Origin: Candidatus Zixiibacteriota bacterium
GTDB taxonomy: Bacteria > Zixibacteria > MSB-5A5 > GN15 > JAAZOE01
Assembly (NCBI GenBank): GCA_030668485.1
Contig: DAOUTW010000030.1
Location: 1-50,742, forward strand
DNA: 50,742 nt
Direction of reading: 5' to 3'
The notes under the pieces are model-generated. The model was not told where the DNA came from. It made no database searches and saw only the letters and a list, made by a program, of their open reading frames with translations. Both the position numbers and the translations under genes were made by a program. How positions within the stretch are numbered: the stretch's first letter is position 1; every line of letters begins with the position of its first letter. Of the stretch, positions 1 to 50,742 are shown piece by piece.

Positions 1-257
1 CTAAATCGTCTGAAAATACTTATTGTCAACACCGAGGCTTAATCAGAAGATGAGAAAAAGTTACTTCCTCTGGTGCCTCCATCTGTGTAAAATAATAACC
101 CCTTTACCAACACTTTTTGGTCATTATGCCCGCGATGACGATGCGTTATTGCGTTTTTCAAAAATCTCTGCAGACCCGGGCCACCTGGCTTCCGCTAAAT
201 CCCCTGCTGTTCGAATCAAGAAAAGCCGTAATTCCTATACCTTGGACGATTACTTGA
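1..257. other. gene-free left edge
   Basis: No supported gene, RNA or repeat is visible. A 91-codon open frame runs through it, but it has no ribosome binding site, no recognisable family and an unlikely composition. The upstream gene, if any, lies outside the window. Confidence 0.5.
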
Positions 258-286
258 TTGGATATCGGGCCGTAATTTGTTATAAT
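258..286 (+). promoter_or_regulatory. probable sigma70 promoter of kor operon
   Basis: A -35-like TTGGAT (258-263) and a perfect -10 TATAAT (281-286) are separated by 17 bp. The korD start lies about 45 bp downstream of the expected transcription start. Confidence 0.55.
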
Positions 287-337
287 CCGAGCAATTGATT
301 TTGAAAAACAGCAGGGTAAGCAAACAGAGGATCGCAA

Positions 338-586
338 ATGCAGGCAGGATCGAAAATGACGGAAAATAAACCGAAAAGCAACTGGGTAATTGAAATAAAC
401 GAAAACCTGTGCAAGGGATGTGAAATCTGCATCGAATTCTGCCCTTTTACAATATTCGGCAAATCGGACAAGCTTAACCGCAAGGGGTATTATCTTCCCG
501 TCGTTCTAATCGAGAACAAATGCAACGGCTGTCGTCTTTGCGAGTTACTCTGTCCCGAAATTGCCATTGTACTGACCGAGGAGTAG
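338..586 (+). CDS. korD: 2-oxoacid:ferredoxin oxidoreductase, delta (ferredoxin) subunit
   Basis: Small 82-residue ferredoxin-type subunit that passes electrons from the thiamine site of the 2-oxoacid oxidoreductase to soluble ferredoxin. Two classical 4Fe-4S motifs are visible: Cys25, 28, 31, 35 (the last followed by Pro) and Cys62, 65, 68, 72 (also followed by Pro). It is the first gene of a tight four-gene cluster in the order delta-alpha-beta-gamma, as in KorDABC/OorDABC enzymes. The ATG at 338 has a GAGG eight bases upstream. A second in-frame ATG at 356 also has AGGA before it, so the start could be six codons later. Cytoplasmic. Subunit assignment is secure; the exact 2-oxoacid is not. 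Confidence 0.9.
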   Translation: MQAGSKMTENKPKSNWVIEINENLCKGCEICIEFCPFTIFGKSDKLNRKGYYLPVVLIENKCNGCRLCELLCPEIAIVLTEE

Positions 587-614
587 AAATTCTTAAAAGC
601 GGGAATCAGCAACT

Positions 615-1781
615 ATGGGATTTAACGAAGACAGAAAACGATACCTCGCGGGCCTCGAGGATAAAACTTATTTCATGCTGGGGGATGAGGCCTGCGCTTA
701 TGGCGCGATCTTTGCCGGATGCGATTTCTTTGCCGGGTATCCGATTACACCGGCCAGCGAAGTAGCGGAACGGCTGGCCGAGGAATTGCCCAAGGCTGGC
801 GGCCTATGTATCCAGATGGAAGACGAACTGGCCAGCATGGCGGCGATAGTCGGCGCCTCCTGGACAGGCGGACGTTCTATGACCGCCACCAGCGGTCCCG
901 GGTTTTCCCTTATGCAGGAAAATATCGGTTATGCCATAATGACCGAAACACCATGCGTACTGGTTGATGTCCAGCGTTCGGGGCCATCCACCGGACAGGC
1001 CACCAAGCCGGCTCAAGGGGATATGATGCAGGCCCGGTGGGGTACGCACGGCGACCACAACATCATCGCCCTCTCCCCCAACTCCGCCCAGGAATGTTTT
1101 GACATGATGCAGGAGTGTTTCAACCTGGCCGACACCTACCGGACACCGGTGATTTTACTCATGGACGGAGAAATCGGCCACATCAGGGAAAGCGTGACGA
1201 TGCCGGCCTTATCTTCGATAAAACCTGCTGCGAGAAAAATGGCCAAACCGGGGGAAGATGTTTTCGGCGGAGAGGAATTGGTTCCCGGAATTACTCATTA
1301 CGGCATGGGGCAGAATGTCCACGTCACCGGTTCGACTCATAAGGCCAACGGCATGCGCGACGTAACCACCCCGCATGTTCACGAGGCGCTGGTAAAAAGA
1401 ATTTACAATAAGATTGATGATAACAGAGAAAAGATTATAAGAGTCGAAAAAGATATCAGCCAAAATGGTCAGTCTAAGATCGGGGTGATAGCGTACGGCG
1501 CTACTGCCCGACCATCGCTCGGAGCTGTCCGGGCCGCGCGGGATGACGGCAAGAATATAGATTTTATGCGGCTGATTACCATCTGGCCATTCGCCCGGAA
1601 ACAGGTGGCCGAATTCGCCAAGAACCTCGATATGATTTTGGTACCTGAAATGAACCTGGGGCAGATTTCGCGGGAGATCGAACGATTCGTCAACTGCAAA
1701 GTCGTCTCGGTGCCCAAGATCGGCGGCGTTCCCCACACCGTCGAAGAAATTTACGATGCCATAACGGAGGTGGCATCATGA
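615..1781 (+). CDS. korA: 2-oxoacid:ferredoxin oxidoreductase, alpha subunit
   Basis: The alpha subunit (388 aa) of a thiamine-diphosphate enzyme that oxidatively decarboxylates a 2-oxoacid to its acyl-CoA while reducing ferredoxin. The pyrimidine-binding domain starts with GYPITPASE (residues 41-49), and the family stretch TSGPGFSLMQE follows near residues 92-102. The C-terminal part has the transketolase-C-like fold region (around 290-388). Length fits KorA. Its stop overlaps the korB start by four bases (ATGA), showing translational coupling. 2-Oxoglutarate is the usual substrate of this subunit set and Kor supplies reduced ferredoxin to benzoyl-CoA reductase in Thauera. Branched-chain 2-oxoacids or phenylglyoxylate are alternatives here because of the neighbouring mutase and Pad-like genes. 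Confidence 0.9.
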   Translation: MGFNEDRKRYLAGLEDKTYFMLGDEACAYGAIFAGCDFFAGYPITPASEVAERLAEELPKAGGLCIQMEDELASMAAIVGASWTGGRSMTATSGPGFSLMQENIGYAIMTETPCVLVDVQRSGPSTGQATKPAQGDMMQARWGTHGDHNIIALSPNSAQECFDMMQECFNLADTYRTPVILLMDGEIGHIRESVTMPALSSIKPAARKMAKPGEDVFGGEELVPGITHYGMGQNVHVTGSTHKANGMRDVTTPHVHEALVKRIYNKIDDNREKIIRVEKDISQNGQSKIGVIAYGATARPSLGAVRAARDDGKNIDFMRLITIWPFARKQVAEFAKNLDMILVPEMNLGQISREIERFVNCKVVSVPKIGGVPHTVEEIYDAITEVAS

Positions 1782-2632
1782 GCCAGCCCAGAAACCAGAT
1801 GATGAACTATATCCGCGAAGAAATCATGCCACACCGGTTTTGCCCCGGATGCGGTTGCGGAACGGTATTGAATGTCTTCACCAACGCCATCGATAATCTC
1901 AAATTGGATCCTGTGAAAATGGTGTGCGTCTCCGGAATCGGCTGTTCGGCCTGGATTCCCAGTCCATACTTTAAATCCGATACCTTGCATACCACTCACG
2001 GTCGTCCTATTGCCTTTGCCACCGGCGTCAAGGTTATGCGCCCCGATCTAAAGGTCGTGGTTATCGCCGGCGATGGCGATGTGTCGGGTATCGGCGGCAA
2101 CCATCTGATCCATGCCGCCCGGCGGAATATCGATCTGTCGGTTTTCATGGTCAACAACATGATCTACGGAATGACCGGCGGCCAGGTGGCTCCGACCACT
2201 CCGACCGGAGTTAAAACCTCGACGACCCCTCACCTCAACATCGAGCCTCCCTTCCAGGTCGCCGAACTGGTGGCGGCGGCAGGAGCCAGTTATGTCGCCC
2301 GCTGGACGACTTATCATGTTTTTCGTCTCATCAAGGCAATGGAAGAGGCGATAACGAAACAAGGTTTCAGCTTTATCGAAATCGTGTCCCAATGCCCGGA
2401 TAACTATGGCCGTCGAATCGGTCTCAGAACGGGAGTCGAGTTTCTGAAGATGTTCAAGAAGCAAGCGATTCCAATCGACAAGGCGCGTGAGTTGCCCGAG
2501 GAGAAACTTGAGGGAAGGATTATCGTCGGCAAACTGCGTGACCGCGAACGGCCGGAATACACATCCGAGTTGCATCGAGTAACCAAAGAGCAGGTCGACA
2601 AGATAAAAGCGGAACAGGAGAAGATCTCTTGA
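1778..2632 (+). CDS. korB: 2-oxoacid:ferredoxin oxidoreductase, beta subunit
   Basis: Thiamine-diphosphate-binding beta subunit (284 aa). It has CPGCGCG at residues 22-28 and Cys56, which belong to the beta-subunit 4Fe-4S site. The thiamine/Mg motif is GDGD (98-101) followed by NNMIYGMTGGQ (126-136), as in pyruvate/2-oxoglutarate:ferredoxin oxidoreductases. It acts with korA as the catalytic core in the cytoplasm. The gene overlaps korA by ATGA at its start and overlaps korC by TTGA at its end, so the three are translationally coupled. The length matches 2-oxoglutarate-type beta subunits (about 275-290 aa). Confidence 0.92.
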   Translation: MSQPRNQMMNYIREEIMPHRFCPGCGCGTVLNVFTNAIDNLKLDPVKMVCVSGIGCSAWIPSPYFKSDTLHTTHGRPIAFATGVKVMRPDLKVVVIAGDGDVSGIGGNHLIHAARRNIDLSVFMVNNMIYGMTGGQVAPTTPTGVKTSTTPHLNIEPPFQVAELVAAAGASYVARWTTYHVFRLIKAMEEAITKQGFSFIEIVSQCPDNYGRRIGLRTGVEFLKMFKKQAIPIDKARELPEEKLEGRIIVGKLRDRERPEYTSELHRVTKEQVDKIKAEQEKIS

Positions 2633-3174
2633 TTATCAGATTTGTAGGCTTCGGGGGTCAGGGAATTGTCCTGTCCAGTTACATTATCGGCAAATCGGCC
2701 GTCCTCGACGGCAAAAGGGCTATCCAGAATCAATCATATGGCAGCGAATCGCGCGGCGGAGAATGCCGCGGGGATGTGATCATATCCGACGAGGAAATTT
2801 ATGAGCTGGAACCGGTCAATCAGGATGTCCTCGTCGCCCTGACTCAGCCCGGTTATGAAAAGTTTATTCCCCACCTCAAGCCGGGCGGGACTCTGATTGT
2901 CGATAAAGATTTGGTCATTACTGACGAAAAAATGGAACCGGAAAATATCGCCAGATATGCCATTCCGGCTACTGATATCGCACACAAGAAATTCGGCCGC
3001 AAAATCATCGCCAATATGGTCATGCTGGGCTATATGAACACTCTGCTCAATCAGGTCACGTTTGAATCCCTTGAAAAGGCCGTTTTGGAAAACGTACCCA
3101 AAGGCACAGAAAAACTAAACCTCGACGCCATGCGCGAGGGGATCGAACTGGCGAAGCAGGAGTCGGCTCGTTAG
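2629..3174 (+). CDS. korC: 2-oxoacid:ferredoxin oxidoreductase, gamma subunit
   Basis: Gamma subunit (181 aa) of the same complex. The N-terminus has the nucleotide-fold-like GFGGQGIVLSS (residues 7-17) characteristic of the gamma/POR-C family, and QSYGSESRGG a little later is also typical. The start is a TTG codon that overlaps the korB stop (TTGA), a choice supported because the family N-terminus (IIRFVGFGGQG) begins exactly there and no ATG is available upstream. It is the last gene of the operon and is followed about 110 bp later by a strong terminator hairpin. Confidence 0.9.
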   Translation: MIIRFVGFGGQGIVLSSYIIGKSAVLDGKRAIQNQSYGSESRGGECRGDVIISDEEIYELEPVNQDVLVALTQPGYEKFIPHLKPGGTLIVDKDLVITDEKMEPENIARYAIPATDIAHKKFGRKIIANMVMLGYMNTLLNQVTFESLEKAVLENVPKGTEKLNLDAMREGIELAKQESAR

Positions 3175-3280
3175 GCCTATCGATCGCGACCCAGCCTGAT
3201 ATCTTACACAAATCCGACGTTTGCTTACAAGATATTGAGGTTGATTTTCCGGGGCGCAACTATTATTTTCCAGAATTGAC

Positions 3281-3310
3281 GAATTCGGGCCTGTGGCCCG
3301 TATTCTTTTT
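3281..3310 (+). terminator. rho-independent terminator of kor operon
   Basis: An 11-bp stem (GAATTCGGGCC / GGCCCGTATTC, one mismatch) with a TGT loop is followed directly by TTTTT at 3306-3310. It ends the kor operon and separates it from the acyl-CoA dehydrogenase. Confidence 0.8.
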
Positions 3311-3322
3311 ATCTGTCAGGAT

Positions 3323-3351
3323 TTGAAACTGAAAATAAAACAAAATATATA
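3323..3351 (+). promoter_or_regulatory. probable promoter of the acyl-CoA dehydrogenase
   Basis: TTGAAA (3323-3328) and TATATA (3346-3351) are separated by 17 bp. The leader would be only about 15 bases and contains the strong AGGAGG ribosome binding site just before the ATG at 3374. Confidence 0.45.
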
Positions 3352-3373
3352 GCCCTGGAGTTCAGGAGGAACC

Positions 3374-4516
3374 ATGCCATATAACGTTGACGACAGACAG
3401 CAGCCGATTCGCGATCAGATAAAGGAATTTGCCGAAAAGGAAATCGTTCCGGTTTACGAAGAACTGGATCGCAGACCAGAAGAATTTTCGCGTGAGCATT
3501 ACAAAAAGCTGGCCAAAGCCGGATATGTCAGCTTTGCCATGCCCAAGGAATACGGCGGAGGCGGATACTCCAATATCGAATATATCACGATGATGGAAGA
3601 GTTGTCTTATTGGGATCCCGGCACAGGTTTGATGGCTGCCATTCCTCAACTGGCGACCTATCCGCTTTATGCTTTCGGCAATGAAGAACAAAAGAAAAAA
3701 TATTTGCCCAAATGCGCCTCCGGCGAAATAATCCCGTCGTTTGTATTGACCGAGCGTGAGGCCGGCTCCGATGCCTCCAACCAAAGCACCACGGCTGTTC
3801 TCGAAGGCGATCACTATGTCCTCAACGGTGAGAAGATTTTTATTATGCACGGTGACGTCTGCGATCTGGGCGTCGTTTACGCCAAAATGAGCGATAATGC
3901 CGGCCGGACCAGGATTTCAGCCTTCCTGGTAGAAACCGATACCCCCGGATGGAGTGCCCGGACGCTTCAGCATAAAATGGGAATGCGAGCGGCCACAACC
4001 GGTCTGATAACTCTTGAAAATGTCAAAACCCCGAAAGAAAACATGCTGGGCGAACAAGGACGCGGATTTATTATCGCCTTGAATACTCTTGACGGCGCCC
4101 GCATCGGCGTCGCCGCTCAGGGAGTTGGGATTTCTCAAAGAGCCCTTGATGAGTCGATCAAATACGCCAAAAAGCGGATAGCCTTTGGCGCCCCGATTGC
4201 CAAACTCCAGGCCATACAGTGGATGATAGCCGAAATGGCGACTAAAACCGAAGCCGCCCGTCTGATGGCCTACAAGGCTGCCACATTACAGGATAATGGT
4301 CAAAAGTACACGGTCGAGGCCGCTCAGGCCAAAATGTATGCCACCGAAGTGGCCCGATTCTGTGTTGACCGGGCCATGCAAATTCACTCCGGTTACGGCT
4401 ATATCGGTGAATTCTCGATAATTGAGAAACTGTACCGTGATCAGCGCGTGACCGAAATTTACGAAGGAACCAACGAGATTCAGCGTTTTGTGATTGCAAA
4501 TAACCTGTTGCGGTAG
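3374..4516 (+). CDS. acyl-CoA dehydrogenase
   Basis: FAD-dependent acyl-CoA dehydrogenase (380 aa) that forms the trans-2-enoyl-CoA and hands electrons to electron-transfer flavoprotein. The N-terminal helical, middle beta and C-terminal helical domains are all present. FVLTEREAGSDAS near residues 117-129 is the family signature in the middle domain, and the catalytic base is Glu364 in IYEGTNEIQR, the position used by short- and medium-chain enzymes. AGGAGG lies just before the ATG. It is flanked by a terminator on both sides, so it is probably monocistronic. Short-chain or branched-chain acyl-CoA (butyryl-, isobutyryl-CoA) is plausible from the mutase operon next door, but specificity cannot be read from the sequence. 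No etfAB is in the window. Confidence 0.92.
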   Translation: MPYNVDDRQQPIRDQIKEFAEKEIVPVYEELDRRPEEFSREHYKKLAKAGYVSFAMPKEYGGGGYSNIEYITMMEELSYWDPGTGLMAAIPQLATYPLYAFGNEEQKKKYLPKCASGEIIPSFVLTEREAGSDASNQSTTAVLEGDHYVLNGEKIFIMHGDVCDLGVVYAKMSDNAGRTRISAFLVETDTPGWSARTLQHKMGMRAATTGLITLENVKTPKENMLGEQGRGFIIALNTLDGARIGVAAQGVGISQRALDESIKYAKKRIAFGAPIAKLQAIQWMIAEMATKTEAARLMAYKAATLQDNGQKYTVEAAQAKMYATEVARFCVDRAMQIHSGYGYIGEFSIIEKLYRDQRVTEIYEGTNEIQRFVIANNLLR

Positions 4517-4554
4517 CCAGAGTCAATCTCTGCCATATTATCACCCAGATAAAC

Positions 4555-4578
4555 CCCACCCCAGCAAGCTGGGGTGGG
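4555..4578. terminator. hairpin between convergent genes
   Basis: A perfect 11-bp inverted repeat (CCCACCCCAGC / GCTGGGGTGGG) with a two-base AA spacer lies between the convergent acyl-CoA dehydrogenase and the minus-strand secreted protein. There is no T-run on the plus strand and only TTT on the minus strand, so it may be an intergenic repeat hairpin that also ends transcription. Confidence 0.5.
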
Positions 4579-4599
4579 CCACCAATAAATAATTCCTAC

Positions 4600-4635
4600 G
4601 TGGCTGGCGGACGTCCTGAGGCTGCCAGCTTCCCT
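4600..4635. repeat. partial copy of palindromic intergenic repeat (family D)
   Basis: Begins GTGGCTGGCGGACGTCCT and continues with GCTGCCAGCTTCCCT, matching the left half of the 64-bp element at 29667-29730. The right half is absent. A fuller copy lies 500 bp away at 5103-5173. Confidence 0.6.
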
Positions 4636-4645
4636 ATTTCTGATA

Positions 4646-5068
4646 TCACATTCGTCGCTTTGCAATGAATAGGCAGCTAATATCCTTATTTCTGCCGGTG
4701 CCATAAGAACTTTCTGCATGTAGGTGCACATCCACCCAACCGCCTGATAACTTCTCACGCATTCTGTCAATTGCTCCTCCCTGAATCTTATATAATCCTG
4801 GCGCCATAGACTCCTGGCGACAATGCCAGATGGTATCAGATTCCGAAGTGTCAGTTACGAATAAAGTTACCAGTGAAGATTCGGGCAAATTGAACTCCAC
4901 ATTGAATACCGGACTGAATGGTTTAATAAGATAAGGCTTTAGATAGAAACCATTGACAACAGAATCGGTTGAAACGCAAACGAACGGAACGTTGTCTTGT
5001 GATTCACCTCCCGCAATAACTGTGCATGCTAACGGAAGTGCAATACTCAAAATAATTAATGACTTCAT
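4646..5068 (-). CDS. hypothetical secreted protein
   Basis: A 140-residue protein of unknown function. The N-terminus is a classical Sec signal peptide: MKSLI, a hydrophobic stretch to about residue 19, and a probable cleavage near AGG. The mature part has a beta-rich pattern (VFNVEFNLPESSLVTLFVTD, around 54-73) followed by APGLYKIQGG, which recalls the FlgD-like Ig-type repeats found at the ends of secreted proteins in FCB-group bacteria; that similarity is only an impression. It stands alone on the minus strand between two plus-strand operons, flanked on both sides by copies of the same intergenic repeat. A weak AGGTAGG precedes the ATG. Confidence 0.55.
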   Translation of the reverse strand: MKSLIILSIALPLACTVIAGGESQDNVPFVCVSTDSVVNGFYLKPYLIKPFSPVFNVEFNLPESSLVTLFVTDTSESDTIWHCRQESMAPGLYKIQGGAIDRMREKLSGGWVDVHLHAESSYGTGRNKDISCLFIAKRRM

Positions 5069-5102
5069 GTTTACCTACCTATAAAACTTAGCTTTCGGAT
5101 TC

Positions 5103-5173
5103 GTGGCTGGTCCGCCGCGGCGGATCCTCGTCTGCCTACTTCCTTTATCGGCGCGGGGATGTACGCCAACCAT
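5103..5173. repeat. copy of palindromic intergenic repeat (family D)
   Basis: Starts GTGGCTGG and ends GATGTACGCCAACCAT, sharing TCCTCGTCTGCC, the GGCGC core and the right arm with the copy at 29667-29730. The left arm has a local change (TCCGCCGCGGCGGA). It sits in the promoter region of the minus-strand secreted protein. Confidence 0.65.
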
Positions 5174-5239
5174 AAATTAGTTGATATTCAACGCTATTTC
5201 AAGGCCGGAAAGTGCCAATTTAAAGATGGTACTATCTGC

Positions 5240-5267
5240 TTGATTTTTCGGGCGAGAGCCGTATATT
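5240..5267 (+). promoter_or_regulatory. probable promoter of mutase-carboxylase operon
   Basis: TTGATT (5240-5245) and TATATT (5262-5267) are 16 bp apart, about 40 bp before the mutase ATG. Confidence 0.5.
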
Positions 5268-5310
5268 TACCGTTTATTGTGTTTTAGACCCGAAAGTTAC
5301 GGAGATTTGA

Positions 5311-6978
5311 ATGTTCGATAAATCGTTCTGGGACAAATTCGACGAACGCCGAAAAAAATGGCATGAAACTGCCGATCAGATGCCGCAGAAAACCCGCCCG
5401 AAGTTTTTTACCATTTCCGGCGACGATGTCGATATCCTGTATGGTCCCGATTCTTATGACGCTTCGAAATCACTCGAAAATATCGGCCTGCCCGGCGAAT
5501 TCCCATACACCCGTGGGGTTCATCACACCATGTACCGGGGTCGGATGTGGACCATGCGGCTATTCTCCGGAATGGGAACGCCCCGACAGACCAATCAGCG
5601 CTATAAATATTTACTGAAGGAAGGCCAGAACGGCCTTTCGGTCGCTTTTGACCTGCCGACCCTGATGGGTTATGATTCCGACCACGAGCGGTCAAAGGGT
5701 GAAATCGGCAAGTGTGGCGTCGCGGTCGATTCGCTGGTCGATATGGAAACCATTTTCGATGGTATCGACCTGGGCAAAATATCTACGTCGATGACGATCA
5801 ACGCCCCGGCCTCGATCCTCCTGGCCATGTATATCGCCGTGGGCGAGAAACAGGGCGTTCCCTCGGAGAAGCTGACCGGTACGCTTCAAAATGACATTCT
5901 CAAGGAGTATATCGCTCAGAAAGAATGGATTTTCCCACCGGAACCGTCGATTCGCCTCATCACCGACCTCATGGCCTTCTGTTCCGACCATGTCCCGAAA
6001 TGGAATACCATTTCGATTTCCGGCTATCATATCCGTGAGGCTGGCGCTACGGCGGCTCAGGAACTGGCCTTTACCCTGGCCGATGGATTCACTTATGTCG
6101 AATCGGCTATTGCAGCCGGTCAGGATGTGGATGTTTTTGCGCCCCGGTTGTCTCACTTTTTCAATGCCCATCAGGATTTCTTCGAAGAAATCGCCAAATA
6201 CCGCGCTGCCCGGAGAATCTGGGCCAAACGGATGCGGTATAAATATAAAGCGAAAAACGAAAAAAGCTGGTTACTCCGTTTCCACACTCAGACGGCGGGA
6301 TGCTCCCTGACCGCGCAGCAGCCGGAAAACAACCTGATGCGAACCGCTTTCGAAGCCCTCTCAGGTGTGTTGGGCGGCACGCAATCGCTGCATACCAACT
6401 CGATGGATGAGACGCTGGCTTTGCCGTCGGACAAGGCTGCCTTGCTGGCCCTGCGGACTCAGCAGATCATTATGAACGAAACCGGTGTTGTCAATACAAT
6501 CGATCCTCTGGCCGGATCGTATTTTATCGAATCGTTGACCGACAAAATCGAGGCCGACGCCGAGGCCTATTTCGACGAGATCGACAAGCGCGGCGGCGTC
6601 CTTCGCTGTATCGAAGAAGGTTATCTCCAGCGCGAAATCGCCAAGTCGGCCTACAATTATCAGCGGGAGATTGAACGCAAAGAGCGGATAATAGTGGGCG
6701 TCAACGACTATGTGATGGAAGAGGATATCGATATCCCGACGTTAAGAATCGACGAGGCGGAAGCCAACGAGCAATTGGCAACGCTTAAGAAAGTCAGAGA
6801 AGATCGTGATAATGACAAGGTCGCCCGCACCCTGGATGATTTGACCGCATGTGCCAAAGGCGACGGCAATACCCTCAAGGCGATCCTGGACTGTGTCCGG
6901 GTTTATGCCACCGAGGGCGAGATCGTCGATGCTCTGCGGCCGGTGTTCGGGGAATATACCGAACCGCCGATGTTTTGA
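5311..6978 (+). CDS. icmA: coenzyme-B12 acyl-CoA mutase large subunit, isobutyryl-CoA mutase-like
   Basis: TIM-barrel catalytic subunit (555 aa) of an adenosylcobalamin-dependent acyl-CoA mutase without its own B12 domain. Family landmarks are [17 protein letters not shown] (67-83), [10 protein letters not shown] (108-117), [13 protein letters not shown] (about 231-243) and [10 protein letters not shown]. Methylmalonyl-CoA mutase binds the substrate carboxylate with Tyr89 and Arg207 (P. shermanii numbering). The aligned positions here are Phe85 (RLFSG) and Gln203 (IAQKEW), with the same 118-residue spacing. Phe/Gln is the pair described for isobutyryl-CoA mutase (Phe80/Gln198), and the split 555 + 139 aa layout also resembles IcmA/IcmB. 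It would interconvert butyryl- and isobutyryl-CoA. Methylmalonyl-CoA mutase remains the alternative because a propionyl-CoA carboxylase is in the same operon. Alignment was by eye. Confidence 0.8.
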
Positions 6979-7045
6979 TCGATAGAATGGCAAGCATGCG
7001 GTTCATTGAAACAGACACAAAAAACCTTTGATGGAATAGATTACC

Positions 7046-7465
7046 ATGTCTGAGAAAATAAGAGTGCTTCTGGCCAAACCGGGTCTCGACGGTCATGATC
7101 GCGGCATTAAAATCATCGCCGCCGCTTTCCGTGATGCGGGGTTTGAGGTTATCTACACCGGGCTGCGGCAGACACCGGAGCAAATTGTCAACGCCGCCAT
7201 CCAGGAAGATGTGAACGTTGTTGGCGTTTCGATCTTATCCGGAGCGCATATGACCCTTTTTCCGGCCATCCTTGATTTGCTCAAGGAAAAGGGCGGAGGC
7301 GATATCCTGCTTTTCGGCGGCGGTATCATTCCCAACGAAGATATGAAGACCCTGGAGAAGATGGGTGTCAGTAAGCTGTTTACCCCCGGAGCGGTGACGA
7401 CTGAGATTATCGATTGGCTCAAGGGAGCGGTGGCATCCGGGAAAAAAGATGAAAAAATCCTTTAA
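7046..7465 (+). CDS. icmB: coenzyme-B12-binding small subunit of acyl-CoA mutase
   Basis: A 139-residue cobalamin-binding Rossmann domain that docks on the large subunit 67 bp upstream. The base-off/His-on motif is LDGHDRG (14-20), with His17 as the lower cobalt ligand. SILSGAH (about 68-74) and GGGIIPNED (about 92-100) complete the B12 nucleotide-tail pocket. The length matches stand-alone small subunits such as IcmB and archaeal MCM-beta. The chaperone GTPase (MeaB/ArgK type) often linked to these mutases is not in the window. Confidence 0.9.
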
Positions 7466-7557
7466 GGGGATGACAAGCCTGTATCCTGACTTATTGGCGA
7501 TATAACTTTTGATTGGAGGGATCGCGAAGGTGATCCCTTGTTCCGTAAAAGGCAGGC

Positions 7558-8394
7558 ATGTACAAATTCGGCGATTTTACTATCTACAGTTTTGTCGAAC
7601 GCCGCTTCAAGCTTGATGGCGGCACGATGTTCGGTATCGTTCCCAAAATAATCTGGGGGAGGTTGATCGAAGTCGACGAAGACAATATGGTACCGATGCA
7701 GACTAACCTGTTTGTCGTCGATACGGGGGAGCATAAGCTGCTTTGTGACACCGGTCTTGGTACGTTACTGTCAAAAAAAGAATCCAAAATTTACGCCGCT
7801 CAGTCGGAATCGGCCATTGAAACCGGCCTAAGTGACCTGGGATTTTCAACCGACGATATCGATTATGTAATTCTCTCACATTTGCATACCGATCATGCCG
7901 GTGGAACAGTCAAGACACAGGATGACAAACTTGTCCCTCGCTTCAAAAATGCCCGCTATGTCACCCAGAAAGAGGAATGGGACGACGCCATGAATCCGGA
8001 TGAAAGAACCTCGGCGGTGTATAAAGTGGAAATGTTGCAGATTATTGAAAAGGCCGGGCAACTTGATCTGGTCGACGGCGATCTCGAATTAATGCCGGGA
8101 GTAAAACTGGTTAAAACAGGCGGGCATACGGCGGGGCATCAGGGAGTGGAATTTTCTTCCGGCGGAAAAACGGTCGTCTATTATGCCGACATCATTCCAT
8201 TTTCGCATCACTTCAAAGTTCCCTATGTCGCCTCGGTCGATCTTTATCCGCGCGATACCATGAAAGTCAAAAGGGAATTGACCCGGCGGGTTCTGGCCGG
8301 GAATTTTGCGATTGCTTTTGATCACGATATAGAAATCCCTATCGGGACTGTCCGTGAAGACGGACTGAAAACCGTCATCGAGGCGGTGACGTAG
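7558..8394 (+). CDS. metallo-beta-lactamase-fold hydrolase
   Basis: A 278-residue cytoplasmic metallo-hydrolase. The dinuclear zinc motif HLHTDH is at residues 108-113 (His108, His110, Asp112, His113); GGHTAGH, a YYADI segment and a late AFDHD supply the remaining metal ligands expected of the fold. The overall pattern resembles the AHL-lactonase/AttM branch. It sits between the mutase subunits and the carboxylase in one orientation, so it may act on an acyl-CoA or a lactone side product of that pathway, perhaps as a thioesterase; this is inference from position only. AAGG precedes the ATG. Confidence 0.82.
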   Translation: MYKFGDFTIYSFVERRFKLDGGTMFGIVPKIIWGRLIEVDEDNMVPMQTNLFVVDTGEHKLLCDTGLGTLLSKKESKIYAAQSESAIETGLSDLGFSTDDIDYVILSHLHTDHAGGTVKTQDDKLVPRFKNARYVTQKEEWDDAMNPDERTSAVYKVEMLQIIEKAGQLDLVDGDLELMPGVKLVKTGGHTAGHQGVEFSSGGKTVVYYADIIPFSHHFKVPYVASVDLYPRDTMKVKRELTRRVLAGNFAIAFDHDIEIPIGTVREDGLKTVIEAVT

Positions 8395-8474
8395 TTCTTT
8401 TATAGCCAAATTATTGGCCGGATCGGCCGCAATTCAGTCGAGGTGATCTATTACCTCAACTGGCAGAGGAAATT

Positions 8475-10025
8475 ATGTCGCTTGAAAAAAAATTAAGGGA
8501 AATCGAGGAAAAGCGAGCCGAGGCTCGGCTCGGCGGCGGGCAGAAAAGAATCGACGCTCAGCATGCCAAGGGCAAACTGACAGCACGCGAACGCCTGGAA
8601 CTCCTGCTCGATAGGGGCAGTTTCGAAGAGTTCGATATGTTTGTGTCGCATCGTAGCAGCGATTTCGGACTCGATAAAAAGAAATTCCTCGGCGATGGTG
8701 TGGTCACCGGCGTCGGCGCCATCGACGGACGGCAGGTGTTTGTTTTCTCGCAGGACTTCACAGTGTTCGGCGGATCGCTGTCGGAGGCTCATGCCGAAAA
8801 AATTTGCAAGATCATGGATATGGCGATGAAGGTCGGCGCACCGGTGATCGGCCTCAATGATTCGGGCGGCGCCCGGATTCAGGAGGGCGTCGTATCGCTG
8901 GGCGGATACGCCGATATTTTTCTGCGCAATACTCTGGCCTCGGGTGTCGTCCCGCAGATTTCGGTCATCCTCGGACCATGCGCCGGCGGCGCCGTATACA
9001 GCCCCGCGATTACCGATTTTACCATCATGGTCAAGGGGATCAGCCATATGTTCGTCACCGGTCCCAACGTGGTCAAAACGGTGACGCATGAGGATGTTTC
9101 ATCCGAAGAACTCGGCGGAGCGATGACGCATGCCACCAAATCGGGCGTGGCCCATTACGCTGCCGAAAACGAACCGGATGCGATCCGCTTCACGCGCGAA
9201 CTGCTCAGTTATATCCCGCTGAACAATATGCAGGACCCGCCCAATGTCCCGACCGATGATCCCGATGATCGCGAGGAGGAAAGTCTCAATTCAATCGTGC
9301 CGCTCAATCCGAACAAGCCATACGATATGAAAGATGTCATCACCCGAGTGGTCGATGACGGTCGTTTTCTGGAAGTCCATCCCGATTTCGCCATGAATAT
9401 TATCGTCGGATTCGCTCGCCTCGGCGGGCAGTCGATCGGCATCATCGCCAATCAACCGGCGGTGCTGGCCGGAGTACTCGATATCAATTCCTCGGCCAAA
9501 GCGGCGCGCTTTATCCGTTTCTGTGATTCGTTCAATATTCCGATTATCACTTTCGAAGATGTCCCCGGATTTCTGCCCGGCACCGATCAGGAACATAACG
9601 GTATTATCAAGCATGGTGCCATGCTGCTCTATGCCTATTGTGAAGCGACCGTGCCGAAAATAACGGTAATTACTCGCAAAGCATACGGCGGAGCATACGA
9701 CGTTATGAACTCCAAGCATGTGCGCGGCGACATGAACTATGCCTGGCCGACCGCTGAGATCGCCGTGATGGGACCCAAAGGAGCGGTGGAGATTATTTTC
9801 AAGAAGGAAATCGCTGCAGCCAAAGACAAACAGAAGGCGATTGACGAGAGGGTGGCCGAATTCACCGAAAAATTCGCCAATCCGTATATTGCCGCCGAGC
9901 GGGGATATATTGACGATATTATCGAACCGAAACGGACGAGGACGCGATTGATCAGCGCCCTGAGGATGTTGGAAAACAAAAAGGATTCCAACCCGCCCAA
10001 AAAACACGGGAATATACCGTTGTAA
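8475..10025 (+). CDS. pccB: acyl-CoA (propionyl-CoA) carboxylase, carboxyltransferase subunit
   Basis: Biotin-dependent carboxyltransferase (516 aa) with fused N- and C-terminal crotonase-like halves. Landmarks are [13 protein letters not shown] (126-138), the oxyanion-hole [11 protein letters not shown] (167-177), and DVPGFLPGT (362-370). The specificity residue in AYGGAYDVM is Asp409, which aligns by eye with Asp422 of Streptomyces PccB; Asp there favours propionyl-CoA over acetyl-CoA. It would make (S)-methylmalonyl-CoA together with the biotin carboxylase and carrier encoded next. A decarboxylase of the MmdA type is an alternative, but the biotin carboxylase gene argues for an ATP-driven carboxylase. 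Confidence 0.9.
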
Positions 10026-10043
10026 GCGTAATTGTAATCGTAG

Positions 10044-10091
10044 GTCGAAACCCTTGCCGAAGGTCCCGAGTTTTACGAGGGAGGTTTCGAC
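10044..10091. repeat. intergenic inverted repeat
   Basis: GTCGAAACC (10044-10052) and GGTTTCGAC (10083-10091) form a perfect 9-bp inverted repeat with a 30-base centre, between pccB and the biotin carboxylase gene. There is no T-run, so it is more likely a repeat element or RNA-processing hairpin than a terminator. Confidence 0.5.
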
Positions 10092-10122
10092 AAACTTGCT
10101 GGAATGACGAGACATATAAAAT

Positions 10123-11643
10123 ATGACCGAAATTAAAAAAATATTGATCGCCAACCGGGGAGAAATCGCCGTAAGAATTATACGCGGATGCAGCGATGCC
10201 GGTATTACATCGGTGGCGGTTTACTCCGATCCGGACCGAACGGCATACCATGTCCGCGCAGCCGATGAGGCCTACCCGTTGCATGGCTCCACCTCCGCCG
10301 AATCATACCTGGTGCAGGAAAAGATAATCGAGGTTGCCAAAGAATGCGGCGCGCAAGCAATCCATCCCGGATACGGATTCCTGGCCGAAAACGCATCCTT
10401 TGCCGAGCTATGCGCCAAAAACGATATCATTTTCATTGGGCCGACTCCGGAAGTCATCAGCCTCCTCGGTGACAAACTCGAAGCCCGCCAGACAGCAATC
10501 AAAGCCGGCCTGCCGCTGGCTCCGGCGAGCACTCACGATATCGAAAATATCAATGGAGCCAAAGCCGATGCCGATAAAATCGGCTACCCGGTTCTGATCA
10601 AGGCGGCTGCCGGCGGAGGCGGTAAGGGAATGCGGATTGTCGAAAGCCCCGACGCTCTGGAAGCGGCCATCAAAACTGCAGCCTCGGAAGCGACCTCCGC
10701 CTTTGGTGACAAGCGGGTTTATATCGAAAAATATATTGCCCGGCCACGGCATATCGAAATCCAGATCATGGCCGACACGCACGGCAATGTCATCCATCTC
10801 GGCGAACGGGAATGTTCCATCCAGCGGCGCCATCAGAAAGTAATCGAGGAATCGCCCTCGCCGGTGGTCGATGATAAATTGCGAGCCCGGATGGGCGAAG
10901 CGGCGGTGGCAATCGCCCGCGAATCGGGCTATGTCGGAGCCGGAACGGTCGAATTTCTGGTCGATGAAACTCTCAATTTCTATTTCCTCGAAGTCAACAC
11001 CCGCTTGCAGGTCGAACATCCGGTGACCGAAATGGTAACCGGCATTGACCTGGTGCAGGAACAGTTCAAAGTCGCCGCGGGTGAGAAATTGACTATCACG
11101 CAGGAAGAGGTAAAGCAACGCGGCCATGCCATCGAATGCCGTATTTATGCCGAGGATGTCGCTGCCGGATTTATCCCTTCAACCGGCCATATGGCGGCGT
11201 ATCATGAGCCGTCGGGACCGGGAGTGCGAGTCGATTCCGGTTTTGTCTCCGGCGATGATATCCCCGTTTACTACGATCCGCTGATCGCCAAACTGGTCAC
11301 CTGGGGCAGCGACCGCCGTCAGGCGATTTGCCGGATGCTCCGGGCGCTGGATGAATACACGGTGCAAGGCGTGGAAACGACAATCCCATTCGAAGCGATG
11401 GTGATGGAAAATCAAAGTTTCATCGATGGCCGCCTGTCGACTCATTTTATTGCGGATGAATTCCCCGATCTGGCCGCGAGCATGATGCCGCCGGAAGAAG
11501 AGATGGAATTGTCAGCCATGGCCGCCGCGCTGATAGATTACCGGCGCAAATTCAAACTGGCCGGTATCGGCAACGAAAAGCAGCAAACCGCCGACGCGTG
11601 GAAATTGTCGGGACGGATCGATGGTCTGAGAAAGGTATGGTAA
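10123..11643 (+). CDS. biotin carboxylase subunit of acyl-CoA carboxylase
   Basis: ATP-grasp enzyme (506 aa) that carboxylates carrier-bound biotin with bicarbonate and ATP. The N-terminal pre-ATP-grasp domain begins ILIANRGEIAVRIIR (8-22). The glycine-rich ATP loop is GGGGKGM (164-170), and the active-site strand EVNTRLQVEHPVTE lies near residues 288-301. It ends shortly after the biotin carboxylase C domain, so the biotin carrier is not fused but encoded by the next gene, which starts one base after the stop codon. It is the catalytic partner of pccB in the same operon. Confidence 0.93.
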   Translation: MTEIKKILIANRGEIAVRIIRGCSDAGITSVAVYSDPDRTAYHVRAADEAYPLHGSTSAESYLVQEKIIEVAKECGAQAIHPGYGFLAENASFAELCAKNDIIFIGPTPEVISLLGDKLEARQTAIKAGLPLAPASTHDIENINGAKADADKIGYPVLIKAAAGGGGKGMRIVESPDALEAAIKTAASEATSAFGDKRVYIEKYIARPRHIEIQIMADTHGNVIHLGERECSIQRRHQKVIEESPSPVVDDKLRARMGEAAVAIARESGYVGAGTVEFLVDETLNFYFLEVNTRLQVEHPVTEMVTGIDLVQEQFKVAAGEKLTITQEEVKQRGHAIECRIYAEDVAAGFIPSTGHMAAYHEPSGPGVRVDSGFVSGDDIPVYYDPLIAKLVTWGSDRRQAICRMLRALDEYTVQGVETTIPFEAMVMENQSFIDGRLSTHFIADEFPDLAASMMPPEEEMELSAMAAALIDYRRKFKLAGIGNEKQQTADAWKLSGRIDGLRKVW

Positions 11644-11644
11644 G

Positions 11645-12148
11645 ATGAAGAAGGTCCAGGTCAACACCGCGGATAAAAATTACAAATTCGAATTGTGGCG
11701 CTCCAACGGCGACCTTTTTATCAAACGGAACGGCTCGCAGCATAAAGCCGATATCGTCCGGCTGAACAACAACCGATATTCCCTGATTATCGGCGGCCGT
11801 TCGCATGAAATCGGAGTCGAACATCTTCCCGATGGATACGCAATTTCACACGGAGCCCGGTCGGAAAATTTCCGGGTCGAAGATTATGAACTGGCCAAAA
11901 TCAAGAAAGCGGCCGGGATAAGCGACACCCAGGCGGTCAAAAATGTGGCGGCTCCGATGCCGGGCCTGATCGTCGATATTCAATGCGCCATCGGTGACGA
12001 GGTGACGAAAGGTCAGTCGCTTCTGGTCATGGAGGCGATGAAGATGGAAAACGATATCAAGTCGCCGTTGTCGGGGAAAATCAAGGCGATCAATATTTCC
12101 CCCAGGGAAAGTGTCGACAAAGGCCGGGTACTGGTCGAATTTGAATAG
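11645..12148 (+). CDS. biotin carrier subunit of acyl-CoA carboxylase
   Basis: A 167-residue carrier whose C-terminal 70 residues form the biotinyl domain. The biotinylated lysine is Lys133 in EAMKM, preceded by PMPGLIVDI (104-112). The first 90 residues form a beta-rich region resembling the domain that bridges biotin carboxylase and carrier in propionyl-CoA carboxylase alpha chains, so the gene pair looks like a split PccA. The start is one base from the biotin carboxylase stop, implying coupled translation. It is the last gene of the operon. Confidence 0.92.
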   Translation: MKKVQVNTADKNYKFELWRSNGDLFIKRNGSQHKADIVRLNNNRYSLIIGGRSHEIGVEHLPDGYAISHGARSENFRVEDYELAKIKKAAGISDTQAVKNVAAPMPGLIVDIQCAIGDEVTKGQSLLVMEAMKMENDIKSPLSGKIKAINISPRESVDKGRVLVEFE

Positions 12149-12161
12149 AAAAATCATTTTA

Positions 12162-12189
12162 TTGACTAAGGGAAAAAACCGATTATATT
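12162..12189 (+). promoter_or_regulatory. probable promoter of lipoprotein gene
   Basis: TTGACT (12162-12167) and TATATT (12184-12189) with a 16-bp spacer, about 75 bp before the lipoprotein ATG. Confidence 0.5.
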
Positions 12190-12265
12190 AATAGTCTGCC
12201 TTGCCGGAAACAATTGATCCGGCCGGGAGTAGAATGAGATAAAGAACGAAAGGTGTTGATTAGTC

Positions 12266-12787
12266 ATGTTTCAAAATCATAAAAGGCATGCTTTCGGTAT
12301 TGTTCTGACAATGCTGATGGTCCTGCCATTATTTGCCTGCCAGACCGAGCCGCCCGTCGACTCGACCGAAAGTCTCATAATCTCCAATACACAAGAGATG
12401 TTCACTCGAATTAAGGTCCGGGATTATGCCGTTATCTGGGAGAATGAATTTCCCTACATGCGCCAGGATTCACCGCTGGAGGAATATCTCGCCAACTCCT
12501 ATATGACGTGGTATAAACCTGATACGCTGGTGGCGGTACAGGTCGATTCAGCGACGCTCTTCGACGATTCCGCTTATATCCATATGATGCTGGAATGGAT
12601 CATGCCTGATAGCACTTTTAAGGTCGACACGATAAGGCTGCGCTGGCATTATTGCGACGACGAGTGGATCAAGCCGACCTTATCGATTCTGGACCGGCAA
12701 CTGGATTACGAGGATGAATTGCGGGTTTACTGGGAAGCGGTGAAACAAATGCAGGAGGACGAGGCAGAAGAGGATTCCGAAGAATAA
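12266..12787 (+). CDS. hypothetical lipoprotein
   Basis: A 173-residue predicted lipoprotein. The first 25 residues are a lipoprotein signal peptide with a lipobox ending in Cys25 (PLFAC). The mature part is acidic, has alternating aromatic and acidic residues, and ends in a highly acidic tail (about 160-173). No conserved domain is recognised. It has its own promoter and no evident functional link to the carboxylase operon upstream. The cell-envelope location implies a diderm or at least lipoprotein-processing organism. Confidence 0.75.
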   Translation: MFQNHKRHAFGIVLTMLMVLPLFACQTEPPVDSTESLIISNTQEMFTRIKVRDYAVIWENEFPYMRQDSPLEEYLANSYMTWYKPDTLVAVQVDSATLFDDSAYIHMMLEWIMPDSTFKVDTIRLRWHYCDDEWIKPTLSILDRQLDYEDELRVYWEAVKQMQEDEAEEDSEE

Positions 12788-12933
12788 CACCGGAATATGC
12801 CTCCCCATCCGTTGCGATTCAATAGAAATTTCTGTCGAACATTTTTCAAAATTTAATCTCAGGTGCCCCAGGTCTTTAGACCTTGTTGAAAAAGTAGTAG
12901 ATATCTCCCCCCATTTCTTGCGGTCACGCACGA
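12788..12933. other. intergenic, no feature seen
   Basis: Between the lipoprotein gene and the first repeat nothing gene-like or structured was recognised. Confidence 0.4.
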
Positions 12934-12962
12934 TGTCATTCCCGCGCAGGCGGGAATCCAGG
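12934..12962. repeat. dispersed palindromic repeat (family C)
   Basis: A 29-bp element with the palindromic core ATTCCCGCG/GCGGGAAT. It matches 28 of 29 bases with the copy at 34991-35019. Elements with this core are widespread in bacterial genomes and resemble the dRS3-type repeat of Neisseria in pattern. Confidence 0.75.
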
Positions 12963-12969
12963 CTTGACA

Positions 12970-12996
12970 ACTTGTACCCCACCTAAGCCCGTCTGC
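12970..12996. repeat. 27-bp direct repeat, left copy
   Basis: Identical over 27 bp to 16650-16676, about 3.7 kb away on the other side of the STAND gene. It begins ACTTGTACCCC and ends CCCGTCTGC. Confidence 0.8.
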
Positions 12997-13026
12997 CCCA
13001 GCATATACAATGGCAATCAATTCAAA

Positions 13027-13100
13027 TCATCCTCGCGACAGCATAAAAGTGGCCCTTGCCACCGGTCATCGCGAGGCCCGCTTGCGGGCCGTGGCGATCT
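13027..13100. repeat. family A repeat plus GC-rich hairpin
   Basis: TCATCCTCGCGACAGC followed by AAAAGTGGCCCTTGCCAC matches the elements upstream of the STAND gene. It is followed by a hairpin whose arms are ATCGCGAGGCCCGC and GCGGGCCGTGGCGAT with a short loop, ending 10 bp before the STAND stop codon on the opposite strand. Confidence 0.7.
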
Positions 13101-13109
13101 ATCGATTGA

Positions 13110-16100
13110 TTACCTACCGCCCTTGCCCTTCTTCCTTGCCTTCTTTACCTTCTCGGCCTCTTTCTCGGCTTTCAGCTTTTCAATGGCCGCAACGACATCA
13201 TCCTCCCATGGAAGTTTTTCATCTTTGTCCGGATCGTATGGCGGCAGATCGGGCTTCTCCACTCCGAGCCGCTCCAATAACTCGATAGTTTTATTCAGTT
13301 CGTAGCGACGGACATATGGTTCACCATCGGCCCATGCCCATTTATATGCGGCGAGTGCATGCTCTTTCGCCTGCTCATGATCGCCAATCGCAAGCCACAG
13401 TTCGGCGAGGAAGCGGTGAAACGGTTTTTTGACTTTTGCGAGTCGCTCTGCCTGCTGACATGCTTCCGGTAACTGACCAAGATGAAATTTGGCAAGGGCA
13501 AGTTGGGTTTCTGCATCCGCATCGGTTTGCCCAACTTCGCGGGCCATGCGCACCGCCTCGTTGAGGCTGGCAGCGGCGAGTTCATAATGCTTTTGTTCTA
13601 ATTGCCATTCCCCACGCAGTGCATGGAGTTGACGAATGATAATACGGGTTCTGCCGGCATTGGCAATTTGCTCAGTGTTGTCGAGGTGCGCTGTCTTTAG
13701 CTTACCCTGCTGGAAAAGAAATTTGGCGTAGCACCGCTCCGCCTCGCCGGGACGATACATGGAGCGTGGCCAATTGCGCCCCATAGGGTCTAGCAATCGC
13801 CACATCGTTTCGGCACTTTGCCATTGACCGGCCCGAACGAGGGAGTCAAAGCGAACCAACCGTGCGCGAAAGAGATCTACTTTCATAATCAACTGAGAGG
13901 CAAGGTCGAGTGCCTGTAGAATCCAGAAATCCGCTTTTGCCAGACTATTTTGGTCTCCGAGAGTTAAGGCGATATTGGATAAACGGATTCGCAGTTCATT
14001 CCAGTCCTCTTGTTGAAGTACAGCCTGCAGCGAGGCGCCAAAAGCTGATAATGCCTCATTGGATTGACCTGCATCATCTAAGGCGACGGCGGCAGAATTC
14101 ACCAGACTAGCTCTGTCGGTTGCTTTCAGATCATTCGGCAATGTGGCCCAGCCATGAGGGAAGAAAGGTTGCAGAAGGGACAAGGTTTCCGCAGGGGCCT
14201 CCAAATTAAACAACAATGCTATGTGCAAGTCATTACTATAGGCGTCATAGGCTTGCTGATGGCGGCCCATCTGAAGCAGAGTGCGGACAATATGCAGGCC
14301 ATCGCGGACGTCTTCGAGTGTTTCTGCTTCATCGTATGGGCTGTGAGCCCGCTGGGAGAAATGGTCGACCACGCGCTGCCCATAGCTTTCCATCTCCTCC
14401 TGTTCTAGCCCTCCAGCAGCGATACCACGTACAACCGGGTGTAAATCGTGGCGCTTGGATTGTGGATCGTATTGCAGCAAGCCACGTTGTTCCAGATCGC
14501 GGACAGTCTCCTGTAATTTCTTCGGGGCGGCAAGGAATTTCGGTGAATCCAAATGGGCTTTTAGGGCTTGTTCATAATCTTTTTGCTGTTGGATGGCGGC
14601 TTTGTAGTCCTTCCTGGCCTTCGCTTTTTCTTCATCGGACATTCTTCGCCATCTCCAACTTTCTTCTGGATTTTCAGGCTCTTCAACCTTCTCCGGCTCC
14701 GGTGGAAGATGAGGATTAAAGGCGCAAAGTGTGGGATAATCAACAGACTCAGATAATAGTGCCAGAGTTGAAAGAAGTTGCTTGCCTTTATCATCAATGG
14801 CATCCAGGGCGGCTTTGAGGATGTGGTTTCGTTTTTGTACGAGGTCTAGATCTGCGAGATTGAGTTGCCCGCCGCCATTGGGGTCGACAGCCCAAGCGTC
14901 GAAATTCCCCCGGTCGGGGAGGTAGTCAATGATAAGTCCTGCGAGGACACCAATGACGAGGGGATGGCAGTCACAGTGCGCTTTGAGGTAATCTTGGATA
15001 GCCTTGGAATCGCCAGAAACATTGCAGGCGTTAAATAATTTTTCAGCATCCGATGGGCGGAGACCTGGAAGAGAGTTGCGAACAACACCTTGGATCGGCT
15101 GATTGGAGGCATTGAGCAGAACATCGGGAGTAAGGCGGGAAGTTAGAAGGAGTTTCGAAGGTGAGGCTCCGGCAAGAGTGCGAAGTAGTTCGTCGTCCTC
15201 GGGATGGATGGCGGCGCATTGATCGCGATCGGCGATCTGGTCGGTGGCGGTATCCACATCCTCATCGGTAATCTGGGCCGCGTCGTAACGATGAAAGGCA
15301 ACGAGTACGCGTTCCAAACCATCGAATACGATCAGGTAGGGCTTGTCTTTGAGATGGTGGAGGAGCATATCACCAAGTTCAGGTGTTTTCTTCTTCTTAA
15401 AATCATCGAACGGCTGGCCGGTAATATAGGCTAGGGCGCGGGCACAGAAGTCGGCCATGATGGCGCCCTTCTCATAGAAGGAATACCAAAGGCGGCCCGC
15501 CCAATCATCACGGACCTTGGTTGCATGATTGTTCACCCACTCCCAAGTGAGGATGCTTTTGCCCGCGCCGCCAATTGCCTCGAACAAAAGAATTGGGTGG
15601 GAATCGGCAGGGGTAGCCCAATCATTCAAGGTATCAAGCTGAGCTTGGCGACCCAGGAATTTATGTGACCCGATATAAGGCGGCTCAGCATAAAACTCCG
15701 GAGGAGTCGGGATGGGATCGGATTCGGTTTCCTTGGTGACAGGTGCGGCTTGCTCATCGAGATATCGACGTAGTTCTCCTACGGCATGAATAGCTTCGTT
15801 CGTGAATTTCTCCAAACTGTCGAATTTGACATAGATGCGGCCTTCTTTAGCTCGCTTGCGAAACGCCTCGAGTTTTTTAACCTTTTCAGGGTCAACTTCG
15901 AAGTCTTCTCTTGTCCCTGGATGTTTATCTCCCATGACGAAAATTATTGTCGGCAAGCCAAGTTTTTGAGCTTCTTCAAACTCAAGACGGGTTATTGAGT
16001 ATGAGTCGGGATTACGCTCGGAGCATTCGGGAATATCTCCACAACGGTGGCTGATGAGCCCGATATAGGCGCTACTCTCATGAACCATGTTGAGGGAGGA

Positions 16101-16274
16101 AGAGATGACATCGTCGTCAGGTTTAACGACATAATCTTCCATCCCAATTGGGACGAGCTTTTCTTTTTGAAGTGCCTCCATCAATGCCTTCCGGTGTTTT
16201 TCTAAATCCTTGAAGGTACTGGAAACCATGACGCCCTTGAAACTGGCCGGTACAGGATTATTTTCTCGTGCCAT
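13110..16274 (-). CDS. DUF4062-STAND NTPase-TPR protein (defence-type)
   Basis: A 1054-residue multidomain protein. Residues 11-110 form a DUF4062 domain (VMVSSTFKDLEKHRKAL at 15-31), a TIR-like fold found at the N-terminus of signalling and conflict ATPases. A linker leads to an NB-ARC/NACHT-like P-loop NTPase with Walker A GGAGKS (235-240), Walker B LIVFDGLE (314-321) and a sensor stretch LLLTSR (about 374-379). From about 650 onward, helical TPR-like repeats form the likely ligand-sensing part, and the C-terminus is Lys-rich. This sensor-switch-effector architecture is shared with antiviral STAND (Avs-like) proteins, but no defence role is shown here. It is monocistronic, opposite in direction to its neighbours on the left, and embedded in repeats. 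AGGAA precedes the ATG. Confidence 0.85.
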   Translation of the reverse strand: MARENNPVPASFKGVMVSSTFKDLEKHRKALMEALQKEKLVPIGMEDYVVKPDDDVISSSLNMVHESSAYIGLISHRCGDIPECSERNPDSYSITRLEFEEAQKLGLPTIIFVMGDKHPGTREDFEVDPEKVKKLEAFRKRAKEGRIYVKFDSLEKFTNEAIHAVGELRRYLDEQAAPVTKETESDPIPTPPEFYAEPPYIGSHKFLGRQAQLDTLNDWATPADSHPILLFEAIGGAGKSILTWEWVNNHATKVRDDWAGRLWYSFYEKGAIMADFCARALAYITGQPFDDFKKKKTPELGDMLLHHLKDKPYLIVFDGLERVLVAFHRYDAAQITDEDVDTATDQIADRDQCAAIHPEDDELLRTLAGASPSKLLLTSRLTPDVLLNASNQPIQGVVRNSLPGLRPSDAEKLFNACNVSGDSKAIQDYLKAHCDCHPLVIGVLAGLIIDYLPDRGNFDAWAVDPNGGGQLNLADLDLVQKRNHILKAALDAIDDKGKQLLSTLALLSESVDYPTLCAFNPHLPPEPEKVEEPENPEESWRWRRMSDEEKAKARKDYKAAIQQQKDYEQALKAHLDSPKFLAAPKKLQETVRDLEQRGLLQYDPQSKRHDLHPVVRGIAAGGLEQEEMESYGQRVVDHFSQRAHSPYDEAETLEDVRDGLHIVRTLLQMGRHQQAYDAYSNDLHIALLFNLEAPAETLSLLQPFFPHGWATLPNDLKATDRASLVNSAAVALDDAGQSNEALSAFGASLQAVLQQEDWNELRIRLSNIALTLGDQNSLAKADFWILQALDLASQLIMKVDLFRARLVRFDSLVRAGQWQSAETMWRLLDPMGRNWPRSMYRPGEAERCYAKFLFQQGKLKTAHLDNTEQIANAGRTRIIIRQLHALRGEWQLEQKHYELAAASLNEAVRMAREVGQTDADAETQLALAKFHLGQLPEACQQAERLAKVKKPFHRFLAELWLAIGDHEQAKEHALAAYKWAWADGEPYVRRYELNKTIELLERLGVEKPDLPPYDPDKDEKLPWEDDVVAAIEKLKAEKEAEKVKKARKKGKGGR

Positions 16275-16346
16275 TATATATTCCTATATTTTGATGCGGT
16301 AATGACAATTTAAAATCGATATGCCAATTAGAATCCAGGGTTAGCT

Positions 16347-16383
16347 CCTCCTCGCGACAGCATAAAACAGGCTGTGCCTGCCA
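16347..16383. repeat. family A repeat copy
   Basis: TCCTCGCGACAGCATAAAA followed by a short GC-rich hairpin (CAGGC/GCCTG), about 75 bp upstream of the STAND start. Confidence 0.6.
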
Positions 16384-16486
16384 TAATGCCTTTCCCCTGT
16401 AACTGGATCAAGTTAAAGCAATTCCACCCCAAAATCAATGTAAATCCCGGCACGCCGGCTATTAGTGAAGCTTGTAGCTCCTGGTT

Positions 16487-16530
16487 TCGGTCATCCTCGC
16501 GACAGCCAAAGTGTGGTTCTGCCACTTCGC
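16487..16530. repeat. family A repeat copy
   Basis: GGTCATCCTCGCGACAGCC followed by AAGTGTGGTTCTGCCACTT, the same unit as the tandem array at 16751-16922. Confidence 0.75.
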
Positions 16531-16559
16531 CGGTTACCCGGGACCATTGCCCTGTGTGG

Positions 16560-16581
16560 CCCGGACCTCTGGTCCGGGTTT
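16560..16581. terminator. strong hairpin, terminator-like
   Basis: Perfect 8-bp stem CCCGGACC/GGTCCGGG with a TCT loop followed by TTT. No gene on the plus strand ends here, so its role is unclear; it may be part of the repeat mosaic. Confidence 0.4.
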
Positions 16582-16615
16582 CATGATAAGTCAAGAATTC
16601 TATTACATTACGCTG

Positions 16616-16700
16616 TTCATCCGCGCGACAGCCAAAAAGTGGCCCTGCCACTTGTACCCCACCTAAGCCCGTCTGCGGGCGCCAGGTGGGTTTATCTTTT
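16616..16700. repeat. family A copy joined to right 27-bp direct repeat and hairpin
   Basis: A family A unit (16616-16652) runs into the 27-bp sequence (16650-16676) that also lies at 12970-12996. Here the sequence continues into a hairpin, CCCACCT/AGGTGGG with inner CCCG/CGGG, followed by TTTATCTTTT. The left copy lacks the second arm. Confidence 0.75.
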
Positions 16701-16750
16701 GATCCTGAGACGCTTCCTCGCTAAATTAGTTTGTCTGAAACTCTGGGTCT

Positions 16751-16922
16751 CGGTCATCCTCGCGACAGCCAAAATGTGGCTTTGCCACTTCGGTCATCCT
16801 CGCAACAGCCAAAGTGTGGCTTTGCCACTTCGATCATCCTCGCGACATCCAAAGTGTGGTTCTACCACTTCGGTCATCCTCGCGACAGCATAAAACCGCC
16901 TTCTGGCGGCCCCTGCCACCTG
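16751..16922. repeat. tandem array of four 40-bp units
   Basis: Four consecutive units start at 16751, 16791, 16831 and 16871, an exact 40-bp period. Each begins CGGTCATCCTCGCGACAGCC or a one-to-two-base variant and contains a hairpin core AAGTGTGGCTTTGCCACTT. The fourth unit differs in its hairpin (CCGCC/GGCGG). There are no unique spacers, so this is not a CRISPR array. Confidence 0.85.
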
Positions 16923-17240
16923 CCTGCAAAAACAACGTTAAATCGCTGTTAATCCCGATGCCATCCTGTTAAGTGAACCTGAACGAGAAAGGTCTCTATA
17001 TGAAAGAAAGCATTAGAAATAACAGGCCGAATATGATCCCCATGGAGGATAGGCCCGGGAAATATACAAAAATGACGAAACAAAGCCATTTTATCGTTGT
17101 GCGGCAACAACATCGCCTTTTTTCAAAGCCATTTCAAAGCCATTATAAGCCATCTTAAGCCATTTTTCGGGCCATAAAATGGGTTTACGGGGGTATAAAT
17201 GGGTTTGATCTTCCCTGCAAATGGTAAAATATTCTCTGGA
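16923..17240. repeat. gene-poor stretch with short AAGCCAT repeats
   Basis: No supported gene. Between 17124 and 17168 the motif AAGCCAT recurs four times at 10-11 bp spacing, close to one helical turn, with another copy near 17089. A 61-codon frame crosses the area but has no recognisable product. The segment lies downstream of fdhD (minus strand). Confidence 0.45.
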
Positions 17241-18071
17241 TTAACCGCGCTGGCCGATGACACGAACAGGATGTGTGAAAATCGTTGCGCGGGTTTCGCG
17301 GACGAAGGCGCAGAGAGTGATGTTACATTTTTGGGCTACGTCGAGCGCCATCGATGTCGGAGCCGATACGGCAATGATCATCTCGATCCCCGCCCGCACA
17401 CTCCGGCTGACCATCTCCAGACTGAGCCGGCTGGTCAGGGCTACTCCAAGTCCGGCGGTTTCGATGCCGTCCAACACACATTTGCCGATAGCCTTATCGA
17501 GCGCGTTATGTCGGCCGGTGTCTTCGGCCCAGGAAATAATCTCGCCATGACTATCGAACACACCCGCCGCATGTGTCCCGCCGCAGGCCTCAAACAACAC
17601 CTGCTTCTTGCTCAGGGAGCCAAAAACCGATCGCAAGAGACCGGCTTCGATTTTCAGCGAATCACCGACAGCGGGCAACGAATCGATTCGTTTTTGCAGG
17701 TTTTCACTCCCACAGGCGCCGCACGATGATACGATCAGAAGATTGCGACCGGCATCGTCGATCCTGGGCACACTGTGAGTCAGCCGCACGCGAATTGTGT
17801 TGGTATCGTCTTCGCATTCCTTGATGACTTTGATATCGGCCATGCTCTCGATAACGCCTTCGCTGCGCAGAAAACCGGCGGCCAGAGCCTTCCTGTCGGC
17901 CGGGGTGCACAGCACGGTGTATGATTCGACACCCTCGACATCAATGGTAAGCGGGGCTTCCTTGATGACAAGAACATCCTCCTCAATCGGAGGCTTGGCC
18001 GTATCTCCAGTGAAGATACGATTTGCACGCACTTTTCGCATGACATCGGAATGTTCGTCGGGCTTGGTCAT
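17241..18071 (-). CDS. fdhD: FdhD, sulfur carrier for molybdenum cofactor maturation
   Basis: A 276-residue cytoplasmic protein that transfers sulfur from a cysteine desulfurase to the Mo-bis-MGD cofactor so that DMSO-reductase-family enzymes become active. The catalytic CxxC is Cys117-Gly-Ala-Cys120 within SSCGACGSE; ACGGTHAAG and EDTGRHNALDKAIG are further family signatures. It lies 70 bp downstream of the membrane subunit of the Mo oxidoreductase in the same direction and is most likely dedicated to that enzyme. The start lacks a clear ribosome binding site; Met11 is an alternative start. Confidence 0.93.
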   Translation of the reverse strand: MTKPDEHSDVMRKVRANRIFTGDTAKPPIEEDVLVIKEAPLTIDVEGVESYTVLCTPADRKALAAGFLRSEGVIESMADIKVIKECEDDTNTIRVRLTHSVPRIDDAGRNLLIVSSCGACGSENLQKRIDSLPAVGDSLKIEAGLLRSVFGSLSKKQVLFEACGGTHAAGVFDSHGEIISWAEDTGRHNALDKAIGKCVLDGIETAGLGVALTSRLSLEMVSRSVRAGIEMIIAVSAPTSMALDVAQKCNITLCAFVRETRATIFTHPVRVIGQRG

Positions 18072-18141
18072 AGCCGAATCGATCGACTCCGTCGATTTAT
18101 GGATTTATATTATGTAGCGCCGTGTTCGCAGGTTACCGGAA

Positions 18142-19119
18142 TCAAGTGGGTGGCATCAGGCCAATACCCGGTTTAGGATCCTTGGGCCGGTGAATTCGGC
18201 GGAATTTGAAACCGGCGATATTCAAAGTTGGCAGAGCACCGCAGATCAAAACCGCCTGACGCAAAATCAGGCCGCCGATAAGACCGAGAACCGCTCCGAT
18301 CGCCGCAAATGCAATCATCCCGTTGGTGCTGGTACTGACCACTGAAAAATAGACGACGATCATCAGAATCATCGGCATGGCCAACCCCAGTATGAAATAT
18401 CCGACAACAAACATACTCTTACTGAGAATGCGTTCCGCCGATTCCCTCGGATCGGGCTGGCGAAAAGCGGCCTGGAGGAAAAACAGTATCGCCAGCACTT
18501 CCAGAACCACCAGGGCGACGGCTTCCAGGGCCATAGTTTGCAGTGCGGTCAGGGTGCCGGGGACGGCTCCATTCAACACCACGCCGAGCATGATCGCAAA
18601 ATGGCCGGTCACGGTCGCGGATACGACAAAAATGATCGGTACGACGCCGGAGCGCCAGAATGGAATGCCCTTGGAAGCGCTAAGGAGAATACCGGTATAG
18701 GCCATCGTCCCGATGGCGAATACTATTCCGGCGATGGCAATAATATCTATGAGAGTACTTCCGCCGGCGGTTGCGCCGACATCGGTGAATTGATGGAGGA
18801 CCAGATGCACAAATGACAGGACCATGAAAACAGAGATGATTAATGTGCCGCGGGATATCCATGAAGTTCCCGGTTTCATTGCGGCGAGGATAGCCCGGCT
18901 GGGTGCGCCCAGATCCGCAATAAGGAAAAGGGTTCCGATCAGGAGAGCCGGAAAGCCGATCCACAGGCCCACCGTCGTCGACAGCTCCAGTCCCGTACCC
19001 AAAAAGCTGTTGATTGCGGCTATTGTATAAGCTCCGCCGCCGACACCACCAAGAAAGAGGTAGACGGCAATGAGCCAACTCCAGTCGTGTTGCAGTTGAC
19101 CATTGACTTTCGGATCCAT
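18142..19119 (-). CDS. NrfD/PsrC-type membrane anchor subunit of Mo oxidoreductase (PadD-like)
   Basis: A 325-residue integral membrane protein with about eight to nine hydrophobic segments. It has the N-terminal WLIAVYLFLGGVGGGAY stretch (14-30) typical of the NrfD/PsrC quinone-interacting family. It anchors the Mo and Fe-S subunits encoded upstream and exchanges electrons with the quinone pool. A GGAG site precedes the ATG, and the gene lies 54 bp after the Fe-S subunit. In the phenylacetyl-CoA:acceptor oxidoreductase PadBCD the anchor (PadD) is of this family; polysulfide or thiosulfate reductases are the alternative. Confidence 0.88.
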   Translation of the reverse strand: MDPKVNGQLQHDWSWLIAVYLFLGGVGGGAYTIAAINSFLGTGLELSTTVGLWIGFPALLIGTLFLIADLGAPSRAILAAMKPGTSWISRGTLIISVFMVLSFVHLVLHQFTDVGATAGGSTLIDIIAIAGIVFAIGTMAYTGILLSASKGIPFWRSGVVPIIFVVSATVTGHFAIMLGVVLNGAVPGTLTALQTMALEAVALVVLEVLAILFFLQAAFRQPDPRESAERILSKSMFVVGYFILGLAMPMILMIVVYFSVVSTSTNGMIAFAAIGAVLGLIGGLILRQAVLICGALPTLNIAGFKFRRIHRPKDPKPGIGLMPPT

Positions 19120-19173
19120 AGCAGTTCTCCTAAAAGTTGACTAACATATTCGGCACATCTACATTTTGGACTA

Positions 19174-19800
19174 TTACCTCGGAAAGAGGTAATAGACTTT
19201 GGGCTCGTTGCCGAATTCCGGGTTCAGCACCTGTCCCCGCTCTTTCTTTATCAGAATGGATATATCACTGTTGGGATCGTCGAGATCCCCGAAGGTACGG
19301 GCCACGGCCGGACATGCTTCAACGCATGCGGGCAGTTTGCCTTCGGCAAGACGATCCAGACAAAAATCACATTTGGTGGCTACACCGACGCCCGATTTTT
19401 CCATCCAGGCTTTTTTCTGGTGTTCTTCCAGAGGCGACAGCGGCAACCCTTCCGGGAAATAGCTTTCCCACTTGTCCACGCTATACCGCGACCCATACGG
19501 ACACGCCATAACACAATACTTACATCCCATGCATTTATCCTGATCCACGATCACGATCCCATCGTCCCGCTTTTGTGTAGCTCCTGTGGGACACACTTCC
19601 ATGCAGGAGGGTTCATCGCACTGCATGCAGAGCACCGGAAGAGCTTGCCGGACGGCATTGGGATATGTACCCACCTCACTCATGAGGACACGGGCCCAGA
19701 AAACTCCCGGAGGCGTGTGGTTTGCCGTTTTGCAGGCCATACTACAGGCATAACACCCATAGCACCTCTTGAGATCGATGACCATTCCGTATCGTGGCAT
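19174..19800 (-). CDS. four-cluster Fe-S subunit of Mo oxidoreductase (PadC-like)
   Basis: Electron-transfer subunit of the DMSO-reductase-family complex. Four cysteine groups for 4Fe-4S clusters are visible: CYGCYACSMAC, CMQCDEPSCMEVCP, CMGCKYCVMACP, and CDFCLDRLAEGKLPACVEAC. I place the start at 19800 (MPRYGMVIDLKRC), where GGAG lies six bases before the ATG and where family members begin. An in-frame ATG 14 codons earlier at 19842 has poorer ribosome-site spacing. No signal peptide is present, so it stays on the cytoplasmic side. It is cotranscribed between the Mo and membrane subunits. Confidence 0.9.
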   Translation of the reverse strand: MPRYGMVIDLKRCYGCYACSMACKTANHTPPGVFWARVLMSEVGTYPNAVRQALPVLCMQCDEPSCMEVCPTGATQKRDDGIVIVDQDKCMGCKYCVMACPYGSRYSVDKWESYFPEGLPLSPLEEHQKKAWMEKSGVGVATKCDFCLDRLAEGKLPACVEACPAVARTFGDLDDPNSDISILIKKERGQVLNPEFGNEPKVYYLFPR

Positions 19801-19849
19801 GTCTGTCTCCAATCGTAACGGTTTCAGAGCTATCTGATTCATAGTTCGA

Positions 19850-22528
19850 CTAATCCTCGGCCTTGTAGATCTTTACCCTGGCGCAAATATCCTGGTTAAA
19901 GGTGAGAGGATCGGTGTGACCCAGATCCATCTCTACAAGATCGTTGAAGAAGGTTCCCTTGCCTTTGGCGATCGGCATATATTTGCCCCAATGGCCCGCA
20001 ACCGCGGCAATGGCCAGATGGTGAGGTTCGATTCCCTCGCTGAGCGATACCCAGCCCTTTACCTTATGGCCTTCCGGATTTTCAAGCCAGACCTTGTCGC
20101 CATCAGCAATTCCCTTTTCTTTGGCGGTATTGACGTGCATCTGGATCGCATATACATTCGGGTCTTCCTGGGAACACTCATCGAGCCAGGGATTTTGCTG
20201 GGTCATCGAATTACAGTGCATAACCGCTCGCCAGTAGAAAGTGTTCATATCATATTCGGGGTCTTCTTCGGTGTGCGTCGGGCAGGGATACCAGTCCGCC
20301 AGCGCCTTAAAGCGAGACCAATCGAAATCGAAGAAATCTTTTCCGTCGTATTTTTTCCACAGTTTGTCGATTTTTTCGCCGGAGTCGATAAAGTACTCGA
20401 AATAGATCGGGACACGGGAGGGGTTATTCCATTTCCAGTAAATATCCTCTTTTTTCTTGGGCCAGGTGAAAACGCCTTTCTTGCGCACATGCTCGAGGCC
20501 GTGCTCTTCACCAAAGCGGTCCTTGAGGAGTCGGTCGGTAATATCCTCCCAAGAATGACGGACGCTGCCATCTTCCACCAACTTATATTTATCGCTCATC
20601 TCCCCGCCGTAGCGGACGCCGATGGAATCGTTGAGTCCTTTATAGAACTTGCCGTGGATGCCAAGACGTTCGCAAATATCCAGCATGACCTGGTTGAAAT
20701 CGCGTCGTTCGAACATCGGTTCTACGACCGGCTGGCGAATGGTCCAGCCCCAATCATCCTCGCCCTGCGGGTGAGAGAAGGTTGAGGGGAAACTCACCGC
20801 CGGAGTATAACGCTCAAGGAAACAGGCGTCGGGCAGAACGATGTCCGCTACTGCCTCTTCGAATTCCGTGATATAAAGCTGGAAAGAGAAGATGAAATTA
20901 AATTTTTTCAGGAAGTTTTCGGTTACCGTCTCCGAATTGCCCATAGTCATCACCGAATTGGAGCCGAAGTTGATCATGACATCCGGTTTATACCCAATAT
21001 CAAAACGCTCCAGCATCTCGAACCATCTGGGGCTGGTAATGGTAAAGGCGTTGTAGATCGAGGTCGGGAACATGTCGTGCAAATCCAGACGGGTTGGTGC
21101 CTTTGGTTCGCGTAGCGGGTACGGTTTATGATCGTAAACCCAGGTCTTGGCAACCAGCAAGCCATCCGGGCATGGGTAAGGGATCTGATACGGCTTGCCC
21201 GTCTTCTCGTACCCACTGCCGACAGAGGCACCCAGACCGAGGGCCGAGCCATAGGTATCGGCCGCGCCGACAATGTGGTTAACCATGTCAATTGATAGAC
21301 AGGTCCAGCCGGAATTGGTATGGCCCTGTGCACCGCGGAAGAAATGGGTTGCCACCGGACGTTTAGGAATCTTTTTCGGACCTTTACTGGTCTGAATGGT
21401 AACCGTCGATCCAATTTCGGCAGCCTCACCGAATTCCTTGGCGATCCGGCTAATCGTCGCCGCCGGTACCCAGGTAATTTTCTCGACGTATTCGGGCGTA
21501 TATTTTTTAACATGTTCTTTCAAGAGTTCGAAAGACGGACGGCAATCGGTGCCGTCGACTTTGTAGGTGCCGGTCAGGGCCACCTCGTGAGCTACGTCCT
21601 CGTATTCAACCCGCGTCACACTTGGGTCATTGTGGACTTTGGGACAGTTATCGACGGTGTCCCAAACAAGAGGATTGTTAGTCTCTTTGTCCCGCATGTA
21701 GCGACCATCGGAGGGCCGGATCAGGTAGGGAGCATTAGTCTTGTACATCAGGTATTCGGCGTCGTAGATATCATGCTCGTTGAGGAGCGAGTTGACCAGC
21801 CCCAGGGCCAGCGCGCCGTCGGTGCCGACACGAATCGGCACCCATTCATGGGCCTTCGAGGCCTGGGCGCTCTGAAAAGGATCGAAAACAACATTCTTGA
21901 ATCCGCGGGCGCGAGCATCGGCGACCTGAGTGGCATTCTGAACCGCCACGTGGCCGGCGCCATGCCCTTTGGAGCAGCCGAAGTTGAGGGCATAGTTACA
22001 GTGTGCGAAGTCGGGAATAATCGACCACGAGACATGCATGATGCCGTTCATGAAGTGGGCGCCATTGCCGCAATGCAACCCGCCGCCGGAGACCCAGTAG
22101 TTGGGAGTGCCGAAACCCTTCATGAAACCGATGACACCAAAACGAATTTCCGAGGCCTGGGTTGTCGTCGCTTGGAAAAAGGCTCCACGCGGATCGCGCT
22201 CCTGACATTCCTTCAACTTCTTGGTAATGGTCTCGAGCGCTTCATCCCATGAAATACGTTCCCATTTGGGATCGACCCCGAGTCCTTTTTCGGGATTGGT
22301 TCGTTTCATTGGATAATTTACCCGGTAGGGATCGTACAACAACTGCGGCGAGGCAAGGCCTTTGACGCAGATATGTCCCCGCCCGGTAGGCGCATCCGGG
22401 TTTCCCGCCAACTCGGTGACAACACCGTCCTGTTTGCGGACTTTCACACCACACATGCAATAACACTGCCCGCAACTGGTTGGAATCCATTCATCTTTTT
22501 TTACTGAGGTCTTTGGTGACGCGGCCAT
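19850..22528 (-). CDS. molybdopterin oxidoreductase catalytic subunit (PadB-like candidate)
   Basis: An 892-residue DMSO-reductase-family catalytic subunit with a bis-MGD cofactor. The N-terminal 4Fe-4S motif is Cys19-x2-Cys22-x3-Cys26 ... Cys54 (HICVKG). A probable Mo-ligand Cys153 lies in LHCGNGAH. The C-terminal molydopterin-dinucleotide-binding domain is complete. No twin-arginine signal is present, unlike periplasmic polysulfide, thiosulfate or tetrathionate reductases, so the active site should face the cytoplasm, where CoA thioesters are. Together with the 3-subunit layout and the aromatic gene context this suggests a phenylacetyl-CoA:acceptor oxidoreductase (phenylacetyl-CoA to phenylglyoxylate). 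This is inference; the substrate cannot be read directly. A good promoter precedes it. Confidence 0.85.
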   Translation of the reverse strand: MAASPKTSVKKDEWIPTSCGQCYCMCGVKVRKQDGVVTELAGNPDAPTGRGHICVKGLASPQLLYDPYRVNYPMKRTNPEKGLGVDPKWERISWDEALETITKKLKECQERDPRGAFFQATTTQASEIRFGVIGFMKGFGTPNYWVSGGGLHCGNGAHFMNGIMHVSWSIIPDFAHCNYALNFGCSKGHGAGHVAVQNATQVADARARGFKNVVFDPFQSAQASKAHEWVPIRVGTDGALALGLVNSLLNEHDIYDAEYLMYKTNAPYLIRPSDGRYMRDKETNNPLVWDTVDNCPKVHNDPSVTRVEYEDVAHEVALTGTYKVDGTDCRPSFELLKEHVKKYTPEYVEKITWVPAATISRIAKEFGEAAEIGSTVTIQTSKGPKKIPKRPVATHFFRGAQGHTNSGWTCLSIDMVNHIVGAADTYGSALGLGASVGSGYEKTGKPYQIPYPCPDGLLVAKTWVYDHKPYPLREPKAPTRLDLHDMFPTSIYNAFTITSPRWFEMLERFDIGYKPDVMINFGSNSVMTMGNSETVTENFLKKFNFIFSFQLYITEFEEAVADIVLPDACFLERYTPAVSFPSTFSHPQGEDDWGWTIRQPVVEPMFERRDFNQVMLDICERLGIHGKFYKGLNDSIGVRYGGEMSDKYKLVEDGSVRHSWEDITDRLLKDRFGEEHGLEHVRKKGVFTWPKKKEDIYWKWNNPSRVPIYFEYFIDSGEKIDKLWKKYDGKDFFDFDWSRFKALADWYPCPTHTEEDPEYDMNTFYWRAVMHCNSMTQQNPWLDECSQEDPNVYAIQMHVNTAKEKGIADGDKVWLENPEGHKVKGWVSLSEGIEPHHLAIAAVAGHWGKYMPIAKGKGTFFNDLVEMDLGHTDPLTFNQDICARVKIYKAED

Positions 22529-22588
22529 AGATTAACTCCTGCTTCGAATCAGCGTGACCGGTAAATTTCCGGCGAATGATAATAGGCT

Positions 22589-22617
22589 ATAATACAATTC
22601 GAGGCTTCACTTGTCAA
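22589..22617 (-). promoter_or_regulatory. sigma70 promoter of Mo oxidoreductase operon
   Basis: On the minus strand TTGACA (complement of 22612-22617), 17 bp spacer, TATTAT (complement of 22589-22594). About 55 bp upstream of the Mo-subunit ATG. Confidence 0.65.
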
Positions 22618-22762
22618 TTAAATCTTGAATGTTTGACCGATAGATAAGAGATTCCCGGATTTCATGATACCAATGATTGGCTTTAGCGGACGCCTCTAAT
22701 CCTATATTGCTGCGAAAGGTCGATCCGGTGAATAATATTGTCAGGAGAAATCACATTGACGT

Positions 22763-22791
22763 TTGACAACATGGGATTATTCGTCTATATT
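22763..22791 (+). promoter_or_regulatory. sigma70 promoter of TauE-DUF364 operon
   Basis: TTGACA (22763-22768), 17 bp spacer, TATATT (22786-22791). It is divergent from the Mo oxidoreductase promoter, with about 145 bp between the two, and leaves a leader of about 90 bases before the ATG at 22886. Confidence 0.65.
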
Positions 22792-22885
22792 CTTCGCGTG
22801 TTGTACATTTGCGGTGCCCATGCCTCGTGATAGTTCTGGAAGGATCTGATTTGGAATGAGTGTCCATTTGAAAGATGCAAGCTGA

Positions 22886-23665
22886 ATGACAGAGATTCTC
22901 ATGCTTTTTGCCGGAGGGCTGTTGGCTGGCGCCCTCGGGGGACTATTGGGAATCGGCGGGGGCATCGTTTTGATGCCGATTTTGCGTTTCATGGTCGGTC
23001 TATCACCGGCTCACGCCGCCGGCACCTGCATTCTGGCCGTTTTCTTTACCACCCTGGGGGGAAGTTATCGCCATTACCGGATAGGCCATGTAAATTTCCG
23101 CTCCCTCGCCATCATCATGATAGCGGGAGCTTTGGCCACGGTGATCTTTTCAATTGTATTTTTATACCTGTCAACTAGGGAACGCTGGCTCGATCTGGGT
23201 ATCGGCCTGGTCTTCTCTCTGATCTCAGCACGCATGATTGTTGAAGGTATTCGCGGCCTTACCAGAAAGGCAGAAAAGAGGGAGGCCGGTAACGAAATCA
23301 AGGGTAGCCTTTTGCAGAAAATTTCCATCGGATCGATGGCTGGCGCTTTACCCGGTCTGCTTGGTATAGGCACCGGGGTGATATTGGTCCCGGCTTTTAC
23401 ATATATCCTAAACGCGCCAATCAAGGTAGCCATGGCGGCATCCCTGACCTGTTTTTCAATAAATGCGTTCATCAGTTCCGCATTCAAATTCTGGCAGGGA
23501 TTCATCGATCTGAACGTGGCCTTGCCAATATGCATGGGTACCCTGCTCGGAGCCAACTTGGGAGCTAAACTGAATAAGAGTTTTCCTTCCAGTACTCTCA
23601 GGCTTATTTTCGGGCTTATGTTTTCCTATGTATCACTGAAGTTCATTCTTTCGTATATGAGGTGA
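22886..23665 (+). CDS. TauE/SafE family anion transporter/exporter
   Basis: A 259-residue membrane protein with about eight hydrophobic segments in two similar halves. Each half starts with a glycine-rich helix: GGLLGIGGGIVLMP (18-31) and PGLLGIGTGVILVP (about 154-167). This is the signature of the TauE/SafE (former DUF81) family, whose characterised members export sulfite, sulfoacetate or other small anions. It is the first gene of a plus-strand operon with two DUF364 proteins; the stop is four bases before the next ATG. A link to sulfur or to oxyanions such as molybdate for the adjacent Mo enzymes is possible but unproven. Confidence 0.85.
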   Translation: MTEILMLFAGGLLAGALGGLLGIGGGIVLMPILRFMVGLSPAHAAGTCILAVFFTTLGGSYRHYRIGHVNFRSLAIIMIAGALATVIFSIVFLYLSTRERWLDLGIGLVFSLISARMIVEGIRGLTRKAEKREAGNEIKGSLLQKISIGSMAGALPGLLGIGTGVILVPAFTYILNAPIKVAMAASLTCFSINAFISSAFKFWQGFIDLNVALPICMGTLLGANLGAKLNKSFPSSTLRLIFGLMFSYVSLKFILSYMR

Positions 23666-23669
23666 AATT

Positions 23670-24443
23670 ATGAATAATAAATCACAACTCGGTATCCTTG
23701 AGCAAACCAGGGTCAGGATCAGGGACATAGCCGAAAAAAAACAATTGCTCAATGTCGAAGTTACCGTTTTCGCCAAACCGTTGACCCCGGAGGAGGCGAT
23801 CGGGAATCCCGGCCGTCGGGATTTTCCCATTATTATCGGGAAGGAGAGGGTTGTCGAGGCTACCGTACTGGGATCAAAGGGTCATGCCTATACCGATTCT
23901 CCGCAGGAGTTTCTGGGGAGCTTAAAGGACGTGCTGGACCTCGAACTGACTACCAATCAAAACCGCGCAATCTATGTAGCGACGCTCAATGCGCTCATGG
24001 CCAACCTTAAGATGGTTGATAAAACGGTGCACTGTAAAGATGAAGAGCCCGAGGAATGCGCCCTCGAAATTGCCGATACAATACTGAAGAAATATGGTAA
24101 AACGAATATCGGCTTGGTCGGTCTCAACCCGGCTATCGCTGAAAGACTTGTGGATGCGTTCGGTCCGGATCATGTTAAAATCACTGATCTGAACAAAGAT
24201 AATATCGGCAAGCAAAAATTCGGTGTGGAAATCTGGGATGGTGCTCAGCGCACCGATGATTTGATTGATGCTTCAGATGTAATAGTGTATACCGGAACAA
24301 CGCTGATAAATAATACGTTTGGCGGTATTCGGGATCGGATTCAGTCGTGCGGGAAGAATTACCTGGTATACGGTGTGACCGCAGCCGGCGTCGGCGAGCT
24401 ATGCGGGATTGAAAGAATTTGCCCCTGCGGACGGGATTCGTGA
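23670..24443 (+). CDS. DUF4213-DUF364 protein (putative metal chelation), paralog 1
   Basis: A 257-residue cytoplasmic protein. The N-terminal half has the enolase-like DUF4213 signature (PLTPEEAIGNPGRRDFPI at about 37-54, then GSKGHAYTDSP), and the C-terminal Rossmann-like half (IGLVGLNPAIAERL, about 146-159) is DUF364, annotated in families as a putative heavy-metal chelation domain from structure. The C-terminus carries Cys residues (CGIERICPCG). It lies four bases after the TauE gene and is followed 18 bp later by a second, divergent family member. The biochemical role of the family is unknown; position suggests handling of metal or a cofactor for the flanking Mo enzymes. Confidence 0.75.
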   Translation: MNNKSQLGILEQTRVRIRDIAEKKQLLNVEVTVFAKPLTPEEAIGNPGRRDFPIIIGKERVVEATVLGSKGHAYTDSPQEFLGSLKDVLDLELTTNQNRAIYVATLNALMANLKMVDKTVHCKDEEPEECALEIADTILKKYGKTNIGLVGLNPAIAERLVDAFGPDHVKITDLNKDNIGKQKFGVEIWDGAQRTDDLIDASDVIVYTGTTLINNTFGGIRDRIQSCGKNYLVYGVTAAGVGELCGIERICPCGRDS

Positions 24444-24461
24444 TGAATTGCGAGATATGGC

Positions 24462-25169
24462 ATGAATCTGTTTGATAGCTTATTGGAAAGTGCGTGTAAT
24501 CGGGATTGCACAGTAAAAAATGTTTGTGTCGGTCTTCACTGGACTGTAGTTGAAAGCAGATTTACCGGTATCGTTCATTCGCATACGATGGCGAACGGCG
24601 GAGAACACGATTTATCGGACGACCTGATCGGAAAAAGCGCCGTTGAAATAGCCGGGCAACTAAAGAGCCGGGAGCTTTCAAAGGCAAGTCTCGGTCTGGC
24701 GGCTTTGAATTCTCTTATCGAACCTATTGGAAAACCCGGTAACATCTTCAGTGACATATTTGAGGAAATTGAGGGCAAAACTGTTACGGTTGTCGGACGG
24801 TTCCCGTTGAACTCTGATATTGGCGAGGCTGCTGGTCGGTCATATTTTCTTGAAATGGAACCGGAGGAGGGTGAACTCCCGGCCGATGCTTGCGAGGAAG
24901 TAATACCCCAATCGGACATCGTCGTAATTTCAGCCACATCAATAATAAACAAGACTCTCCCCCGCCTTCTTGAACTCAGTACCGAGGCCAAGGCTAAGGC
25001 GTTTGTCATCGGACCGAGTACACCTATGAGTGATATTCTGATTTCACACGGGGTTTATATGCTGGGTGGGATCCGGGTTACCGATACGGATGCTCTTATA
25101 GACAGCGTCAAACACAGGGTTCGGTATTCAAAAGAACTCGCGGGAATTGAGGCAATCGTAAGGTCTTAA
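24462..25169 (+). CDS. DUF4213-DUF364 protein (putative metal chelation), paralog 2
   Basis: A 235-residue relative of the preceding protein, diverged in sequence. The N-terminal part has VCVGLHWTVVES and HSHTMANGGEHDL (about 20-50), and the C-terminal Rossmann-like part has VTVVGRFP and DIVVISATSIINKTLPRLLEL, matching the DUF364 pattern VIVYTGTTLINNT of the neighbour. Cys and His residues near the N-terminus (Cys12, Cys16, Cys22, His25) could bind a metal, which is inference. The last gene of its operon, convergent with the xanthine dehydrogenase-family operon only 18 bp away. Confidence 0.72.
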   Translation: MNLFDSLLESACNRDCTVKNVCVGLHWTVVESRFTGIVHSHTMANGGEHDLSDDLIGKSAVEIAGQLKSRELSKASLGLAALNSLIEPIGKPGNIFSDIFEEIEGKTVTVVGRFPLNSDIGEAAGRSYFLEMEPEEGELPADACEEVIPQSDIVVISATSIINKTLPRLLELSTEAKAKAFVIGPSTPMSDILISHGVYMLGGIRVTDTDALIDSVKHRVRYSKELAGIEAIVRS

Positions 25170-25187
25170 TATTGGCTGCTTCGAAGA

Positions 25188-27557
25188 CTATCCTTTTTTA
25201 TCCTTCTTAGCCTTCATCGCCGCCATCAACCTTTCCGGAGTTACCGGGAGTTCGTCAATGCGTACCCCCGTAGCATCGTAGATGGCATTGAGGATGGTCG
25301 GGATAACCGGCATGATAGCCCCCTCCCCGACTTCTTTCGCCCCGTATGGTCCGTGGGGTTCGTTTGATTCGACTATTATCGCATCCAAAGGCGGCACATC
25401 GAGGGCCGTCGGTATTTTGTATTCGGCGAGGTTGGCATTGACGATACGGCCCTTTTTATCGTAAATGATTTCTTCCATCAGGGCCTCGCCCATCCCCATC
25501 ATAATCGAACCGTGCATCTGGCCTTCGACCTGGGTAACATTGATAGCGAAACCGCAATCATGGGCGCCGGTAATTTTATCCATAGTGATCTCGCCGGTTT
25601 CCAGATCGACCGACACCTCGGCTACCTGCGCCGAACAGCCAAAGGCGGGCGAAGTTCCGACCGCTGCGCCCTTGAATGATCCACCCAGAGGGGGCGGGCG
25701 GTATTTGCCGGTTCCGACAATTGTGCCAAGCTCAAGGAAGGCAACCCGGCTGGCCTCAGCAAAAGTCAGTTGCGGCCCGTCGGGCAGATCGACAAAACCT
25801 TTGTGCTCCTGCAGGTATTCCTTGCGGAGTTCTGAAAAATCTATCTCGCCGGCCAAACTGACGACGAATCCGTCTTTTAGATCGAGCGTTTCGGGAGCGA
25901 CTGACATTTTGCCGGCGATCGCTTCCAGAATCTGTCGTTTGGCATCCTGTGCCGCTTCACGGCAGGCATGCCCGGTCATCAGGGTGGTCCGGCTGGAATA
26001 GGCTCCCAGATCGACGCTGAGTTTGGAATCACCGGAAGCAACTTGTACGTCGTCCAGAGATAGACCTAATTCTTCGGCGGTGATCATGGCCAACACCGTA
26101 TCCGAGCCCTGGCCGATATCGGCGGATCCGGAATTCACCGTAACTCCGCCGCCGACTTCATCAACCTTGGTGACGACGGTGCAATGATAGGTCCGGGAAC
26201 GATAGATCGAATATCCCGCCCCCGACACGAAAAAGCCGCAAGCCGCGCCAATACCTTTGCCGCCGCCGCGGATTTTGCCGCTCGATGAACGCTTATTTTT
26301 CCAGGCGGCGGAATCCCGCACCGCTTCGAGCGCCTCACGCATGCCAAAACTGCTGACATATAACTCATTGCAGGTCGTTTCGCCCGCTTCCATGACATTT
26401 TTCAGACGCAATTCAATCGGATCCATGCCCAGTTCTTCGGCGATGCGGTCCAGTTGAACCTCGAACAAAGCTCTTGCGATGACGGCTCCGTGTCCCCGCT
26501 GTGCGCCACAGGCAGGTTTATTGGTCACTACCCGGTAGCCGTCGTATTTCATATTCTTAAGCCGGTATGGTCCTCCGAGCAACGATCCGGAATAATATAC
26601 TGTCGCAATTCCAAAGCTGGCATAGGCTCCGCCGTCCAGGATACATTTATGCTCAAGAAACGACAGGCTGCCATCTTTTTTGACGCCGGTGGTCATAGTA
26701 TGGAAGAACTGATGCCTGGCCCGTGAATGGAGAAAGACCTGTTCGCGATCGAAAGTGAGTTTGACCGGTTGACCGGTTTTCATCGCCAGCAGGCAGACAG
26801 CCAGTTCCGCGCTCGAACATGAGGCTTTGGGTCCAAAACCGCCCCCGACGGCAGGTTTGATCACACGGACCTTATGCAAGGGGATATTTAACGCCATTGC
26901 CAGGGTACGTTGAACATAATGCGGGGCTTGAGTTGAACTCCACATAGTCAGATTGCCGTTGGATTCGGTTTCCGCCAGAATGCTCTGCGGTTCCATAAAA
27001 GCCGCGTCCTGCATCTTGCTCGACAGGTGATCGGTTCGGATTATGTGTGATTCCTTACGCCCCTTCTCAATATCTCCGAAATGCCAGTTGACTTTGGCGC
27101 ACATATTGTTTTTATGCATCTCGTGAAGCAGGGGCTGTCCTTCATCCATCGCTGTGCGGCCATCAAGAACAATCGGCAATTCTTCGAAATCGACTTTGAT
27201 CAGGCGGACCGCCTCAAGGGCTGTATCTTGATCGACAGCCGCCACGGCTGCGATTTCATCGCCGACATAACGCACTTTATCGTGGCAGAATATGGTCTCA
27301 TCATAACGGGCTGGACTTACGCCATAAGGTGTGGTACCCGCCTCGCGGTAGGTTACCACAGCTTTTACTCCGGGTAATTGTTCCGCGCGGGAGGTATCTA
27401 TATTTAATATGCGGGCATGGGCCAGGGGGCTGTGCAAAATAGCGGCATACAGCATGCCGGGACGCCGGAGGTCATCGGTATAGATCGCTTTCCCCGTGGC
27501 TTTATCGACGGCATCCACCCGTGGCGCGCGCGTATTCAGGATTCGATAATCACTCAT
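25188..27557 (-). CDS. xanthine dehydrogenase-family Mo-binding subunit (hydroxybenzoyl-CoA reductase-like)
   Basis: A 789-residue catalytic subunit of a mono-MCD molybdenum hydroxylase. An N-terminal small domain (DAVDKATGKAIYTDDL, 15-30) is followed by the Mo-binding domains with VGGGFGPK (about 240), QRGHG, and the active-site GAKEVGEG (739-746) with catalytic Glu745. The length is close to HcrA of 4-hydroxybenzoyl-CoA reductase (about 770 aa), and the aromatic context supports an aryl-CoA substrate. Aldehyde oxidases, nicotinate, purine or carbon monoxide enzymes of the same family cannot be excluded. It is the third gene of an operon FAD-FeS-Mo; its start overlaps the Fe-S subunit stop by eight bases. 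Confidence 0.88.
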   Translation of the reverse strand: MSDYRILNTRAPRVDAVDKATGKAIYTDDLRRPGMLYAAILHSPLAHARILNIDTSRAEQLPGVKAVVTYREAGTTPYGVSPARYDETIFCHDKVRYVGDEIAAVAAVDQDTALEAVRLIKVDFEELPIVLDGRTAMDEGQPLLHEMHKNNMCAKVNWHFGDIEKGRKESHIIRTDHLSSKMQDAAFMEPQSILAETESNGNLTMWSSTQAPHYVQRTLAMALNIPLHKVRVIKPAVGGGFGPKASCSSAELAVCLLAMKTGQPVKLTFDREQVFLHSRARHQFFHTMTTGVKKDGSLSFLEHKCILDGGAYASFGIATVYYSGSLLGGPYRLKNMKYDGYRVVTNKPACGAQRGHGAVIARALFEVQLDRIAEELGMDPIELRLKNVMEAGETTCNELYVSSFGMREALEAVRDSAAWKNKRSSSGKIRGGGKGIGAACGFFVSGAGYSIYRSRTYHCTVVTKVDEVGGGVTVNSGSADIGQGSDTVLAMITAEELGLSLDDVQVASGDSKLSVDLGAYSSRTTLMTGHACREAAQDAKRQILEAIAGKMSVAPETLDLKDGFVVSLAGEIDFSELRKEYLQEHKGFVDLPDGPQLTFAEASRVAFLELGTIVGTGKYRPPPLGGSFKGAAVGTSPAFGCSAQVAEVSVDLETGEITMDKITGAHDCGFAINVTQVEGQMHGSIMMGMGEALMEEIIYDKKGRIVNANLAEYKIPTALDVPPLDAIIVESNEPHGPYGAKEVGEGAIMPVIPTILNAIYDATGVRIDELPVTPERLMAAMKAKKDKKG

Positions 27558-28020
27558 CGCTATCCTCGGTGGCTGTCTGGATCGCTTCGACTATTTTTTG
27601 GTATCCAGTACATCGGCATAGATTGCCTGAGATCGCCCTCCGGATTTCACTCTCTTCTGGATGCGGATTGCGTCGGAGCAGTTCCGTTGTGGTCATTAAC
27701 ATGCCGGGCGTGCAATATCCGCATTGTATGGCGCCCTGATCCACAAAGGCCTGCTGCAGGCGGTTTAGCTGGCCATTTTCCGCCAGGCTTTCGACCGTTT
27801 CGACTGTGCAACCATCGGCTTGAATGGCGAGAGTCAAACAACTGAAGGTAGCGACACCATCCAGAAGCACGGTGCAGGTACCGCAATCTCCAATGCCGCA
27901 GCCCTTCTTGGTGCCGGTCAAGCCCAAATCTTCGCGGATCAATTCGAGCAATGTTCGGCGAGGTTCCACCGCGACCTCATGCGATACACCATTTACTGTC
28001 AGCGAAATAATTTTTTTCAT
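27550..28020 (-). CDS. 2x[2Fe-2S] subunit of xanthine dehydrogenase-family enzyme
   Basis: A 156-residue electron-transfer subunit. The plant-ferredoxin-like [2Fe-2S] cluster ligands are Cys41, Cys46, Cys49 and Cys61 (GCGIGDCGTC). The second, all-helical [2Fe-2S] domain has Cys100 and Cys103 in CGYCTPGM and Cys135 and Cys137 in CRCTGY. Length fits HcrC/CoxS-type subunits. It starts four bases before the FAD-subunit stop (ATGA overlap) and overlaps the Mo-subunit start, so the three subunits are translationally coupled. Confidence 0.93.
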   Translation of the reverse strand: MKKIISLTVNGVSHEVAVEPRRTLLELIREDLGLTGTKKGCGIGDCGTCTVLLDGVATFSCLTLAIQADGCTVETVESLAENGQLNRLQQAFVDQGAIQCGYCTPGMLMTTTELLRRNPHPEESEIRRAISGNLCRCTGYQKIVEAIQTATEDSDE

Positions 28021-29051
28021 CGGTCATTCTCGATTCCGCTGAGGACAGATTTAAGTAAACGCAACGTAAGTTGTTCGACCATTTGCACCCGATACCAAGC
28101 TGAACCACGGTGATCGTCGATTGGGCGGGCATCTCCGGCGGCGGCCTTGGCGGCCTGCACGAGGATTTCGTCGGTCGGGACTTTACCTATCAAGACTTTG
28201 CCTACCGATTTGGCCAGAATGGGGGTTGGCCCCACCGCTCCGAGGGCCACTCGAACATCTTTTATTGGCCCACCCGGTTTCTCTAATACCATCCAGACGG
28301 CAACACCGACGGTTGAAATTTCAAGTGCTTTTCTATTGGCCATTTTATAGTAGGCACTGCCGGAATGTGGCGATGGGGTCGGCAGGTGAATATCGGTTAC
28401 TATTTCACCCGGTTTCAGGACCGAAAGCCCCGGCCCAGTAGGGAAATCTCCAGCAGCTACCGTGCGTGTGTCCGATGAGCTTTGCAATGTCAGTTTGCCG
28501 CCCAGAGCTATGGTCGGGATGACGGTATCGGCGGCGGGGCGGGCGTTGGCGATGTTCCCGCCTAAGGTGCCCCGGTTGCGGACCAGCGGACTGCCCAGAC
28601 TGTCGGCGCCGTGAGCCAGAGCGGTCCAATCCTTGCGGATTTCTGATGAACGCTCGATTTCGCTTATGGTTGTCAGGGCTCCAATCCTCAGACCGCCGCT
28701 TGGAAGTAGCTCAATGCCTTTCAACTGATCGATTTTATGTAATGAAACGAGAAAAGCCGGAGCCGCGCTCTTGGGGTCTGCCAATTTAGTTCGGATGGAC
28801 CCTTCGGGGGACATCAGCGGATCGGATTTGGACGGTTCGCATTCGATTGTTGTGGCAATTTGGCCCTCCGGGTGGGTGGGGCAACCGTCGCATCGGGGGA
28901 CATGCTGGGGAATGATCGGGCGCCTCAGATCAACCAGTAAGTCGGTGCCACCGGCCAGGATACGCACGCCATCGTCGGCATAATCGGCCAGCATGGCGCA
29001 GGCGTCGTCAATAGTTTCGGGGACCAGGACATCAAATCGGGGCAGAAGCAT
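28017..29051 (-). CDS. FAD subunit of xanthine dehydrogenase-family enzyme with Cys-containing insertion
   Basis: A 344-residue FAD-binding subunit. FAD contacts are ILAGGTDLLVDLR (31-43) and RNRGTLGGNIANARPAAD (about 158-175); the CO-dehydrogenase-flavoprotein C-terminal domain follows. Between residues 45 and 99 there is an insertion of about 55 residues holding Cys54, Cys57 and Cys71, absent from ordinary family members as I know them. The extra 4Fe-4S insertion of 4-hydroxybenzoyl-CoA reductase (HcrB) lies after the GGN motif, where this protein has none. So this is not a canonical HcrB. It could carry a differently placed metal site, or the insertion could derive from an in-frame repeat. 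First gene of the operon. Confidence 0.85.
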   Translation of the reverse strand: MLLPRFDVLVPETIDDACAMLADYADDGVRILAGGTDLLVDLRRPIIPQHVPRCDGCPTHPEGQIATTIECEPSKSDPLMSPEGSIRTKLADPKSAAPAFLVSLHKIDQLKGIELLPSGGLRIGALTTISEIERSSEIRKDWTALAHGADSLGSPLVRNRGTLGGNIANARPAADTVIPTIALGGKLTLQSSSDTRTVAAGDFPTGPGLSVLKPGEIVTDIHLPTPSPHSGSAYYKMANRKALEISTVGVAVWMVLEKPGGPIKDVRVALGAVGPTPILAKSVGKVLIGKVPTDEILVQAAKAAAGDARPIDDHRGSAWYRVQMVEQLTLRLLKSVLSGIENDR

Positions 29052-29149
29052 TCGTTTTCCTTAGTTTTGGAGAATATATAATGATTGATGAAGTATGGCA
29101 ACAGTAAATCAAGAGACCGGGGCCGATGTGGACATCAGACAGACACAAA

Positions 29150-29485
29150 TCAGTCGCAAGGCCCCGGGGCGCCCAACCCGATTGATTGTATACAAGTATC
29201 CGCATTGCCGCAGGTGTCAGAAGCGATCCAGATTCGTTTTATTCCACCGCTTGAGCCGGGTGGGATTGAATCTCTGTAACTCAGGCGTGGCTGGTCCATG
29301 CAATAACCGACTATATCAGGATACCCGCCCAGTGAATCCGGGTGAGCACAATTCCCCGGGACAGAAATATCGGGAGGGCAGGTCATTCCGGGATCCGGGG
29401 GCTGGCCCTGAATAGGGTCATTGCTGCTACATCCAATCGCCAGAGCAATTGCAACCGCCAACCCGATGAGATATAACCTCCACAT
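29150..29485 (-). CDS. small Cys-rich lipoprotein, HYR-like fragment
   Basis: A predicted 111-residue lipoprotein. I place the start at 29485 because GGAGGAG lies five bases before that ATG and the sequence then begins with a lipoprotein signal peptide (MWRLYLIGLAVAIALAIGC). An upstream in-frame ATG would put 18 polar residues before the signal. The mature part has CPPDISVPGNC and a WIASDTCGNADTCIQSI stretch resembling the end of HYR-type beta-sandwich modules, with several Cys that may form disulfides outside the inner membrane. Function unknown; no link to neighbours. Confidence 0.6.
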   Translation of the reverse strand: MWRLYLIGLAVAIALAIGCSSNDPIQGQPPDPGMTCPPDISVPGNCAHPDSLGGYPDIVGYCMDQPRLSYRDSIPPGSSGGIKRIWIASDTCGNADTCIQSIGLGAPGPCD

Positions 29486-29666
29486 AGTACTCCTCCAATC
29501 ACTATACATTTTCGCATCGTGATATGAACACGCATACATGGATAATTAAGTAAGATTTTATAAAAGCGACAAGTATATAATTTAGCTGGGGTGCCGCACC
29601 GCTTACGGTTCGTCTCTGATACCAATGCCGATGGTCGATCCAAAATGGCTAAAAAATACCTTTCCG

Positions 29667-29730
29667 GTGGCTGGCGGACGTCCTCGTCTGCCAGCTCCCT
29701 TGTTGGCGCACGGGGACGTACGCCAACCAC
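29667..29730. repeat. 64-bp palindromic intergenic repeat (family D, fullest copy)
   Basis: The left end GTGGCTGGCGGACGTCC and right end GGACGTACGCCAACCAC are inverted repeats of 17 bp with two mismatches, enclosing a core TCGTCTGCCAGCTCCC. Related copies lie at 4600-4635 and 5103-5173. Size and symmetry suggest a REP/MITE-like mobile palindromic element. Confidence 0.75.
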
Positions 29731-29761
29731 AATAATGGCAAAAAAATATCCTAATTTTTTC

Positions 29762-29791
29762 TTGACTTTACCTTCCCCAATCTTGTATAAT
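29762..29791 (+). promoter_or_regulatory. sigma70 promoter of tetR-bzd operon
   Basis: TTGACT (29762-29767) and a perfect TATAAT (29786-29791) with 18 bp spacing. The expected transcription start falls inside the palindromic operator just downstream. Confidence 0.8.
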
Positions 29792-29793
29792 TA

Positions 29794-29809
29794 GAACGAA
29801 CGTTCGATT
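29794..29809. promoter_or_regulatory. probable TetR-family operator
   Basis: A perfect palindrome CGAACGTTCG (29797-29806) in the context GAACGAACGTTCGATT, at about +1 of the promoter and 25 bp before the tetR ATG. This is the kind of site TetR-family repressors of CoA-thioester pathways (FadR/PaaR type) bind, which suggests autorepression of tetR and the reductase genes. No second copy was noticed in the window. Confidence 0.7.
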
Positions 29810-29831
29810 TATTAATTCCCATGCGAGGGCC

Positions 29832-30446
29832 ATGGAATTGACTCAGACAAACGGCAAACCAGCACCAGGCAGACGCAACAGCCAGTACCAAAAGCGCCTC
29901 TCTTCGGTTTTACGAGCCGCCTCAAAAGTGATTGCCAGAGACGGGTTTGAGGGCGCCTCGGTGCGCGAAGTCGCAGCCAAAGCAAAAATAGGCCTATCCG
30001 GAATTTATTATTATTTTGAGAGCAAGGATGAATTGCTCTATGCCCTTCAGCACCATGCCTTCTCGACTCTAATCGAATCGTTGCAGGAAAAACTGGCCCA
30101 ACTCTCCTCCCCCGAGGACAGACTGAAGGCGGTCTTCGACAATCATTTTCAGTATTTTGCCAATAATATGGACGACCTCAAGGTCTGCGTCCATGAGATC
30201 GAATCGCTTTCGGGGAAATATTATAAAAAGGTCCTTAAGGTCAGGCAGGAATACTACGGCCTGGTCAAGAGTGTCGTGGCCGAGGTGACCGGGCGGAAAA
30301 ACTACGCCACCAACCTGGCCACCCTTTCTCTTTTCGGATCCCTCAACTGGGTCTATATGTGGTATGACAAAGAGAAGAATATCGATATCGACAAAGTTTC
30401 CTCTCAGTTTCTGAGAGTATTTCTAAATGGAGTGAAAGCGTCCTAA
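29832..30446 (+). CDS. TetR-family transcriptional regulator of the bzd operon
   Basis: A 204-residue one-component repressor. After a short polar N-terminal tail, the TetR helix-turn-helix is clear: VIARDGFEGASVREVAAKAK followed by IGLSGIYYYFESKDELLYAL (about 33-72). The C-terminal helical part would bind the inducer, probably an aryl-CoA or acyl-CoA ester given its neighbours, which is inference. Its promoter overlaps a perfect palindrome, and the gene ends only 16 bp before bzdN, so regulator and reductase are probably on one autoregulated transcript. Azoarcus-type bzd clusters use the unrelated BzdR regulator, so the control system here differs. Confidence 0.9.
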   Translation: MELTQTNGKPAPGRRNSQYQKRLSSVLRAASKVIARDGFEGASVREVAAKAKIGLSGIYYYFESKDELLYALQHHAFSTLIESLQEKLAQLSSPEDRLKAVFDNHFQYFANNMDDLKVCVHEIESLSGKYYKKVLKVRQEYYGLVKSVVAEVTGRKNYATNLATLSLFGSLNWVYMWYDKEKNIDIDKVSSQFLRVFLNGVKAS

Positions 30447-30462
30447 GGACTACAGGAGGATT

Positions 30463-31587
30463 ATGTTTACGAAGTTTTTTGACTGGTATGAGAAACGGCA
30501 CGATTACGCACGGGAATGGATAGCCAAAAACAACGGCGAAGTTATGGGGTGCTTTTGCAGCTATGTTCCCGAGGAACTGGTTTATGCCGCCGGGCATTTG
30601 CCGCACCGGATGCTTGGTTCTCATGAGCCGCAGGATGTCACCGAGCCGTTCATTTTCGGCATGTTTTGCCCGTTTTGCCGCGATGTTCTGGCTCAGGGGT
30701 TGAAAGGCCGCTATGATTATATGAAGGGGATTACGATTGCTCAATCCTGCCTTCATCTCAGACAGACGTTCACTTCCTGGAGAAATCATGTGGCGCATGA
30801 CTTCTCGCACTATATTTATATGCCGAACAAGGTTCAGACAGATCACGCCCGGCCTTACTACAACGCCGAACTGATCAAATACAAAGAAGCTCTGGAGAAA
30901 TGGACCGGTAAGGAAATCACTGAGGAATCTCTCAAGGACGCATGCGATCTTTACAACGAGAATCGTCAACTGATGCATGAGGTTTACGATCTCCGCAAAG
31001 GTCCGGACCCGAAAGTGACCGGACTTGAGGCTATGGTCATGGTAGCGTCGTCATTCATGGTTGACAAGAAAGACCATAACGCCGAACTGAAACGGATTCT
31101 GCCGGAGCTGAAATCCCGCAATTTGAATCGGGATACCGGAGCGCGATTGATGATTGTCGGTTCGGAAGACGACGATACCAAATTTATCAAGATGGTGGAA
31201 TCGGTCGGCGCCACGGTGGTGGTCGACGATCATTGCACCGGATCAAGGTATTTCTGGAACAGCACCGAGTTTACCGGCAACCTGATGCAGGATATCGCCA
31301 ATCGGTATATCGACCGGGTTCCATGCCCCACCAAGGATTGGGAGGAGCGATCAAGGTTCCCCCATATTCTGAAGCTCGCTCATGATTTCAATGTCGAAGG
31401 GGTCATCATGATCCAGCAGAAATTCTGCGACCCGCATGAGTGCGACATGGTTCCCCTTAAAGAATTTCTTGCCGCAAACGATCTTCCGACCCTCTTCCTG
31501 GAATTTGACGTGACCGTACCGATCGGACAGTTCCGAATCAGGGTGGAAGCGTTTTTGGAAATGCTTGGAGTCGAGGAATTATTTTAG
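30463..31587 (+). CDS. bzdN: class I benzoyl-CoA reductase, BzdN/BcrC-type subunit
   Basis: A 374-residue subunit of the ATP-dependent, dearomatising benzoyl-CoA reductase, in the HgdB/BcrC family. Cluster-ligand candidates are Cys30/Cys32 (GCFCSYVPEEL), Cys69/Cys72 (FCPFC) and Cys96 (AQSCLHLR); a later QKFCDPHECD motif is also typical. Length fits BzdN (about 383) and BcrC. Together with BzdO it holds the active-site 4Fe-4S cluster that reduces benzoyl-CoA to cyclohexa-1,5-diene-1-carbonyl-CoA. AGGAGG lies five bases upstream of the ATG. Cytoplasmic and oxygen-sensitive. bcrC/badD names would be equivalent. Confidence 0.92.
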   Translation: MFTKFFDWYEKRHDYAREWIAKNNGEVMGCFCSYVPEELVYAAGHLPHRMLGSHEPQDVTEPFIFGMFCPFCRDVLAQGLKGRYDYMKGITIAQSCLHLRQTFTSWRNHVAHDFSHYIYMPNKVQTDHARPYYNAELIKYKEALEKWTGKEITEESLKDACDLYNENRQLMHEVYDLRKGPDPKVTGLEAMVMVASSFMVDKKDHNAELKRILPELKSRNLNRDTGARLMIVGSEDDDTKFIKMVESVGATVVVDDHCTGSRYFWNSTEFTGNLMQDIANRYIDRVPCPTKDWEERSRFPHILKLAHDFNVEGVIMIQQKFCDPHECDMVPLKEFLAANDLPTLFLEFDVTVPIGQFRIRVEAFLEMLGVEELF

Positions 31588-31609
31588 GCCGTGGGCCAAA
31601 GGAGAATAG

Positions 31610-32932
31610 ATGGCTTTATATAAAACAGAACCACTGAAATGCTGGCCGAAGGCCAAGGAACTGCGGCTCAAATATTATAAAGACTATCAGGAAGCCCGCA
31701 GCAAGGGTGGCCTTCGGTGGACCGGGGGCGCCTGGTCATTCGATGCCATACCGGCCGGCCTGGGGCGCGATGTTTACAACGTCACCGGCGAACCCTACGG
31801 AGCCTCTCTGGCTTTCGATAAAAAGTTGTCGATGGAGTGCATGGAAGCAACGGAAGCCAAAGGCTGGGCCCGCGATTTGTGCAGCTACATGCGCAACTAC
31901 TGGGGCTCGATGTATCTGGGTAAATATGCCTTCGGCGGCGAATATCCCGAACCGGATTTTTGTTTCCAGGACCATATTTGCTGCAGCCATGCCAAATGGT
32001 ATCAGCATGTGGCCGAATACAAGAGGATTCCGTATTTCTGCATCGACGTTTCGGTCGGTCCTTATAAAGATGTCGATGAAAACCGGCTGATGTTTGTCGT
32101 CAACCAGATGCACGAATCGATCGAATGGCTGGAGAAAACAACCGGGCGTAAATATCAGGACGAGCTTTTGATTGAGGCGGTCGAGAATGAACTGCGTTCG
32201 ACCTCCACCTGGGCGGAAATCTGTTATCTCAACATGAACAAACCGGCCCCGCTCGATGAAAAAACGATGTATTCGCTCTACGTGCATGGCACTCTGGCCA
32301 AGCATAACAAAGAAATCGCCGACTTCTACGAGGAACTCCGCGACGAGGTCAAGTATCGGGTAGAAAATCATATCGCCGCGGTGCCGAACGAACGATGCCG
32401 TCTGATGTCCGACACCCAGCCACCCTGGGGATTTTTGAAGGTCTTCCGTTACCTTGAGCAATTCGGAGCGGTATCGATCGGGTCGCTCTATACTTTCGGC
32501 CTGATAGGCATATGGGAAGACAAGCCCGACGGCACCTGGGGCCCAAGAACCACGCCGATGCAGAAAGGCGAAACGATCACCACTCGCGATCAGGCCTTGA
32601 GAGTTCTGGCCGATTGGAATCTGTCCAAACCGGAGTGGCAGCATTTTTATGATCCCAACCTCAAGACCAAGATGATGCTCCAGATCGTCAAGCAGTGGGA
32701 ATTGGATGGCGTCATGCTGCATCTCAATCGCGGTTGCGAAGGTCTTTCGTGTGGAATCATGGAAAACCGTCACGGGATCGCCGAGGCCGGCGTTCCGGTG
32801 ATGACCTTCGAAGGCAATATGGGCGATGAGCGCGAATTCGACGAAAAACGGGTGATGACCAGAATCGATTCCTTTATGGAAACTCTGGAACTCGATATAA
32901 TGGATGAATCCGCAGCTAAGGCCTCATCCTGA
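31610..32932 (+). CDS. bzdO: class I benzoyl-CoA reductase, BzdO/BcrB-type subunit
   Basis: The larger, 440-residue partner of BzdN in the catalytic heterodimer, matching the usual 440-450 aa of BzdO/BcrB. Visible landmarks are the N-terminal [20 protein letters not shown] segment (positions about 33-52), [14 protein letters not shown] (about 118-131), [13 protein letters not shown] (about 264-276) and [17 protein letters not shown] near residue 375. Cys residues in the last two segments are likely cluster ligands. Ribosome site GGAG precedes the ATG, 22 bp after bzdN. Confidence 0.92.
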
Positions 32933-32986
32933 TGAATAAGACTCAAAGACTAAACCGGAAGGTTTGATCGAGATAGAGGAGGATTA

Positions 32987-33760
32987 ATGATTACCGCTGG
33001 AATAGATATGGGTTCCAAATATATCAAAGTGGTTATTCTCAAAGATGGAACGGTCCTCGGCCGAGCCATGGAAACTACCGGGTTTGAACCGGTCGAATCG
33101 GCCTCGAGGTGCCTGGATAAGGCGATCAAGGAGGCCGGTGTCGAAATGTCGGAGATTGATCACACAACCTCCACCGGAGCCGGCCGCAAAGTGGCCCCCA
33201 AGACAGATTCCGACATTACCGATGTCGGCGCCGCAGCCAAGGGCGTTGTTAACCTGGAAAAAAATATCCAAACCGTAATTGATATCGGCGCCGAGGAAGG
33301 TCGAGGGATCAAGATCGAAGCCGACGGCAAAGTTGTGGACTTTGCGGTCAATGAGAAATGCGCTGCCGGGGCCGGGGCTTTTGCCGAAGCGATGTCCCGC
33401 GCTCTGGAGGTTTCCATTGATGAATTCGGTCAGTTGTCGTTGAAATCGGACAAGGCTATTCCCATGAACGCTCAATGCGCGGTATTCGCCGAGAGCGAAG
33501 TGGTATCGCTGGTGCATGCCAAAACACCGAAGCACGATATCGCACGGGCGGTTCATGATGCCATTGCCAGCCGGATTGTATCGATGGTCCGGCGCGTCGG
33601 TATTAATGAAAGTGTGGCGTTGATCGGAGGCGTATCCCATAACCCCGGCTTTGTGGATTCCCTGAAACGCGCGCTTGAAACTGAAGTGATTATCCCCGAG
33701 AACCCGGATTATATCGGCGCCCTGGGCGCTGCGATCACTGCTAGCGAAAGGACCAAGTGA
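32987..33760 (+). CDS. bzdP: benzoyl-CoA reductase ATPase subunit, BzdP/BcrD-type
   Basis: A 257-residue ASKHA-fold ATPase subunit of the electron-activating module, which couples hydrolysis of ATP to reduction of the catalytic dimer. The phosphate-1 loop AGIDMGSKYIKVVIL (4-18), the adenosine-side segment LIGGVSHNP and the cluster-ligand cysteines Cys125 (NEKCAAGAG) and Cys164 (NAQCAVFAES) are present. The phosphate-2 loop reads DIGAEE (99-104) rather than DIGGQD, a variation I associate with the BcrD/BzdP branch. The short length indicates the bzd-type (two short ATPase subunits) and not the bcr type with a long BcrA. Its end overlaps the next gene by four bases. Confidence 0.88.
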   Translation: MITAGIDMGSKYIKVVILKDGTVLGRAMETTGFEPVESASRCLDKAIKEAGVEMSEIDHTTSTGAGRKVAPKTDSDITDVGAAAKGVVNLEKNIQTVIDIGAEEGRGIKIEADGKVVDFAVNEKCAAGAGAFAEAMSRALEVSIDEFGQLSLKSDKAIPMNAQCAVFAESEVVSLVHAKTPKHDIARAVHDAIASRIVSMVRRVGINESVALIGGVSHNPGFVDSLKRALETEVIIPENPDYIGALGAAITASERTK

Positions 33761-34647
33761 TGACTGAAAAGACCAAGGAATTCTGGCGCTGGAAAGAATA
33801 CAACTGGCACGATGAAGCCAAAGACCCCAAGGATGTCGAGACTATCAGTGCCGGTGTCGATGTCGGTTCGGTCAGTTCGCAAGCCGTGATTTTGCTCGAT
33901 GGCGAGCTTTATGCATATTCAAATATGCGCACCGGGTCGGACAGCCCCAACAGCGCCATCAATGCCATGAACTGGGCCATGGAAAATACCGGCCTGACTA
34001 TGGACGATCTACACTATACTGTGGGAACCGGCTACGGGCGGGTCAATGTACCGTTCTCCGACCGGGCTATCACTGAAATAGCATGCCATGCCCGGGGTGG
34101 CAACACAATGTACGGCCCGACGGTCAGGACCATCCTCGATATGGGCGGCCAGGACTGCAAAGTCATTCTCTGCGATGAAAGAGGCAAAGTTAAAAACTTC
34201 CTGATGAATGACAAGTGCGCCGCCGGGACCGGCCGCGGGATGGAAGTTTTTGCCGATTTGCTGGCCGTATCCATCGAGGAGGTCGGCGAGTTATCGCTTG
34301 ATGTCGAAGAAGAACCTCCTCCGGTGTCATCGACCTGCGTGGTTTTTGCCAAGTCGGAAGCCTCTTCTCTGCTTCGTGACGGATGGTCGAAAAAGCGCGT
34401 GCTGGCAGCCTACTGCTCGGCTATGGCTCATCGGGTGGTCTCGCTGCTGGAACGAGTCGGAGTGGAAAAAGATTTTGCCATTACCGGCGGTATCGCCAAA
34501 AACAGTGGCGTGGTGGTTCGGTTGGAACGGGAACTGAAGCTTACCTCCCTGAAATCGAAGTATGATACCCAGATCGCCGGAGCACTCGGAGCCGCCCTTT
34601 TCGCCAAAGCCCTGGTGGAAAAACAGCGAAAGAAGGTCGCTCAGTGA
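33757..34647 (+). CDS. bzdQ: benzoyl-CoA reductase ATPase subunit, BzdQ/BcrA-type
   Basis: A 296-residue ASKHA-fold ATPase, partner of BzdP. An N-terminal extension of about 30 residues rich in Trp and acidic residues precedes AGVDVGSVSSQAVIL (32-46). The phosphate-2 loop is DMGGQD (128-133), and the bridging-cluster cysteines are Cys154 (NDKCAAGTGRG) and Cys194 (STCVVFAKSE). The length matches BzdQ (about 300 aa). The start overlaps bzdP (ATGA) and its stop overlaps the ferredoxin start (GTGA), showing strict co-expression. Confidence 0.9.
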   Translation: MMTEKTKEFWRWKEYNWHDEAKDPKDVETISAGVDVGSVSSQAVILLDGELYAYSNMRTGSDSPNSAINAMNWAMENTGLTMDDLHYTVGTGYGRVNVPFSDRAITEIACHARGGNTMYGPTVRTILDMGGQDCKVILCDERGKVKNFLMNDKCAAGTGRGMEVFADLLAVSIEEVGELSLDVEEEPPPVSSTCVVFAKSEASSLLRDGWSKKRVLAAYCSAMAHRVVSLLERVGVEKDFAITGGIAKNSGVVVRLERELKLTSLKSKYDTQIAGALGAALFAKALVEKQRKKVAQ

Positions 34648-34925
34648 AAGCCAATTACGGATACATGGATGGCAGCGGCGAGTTTTATATAACCATCGAC
34701 ACCGATCTCTGCATCGAATGCGCCGATCATGGCTGCGTCAAAGCCTGTCCGGCAGGGATGTTTGAGATTATTGTCGACGATTATGACGACGAAGTTGCTG
34801 CCATCAAAGAAGACCACCGCAAGAAAATTAAATATGACTGTGGTCCGTGCAAACCGGTGAACGATCGGCCGACATTGCCGTGCGTTGCCGGCTGTACTCT
34901 CGGCGCGCTGACTCATTCCTGGTAG
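34644..34925 (+). CDS. bzdM: 2[4Fe-4S] ferredoxin of the benzoyl-CoA reductase system (BzdM-like)
   Basis: A 93-residue ferredoxin, the likely direct electron donor to BzdPQ. Cysteines are Cys23, 26, 31, 35 and Cys66, 69, 80, 84. The spacings (C-x2-C-x4-C-x3-C and C-x2-C-x10-C-x3-C) differ from the usual C-x2-C-x2-C-x3-C, and a 30-residue acidic linker separates the two groups. The start is a GTG within the bzdQ stop (GTGA), the only start that keeps the whole protein. Its position after bzdQ is that of bzdM in Azoarcus clusters, on which the name rests. Confidence 0.82.
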   Translation: MKANYGYMDGSGEFYITIDTDLCIECADHGCVKACPAGMFEIIVDDYDDEVAAIKEDHRKKIKYDCGPCKPVNDRPTLPCVAGCTLGALTHSW

Positions 34926-34990
34926 CCTGATTATAATGGGCTTGCTGGGAAAGTCGGGGATGCTGCTGTGCGATTCGCAAGGCTGCATAT

Positions 34991-35019
34991 TGTCATTCCC
35001 GCGCACGCGGGAATCCAGG
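34991..35019. repeat. dispersed palindromic repeat (family C)
   Basis: Matches 28 of 29 bases of the element at 12934-12962, with core ATTCCCGCG/CGCGGGAAT. It lies 22 bp before the true start of the next gene. If read through in frame it encodes VIPAHAGIQ, a tell-tale peptide of this repeat in over-extended gene models. Confidence 0.85.
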
Positions 35020-35040
35020 AAATACAGAAGGTAAAAGATA

Positions 35041-37580
35041 TGGCTGATTTGACTCTGACAATTGACGGACAGGTTATCGAATGCGCCGAGGGGATAAGTA
35101 TCCTCGAAGCGGCCGATGCGGCCGGTATCTATATCCCCCGAATGTGCCATCATCCTGATCTTCCCCCGGCTGACGACCTGAAATGGGCGGAAGCGGTTTA
35201 TCAGGTCGATCAAGAAATCACCGGTGAAAAACCGGGAGAAAATGCCGGAAGTGATGCTCATTGCAATCTCTGCCTAGTTCAAATTGAAGGTCAACCCGAG
35301 CCGGTCAATTCATGCATCACACCGGTCGCCGATGGAATGACAGTCCGTTCGGATACGGATGATGTCATTAAACAACGCCAACAGGCTTTGAGCAAGATTC
35401 TCTCCGACCACCCTCATTCATGCCTGACCTGCGCTCAGAAACAGGGGTGCAGCCGCAGCGATTGCTCATCCAATGTTCCGATTGAGGAACGTTGCTGTAT
35501 CCTGCTGGGGCGATGTGAACTGGAAAAAGTCAGTGACTTCATCGGTATCCCCGGCAACACCACCAAGTATATCCCTCAACAGCGGCCAAAAACCACCGAC
35601 GATCCGCTTTATGACCGTGATTTCAATTTGTGTATCGGCTGCCTGAGATGTGTTAGAGTTTGTGCCGAAGTACAGGATGAAGCCGTCCTGGGAGCGGTGT
35701 GGAAAGATAATCGGTCCTGGGTCGGGACTCTGACCGGGGCCGGACTGGAAGAAGCCAAATGCCGATTTTGTGGCGCATGCGTCGAAGTTTGCCCGACCGG
35801 AGCGCTTCTTGATAAGGAGAATGTCCCGCAGGTCAGGCGCAATTCGGCTCTTCCCTGTGTCGGGAGTTGCCCGGCGGGGATAGATATCCCCCGTTATATC
35901 CAGGCAATTTCCACGGGGCAATATCGGGAGGCTTTTGATATAATTCGCGCCCGCGTCCCCTTCCCCGGTATTCTGGGATATGTATGTTTTCACCCCTGCG
36001 AATCGAACTGCCGCCGGGGCGAAGTCGACGAGGCGGTGGCCATATGCGACCTGAAGCGGTTTGTGGCCGATAAGGTCGGCGATAATCTGAACATCTCCGC
36101 TGCGAACCGGCCTGAATCCGGTAAAAAAGTAGCTGTCATCGGTTCCGGCCCGGCAGGCCTGACAGCCACCTACTATCTTCGCACCCTGGGACACCGGATC
36201 GACATTTTTGACCGGGATAGCGAACCGGGGGGAATGCTCCGCTACGGTATCCCCGCCTATAGGCTGCCAACGGCAGTTCTCGACCGCGAATTGAAAACTC
36301 TGGAGATCGACGGTATCGAATTTCATATGAATCAGGGATTCGATAAACAAAACGGTATCGAGGCCCTCAAGGCGAAAGGCTATGATGCGATATTGATGGC
36401 CGCCGGAACTTCCGAGAGCAAAGCCTTACCAATCGAGGGATCGGACCTGGATGGTATTTACCCCGGATTGGAATTTCTCAGATCGGCCCGTACATCGCAA
36501 GACCCAAAGCTTGAGGGACATATTATCATTATCGGCGGCGGCAATGTCGCCATTGATGCCGCCATGACAGCCGTTCGACTGGGAGGCAAGGATGTCCATC
36601 TATTCTGCCTTGAATCGCGTGAAGAGATGCCGGCGCACGAATGGGAAATCAAACAGGCCGAGGACGAAGGGATAGCAATTCATCCTTCATGGGGACCAAA
36701 ACGATTTACCTCCGACAATGGCCGTGTATCCGGGATCGAATTCAGACGATGTGCCCGCGTATTCGATGAACAAAAGCGTTTCGACCCGCAGTATGATGAT
36801 AACGAAACCGAATCGATCAAGGCCGATAGCGTCATTGTGACTATCGGTCAGCAGGTGGATGCCGTATTTTCTGATGGAATAAACGGTCTCTCGAAAGGTC
36901 CGGGAGGAACTATCAAAGTTGAGGAGAGTAGGTCGGTCGGGATTGACGGAGTTTTTGCCGCCGGAGATATGGTTCGTGGACCGTCATCGGTGATCGATGC
37001 TATCGCAGAAGGAAGAGATGCCGCCGATGTGATCGACAAATATCTTGGAGGTACCGGGTTTGCTGATTCATCATCGGAGATAGCCGGATTGATACATCCT
37101 GAGGCACACTTCCCGCATGAGGAATTCCATCAGGCGCGACAAACGATGAATGCCGCCGGACCTGAAGATCGGATATCCGGGTTCGGCCTGATACAGGAAA
37201 CGTTGACCGAAGAAAAGGCAAAATTTGAAGCCCAACGTTGTCTGCGATGCCATATCCGGCAGAGTATCACGCCGGTCACCTTGCCGCCCGATAAATGGCT
37301 GCCGCTGAATCAGGAATCGATCGATACCGTTCCCGATACTGAAGGTGTTTTCCAACTTCTCGATAGCGACAAGAAGATTCTCAAGATCAGTGGAACGGCC
37401 AATATGCGGCAGGGTCTGGCTGATTGCCTGGATAATCCCGGTGAGGCACAATGGTTCATATGGGAAGAAGATCCGATGTTTACTAAGCTCGAGAGCGAGT
37501 TGATTCAAAAGTATTTGCAGGAACATGGTGAAATGCCGGGCGGCGGAGGCGGCGACGACGACCTGGATGATTTATTTTAG
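35041..37580 (+). CDS. bzdV: NAD(P)H:ferredoxin oxidoreductase, NuoG-N/GltD fusion (BzdV-like)
   Basis: An 846-residue cytoplasmic flavo-iron-sulfur protein. Domains in order: NuoG-like [2Fe-2S] ferredoxin (Cys36, Cys75, Cys78, Cys92), the His-Cys3 4Fe-4S segment (HPHSCLTCAQKQGC, 124-137), a 2[4Fe-4S] domain (Cys198-Cys208 and Cys241-Cys251), then a GltD-like half with FAD motif GSGPAG (368-373) and NAD(P) motif GGGNVA; the C-terminus is Gly/Asp-rich. It likely regenerates reduced ferredoxin for the reductase from NAD(P)H; whether this is bifurcating is unknown. I set the start at 35041 (AAGG upstream), because the longer frame from 34968 would include the repeat-coded VIPAHAGIQ. Confidence 0.85.
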
Positions 37581-37630
37581 GCGGCGTAGGCCGCTTTTAG
37601 ACAGTTTAGAAAATGTTAGGGAAAGATGCG

Positions 37631-37858
37631 ATGGCTTCTGATCTGGCAGATAAACTGAAATCCGAAGGCTGGGTTCAACAGTTCACGGCCTCCGGTCCTC
37701 GCCTGCAGGAAGCGATTGAAAACTACGAGATGCTGGGATTTGAGGTCAAGACGGTTCCGGTCAGGGAATTGGATCAGAACGGTTGCACTGTTTGCTTCGA
37801 AGATGAAAACGACGCCACCATGATGATTTTCACCAGAAAGAAATCAGGTCACGAGTAA
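37631..37858 (+). CDS. small conserved-looking protein of unknown function
   Basis: A 75-residue soluble protein with no recognised family. Helical N-terminal half, then alternating beta-like segments (GFEVKTVPV, CTVCFED, TMMIFTRK) and a CxxC (CTVC) in the middle of the C-terminal half. I prefer the ATG at 37631, which has AGGGA upstream, over an ATG at 37613 six codons earlier without a ribosome site. It lies between the oxidoreductase (50 bp before) and moaB (its stop TAA is directly followed by the moaB ATG), so it is expressed with the reductase operon and could be an accessory factor. Confidence 0.6.
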   Translation: MASDLADKLKSEGWVQQFTASGPRLQEAIENYEMLGFEVKTVPVRELDQNGCTVCFEDENDATMMIFTRKKSGHE

Positions 37859-38368
37859 ATGGACAAGAATCAATCGACAAATAAGAAATTTATCGCCGGC
37901 ATTTTGATCGCCAGTGATCGATCATACAATGGCGTACGCCCCGACACCACCGGACCGGGATTGAAAAAGTATCTGGAGGATCTGGGGTACCCGGTAGCCA
38001 TCCTGGAAGTTGTCCCGGATGACAAGGATACAATTGTAACAGTTTTGCGCAAATGGGTTAATGAGGACAGAATCAATTTGATTCTGGTATCGGGAGGAAC
38101 CGGTCTTTCGCACCGGGATGTCACACCCGAGGCGACTATGGAAGTGATCGAACGGCGTATTCCCGGCATGGAGGAAGCGATGAGGCAGGCCTCGTTCAAA
38201 GAACATCCCCATGCAATATTATCTCGAGCCGTAGTCGGCTGTGCGGGAGCCAGCCTTATTGTCGATCTGCCGGGAAGCCCGGGAGGTGCATTGGACAATA
38301 TCAAGGTTATCGAACCGGCCCTGGAACATGCCCTGGAATTATTAAGCGGTGGAACACCGGATAAGTAA
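37859..38368 (+). CDS. moaB: molybdopterin adenylyltransferase-like protein (MoaB/MogA family)
   Basis: A 169-residue MoCF-domain protein that adenylylates molybdopterin before molybdenum insertion. The ordered motifs ASDRSYNGVRPDTTGP (18-33), SGGTGLSHRDVTPEA (79-93) and LPGSPGGALDNI (138-149) are those of the MogA/MoaB family. The gene starts directly after the stop of the small upstream protein, so it is coupled to the benzoyl-CoA reductase operon although that enzyme contains no Mo; it more likely serves the two Mo enzymes on the minus strand. Confidence 0.92.
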   Translation: MDKNQSTNKKFIAGILIASDRSYNGVRPDTTGPGLKKYLEDLGYPVAILEVVPDDKDTIVTVLRKWVNEDRINLILVSGGTGLSHRDVTPEATMEVIERRIPGMEEAMRQASFKEHPHAILSRAVVGCAGASLIVDLPGSPGGALDNIKVIEPALEHALELLSGGTPDK

Positions 38369-38385
38369 TATGCGAGAGGTGGAGG

Positions 38386-38889
38386 ATGGCGAAGAAAAAG
38401 CTTTCTCATATCGACGACAAGGGCAAAGCCCGCATGGTGGATGTCACCGACAAGGATATCACGGAGAGGCATGCCGTCGCCAGTGGCCGAGTGACCATCT
38501 CGAAGGAACTTCTTAAACAGTTGCAGGAAAACAGTCTCAAAAAAGGCGATGCTCTCGCGGTGGCGCGTATAGCCGGCATACAGGCAGCCAAGAAAACCTC
38601 CGAACTTATTCCCTTGTGTCACCCTCTCCCCCTCACCCATGTGGCCATATCATTGAAGATCGTGGAAAACCCGCCTGCCGTGGAAATCACGGCCGATGTG
38701 CAGACTCACTACAAAACCGGAGTCGAAATGGAAGCCCTGACCGCCGTGTCTGCCGCTGCTTTGACTATCTATGATATGGGCAAGGCGATTGACAAGGGCA
38801 TGACTATCGAATCGATTCATCTGGTGAAAAAAAGCGGCGGCCGAAGCGGGACTTGGAACAGAGATAAATCGGGTAATGTATCATCCTAA
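38386..38889 (+). CDS. moaC: cyclic pyranopterin monophosphate synthase
   Basis: A 167-residue enzyme that forms cyclic pyranopterin monophosphate from 3',8-cyclo-GTP, an early step in molybdenum cofactor synthesis. The family motifs MVDVTDK (17-23), SELIPLCHPLPLTH (70-83), GVEMEALTAVSAAALTIYDMGKAIDKGM (about 110-137, with the catalytic Asp and Lys in DMGKA) and a C-terminal KSGGRSGTW are all present. It follows moaB by 17 bp. moaA is not in the window. Confidence 0.96.
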   Translation: MAKKKLSHIDDKGKARMVDVTDKDITERHAVASGRVTISKELLKQLQENSLKKGDALAVARIAGIQAAKKTSELIPLCHPLPLTHVAISLKIVENPPAVEITADVQTHYKTGVEMEALTAVSAAALTIYDMGKAIDKGMTIESIHLVKKSGGRSGTWNRDKSGNVSS

Positions 38890-38945
38890 ACAACCGGGAT
38901 GTATGCGTTAATGTCACTCACACAGGGGCGAAAATCAGAAATCAT

Positions 38946-38974
38946 TTGCGATGAGGCCTGTTTTTCGCTATAAT
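38946..38974 (+). promoter_or_regulatory. possible sigma70 promoter in moaC-thiolase gap
   Basis: TTGCGA (38946-38951) and perfect TATAAT (38969-38974) with 17 bp spacing, but about 220 bp from the next gene. The remaining gap (38975-39122) shows no gene. Confidence 0.4.
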
Positions 38975-39122
38975 GGGACATTAAAATAAAACCCAAAGTG
39001 ACAGGAAGAACGGTGTGAATCATGTATCCATCCGACCATGTAAAACTGAAGTGGATGCGAAACACGACGCTGTTTTCAACTGCCGGACTTTCCAAGAATT
39101 ACAATATAGCATTATCTACTAT

Positions 39123-39154
39123 TTGCAGGATGCAGCAAAGATCTTATAAGATCT
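39123..39154 (+). promoter_or_regulatory. promoter with overlapping palindromic operator before thiolase
   Basis: TTGCAG (39123-39128), 16 bp, TATAAG (39145-39150). The -10 lies inside a perfect 16-bp palindrome AGATCTTATAAGATCT (39139-39154), a natural place for a repressor. The thiolase ATG is 44 bp downstream and has GGAG before it. The palindrome is unlike the TetR operator at 29797. Confidence 0.6.
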
Positions 39155-39197
39155 GATTAGTCGCTAAAGAATTTGACATTAATCGAAGGAGACGATA

Positions 39198-40412
39198 ATG
39201 AAAGAGGCGGCTCCGAGGTTTGCCGAAGCCAGAATCCCATATGGCACATGGGGTAGCAGTTATTTTCCGGCCTGGCAAACATCTGCCCTGGCAGAAGTAA
39301 ATATTGGCCAGTTTGCCGGCGAGGCAATGAACCGAATCATGGGGATTAGGAATATTCCGACCAGTGTGCTGGATTATCTTATTATCGGATCAACCATTCC
39401 CTGGCATTGGAAATTTTGGACGGCCCCGCTGGTGGCCAGTTGCATGGGCCGGAGAATTCCCGGTTATCATATGGAACAGGCCTGCGCCACCGGATTGCAG
39501 GCTGTTATTTCAGCGGCTGCCGAAGTGCAGGGAGGTTCCAACGACGTCGTGGGAGTCTTGACATTCGACCGGACGAGTGATTCTCCCGTCGGTGTTTTCC
39601 CGGAACGTCGCGACTATCAGAGGACAAAGCCACTCGCCGATGTCTGGGACAATTTCGGATTTGACCCGGCAACCGGTAATGCCATGATAGCATGTGCCGG
39701 TATCGCGGCCCGCAAACATAAAAGCGACCGCAGGGAAACCGATGAACTGGCCTTCTATCGCTATGATCAATATTTCAAGGCCAAAGATTCCGGGTTCCTT
39801 GATCGCGTTCTGATCCCGTTGGATGTCTTAAATATACAAGGGCGATTTCTTGGTCGTATAGATGACGATCTGGGCGTCCGCAGATTAACACCGGATGCTT
39901 TGCGGGGCATGTTTGAACTCGACACCTGTATCACGGCCGGAACTCAGACTCACGCCTCCGACGGTATGGCCACCTTGCTGGTGACCGGCAAAGATAAAGC
40001 CCCTGAACTCAGCTCACGACCTGAAATCGACATTCAAATAATAGCCAAAACCGAGGTAAGAACTCAACCGAGCCTGATGCCGGAAGCCCCGGCCCTGGCG
40101 GTCCAGAAACTTTTGGGCAAAACGGGCCTGACTATGGACGACATGGTGGTGGTCAAAAACCATAACCCGTTTGCTGTCAACGACGTCATTTTTGCCAAAG
40201 TGCTAAATTATGACTGGAAAAAAATGAACAACACCGGCTGCCCGCTGGTATGGGGGCACCCCCAGGGACCGACCCTGACCAGGGTGCTGATAGAAGCTTT
40301 GGAGGAGGCGGTAGATATAGGCGGAGGATATGTGTTGGTCTTTGGCTGCGCGGCCGGCGATGTCGGTATTGCGGCTGTCTTTAAGGTGACGGATGGAGGG
40401 AAACAGAAATGA
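39198..40412 (+). CDS. divergent thiolase (acyl-CoA acetyltransferase family)
   Basis: A 404-residue thiolase-fold enzyme that would cleave a 3-oxoacyl-CoA with CoA. All catalytic positions are recognisable but the surroundings are divergent: nucleophile Cys96 in QACATGLQA, His322 in KNHNPFAVND, His354 in WGHPQGPT (normally GHPLGA), and Cys384 in FGCAAGD (normally CIGGGQG). HASDGMATLLV (252-262) is also typical. It overlaps the following hydratase/dehydrogenase fusion by ATGA. In this cluster a role in cleaving 3-oxopimelyl-CoA to glutaryl-CoA and acetyl-CoA is plausible; it is a prediction from context. Confidence 0.82.
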   Translation: MKEAAPRFAEARIPYGTWGSSYFPAWQTSALAEVNIGQFAGEAMNRIMGIRNIPTSVLDYLIIGSTIPWHWKFWTAPLVASCMGRRIPGYHMEQACATGLQAVISAAAEVQGGSNDVVGVLTFDRTSDSPVGVFPERRDYQRTKPLADVWDNFGFDPATGNAMIACAGIAARKHKSDRRETDELAFYRYDQYFKAKDSGFLDRVLIPLDVLNIQGRFLGRIDDDLGVRRLTPDALRGMFELDTCITAGTQTHASDGMATLLVTGKDKAPELSSRPEIDIQIIAKTEVRTQPSLMPEAPALAVQKLLGKTGLTMDDMVVVKNHNPFAVNDVIFAKVLNYDWKKMNNTGCPLVWGHPQGPTLTRVLIEALEEAVDIGGGYVLVFGCAAGDVGIAAVFKVTDGGKQK

Positions 40413-42493
40413 AATCACTGAGACAGCCTACACTGGAAACTTTGGGACTGGGCAATATCCTCGGTATATTTCAAAATGGTAAATTGCCCGCTGAGGCCGG
40501 AGATCTGGTAGACCGGATATTTGGCAAGCCGGGTGCGCGTTGTGCAATGGTGGTCTCCGGGGCCAATGGAATAGTCGGCGCCGGCAAAACCATACAACTC
40601 GCCTCCCGCTTAATACCGTTCGACGTTCCTATCGTTGGTCTGGATTTCCCTGGATCTCCCGATGGTATCGGCGGTCAATATCAGGCCTTGAAAGGTTTCT
40701 TCGGGCAAAAACGCGCCGACCAGATCATGGCCAATATTATCAGGTTGAATTATGATGGAAAAAACCTCCCGTCCGAACTCAAAAAACTAAAGCCCCGCTT
40801 TTTGCTTGAAGCGATACCGGAAATCCTGGAAATCAAAAAGGCTCATTACGCGGCGTTTCGGGAAGCCTTCCCGACCATAGAAATTCGTTCGGTCACATCC
40901 GGCTTTCCAAGTTCGGAACTTGGCGTCGGAATTGCCCATCCGGCCTTCCCACACAACATTAATAAGGTCTGGGAAATTGTCGAAGACGATGTCTCCCCGA
41001 TCACACAACTCTTTTGGGCTCTGGGCCTGACGCCTATGCCGGTTAGCGACCACTGGTCTTTCGTTCTGGATGTTCTTTTTTGCGGTTTGACTCTGGCGGG
41101 AATGAGGTATCATCGGGCTTCGAACATGCCTTTCTGGAAAATTGATAAATTCATCCGGAAATTCATGGGGCCGAATCCTTTCCGAGCCCACGACGCCATC
41201 GGCGCCAAAGGAGCTAATTTCCTGACCTGGTCCTGCCTCTATCATCTCAGCCAGAAATATGGCGACCTGTTTACACCTACGCCGGAACTCGACGAGCGCC
41301 AGGAAACGGGCCAGAACTGGTATCCCCTGAACCATTTCAGACCACTGGTGGATTGGGCTATGGATGATGGCGATGAGGACGAGTTCCGGAGCTGGACTGT
41401 GGGACCGCTGGTCCAGATGACCAGTCTGATGCTTCATGAGAACCGGGCCCACCTGTCTCATATCAATGCTATCGGCGAACTGTGTGCTCAATTCCGAAGC
41501 GGAGTACCGGCCTTCATCCGCAATATGGGTGTTGAGGCTGCGATTAAAAGCGTTGAGTCTTATCATCGCCTGCATCCCGAAGCCGCCGGCAGCGGATGGT
41601 ATCCCGATGTCTTCAACAAAGTCGAAGAACCGGAATGGCAGCAGCTTTATGTCAATGCCGAGCATGACGGCAAAGTGGGCGCTATCTCCATCGGAAGAGA
41701 AAGTTATAATTCCGATGTTGACGCCGAGTTGAATCGCGCCATCGACTGGCTGCGGGCCGAAGGAATAGACCGAGTGATAGTAACCGGTGATTTCCATCTG
41801 GCCTCACAGATGGTCGGCGCCGATACCAGTGACTTTTTCCCGGCCCTGAGTGAAGGCGAAAAGGGTTTACAAATTTCTACCTCCTGGTCGCAGACCGCCA
41901 GACGGCTTAATAATGATTTCAAGGTTTCAGTCGGATTTATAAACGGCAAACGGTGTATGGGCGGCATGCTGGAACTGCTGATGCATTGCCATTATCTCGT
42001 TTCCGAGAAGAGCAGCTCTCTGGGTATGCCGGAAGTAACGCTACCGGTCGTTCCCGGAATGGAAGGCTGTCACTGGCCGTTTAGAAAAGCCAAAACTGAC
42101 GACATACCGAAATTGTTGAATCTGTTGCTGACCGGAAAACAGCTCAAGGCTAAGGAGACAGTAGGCTGGCTGGTTGACTTTGCAGGAAGTTTTGACGAAG
42201 CCCTGCCATTGGTATGGAAAATCGTCACCGAGGGCGAGCAGAGTTCGGTTTCCAGAAGAACAGTTGTGGAAAAATCGATTAATATCCCGACTGAGGTCAA
42301 CCTGCCCGATTCCGGTAACCCGGCAACTGAGGCAGCTCGCAAGGCGATTATGAATTGCATAAAAGATTCATGCGGGACATCATTGGCTGATGCTCTGGCG
42401 ATTCAGGCCGGGCATTCGGCCGACTTTATGAGTTCCGACTATTGCCGGAGAGGCGTAATCGGGGCAACCTGTGCAAAAGTGATGAATGTATAG
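40409..42493 (+). CDS. 3-hydroxyacyl-CoA dehydrogenase/enoyl-CoA hydratase fusion, reversed FadB order
   Basis: A 694-residue bifunctional beta-oxidation protein. The N-terminal NAD-binding part has a modified glycine motif SGANGIVGAGK (50-60), then LEAIPEILEIKK (133-144) and His177 in IAHPAFPHN, the position of the catalytic His in 3-hydroxyacyl-CoA dehydrogenases. The C-terminal crotonase part has both hydratase glutamates: Glu522 in GGMLELL and Glu542 in LGMPEVTLPVVPG. The dehydrogenase-first order is opposite to FadB and is like archaeal fusions. The middle (270-420) is unrecognised. With the coupled thiolase it probably oxidises 3-hydroxypimelyl-CoA after ring opening. Confidence 0.8.
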   Translation: MKSLRQPTLETLGLGNILGIFQNGKLPAEAGDLVDRIFGKPGARCAMVVSGANGIVGAGKTIQLASRLIPFDVPIVGLDFPGSPDGIGGQYQALKGFFGQKRADQIMANIIRLNYDGKNLPSELKKLKPRFLLEAIPEILEIKKAHYAAFREAFPTIEIRSVTSGFPSSELGVGIAHPAFPHNINKVWEIVEDDVSPITQLFWALGLTPMPVSDHWSFVLDVLFCGLTLAGMRYHRASNMPFWKIDKFIRKFMGPNPFRAHDAIGAKGANFLTWSCLYHLSQKYGDLFTPTPELDERQETGQNWYPLNHFRPLVDWAMDDGDEDEFRSWTVGPLVQMTSLMLHENRAHLSHINAIGELCAQFRSGVPAFIRNMGVEAAIKSVESYHRLHPEAAGSGWYPDVFNKVEEPEWQQLYVNAEHDGKVGAISIGRESYNSDVDAELNRAIDWLRAEGIDRVIVTGDFHLASQMVGADTSDFFPALSEGEKGLQISTSWSQTARRLNNDFKVSVGFINGKRCMGGMLELLMHCHYLVSEKSSSLGMPEVTLPVVPGMEGCHWPFRKAKTDDIPKLLNLLLTGKQLKAKETVGWLVDFAGSFDEALPLVWKIVTEGEQSSVSRRTVVEKSINIPTEVNLPDSGNPATEAARKAIMNCIKDSCGTSLADALAIQAGHSADFMSSDYCRRGVIGATCAKVMNV

Positions 42494-42506
42494 GGAAATT
42501 TAAAAA

Positions 42507-42549
42507 CATTCCCGATCCGACGCCATTTTCAGAAGGGAATGGGGTTTTT
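42507..42549 (+). terminator. possible terminator or attenuator
   Basis: CATTCCC (42507-42513) pairs with GGGAATG (42535-42541) and is followed by GGG and TTTTT (42545-42549). The 21-base loop makes it weak. It separates the thiolase/fusion genes from the orphan reductase-like module. Confidence 0.35.
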
Positions 42550-42563
42550 CTTAGGAGAAGACA

Positions 42564-43808
42564 ATGAGCGCGGACAAAAAAGTCACTTTCAAAAAGATCA
42601 AAGCCACCGGCCAGATGAGAAAAATCATGGCCGATTATTTCTACGACCTGGATGGCGCTGTCAAGGACGAGACGCAAAAGGTTGCCTGGTGCACCAGTGT
42701 CGGCCCCGCCGAACTCCTGCTCAGTCTCGGATTCAAAGTCTATTACCCGGAAAATCATGCCGCCATGCTGGGAGCCACCCGTCAGGCCACCAATTATATC
42801 CCGGTCGCCAACGCCATCGGTTATTCCCCCGATATCTGTTCTTACCTGACCAGCGATATCGGCGCCTACCTCAAAAAGGAAACGCCACTATCGCGGGCTT
42901 ATGAAGGGATTGAGGGCATCCCCAAACCGGATGTGTTGGTGTTCAATACCAACCAGTGCCGCGATGTACAGGACTGGCTGGCCTGGTATTCCCGCGAGTG
43001 GAATATACCCCTGATGGGCGTATCGACCTTTCGCAATATCGGAGAAATTTCCGATGAGGTCCTGGCCGGGATTGTCCAGCAACTCAAAGACCTGGTTCCG
43101 AAACTGGAAAAAATCTCCGGCAACAAATTCGATATCGACAAATTCCGGGAAACCATGGCCGCATCAAAAGAATGCACTGAATTGTGGGAAAAGGTCCTGG
43201 AAACGAATATGGCTTCTCCGGCGCCAATGAGCTTTTTCGACGCCACCATTCATATGGGTCCTGCTGTCGTTCTCAGAGGTTCGCAGACAGCTATCGACTA
43301 TTACGAACTGCTCTTGAAGGAAATGGAAGAACGACTCGCCGACGGCGTGGGAGCGGTGGAGGATGAAAAATTCCGTTTGTATTGGGAAGGAATGCCGATC
43401 TGGGGCAAACTCCGCGATATGTCCGAACTTTTTATCGGACTGAATACTGCTGTCATCGCGTCGACCTACTGCAATAGCTGGATATTCAAGGCCTTCGATC
43501 CCGCCGATCCGTTCCTGAGTACGGCCCGGGCCTACACTGAAATCTTTATCGTCAGGGACGAGGAATACAAGGAAAAGTATATCGAGGATGTCGTCCGGAA
43601 CTTCAAGCTGGATGGAATCCTGTTCCATGATTCCAAAACCTGCCCAACCAATTCCAATAACCGCTACGGCATGCCGGAACGACTCGAAAAGCGGCTCAAT
43701 ATTCCTTCTCTTACGATAAACGGCGATTTAAATGACCTGCGCTGTTATTCGGAAGAGCAGGCCAAAACTCAGATAGAGGCCTTTATTGAACAATTGGAGG
43801 CCATGTAG
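42564..43808 (+). CDS. orphan benzoyl-CoA reductase/2-hydroxyacyl-CoA dehydratase-family subunit
   Basis: A 414-residue HgdB/BcrB-family protein that stands alone, without the usual paralogous partner subunit, directly before its own ATPase activator. The three positions that hold the 4Fe-4S cluster in the family are Cys43 (AWCTSVGPAELL), Cys92 (DICSYLTSDIG) and Cys132 (TNQCRDVQDW). Extra cysteines are Cys204, Cys303, Cys360 and Cys394. One subunit plus one activator is the arrangement of the double-cubane cluster proteins described from Carboxydothermus, which act as homodimers; a novel aryl- or acyl-CoA reductase or dehydratase is the other option. The substrate is unknown. AGGAG precedes the ATG. 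Confidence 0.8.
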   Translation: MSADKKVTFKKIKATGQMRKIMADYFYDLDGAVKDETQKVAWCTSVGPAELLLSLGFKVYYPENHAAMLGATRQATNYIPVANAIGYSPDICSYLTSDIGAYLKKETPLSRAYEGIEGIPKPDVLVFNTNQCRDVQDWLAWYSREWNIPLMGVSTFRNIGEISDEVLAGIVQQLKDLVPKLEKISGNKFDIDKFRETMAASKECTELWEKVLETNMASPAPMSFFDATIHMGPAVVLRGSQTAIDYYELLLKEMEERLADGVGAVEDEKFRLYWEGMPIWGKLRDMSELFIGLNTAVIASTYCNSWIFKAFDPADPFLSTARAYTEIFIVRDEEYKEKYIEDVVRNFKLDGILFHDSKTCPTNSNNRYGMPERLEKRLNIPSLTINGDLNDLRCYSEEQAKTQIEAFIEQLEAM

Positions 43809-43845
43809 AGACTTCTTCCGGTAGAAATGGGTGTGATAAATCCTA

Positions 43846-44619
43846 ATGGAATTTTTTGCAGGAATTGATATTGGCGCTTCCACGACCAAAGCGGTAATAA
43901 TAAACACAAAAGGGGAAGTGATCGGCTATTCCGTGACCGATTCCGGTGCCGATTTCGAACTTGCTGCCAACCAGACCTTCGGGCAAGCCTGCGAGCAGGC
44001 CGGTTGTGCATTGGATGATTGCATTGTGGCATCGACGGGATACGGAAGGAATAATGTCCCCTTCGCCAGTTTTGCCAAAACTGAAATCAGTTGTCATGCC
44101 GAGGGCAGTTTCCATAATTTCCCCCGGGCTCATATCCTGATCGATATCGGCGGGCAGGACAGCAAAATTATAAAAATCGATAACGACGGCAAACGAATCA
44201 ATTTCAGGATGAACAGGAAATGTGCCGCCGGGACCGGCGCTTTCCTGGAAGAAATCGCCAATCGCCTCAAGATCAGGTTGGATGAACTGAACGGTCTGGC
44301 GGAAAAGGCACAGGATAACGTCCAGATAAGCAGTTACTGCACGGTTTTTGCCGCAACGGAAATCTTATCCCGAATCAGAGAAGGGTCTGGTGTACCGGAA
44401 ATTATCAAAGGCATTTTCACATCGGTGATAAAAAGAGTTCTTGAGATGGATTCCATGGAAGGGGATCTGGCCGTAAGCGGGGGGGTAGTGGCTCATAATC
44501 CTTTTCTGGTGAAAATGTTTGAGGAAAAAACAGGGAAAAAAATATTCGTGCCGCCCCTTCCCCAGTTGACGGGCGCCCTGGGAGCGGCTCTTTATGCTAG
44601 AAAGGCAAAGGAGGTCTAA
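43846..44619 (+). CDS. HgdC/BadG-type ATPase activator
   Basis: A 257-residue ASKHA-fold ATP-dependent activator that injects low-potential electrons into an HgdB-family enzyme. The phosphate loops are AGIDIGASTTKAVII (5-19) and DIGGQD (100-105); the cluster-bridging cysteines of the homodimer are Cys126 (NRKCAAGTGAF) and Cys165 (SSYCTVFAATE). Unlike bzdPQ, it is a single gene, so it should be a homodimer as in 2-hydroxyglutaryl-CoA dehydratase component A. It lies 37 bp after the orphan catalytic-type subunit and is its obvious partner. The next gene starts on the base after its stop codon. Confidence 0.88.
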   Translation: MEFFAGIDIGASTTKAVIINTKGEVIGYSVTDSGADFELAANQTFGQACEQAGCALDDCIVASTGYGRNNVPFASFAKTEISCHAEGSFHNFPRAHILIDIGGQDSKIIKIDNDGKRINFRMNRKCAAGTGAFLEEIANRLKIRLDELNGLAEKAQDNVQISSYCTVFAATEILSRIREGSGVPEIIKGIFTSVIKRVLEMDSMEGDLAVSGGVVAHNPFLVKMFEEKTGKKIFVPPLPQLTGALGAALYARKAKEV

Positions 44620-46707
44620 ATGCTCGACGGCTTGTTCAAGCCCAGATCGGTGGCTATTATCGGCGCTTCCAATAATCCTTTGAGTATTGGACATATTGTC
44701 ATCCAGAATCTCGTTGATCATAATTTCAGGGGACCGATCTACCCCATCAATCCCAAGTCCAATTGCATTAAGAGCTTTAAGGCCTATCCTTCCATCAGCG
44801 ATGTCCCGGATGAGATTGACCTGGTAAATATATCAATCAAGAATACGCTGGTCCCTATCGTTCTGGAAGAGTGCGGCAAGAAGGGCGTCAAGTTTGCCAT
44901 CGTTCATACCGCCGGATTCAAGGAAGTGGGCGAAAAAGGCAGGGAACTCGAAAAGCAGATCGTCGAGATCGCCCATAAGCACGGCATGAGGATTTACGGC
45001 CCCAACTCCCAGGGTATCCAGAATTCCGACCCCGAAGTCTCGGTCTATGCCAATTTTACTTTTGTCCCCCAGATCCCCGGAAATATATCGATTGTGGCCC
45101 AGAGCGGCGGTGTCGGTGAGACCTTCAAACTACAGTTATACAATATTGGCAAAGGCACCCGGATGTATTCCAGCTTCGGGAATGAAGCCGATGTGACCAT
45201 GAATGAAATTATCGACTATTATGGCCAGGACGAGGATACCAAGGTCATCATGACTCATATTGAAACCCTCAAAGATCCCGCCGGTTTCCTCGAAGTCGCC
45301 AGCCGGGTCACGAAGAAAAAACCCATCCTGGCATTGAAGACCGGTAGAACCTCCGAAGGAGTCGCGGCGGTAGCATCACACACCGGTTCACTTATAGAGC
45401 AAGATACTCTGGCCGATGCGATCTTTGAAAAAAGTGGCGTGCTTCGCTTCCATGACCAGCAGGAAATGATTGAGGCGGCTATTGCTTTCTCAGATCAGCC
45501 GATTCCGAAATCGGATAAGATTGTCATCGTCACCAACACCGGCGGTCCGGCTATCATTGCCGTCGATGAATGTATTTCAAGGGGCCTTCAACTGGCGGAG
45601 TTGAGTCCCGATACCGGCAAAGCCCTGGGCGAACTCCTCTTTTCGGAAGCGATCGTCTCCAATCCGGTCGATGTCATCGCCACCGCCGGAGCCAAGGAAT
45701 ATGGCGGTACGGTCGAACTACTCCTGAAAGATCCCAATATCGATTCGCTGATCCTGAATTTTGTCACACCTCCCTTTGTCGATTGTGAAGCGGTTGCCCG
45801 CAAGCTGGGTGAAATCGGGTCCACCGCCGACAAGCCGATAGTTTGTATCATCCTGACCATTGAGGAAAAATTCGGCAAAGTTATCCGCCTCATCCGAGAA
45901 AGTGGCGTTCCAGTTTTCGATTTCCCCGAGTCGGCCTCGAAAGCTCTGGCTGCCATGATAAAGTATGGCCAGGTCCTGCAAAGAGAAGAGCCTGAGTATA
46001 TTAAATATGACTGCGACACGGCAAAGGCTAAAGATATCATTGCACGCCACAGCGGCAGTGGCAAATTCCTGCCGCAGGCCGATGTTTTTGACCTCCTCGG
46101 TTGCTACGGGATACCGATCGCCAAAGTCGTAAGAGTCGAAAACAAGGATGAACACAAGAAGGCGGCGCAAAAACTCACCTATCCGCTGGTACTGAAAGTT
46201 GATTCCGAAGATGTGGTACATAAATCGGATGCCGGCGGCGTTATTCTCGACATCGAGGATGAATCTGCACTCTTAAAGGCCTTTGATGAAATGGCCGGGA
46301 AATTTGCGCAATACAAGCCCGCCTTTATCGTTCAGGAGCAACTGACCGACGGCAGGGAAGTGATCATAGGGTCCAAGGCGAGCGAGGGCGTGGCTCCGAT
46401 GGTGATGTTCGGACTCGGTGGAGTATTTGTCGAGACGTTGAAGGATGTCCAGTTCAGGCTGGCGCCCCTCTCCCGGCAAGATGCCGATAATATGATCACC
46501 GCCATCAAAGGCTATCCCATTCTGAAGGGAACCCGAGGAGAAAAACCGGCGGATATTGATAAATTGGCAGAAGTGTTGATACGGATATCCCAACTGGCCG
46601 GCGATTTCCCTGAAATCGAAGAAATGGACCTCAATCCTGTCTTCGCTTTCGAGGAAGGAAAAGGTGTCGCGGTTGTCGATGCCCGCCTAAAAATACTGGG
46701 TAAGTAG
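44620..46707 (+). CDS. acyl-CoA synthetase (ADP-forming), alpha-beta fusion
   Basis: A 695-residue NDP-forming acyl-CoA synthetase that interconverts acid, CoA and ATP with acyl-CoA, ADP and phosphate. The alpha half begins KPRSVAIIGASNNP (7-20, CoA-binding Rossmann) and has the phosphorylated-His site His254 in VASHTGSL. The beta half (from about 485) is an ATP-grasp domain with PLVLKVDSEDVVHKSDAGGV. Fused alpha-beta proteins of about 700 aa are typical. It is coupled to the activator gene. It could conserve ATP from an acyl-CoA end product, or activate an aromatic acid at a lower cost than AMP-forming ligases. Which direction it runs is not visible. Confidence 0.9.
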   Translation: MLDGLFKPRSVAIIGASNNPLSIGHIVIQNLVDHNFRGPIYPINPKSNCIKSFKAYPSISDVPDEIDLVNISIKNTLVPIVLEECGKKGVKFAIVHTAGFKEVGEKGRELEKQIVEIAHKHGMRIYGPNSQGIQNSDPEVSVYANFTFVPQIPGNISIVAQSGGVGETFKLQLYNIGKGTRMYSSFGNEADVTMNEIIDYYGQDEDTKVIMTHIETLKDPAGFLEVASRVTKKKPILALKTGRTSEGVAAVASHTGSLIEQDTLADAIFEKSGVLRFHDQQEMIEAAIAFSDQPIPKSDKIVIVTNTGGPAIIAVDECISRGLQLAELSPDTGKALGELLFSEAIVSNPVDVIATAGAKEYGGTVELLLKDPNIDSLILNFVTPPFVDCEAVARKLGEIGSTADKPIVCIILTIEEKFGKVIRLIRESGVPVFDFPESASKALAAMIKYGQVLQREEPEYIKYDCDTAKAKDIIARHSGSGKFLPQADVFDLLGCYGIPIAKVVRVENKDEHKKAAQKLTYPLVLKVDSEDVVHKSDAGGVILDIEDESALLKAFDEMAGKFAQYKPAFIVQEQLTDGREVIIGSKASEGVAPMVMFGLGGVFVETLKDVQFRLAPLSRQDADNMITAIKGYPILKGTRGEKPADIDKLAEVLIRISQLAGDFPEIEEMDLNPVFAFEEGKGVAVVDARLKILGK

Positions 46708-46770
46708 CGATATAAAAGTTCTTGTAAGCATCAATGTGATGTGCAATAGATCGAGGGATGTGAATTAGTC

Positions 46771-48189
46771 ATGAATTTGGTGCCACTCTCTATTGTCTGC
46801 ATTTATATCATCCTCCTGTTCCTCATCACCTGGATGACGCGGCGCCTTAGCCGGGGAGGAATGATTGCCTACCTTCTGGCGGGAAGGAGCCTTCCCTACT
46901 GGGTTATCGCTCCTCTCCTGACCGGCCTGGCTATCGGTGGAGCATCCACCATCGGGGTGGCTGAACGGGCTTATACGGTCGGGATTTCGGCCGGATGGTA
47001 CAATGCCGCCTGGGCGGCTGGAGCACTGCTGGTTGGTTTGACTGCGGCGCGCCGCTATCGACAATTGGAGATCACCACTCTGCCTGAGCTTTTTGAAAAA
47101 CACTATAATGTATCCGGCCGGGTAGTCGGTGTTATAGGGCAACTTACCCTGCAACTGGTAATCACATCTTTGCAGTACGTGGCCGGAGGAGCTATCCTGT
47201 CGTCGCTGCTCCCCGGAGTTTTCAGCTTCCAGACCGGAATGCTGGTCACCGCTGTCGTTTTTGTCGGCATAACTCTGATAGGAGGCTTTTGGGCGGCCGG
47301 ACTGACCAACATTATCAATGTGACCTTCATATATGCGGGAGTCATCCTGGGAGCCTTCATGGCTGTCGGGAAGGTCGGAGGATTTAAGAAGATTATCTCA
47401 ACCCTGCCCCCTCAGCATCCCGGTTTCGATCTGGGAGCCATCGGCTGGGGGTTGATCATTGCTTGGTTTGTGGTCATGTGTACGACTGTCTTTTCGGTTC
47501 AGTCCATAGCCCAAATAAGCTTCGCCGCCAAAGATAGCGGCACGGCCAGAAAAGGCTTTATCCTGGGAGCTATTATTATCCTACCGGTCGGATTCATCAG
47601 CGCCATTATCGGCGTCGCCGCATCTATCATGCATCCGGGTATTATCGCCACCGAGGCTCTTCCCCGGACAGTTCTAAGTTTGAGCCCGGTTGTGGCCGGG
47701 ATTATCCTGGCCGGACTCTGGGCTGCCGACGTATCCACCGCATCCGCATTGCTGGTGGGAAGCGCGACACTGGTGGTAAGTGATATAATTAAGAGATTTG
47801 TTGCTCCCGATTTGAGTGAAAAAAAGGAACAGATAATCTCCCGGATTTCGGTCCTGGTGCTTAGTGTTTTTACATACATACTGGCTATCTCGGTTTCGGG
47901 AATCCTCAAGACTTTGCTTATCGGCCTGACCCTGACGACCGCTTATACTCTCATAACCCTGATGACGATATTCTGGCCCCAGGTATGCCGGCGTTCACAT
48001 GCCACCTGGACATTGCTTATGGCAATGCTGGCCCTGGCGCTCTGGCTTATTTTCCCTCAGCTTCCCGCCTTTTTCAAAGATATCAGTCTGCCGCACCCCA
48101 TATTTTTCTGCTGGATGGTAAGCCTTATTACATTTTTTATCGTGTTTTTGGTGGATAAAAGGAAAATTCAAGTGCACATCTTGAAATAG
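46771..48189 (+). CDS. sodium:solute symporter family transporter
   Basis: A 472-residue membrane protein with about 13 hydrophobic segments, of the SSS (sodium/solute symporter) family. The first helices include YLLAGRSLPYWVIAPLLTGLAIGGASTIG (positions about 34-62), with the family R-x-L-x3-V pattern and the unwound Gly/Ser-rich Na+-binding region. It sits in the aromatic degradation cluster between the acyl-CoA synthetase and the ring-opening genes, so an aromatic or other carboxylate is the likely substrate; this is inference. The start at 46771 begins directly with a membrane helix, as expected. Confidence 0.88.
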   Translation: MNLVPLSIVCIYIILLFLITWMTRRLSRGGMIAYLLAGRSLPYWVIAPLLTGLAIGGASTIGVAERAYTVGISAGWYNAAWAAGALLVGLTAARRYRQLEITTLPELFEKHYNVSGRVVGVIGQLTLQLVITSLQYVAGGAILSSLLPGVFSFQTGMLVTAVVFVGITLIGGFWAAGLTNIINVTFIYAGVILGAFMAVGKVGGFKKIISTLPPQHPGFDLGAIGWGLIIAWFVVMCTTVFSVQSIAQISFAAKDSGTARKGFILGAIIILPVGFISAIIGVAASIMHPGIIATEALPRTVLSLSPVVAGIILAGLWAADVSTASALLVGSATLVVSDIIKRFVAPDLSEKKEQIISRISVLVLSVFTYILAISVSGILKTLLIGLTLTTAYTLITLMTIFWPQVCRRSHATWTLLMAMLALALWLIFPQLPAFFKDISLPHPIFFCWMVSLITFFIVFLVDKRKIQVHILK

Positions 48190-48228
48190 AACATTTACTC
48201 TAACAGACTCAGAAGTTGGGAGTTAATA

Positions 48229-49179
48229 ATGGTTGAAAATTCCAATGGTGACCAGATGCGAGTCGGTGTTATAGGCATGGGTCCGGTCGGAACGGTGTTG
48301 GCGGCTCAGTTTGCCGAAGCCGGAGCTTATGTTATTCCCTGTGATATAATTCCAAGAAAAATGGACAAAATCAAGAGATCCGGTATCCGCCTGAAAAATG
48401 TCATCGATAAAAAAGTCGAGATTCCTGATGTGTCCAGCACCGTTAAGGGGCTGGCATCGTTTGATCTGGACCTGGCCATCGTCTGTGTCAAAACACCTGC
48501 CCTGAAAAAGGTCGTCAGCCAATTGAAGGAGATTGCACCGGACAAGATGTATGTTATGTGCGCTCAAAACGGTATCGATAACGAGGTGGATGTTGCCCGG
48601 GAATTTGGAGACAGTCGAACATTGCGAATGGTCGTCAATTATGCCGGCAGTATGAGTGATTCCAATACGGTTCATGTCAGTTTTTTCAATCCCCCGAACT
48701 ACGTCGCGGCCTTGTCCCCCAAAGGGGATGAGTTTGCGAAACAGATCGTCGAGCTTATGAATTCTGTGGGTCTGGAATCGGAGATTCCGGAGGATATTCA
48801 GGATTATGTATGGGAAAAGGCCATTCTCAATGCAGCCCTTAGCGCCGTCTGTGCCATAACACGAAAAACCATGAAAGATGTCATGGATTTCCCCTACACC
48901 CTGAGTTTGGTTGAGGCGATCATCGATGAGTCGGTGCTGGTAGCGGAAAAAGAAGGGATCGAACTGGGCAAAAAATTCCGGCGCTTCTGTATTCGGTATT
49001 TGAAAAATGCCGGGCATCACCGCCCTTCGATGTTAATCGATTTGGAAAATGGGAGCCGCACCGAAATTGACCAGTTGAACGGCAAAATCGCCCAATATGG
49101 ACGCAAGCACTGTCAACCTACTCCGATAAATCAATGCGTGACGGCCCTCGTTCACCTGATGGAGTATGCGGTAGAATAA
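48229..49179 (+). CDS. ketopantoate reductase (PanE/ApbA)-family dehydrogenase
   Basis: A 316-residue NAD(P)-dependent 2-oxoacid reductase-fold protein. The nucleotide-binding motif is GVIGMGPVG (13-21); the catalytic lysine region is WEKAILNAALSAVCAITRKTM (positions about 197-217), and a late LENGSRTEIDQLNG matches the family consensus around the substrate-binding Glu. Genuine PanE makes pantoate for CoA synthesis, but catabolic clusters often carry relatives with other 2-hydroxy or 2-oxo acid substrates. Its position directly before the Had gene favours a pathway role. GGGAG before the ATG supports this start; the MRVGV at residue 10 is a possible later one. Confidence 0.82.
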   Translation: MVENSNGDQMRVGVIGMGPVGTVLAAQFAEAGAYVIPCDIIPRKMDKIKRSGIRLKNVIDKKVEIPDVSSTVKGLASFDLDLAIVCVKTPALKKVVSQLKEIAPDKMYVMCAQNGIDNEVDVAREFGDSRTLRMVVNYAGSMSDSNTVHVSFFNPPNYVAALSPKGDEFAKQIVELMNSVGLESEIPEDIQDYVWEKAILNAALSAVCAITRKTMKDVMDFPYTLSLVEAIIDESVLVAEKEGIELGKKFRRFCIRYLKNAGHHRPSMLIDLENGSRTEIDQLNGKIAQYGRKHCQPTPINQCVTALVHLMEYAVE

Positions 49180-49209
49180 TTTTTGAAATTTCTCTAAAAG
49201 GAGGAATAG

Positions 49210-50262
49210 ATGCAAAATATAGCAGCCTATCAAATGACCGGCAAAGATAAACCCTTCGAGCGAGTTGACTATTCGGCCGAGGTGGGGCCGGATGATGCTC
49301 TGGTCGAAATCGCCGGCTGCGGGGTCTGTCATACCGATCTCAGTTTCTGGCATTATGGAGTCCCCACCCGCCATGAATTACCTCTGGTACTGGGACATGA
49401 AATCAGCGGCACGGTTATCGAGGGTCCCTCCGAACTAAAGGGAAAACCCGTAATAATACCGGCTGTCATACCTTGCGGTGAATGTGAATTGTGTCGCGGA
49501 GGACGCGGGAATATCTGCCAAAAACAGAAGATGCCCGGCAATGATTTTCATGGCGGTTTCGCCAGTCATATTGCCGTTCCGGCCGGAATGCTCGCGACCG
49601 TTCCCGATGCCGCCCTCTCCGATCACACCCTGGCCGAACTGTCAGTTATCGCCGATGCCGTCTCGACTCCATATCAGGTAATCGTGAAGAGCGATCTTAA
49701 GCCGGGTGATTTTGCCATTGTTATCGGTGTCGGTGGCATAGGAATTTATACCGCACAATTGGCCAATATCCTCGGAGCCAAAGTCCTGGCTATCGATATC
49801 GACCAGCAAAAGCTCGATCAGCTTTCCGAAATCGGGGTGACGGCCACGTTAAACCCGAAGGGAATGGACTTCAAAGAAATTAAAAAAAAGGTCAAAGGGA
49901 TATGCAAGGAATTGGGCGCGCCCCCGCATAGCTGGAAGGTCTACGAGACCTCCGGCACCAAACCGGGCCAGGAACTGGCCTTCGGGCTGCTGGGAATTGC
50001 CGGAACCCTTTCCATTGTAGGGTTTACGCTTGATAAGCTGGAGGTCCGGCTGAGTAACCTGATGGCCTTCGATGCTAATGTTATCGGAACCTGGGGATGT
50101 AAACCGGAATTGTACGCCGATGTGATAAACCTGGTGGCCGAAGGTAAACTGAAATTGAAACCGTTCACCGAAGCTTTCCCGCTGTCCAGTATCAATGACA
50201 TCTTTCAACAAACGCTGGAACACAAACTGATCAAACGATCGGTTCTGGTGCCCGATTTTTAA
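49210..50262 (+). CDS. had: 6-hydroxycyclohex-1-ene-1-carbonyl-CoA dehydrogenase
   Basis: A 350-residue zinc-dependent alcohol dehydrogenase-type enzyme that oxidises 6-hydroxycyclohex-1-ene-1-carbonyl-CoA to the 6-oxo compound in the benzoyl-CoA pathway. Catalytic zinc ligands are Cys37 and the His63-Glu64 pair (LGHE), the structural zinc is held by Cys89, 92, 95 and 103, and the NAD motif is GVGGIG (about 173-178). The stretches EIAGCGVCHTDL and QKMPGNDFHGGFASHIAVPA are as I know them from Thauera Had, which makes the identification specific. GGAGG precedes the ATG. The next gene, the hydrolase, is its pathway successor. Confidence 0.93.
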   Translation: MQNIAAYQMTGKDKPFERVDYSAEVGPDDALVEIAGCGVCHTDLSFWHYGVPTRHELPLVLGHEISGTVIEGPSELKGKPVIIPAVIPCGECELCRGGRGNICQKQKMPGNDFHGGFASHIAVPAGMLATVPDAALSDHTLAELSVIADAVSTPYQVIVKSDLKPGDFAIVIGVGGIGIYTAQLANILGAKVLAIDIDQQKLDQLSEIGVTATLNPKGMDFKEIKKKVKGICKELGAPPHSWKVYETSGTKPGQELAFGLLGIAGTLSIVGFTLDKLEVRLSNLMAFDANVIGTWGCKPELYADVINLVAEGKLKLKPFTEAFPLSSINDIFQQTLEHKLIKRSVLVPDF

Positions 50263-50302
50263 ACCGGACGGTTATTTTGAAAATACAAGGAGGATAAATA
50301 TC

Positions 50303-50742
50303 ATGAGTTTCGAACTTGCAAGTCATAATCTTGTCGACGTTGATTTCAAGGAAATCATCTACGAACTGCGACCATGTCTGGATGCCAAGGGCAACCCGGT
50401 TGAGGGACTGCACAATGCCTGGATATTACTGAATAATCCCAAACAGTACAACTCATACACAACTGCCGCAGTCAAGGAAGTCATCCTCGCCTTTCGCCAG
50501 GCTTCCAATGATCGTTCGGTCGTGGCTGTCGTTTTTTCGGCGGTGGGCGACAAGGCGTTCTGCACCGGCGGCAATACCAAGGAATACGCTGAATATTATT
50601 CCGGGCGGCCGCTGGAATACAAGCAGTACATGCGCCTGTTCAACGACATGATCGACTCGATCCTGCGGTGCGACAAACCGGTCATCAATCGGGTGAACGG
50701 TATGCGCATCGCGGGCGGGCAAGAGATCGGCATGGCCTGCGA
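50303..50742 (+). CDS. oah: 6-oxocyclohex-1-ene-1-carbonyl-CoA hydrolase, 5' part
   Basis: The first 146 codons (no stop before the window end) of a crotonase-family hydrolase that adds water and opens the ring to 3-hydroxypimelyl-CoA. AAGGAGG lies just upstream of the ATG at 50303. Recognisable segments are NNPKQYNSYTT (residues 44-54), DKAFCTGGNTKEYAEYYSG (about 83-101) and NRVNGMRIAGGQEIGMAC (about 128-145), which match Oah/BzdY/BamA rather than ordinary enoyl-CoA hydratases. It is 41 bp after had. The gene is expected to need about 1.1 kb, so about two thirds are outside the window. Confidence 0.93.
   Translation, partial: MSFELASHNLVDVDFKEIIYELRPCLDAKGNPVEGLHNAWILLNNPKQYNSYTTAAVKEVILAFRQASNDRSVVAVVFSAVGDKAFCTGGNTKEYAEYYSGRPLEYKQYMRLFNDMIDSILRCDKPVINRVNGMRIAGGQEIGMAC

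Follow-up and report, generated by a model that had tools for sequence, protein, structure and literature searches.

We describe LONE, a protein of 414 amino acids that is a single-subunit variant of the known HGD-D superfamily, new and widespread in bacteria and archaea. Proteins of this superfamily are of two types, the catalytic alpha type (HadB, BzdO and MbdO) and the beta type (HadC, BzdN and DCCP), the beta subunit being thought to store or relay the electron. To our knowledge, no 2-hydroxyacyl-CoA dehydratase or class I benzoyl-CoA reductase characterised so far works without two different catalytic subunits. We propose, with a probability of roughly two-thirds, that LONE is a homo-oligomeric radical (R)-aryllactyl-CoA dehydratase built from a single kind of subunit, most likely a homodimer, for which phenyllactyl-CoA and 4-hydroxyphenyllactyl-CoA would be the likeliest substrates. 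The reaction has already been imagined: a 2026 paper on benzene discussed a phenyllactyl-CoA dehydratase leading toward benzoyl-CoA and remarked on a singular FldB-like gene (30% identity; PMC13416013). A literature search for a single-subunit family in the HGD-D superfamily found no description of one.

The window, that is, the whole stretch of DNA that was analysed (50,742 nucleotides from a Candidatus Zixiibacteriota bacterium), contains the following features.

30463 to 34647, + strand: bzdNOPQ, class I benzoyl-CoA reductase, a separate enzyme in the same catabolic block
39198 to 40412, + strand: thiolase, presumed to release the benzoyl-CoA-type product and acetyl-CoA
40409 to 42493, + strand: 694-aa protein with a C-terminal crotonase domain, presumed hydratase/dehydrogenase of side-chain beta-oxidation
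42564 to 43808, + strand: LONE, alpha-type HGD-D protein of 414 aa, putative single-subunit aryllactyl-CoA dehydratase
43846 to 44619, + strand: ATP-dependent activase of the BadF/BcrA/HgdC type, 257 aa
44620 to 46707, + strand: ADP-forming acyl-CoA synthetase, 695 aa, presumed source of the 2-hydroxyacyl-CoA substrate
46771 to 48189, + strand: sodium:solute symporter, presumed to take up the acid, member of the same operon-like run
48229 to 49179, + strand: ApbA/PanE (ketopantoate reductase) family protein, presumed arylpyruvate to (R)-aryllactate reductase
49210 to 50262, + strand: 6-hydroxycyclohex-1-ene-1-carbonyl-CoA dehydrogenase (Had) of the lower benzoyl-CoA pathway (TIGR03201, 448 bits, cut-off 338.65)
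50318 to 50742, + strand: 5' part of 6-oxocyclohex-1-ene-1-carbonyl-CoA hydrolase (Oah), truncated at the contig end (TIGR03200, 242 bits)

The original prediction had described a catalytic gene followed by its own activator, and both the coordinates and the families of these two ORFs were confirmed using Pfam. LONE matched PF06050 (HGD-D) at 2.9e-62 (211.6 bits, cut-off 28.4), and the activase matched BcrAD_BadFG at 1e-52; the best NCBIfam match of the activase was TIGR00241 (218.7 bits), and its closest solved relative by PDB sequence comparison was HadI (4eht, 3.9e-53). From the thiolase at 39198 to Oah at the contig end, nine co-directional genes follow one another no more than 70 bases apart, in the order thiolase, crotonase protein, LONE, activase, synthetase, symporter, ApbA-family reductase, Had and Oah. 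The thiolase and crotonase protein genes overlap by 4 bases, and the activase stop codon is followed directly by the ATG of the synthetase at 44620, as had been noted earlier. The N-terminal half of the 694-aa protein showed a weak match to 3-hydroxyacyl-CoA dehydrogenases (hhalign E 0.0021, probability 13%). The 3' part of Oah was located at the start of contig C96 of the same genome (TIGR03200, 373 bits). The complete bzdNOPQ set that had been recognised in the window lies about 8 kb upstream of LONE, and its BzdN, BzdO and BzdQ exceed their NCBIfam cut-offs. Positions 25188 to 29051 probably encode a 4-hydroxybenzoyl-CoA reductase, with a molybdenum subunit scoring 852 against a cut-off of 994.55 and an FAD subunit that prefers XdhB. 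IorA of this organism is encoded elsewhere in the genome, on contig C34.

In order to place LONE within the superfamily, model scores, predicted structure and phylogeny were compared. The best NCBIfam score was obtained with HadB (227 bits against a cut-off of 750), and LONE also fell below the cut-offs of the class I benzoyl-CoA reductase models BcrB (TIGR02260, 170.5 against 486.55) and BzdO (TIGR03191, 96.5 against 448.6) and of the double-cubane cluster protein (DCCP) model NF040772 (58.3 bits against 350). The closest PDB sequence was the HadB alpha subunit (3o3m, 1.7e-49), followed by MbdO and BzdO. An AlphaFold2 model built from 59 sequences (pLDDT 91.2, pTM 0.91) gave TM scores of 0.90 with HadB, 0.88 with BzdO, 0.87 with MbdO, 0.75 with DCCP, and 0.62 to 0.71 with beta subunits. 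In a tree of 50 proteins, 16 of them from the LONE clade, the LONE orthologs formed a single clade among the alpha subunits (100/100), and beta subunits and DCCP were separated from them, also at 100/100. LONE is thus assigned by sequence, tree and predicted fold to the catalytic alpha type, not to the HgdB/DCCP beta type, and it falls beside the paired alphas in a fully supported clade of its own, outside any characterised two-subunit family. The exact branching is weakly supported, the paired alphas being monophyletic in 4% of bootstraps and not so in 96%; that they rarely form one group fits a scenario in which a paired alpha lost its partner and became LONE. The best explanation is that LONE arose from a catalytic alpha subunit that dispensed with its beta subunit.

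The absence of a partner was consistent across lineages. Approximately 140 relatives of LONE were found in bacteria and archaea, and when each species was represented by one genome, orthologs at 63-86% identity were recovered from Zixibacteria, Aminicenantes, Desulfobacterota, Geobacteraceae, Thermoplasmatota, Chloroflexi and others. A second HGD-D match was found beside LONE in none of 82 orthologous loci, whereas an activase lay within 4 kb in 72 of them and an ADP-forming synthetase in 53; the claim that one catalytic subunit stands here alone was therefore upheld, and no partner gene that always accompanies it was found. By contrast, the next-closest relatives (31-40% identity) had a beta gene within 4 kb in all 20 loci fetched. 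Full-length matches in 198 Desulfobacterota genomes fell into two tiers, at or above 54% identity (LONE) and at or below 40%. A divergent pair at about 50% identity (L012 and L013) still falls inside the LONE clade, and relatives of LONE in plasmid records are all below 30% identity.

As an alpha subunit, LONE might instead pair with a borrowed beta subunit whose gene lies elsewhere, such as BzdN. The whole assembly of the window's genome (4.5 Mb, 99.95% complete) holds exactly three HGD-D genes, those for BzdN, BzdO and LONE, so that BzdN is the only beta-type protein on offer. However, LONE is the sole HGD-D gene in seven genomes (G004, G065, G066, G171, G359, G342 and G351), of which G004 alone has a completeness estimate (97%) and two are single-chromosome MAGs (L032 in G065 and L040 in G066). 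The closed genome of the isolate Desulfococcus multivorans DSM 2059 contains only LONE and two true DCCPs (472 and 466 bits). Genomes with LONE as their only HGD-D gene indicate that a beta subunit is not needed, and a shared BzdN was rejected on these grounds; borrowing in any form is extremely unlikely. Since no locus has a partner gene, LONE is probably homo-oligomeric, most likely a homodimer.

The cysteines of LONE were compared with those of BzdO, whose catalytic [4Fe-4S] cluster is held by Cys95, Cys128, Cys380 and one water, and of BzdN, whose [8Fe-9S] double cubane has as ligands Cys36, 73, 100, 263, 293 and 327 (PMC11971306). C92, C132 and C360 align with the three BzdO ligands, occur in all 140 distinct orthologs, and are accordingly the predicted ligands of the catalytic [4Fe-4S] cluster. 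Residues 43, 92 and 132 had earlier been named as the cluster cysteines; C92 and C132 were borne out, but alignment with BzdO and HadB gives C360 as the third ligand, ruling out C43 as a primary one. C43 is nevertheless present in 137 of 138 orthologs and C303 in 139 of 140. Both occur in all 16 LONE members of the tree, in none of the 26 paired alphas and in neither BzdO protein examined; paired alphas and BzdO mostly have I, V, S or F at position 43 and mostly T at position 303. Among the other cysteines singled out for a conservation check, C303 and C360 were kept and C204 and C394 were not conserved among LONE orthologs. By homology C43 and C303 point to the active-site cavity, where their role may be to hold a second cluster, to adjust the first one or to form part of the substrate pocket. 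Also kept are S45 and Glu63 of the PEN motif (BzdO Glu65), while Trp46 and His131 of BzdO are absent from LONE as they are from HadB.

These cysteines bear on whether LONE could be a homodimeric DCCP-type reductase of small molecules, a kinship also drawn in the original prediction. In the alignment C303 corresponds to BzdN Cys263 and C43 falls close to Cys36, a plausible match that is one residue off in an ungapped comparison, so that with C92, C132 and C360 LONE fills five of the six double-cubane positions; it also shares with DCCP the arrangement of one catalytic gene and one activase. Alignment gave no counterpart of the sixth ligand, BzdN Cys293, and D. multivorans has LONE in addition to its separate DCCPs. 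Score, tree and fold all speak against a DCCP identity, which was rejected, and such a function is very improbable, although the idea of a single-subunit, probably homo-oligomeric enzyme stands on the constant absence of a partner gene.

Across lineages LONE is found near CoA ligases, ApbA-family reductases, thiolase, ECH, HCDH, IorAB, PaaK and Oah. The deepest lineage has CoA ligase, LONE, 2-oxoacid reductase and activase in that order, with the reductase adjoining LONE. Overall, a 2-oxoacid reductase lay within 4 kb in 19 of 82 loci, many MAG contigs being short, and in 17 loci a GlcD-type flavoprotein was found instead, which would oxidise rather than make a 2-hydroxy acid. Among 60 genomes of the window's own order, Oah was present in 10 of 11 with LONE and in 0 of 49 others (Fisher 1.5e-10), and within-genus contrasts (g26, g32 and g40) agree with this association. 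The 198 Desulfobacterota divided into 23 with LONE and Oah, 7 with LONE only, 26 with Oah only and 142 with neither (5.8e-11), both P values ignoring shared ancestry. Oah was not detected in 7 of the 30 Desulfobacterota LONE genomes, nor in G004.

An ortholog with 56% identity was located at 2.791 Mb in D. multivorans. The gene order there is HCDH, a 680-aa HCDH-crotonase fusion, thiolase, response regulator, two kinases, three ORFs, two AMP-forming ligases, LONE, activase, ApbA-family reductase, ACT-domain protein, IorB and IorA, the three ORFs taking the place of published TRAP transporter genes, to which they were matched by size and position alone. LONE, activase and reductase are flanked by two CoA ligases and IorAB, inside the published phenylacetate/phenylpyruvate locus. 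Proteins of this region, including Hbd5, a hydratase and a thiolase, are formed specifically on phenylacetate and phenylpyruvate, and the organism also grows on phenyllactate (PMC5109826). It has no PadB or PadEFGHI and no candidate for converting phenylglyoxylate to benzoyl-CoA, and it is published as carrying Bam (PMC5109826). Dmul_C24850-70, assigned to phenyllactate-phenylpyruvate conversion (PMC5109826), lie at or beside LONE, activase and reductase by gene counting, which may be off by one; LONE itself is not stated among the detected proteins in the main text of that paper. The locus thus has the same elements as those considered here (LONE, activase, 2-oxoacid reductase, two ligases, IorAB, an HCDH/crotonase fusion and thiolase), but its authors assigned the genes to a phenylglyoxylate route with its last step unexplained, and described no dehydratase in the text (PMC5109826). 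Alpha-oxidation would have little use for a hydratase, a hydroxyacyl-CoA dehydrogenase and a thiolase, but these are the enzymes that cinnamoyl-CoA requires.

The 2-oxoacid reductase, ligase, IorAB and beta-oxidation context argues for a 2-hydroxyacyl-CoA dehydratase over a reductase. A second ring reductase had been among the first suggestions for LONE, and in its general form this alternative would have one subunit reduce an aryl-, dienoyl- or enoyl-CoA at low potential, either alongside benzoyl-CoA reductase or instead of it. The shared superfamily, the strong co-occurrence of LONE with the benzoyl-CoA pathway and the rank of MbdO and BzdO as the next best folds after HadB are consistent with such a role. 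We consider it unlikely, as LONE genomes already have Bzd, or Bam in D. multivorans (PMC5109826), HadB comes first in both sequence and fold comparison while BzdO Trp46 and His131 are not kept, and the neighbours (2-oxoacid reductase, CoA ligases, IorAB, crotonase/HCDH/thiolase) fit a dehydratase better. The earlier suggestion that LONE shares a substrate with the adjacent CoA ligase is supported. That substrate could instead derive from a non-aromatic acid such as lactate, 2-hydroxyglutarate or a branched-chain 2-hydroxyacid, as neither the fold nor the likeness to HadB fixes it and Oah goes undetected in some LONE genomes. The inclusion of Had and Oah in the window operon, the proximity of IorAB and PaaK in several lineages, and the position of the D. 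multivorans gene make a non-aromatic substrate rather improbable.

For the preferred aryllactyl-CoA dehydratase, the 2-oxoacid reductase (48229-49179) would convert arylpyruvate to (R)-aryllactate, and the CoA ligase (44620-46707) would convert aryllactate to aryllactyl-CoA. The activase would hydrolyse ATP and pass one low-potential electron into the [4Fe-4S] cluster at C92/C132/C360, from which it would move to the thioester carbonyl of bound (R)-2-hydroxyacyl-CoA to give a ketyl radical. The radical would expel the alpha-hydroxyl and, after deprotonation, the electron would return for reuse as the 2,3-enoyl-CoA is released. This ketyl-radical mechanism is that proposed for the HGD-D superfamily. 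The cinnamoyl-type CoA (arylacrylyl-CoA) would then pass through the crotonase/dehydrogenase (40409-42493) and the thiolase (39198-40412) to (hydroxy)benzoyl-CoA, which would enter the Bzd pathway in the window organism, and Bzd or Bam generally.

LONE has the general properties of the HGD-D superfamily, namely PF06050, three cluster cysteines and a dedicated activase. Compared with HadBC/HadI of Clostridioides difficile (3o3m, 4eht), it aligns with HadB over its full length at 29% identity and shares the cluster cysteines and PEN motif, and its activase is closest to HadI; it differs in having no HadC/beta partner, in its near-invariant C43 and C303, and in an aromatic context as opposed to leucine fermentation. 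FldABC/FldI of Clostridium sporogenes, the phenyllactyl-CoA dehydratase named in PMC13416013, has the same reaction as that proposed for LONE, (R)-phenyllactyl-CoA to cinnamoyl-CoA, but by description FldBC has two subunits and uses the CoA transferase FldA, whereas LONE has one and a CoA ligase, and at LONE loci the proposed fate of cinnamoyl-CoA is oxidative, to benzoyl-CoA. Relative to the two-subunit dehydratases (HadBC/FldBC/HgdAB), the alpha fold and active-site Glu are present and a separate beta subunit is missing, so LONE is not filed as a HadBC/FldBC member, though it probably works alike. BzdNOPQ (8s02) and MbdONQP (9g87, 9gai) share the catalytic-subunit fold, the ATP-driven activase principle and the benzoyl-CoA-pathway context, but consist of two catalytic and two activase subunits where the LONE system has one of each; neither the model scores nor the four different subunits of a class I benzoyl-CoA reductase apply to LONE. 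DCCP/DCCP-R (6eno, 7yyl) resembles it in gene number, likely homodimeric state and partly overlapping cluster-cysteine positions, but DCCP falls on the beta side of the tree with six cluster cysteines, and LONE on the alpha side with five and a sub-threshold NF040772 score.

A further, joint reading, which we regard as quite doubtful, is that C43 and C303 hold a second Fe-S unit, giving an enlarged cluster that combines the beta electron store and the alpha active site in one subunit, and that IorAB of those sulfate and iron reducers which have PaaK-IorAB-LONE loci makes phenylpyruvate by reductive carboxylation of phenylacetyl-CoA. The product would then proceed through phenyllactyl-CoA and cinnamoyl-CoA to benzoyl-CoA, replacing the known alpha-oxidation.

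An alpha-only enzyme with two extra near-invariant cysteines would, if true, show how small a working version of this radical chemistry can be, and LONE with its activase would provide a simple two-protein system for study. The route would also fill a published gap in the anaerobic degradation of phenylalanine-type compounds, a step called unclear in PMC5109826. LONE thereby offers an answer as to how D. multivorans and other anaerobes may convert phenylpyruvate, phenyllactate and perhaps phenylacetate to benzoyl-CoA without the full Pad set.

The gene order around LONE, the alpha-type HGD-D protein that is encoded without a beta partner and is a putative aryllactyl-CoA dehydratase, varies among lineages. 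A flavoprotein of the GlcD type, which carries a CCG iron-sulfur part at its C-terminus, immediately precedes LONE in 13 loci (L043, L046, L047, L050, L053, L060, L061, L064, L065, L080, L088, L092 and L093), and it occupies the place held in other lineages by the ApbA-family reductase, the presumed arylpyruvate to (R)-aryllactate enzyme. In genome G038, an Mbd-like reductase that has two subunits and a separate activase (ATP-dependent activator) of its own lies approximately 4 kb from LONE (L013/L019, C37:16130-23542), so that single- and two-subunit kinds coexist in one locus.

Other genes of the window are as follows.

13110-16274, - strand: protein of 1054 aa in which a DUF4062 domain, at the N-terminus, is the only part recognised
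18142-22528, - strand: molybdopterin oxidoreductase (892 aa; nearest, thiosulfate reductase PhsA, 218 bits of 694) and NrfD-type membrane protein (325 aa), separated by a 222-aa ORF
23670-25169: two side-by-side putative heavy-metal chelation proteins (DUF364/DUF4213), adjoining the molybdoenzyme genes
25188-29051, - strand: xanthine-dehydrogenase-type enzyme, three subunits
40409-42493: 694-aa protein, with a C-terminal crotonase and an N-terminal half resembling a very divergent 3-hydroxyacyl-CoA dehydrogenase
50318-50742: 6-oxocyclohex-1-ene-1-carbonyl-CoA hydrolase (Oah), truncated at the contig end; its 3' part opens contig C96 of the same assembly

Relatives of the xanthine-dehydrogenase-type enzyme, whose Mo subunit is nearest to 4-hydroxybenzoyl-CoA reductase (852 of 994.55 bits) and whose FAD subunit is nearest to XdhB, share the locus with LONE in several Aminicenantes loci. 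The molybdopterin oxidoreductase/NrfD-type set could be respiratory. Only four relatives of the 694-aa protein were found.

In the published phenylacetate/phenylpyruvate locus of Desulfococcus multivorans (PMC5109826; L210/L211, 2.766-2.804 Mb), LONE, the activase and the ApbA-family reductase are flanked by two CoA ligases and IorAB, an arrangement suggesting that IorAB in reverse might carboxylate phenylacetate to phenylpyruvate.

Full-length LONE-type paralogs number three in Geobacter argillaceus (G060) and two in genome G062, and their occurrence within one genome suggests that they differ in substrate.
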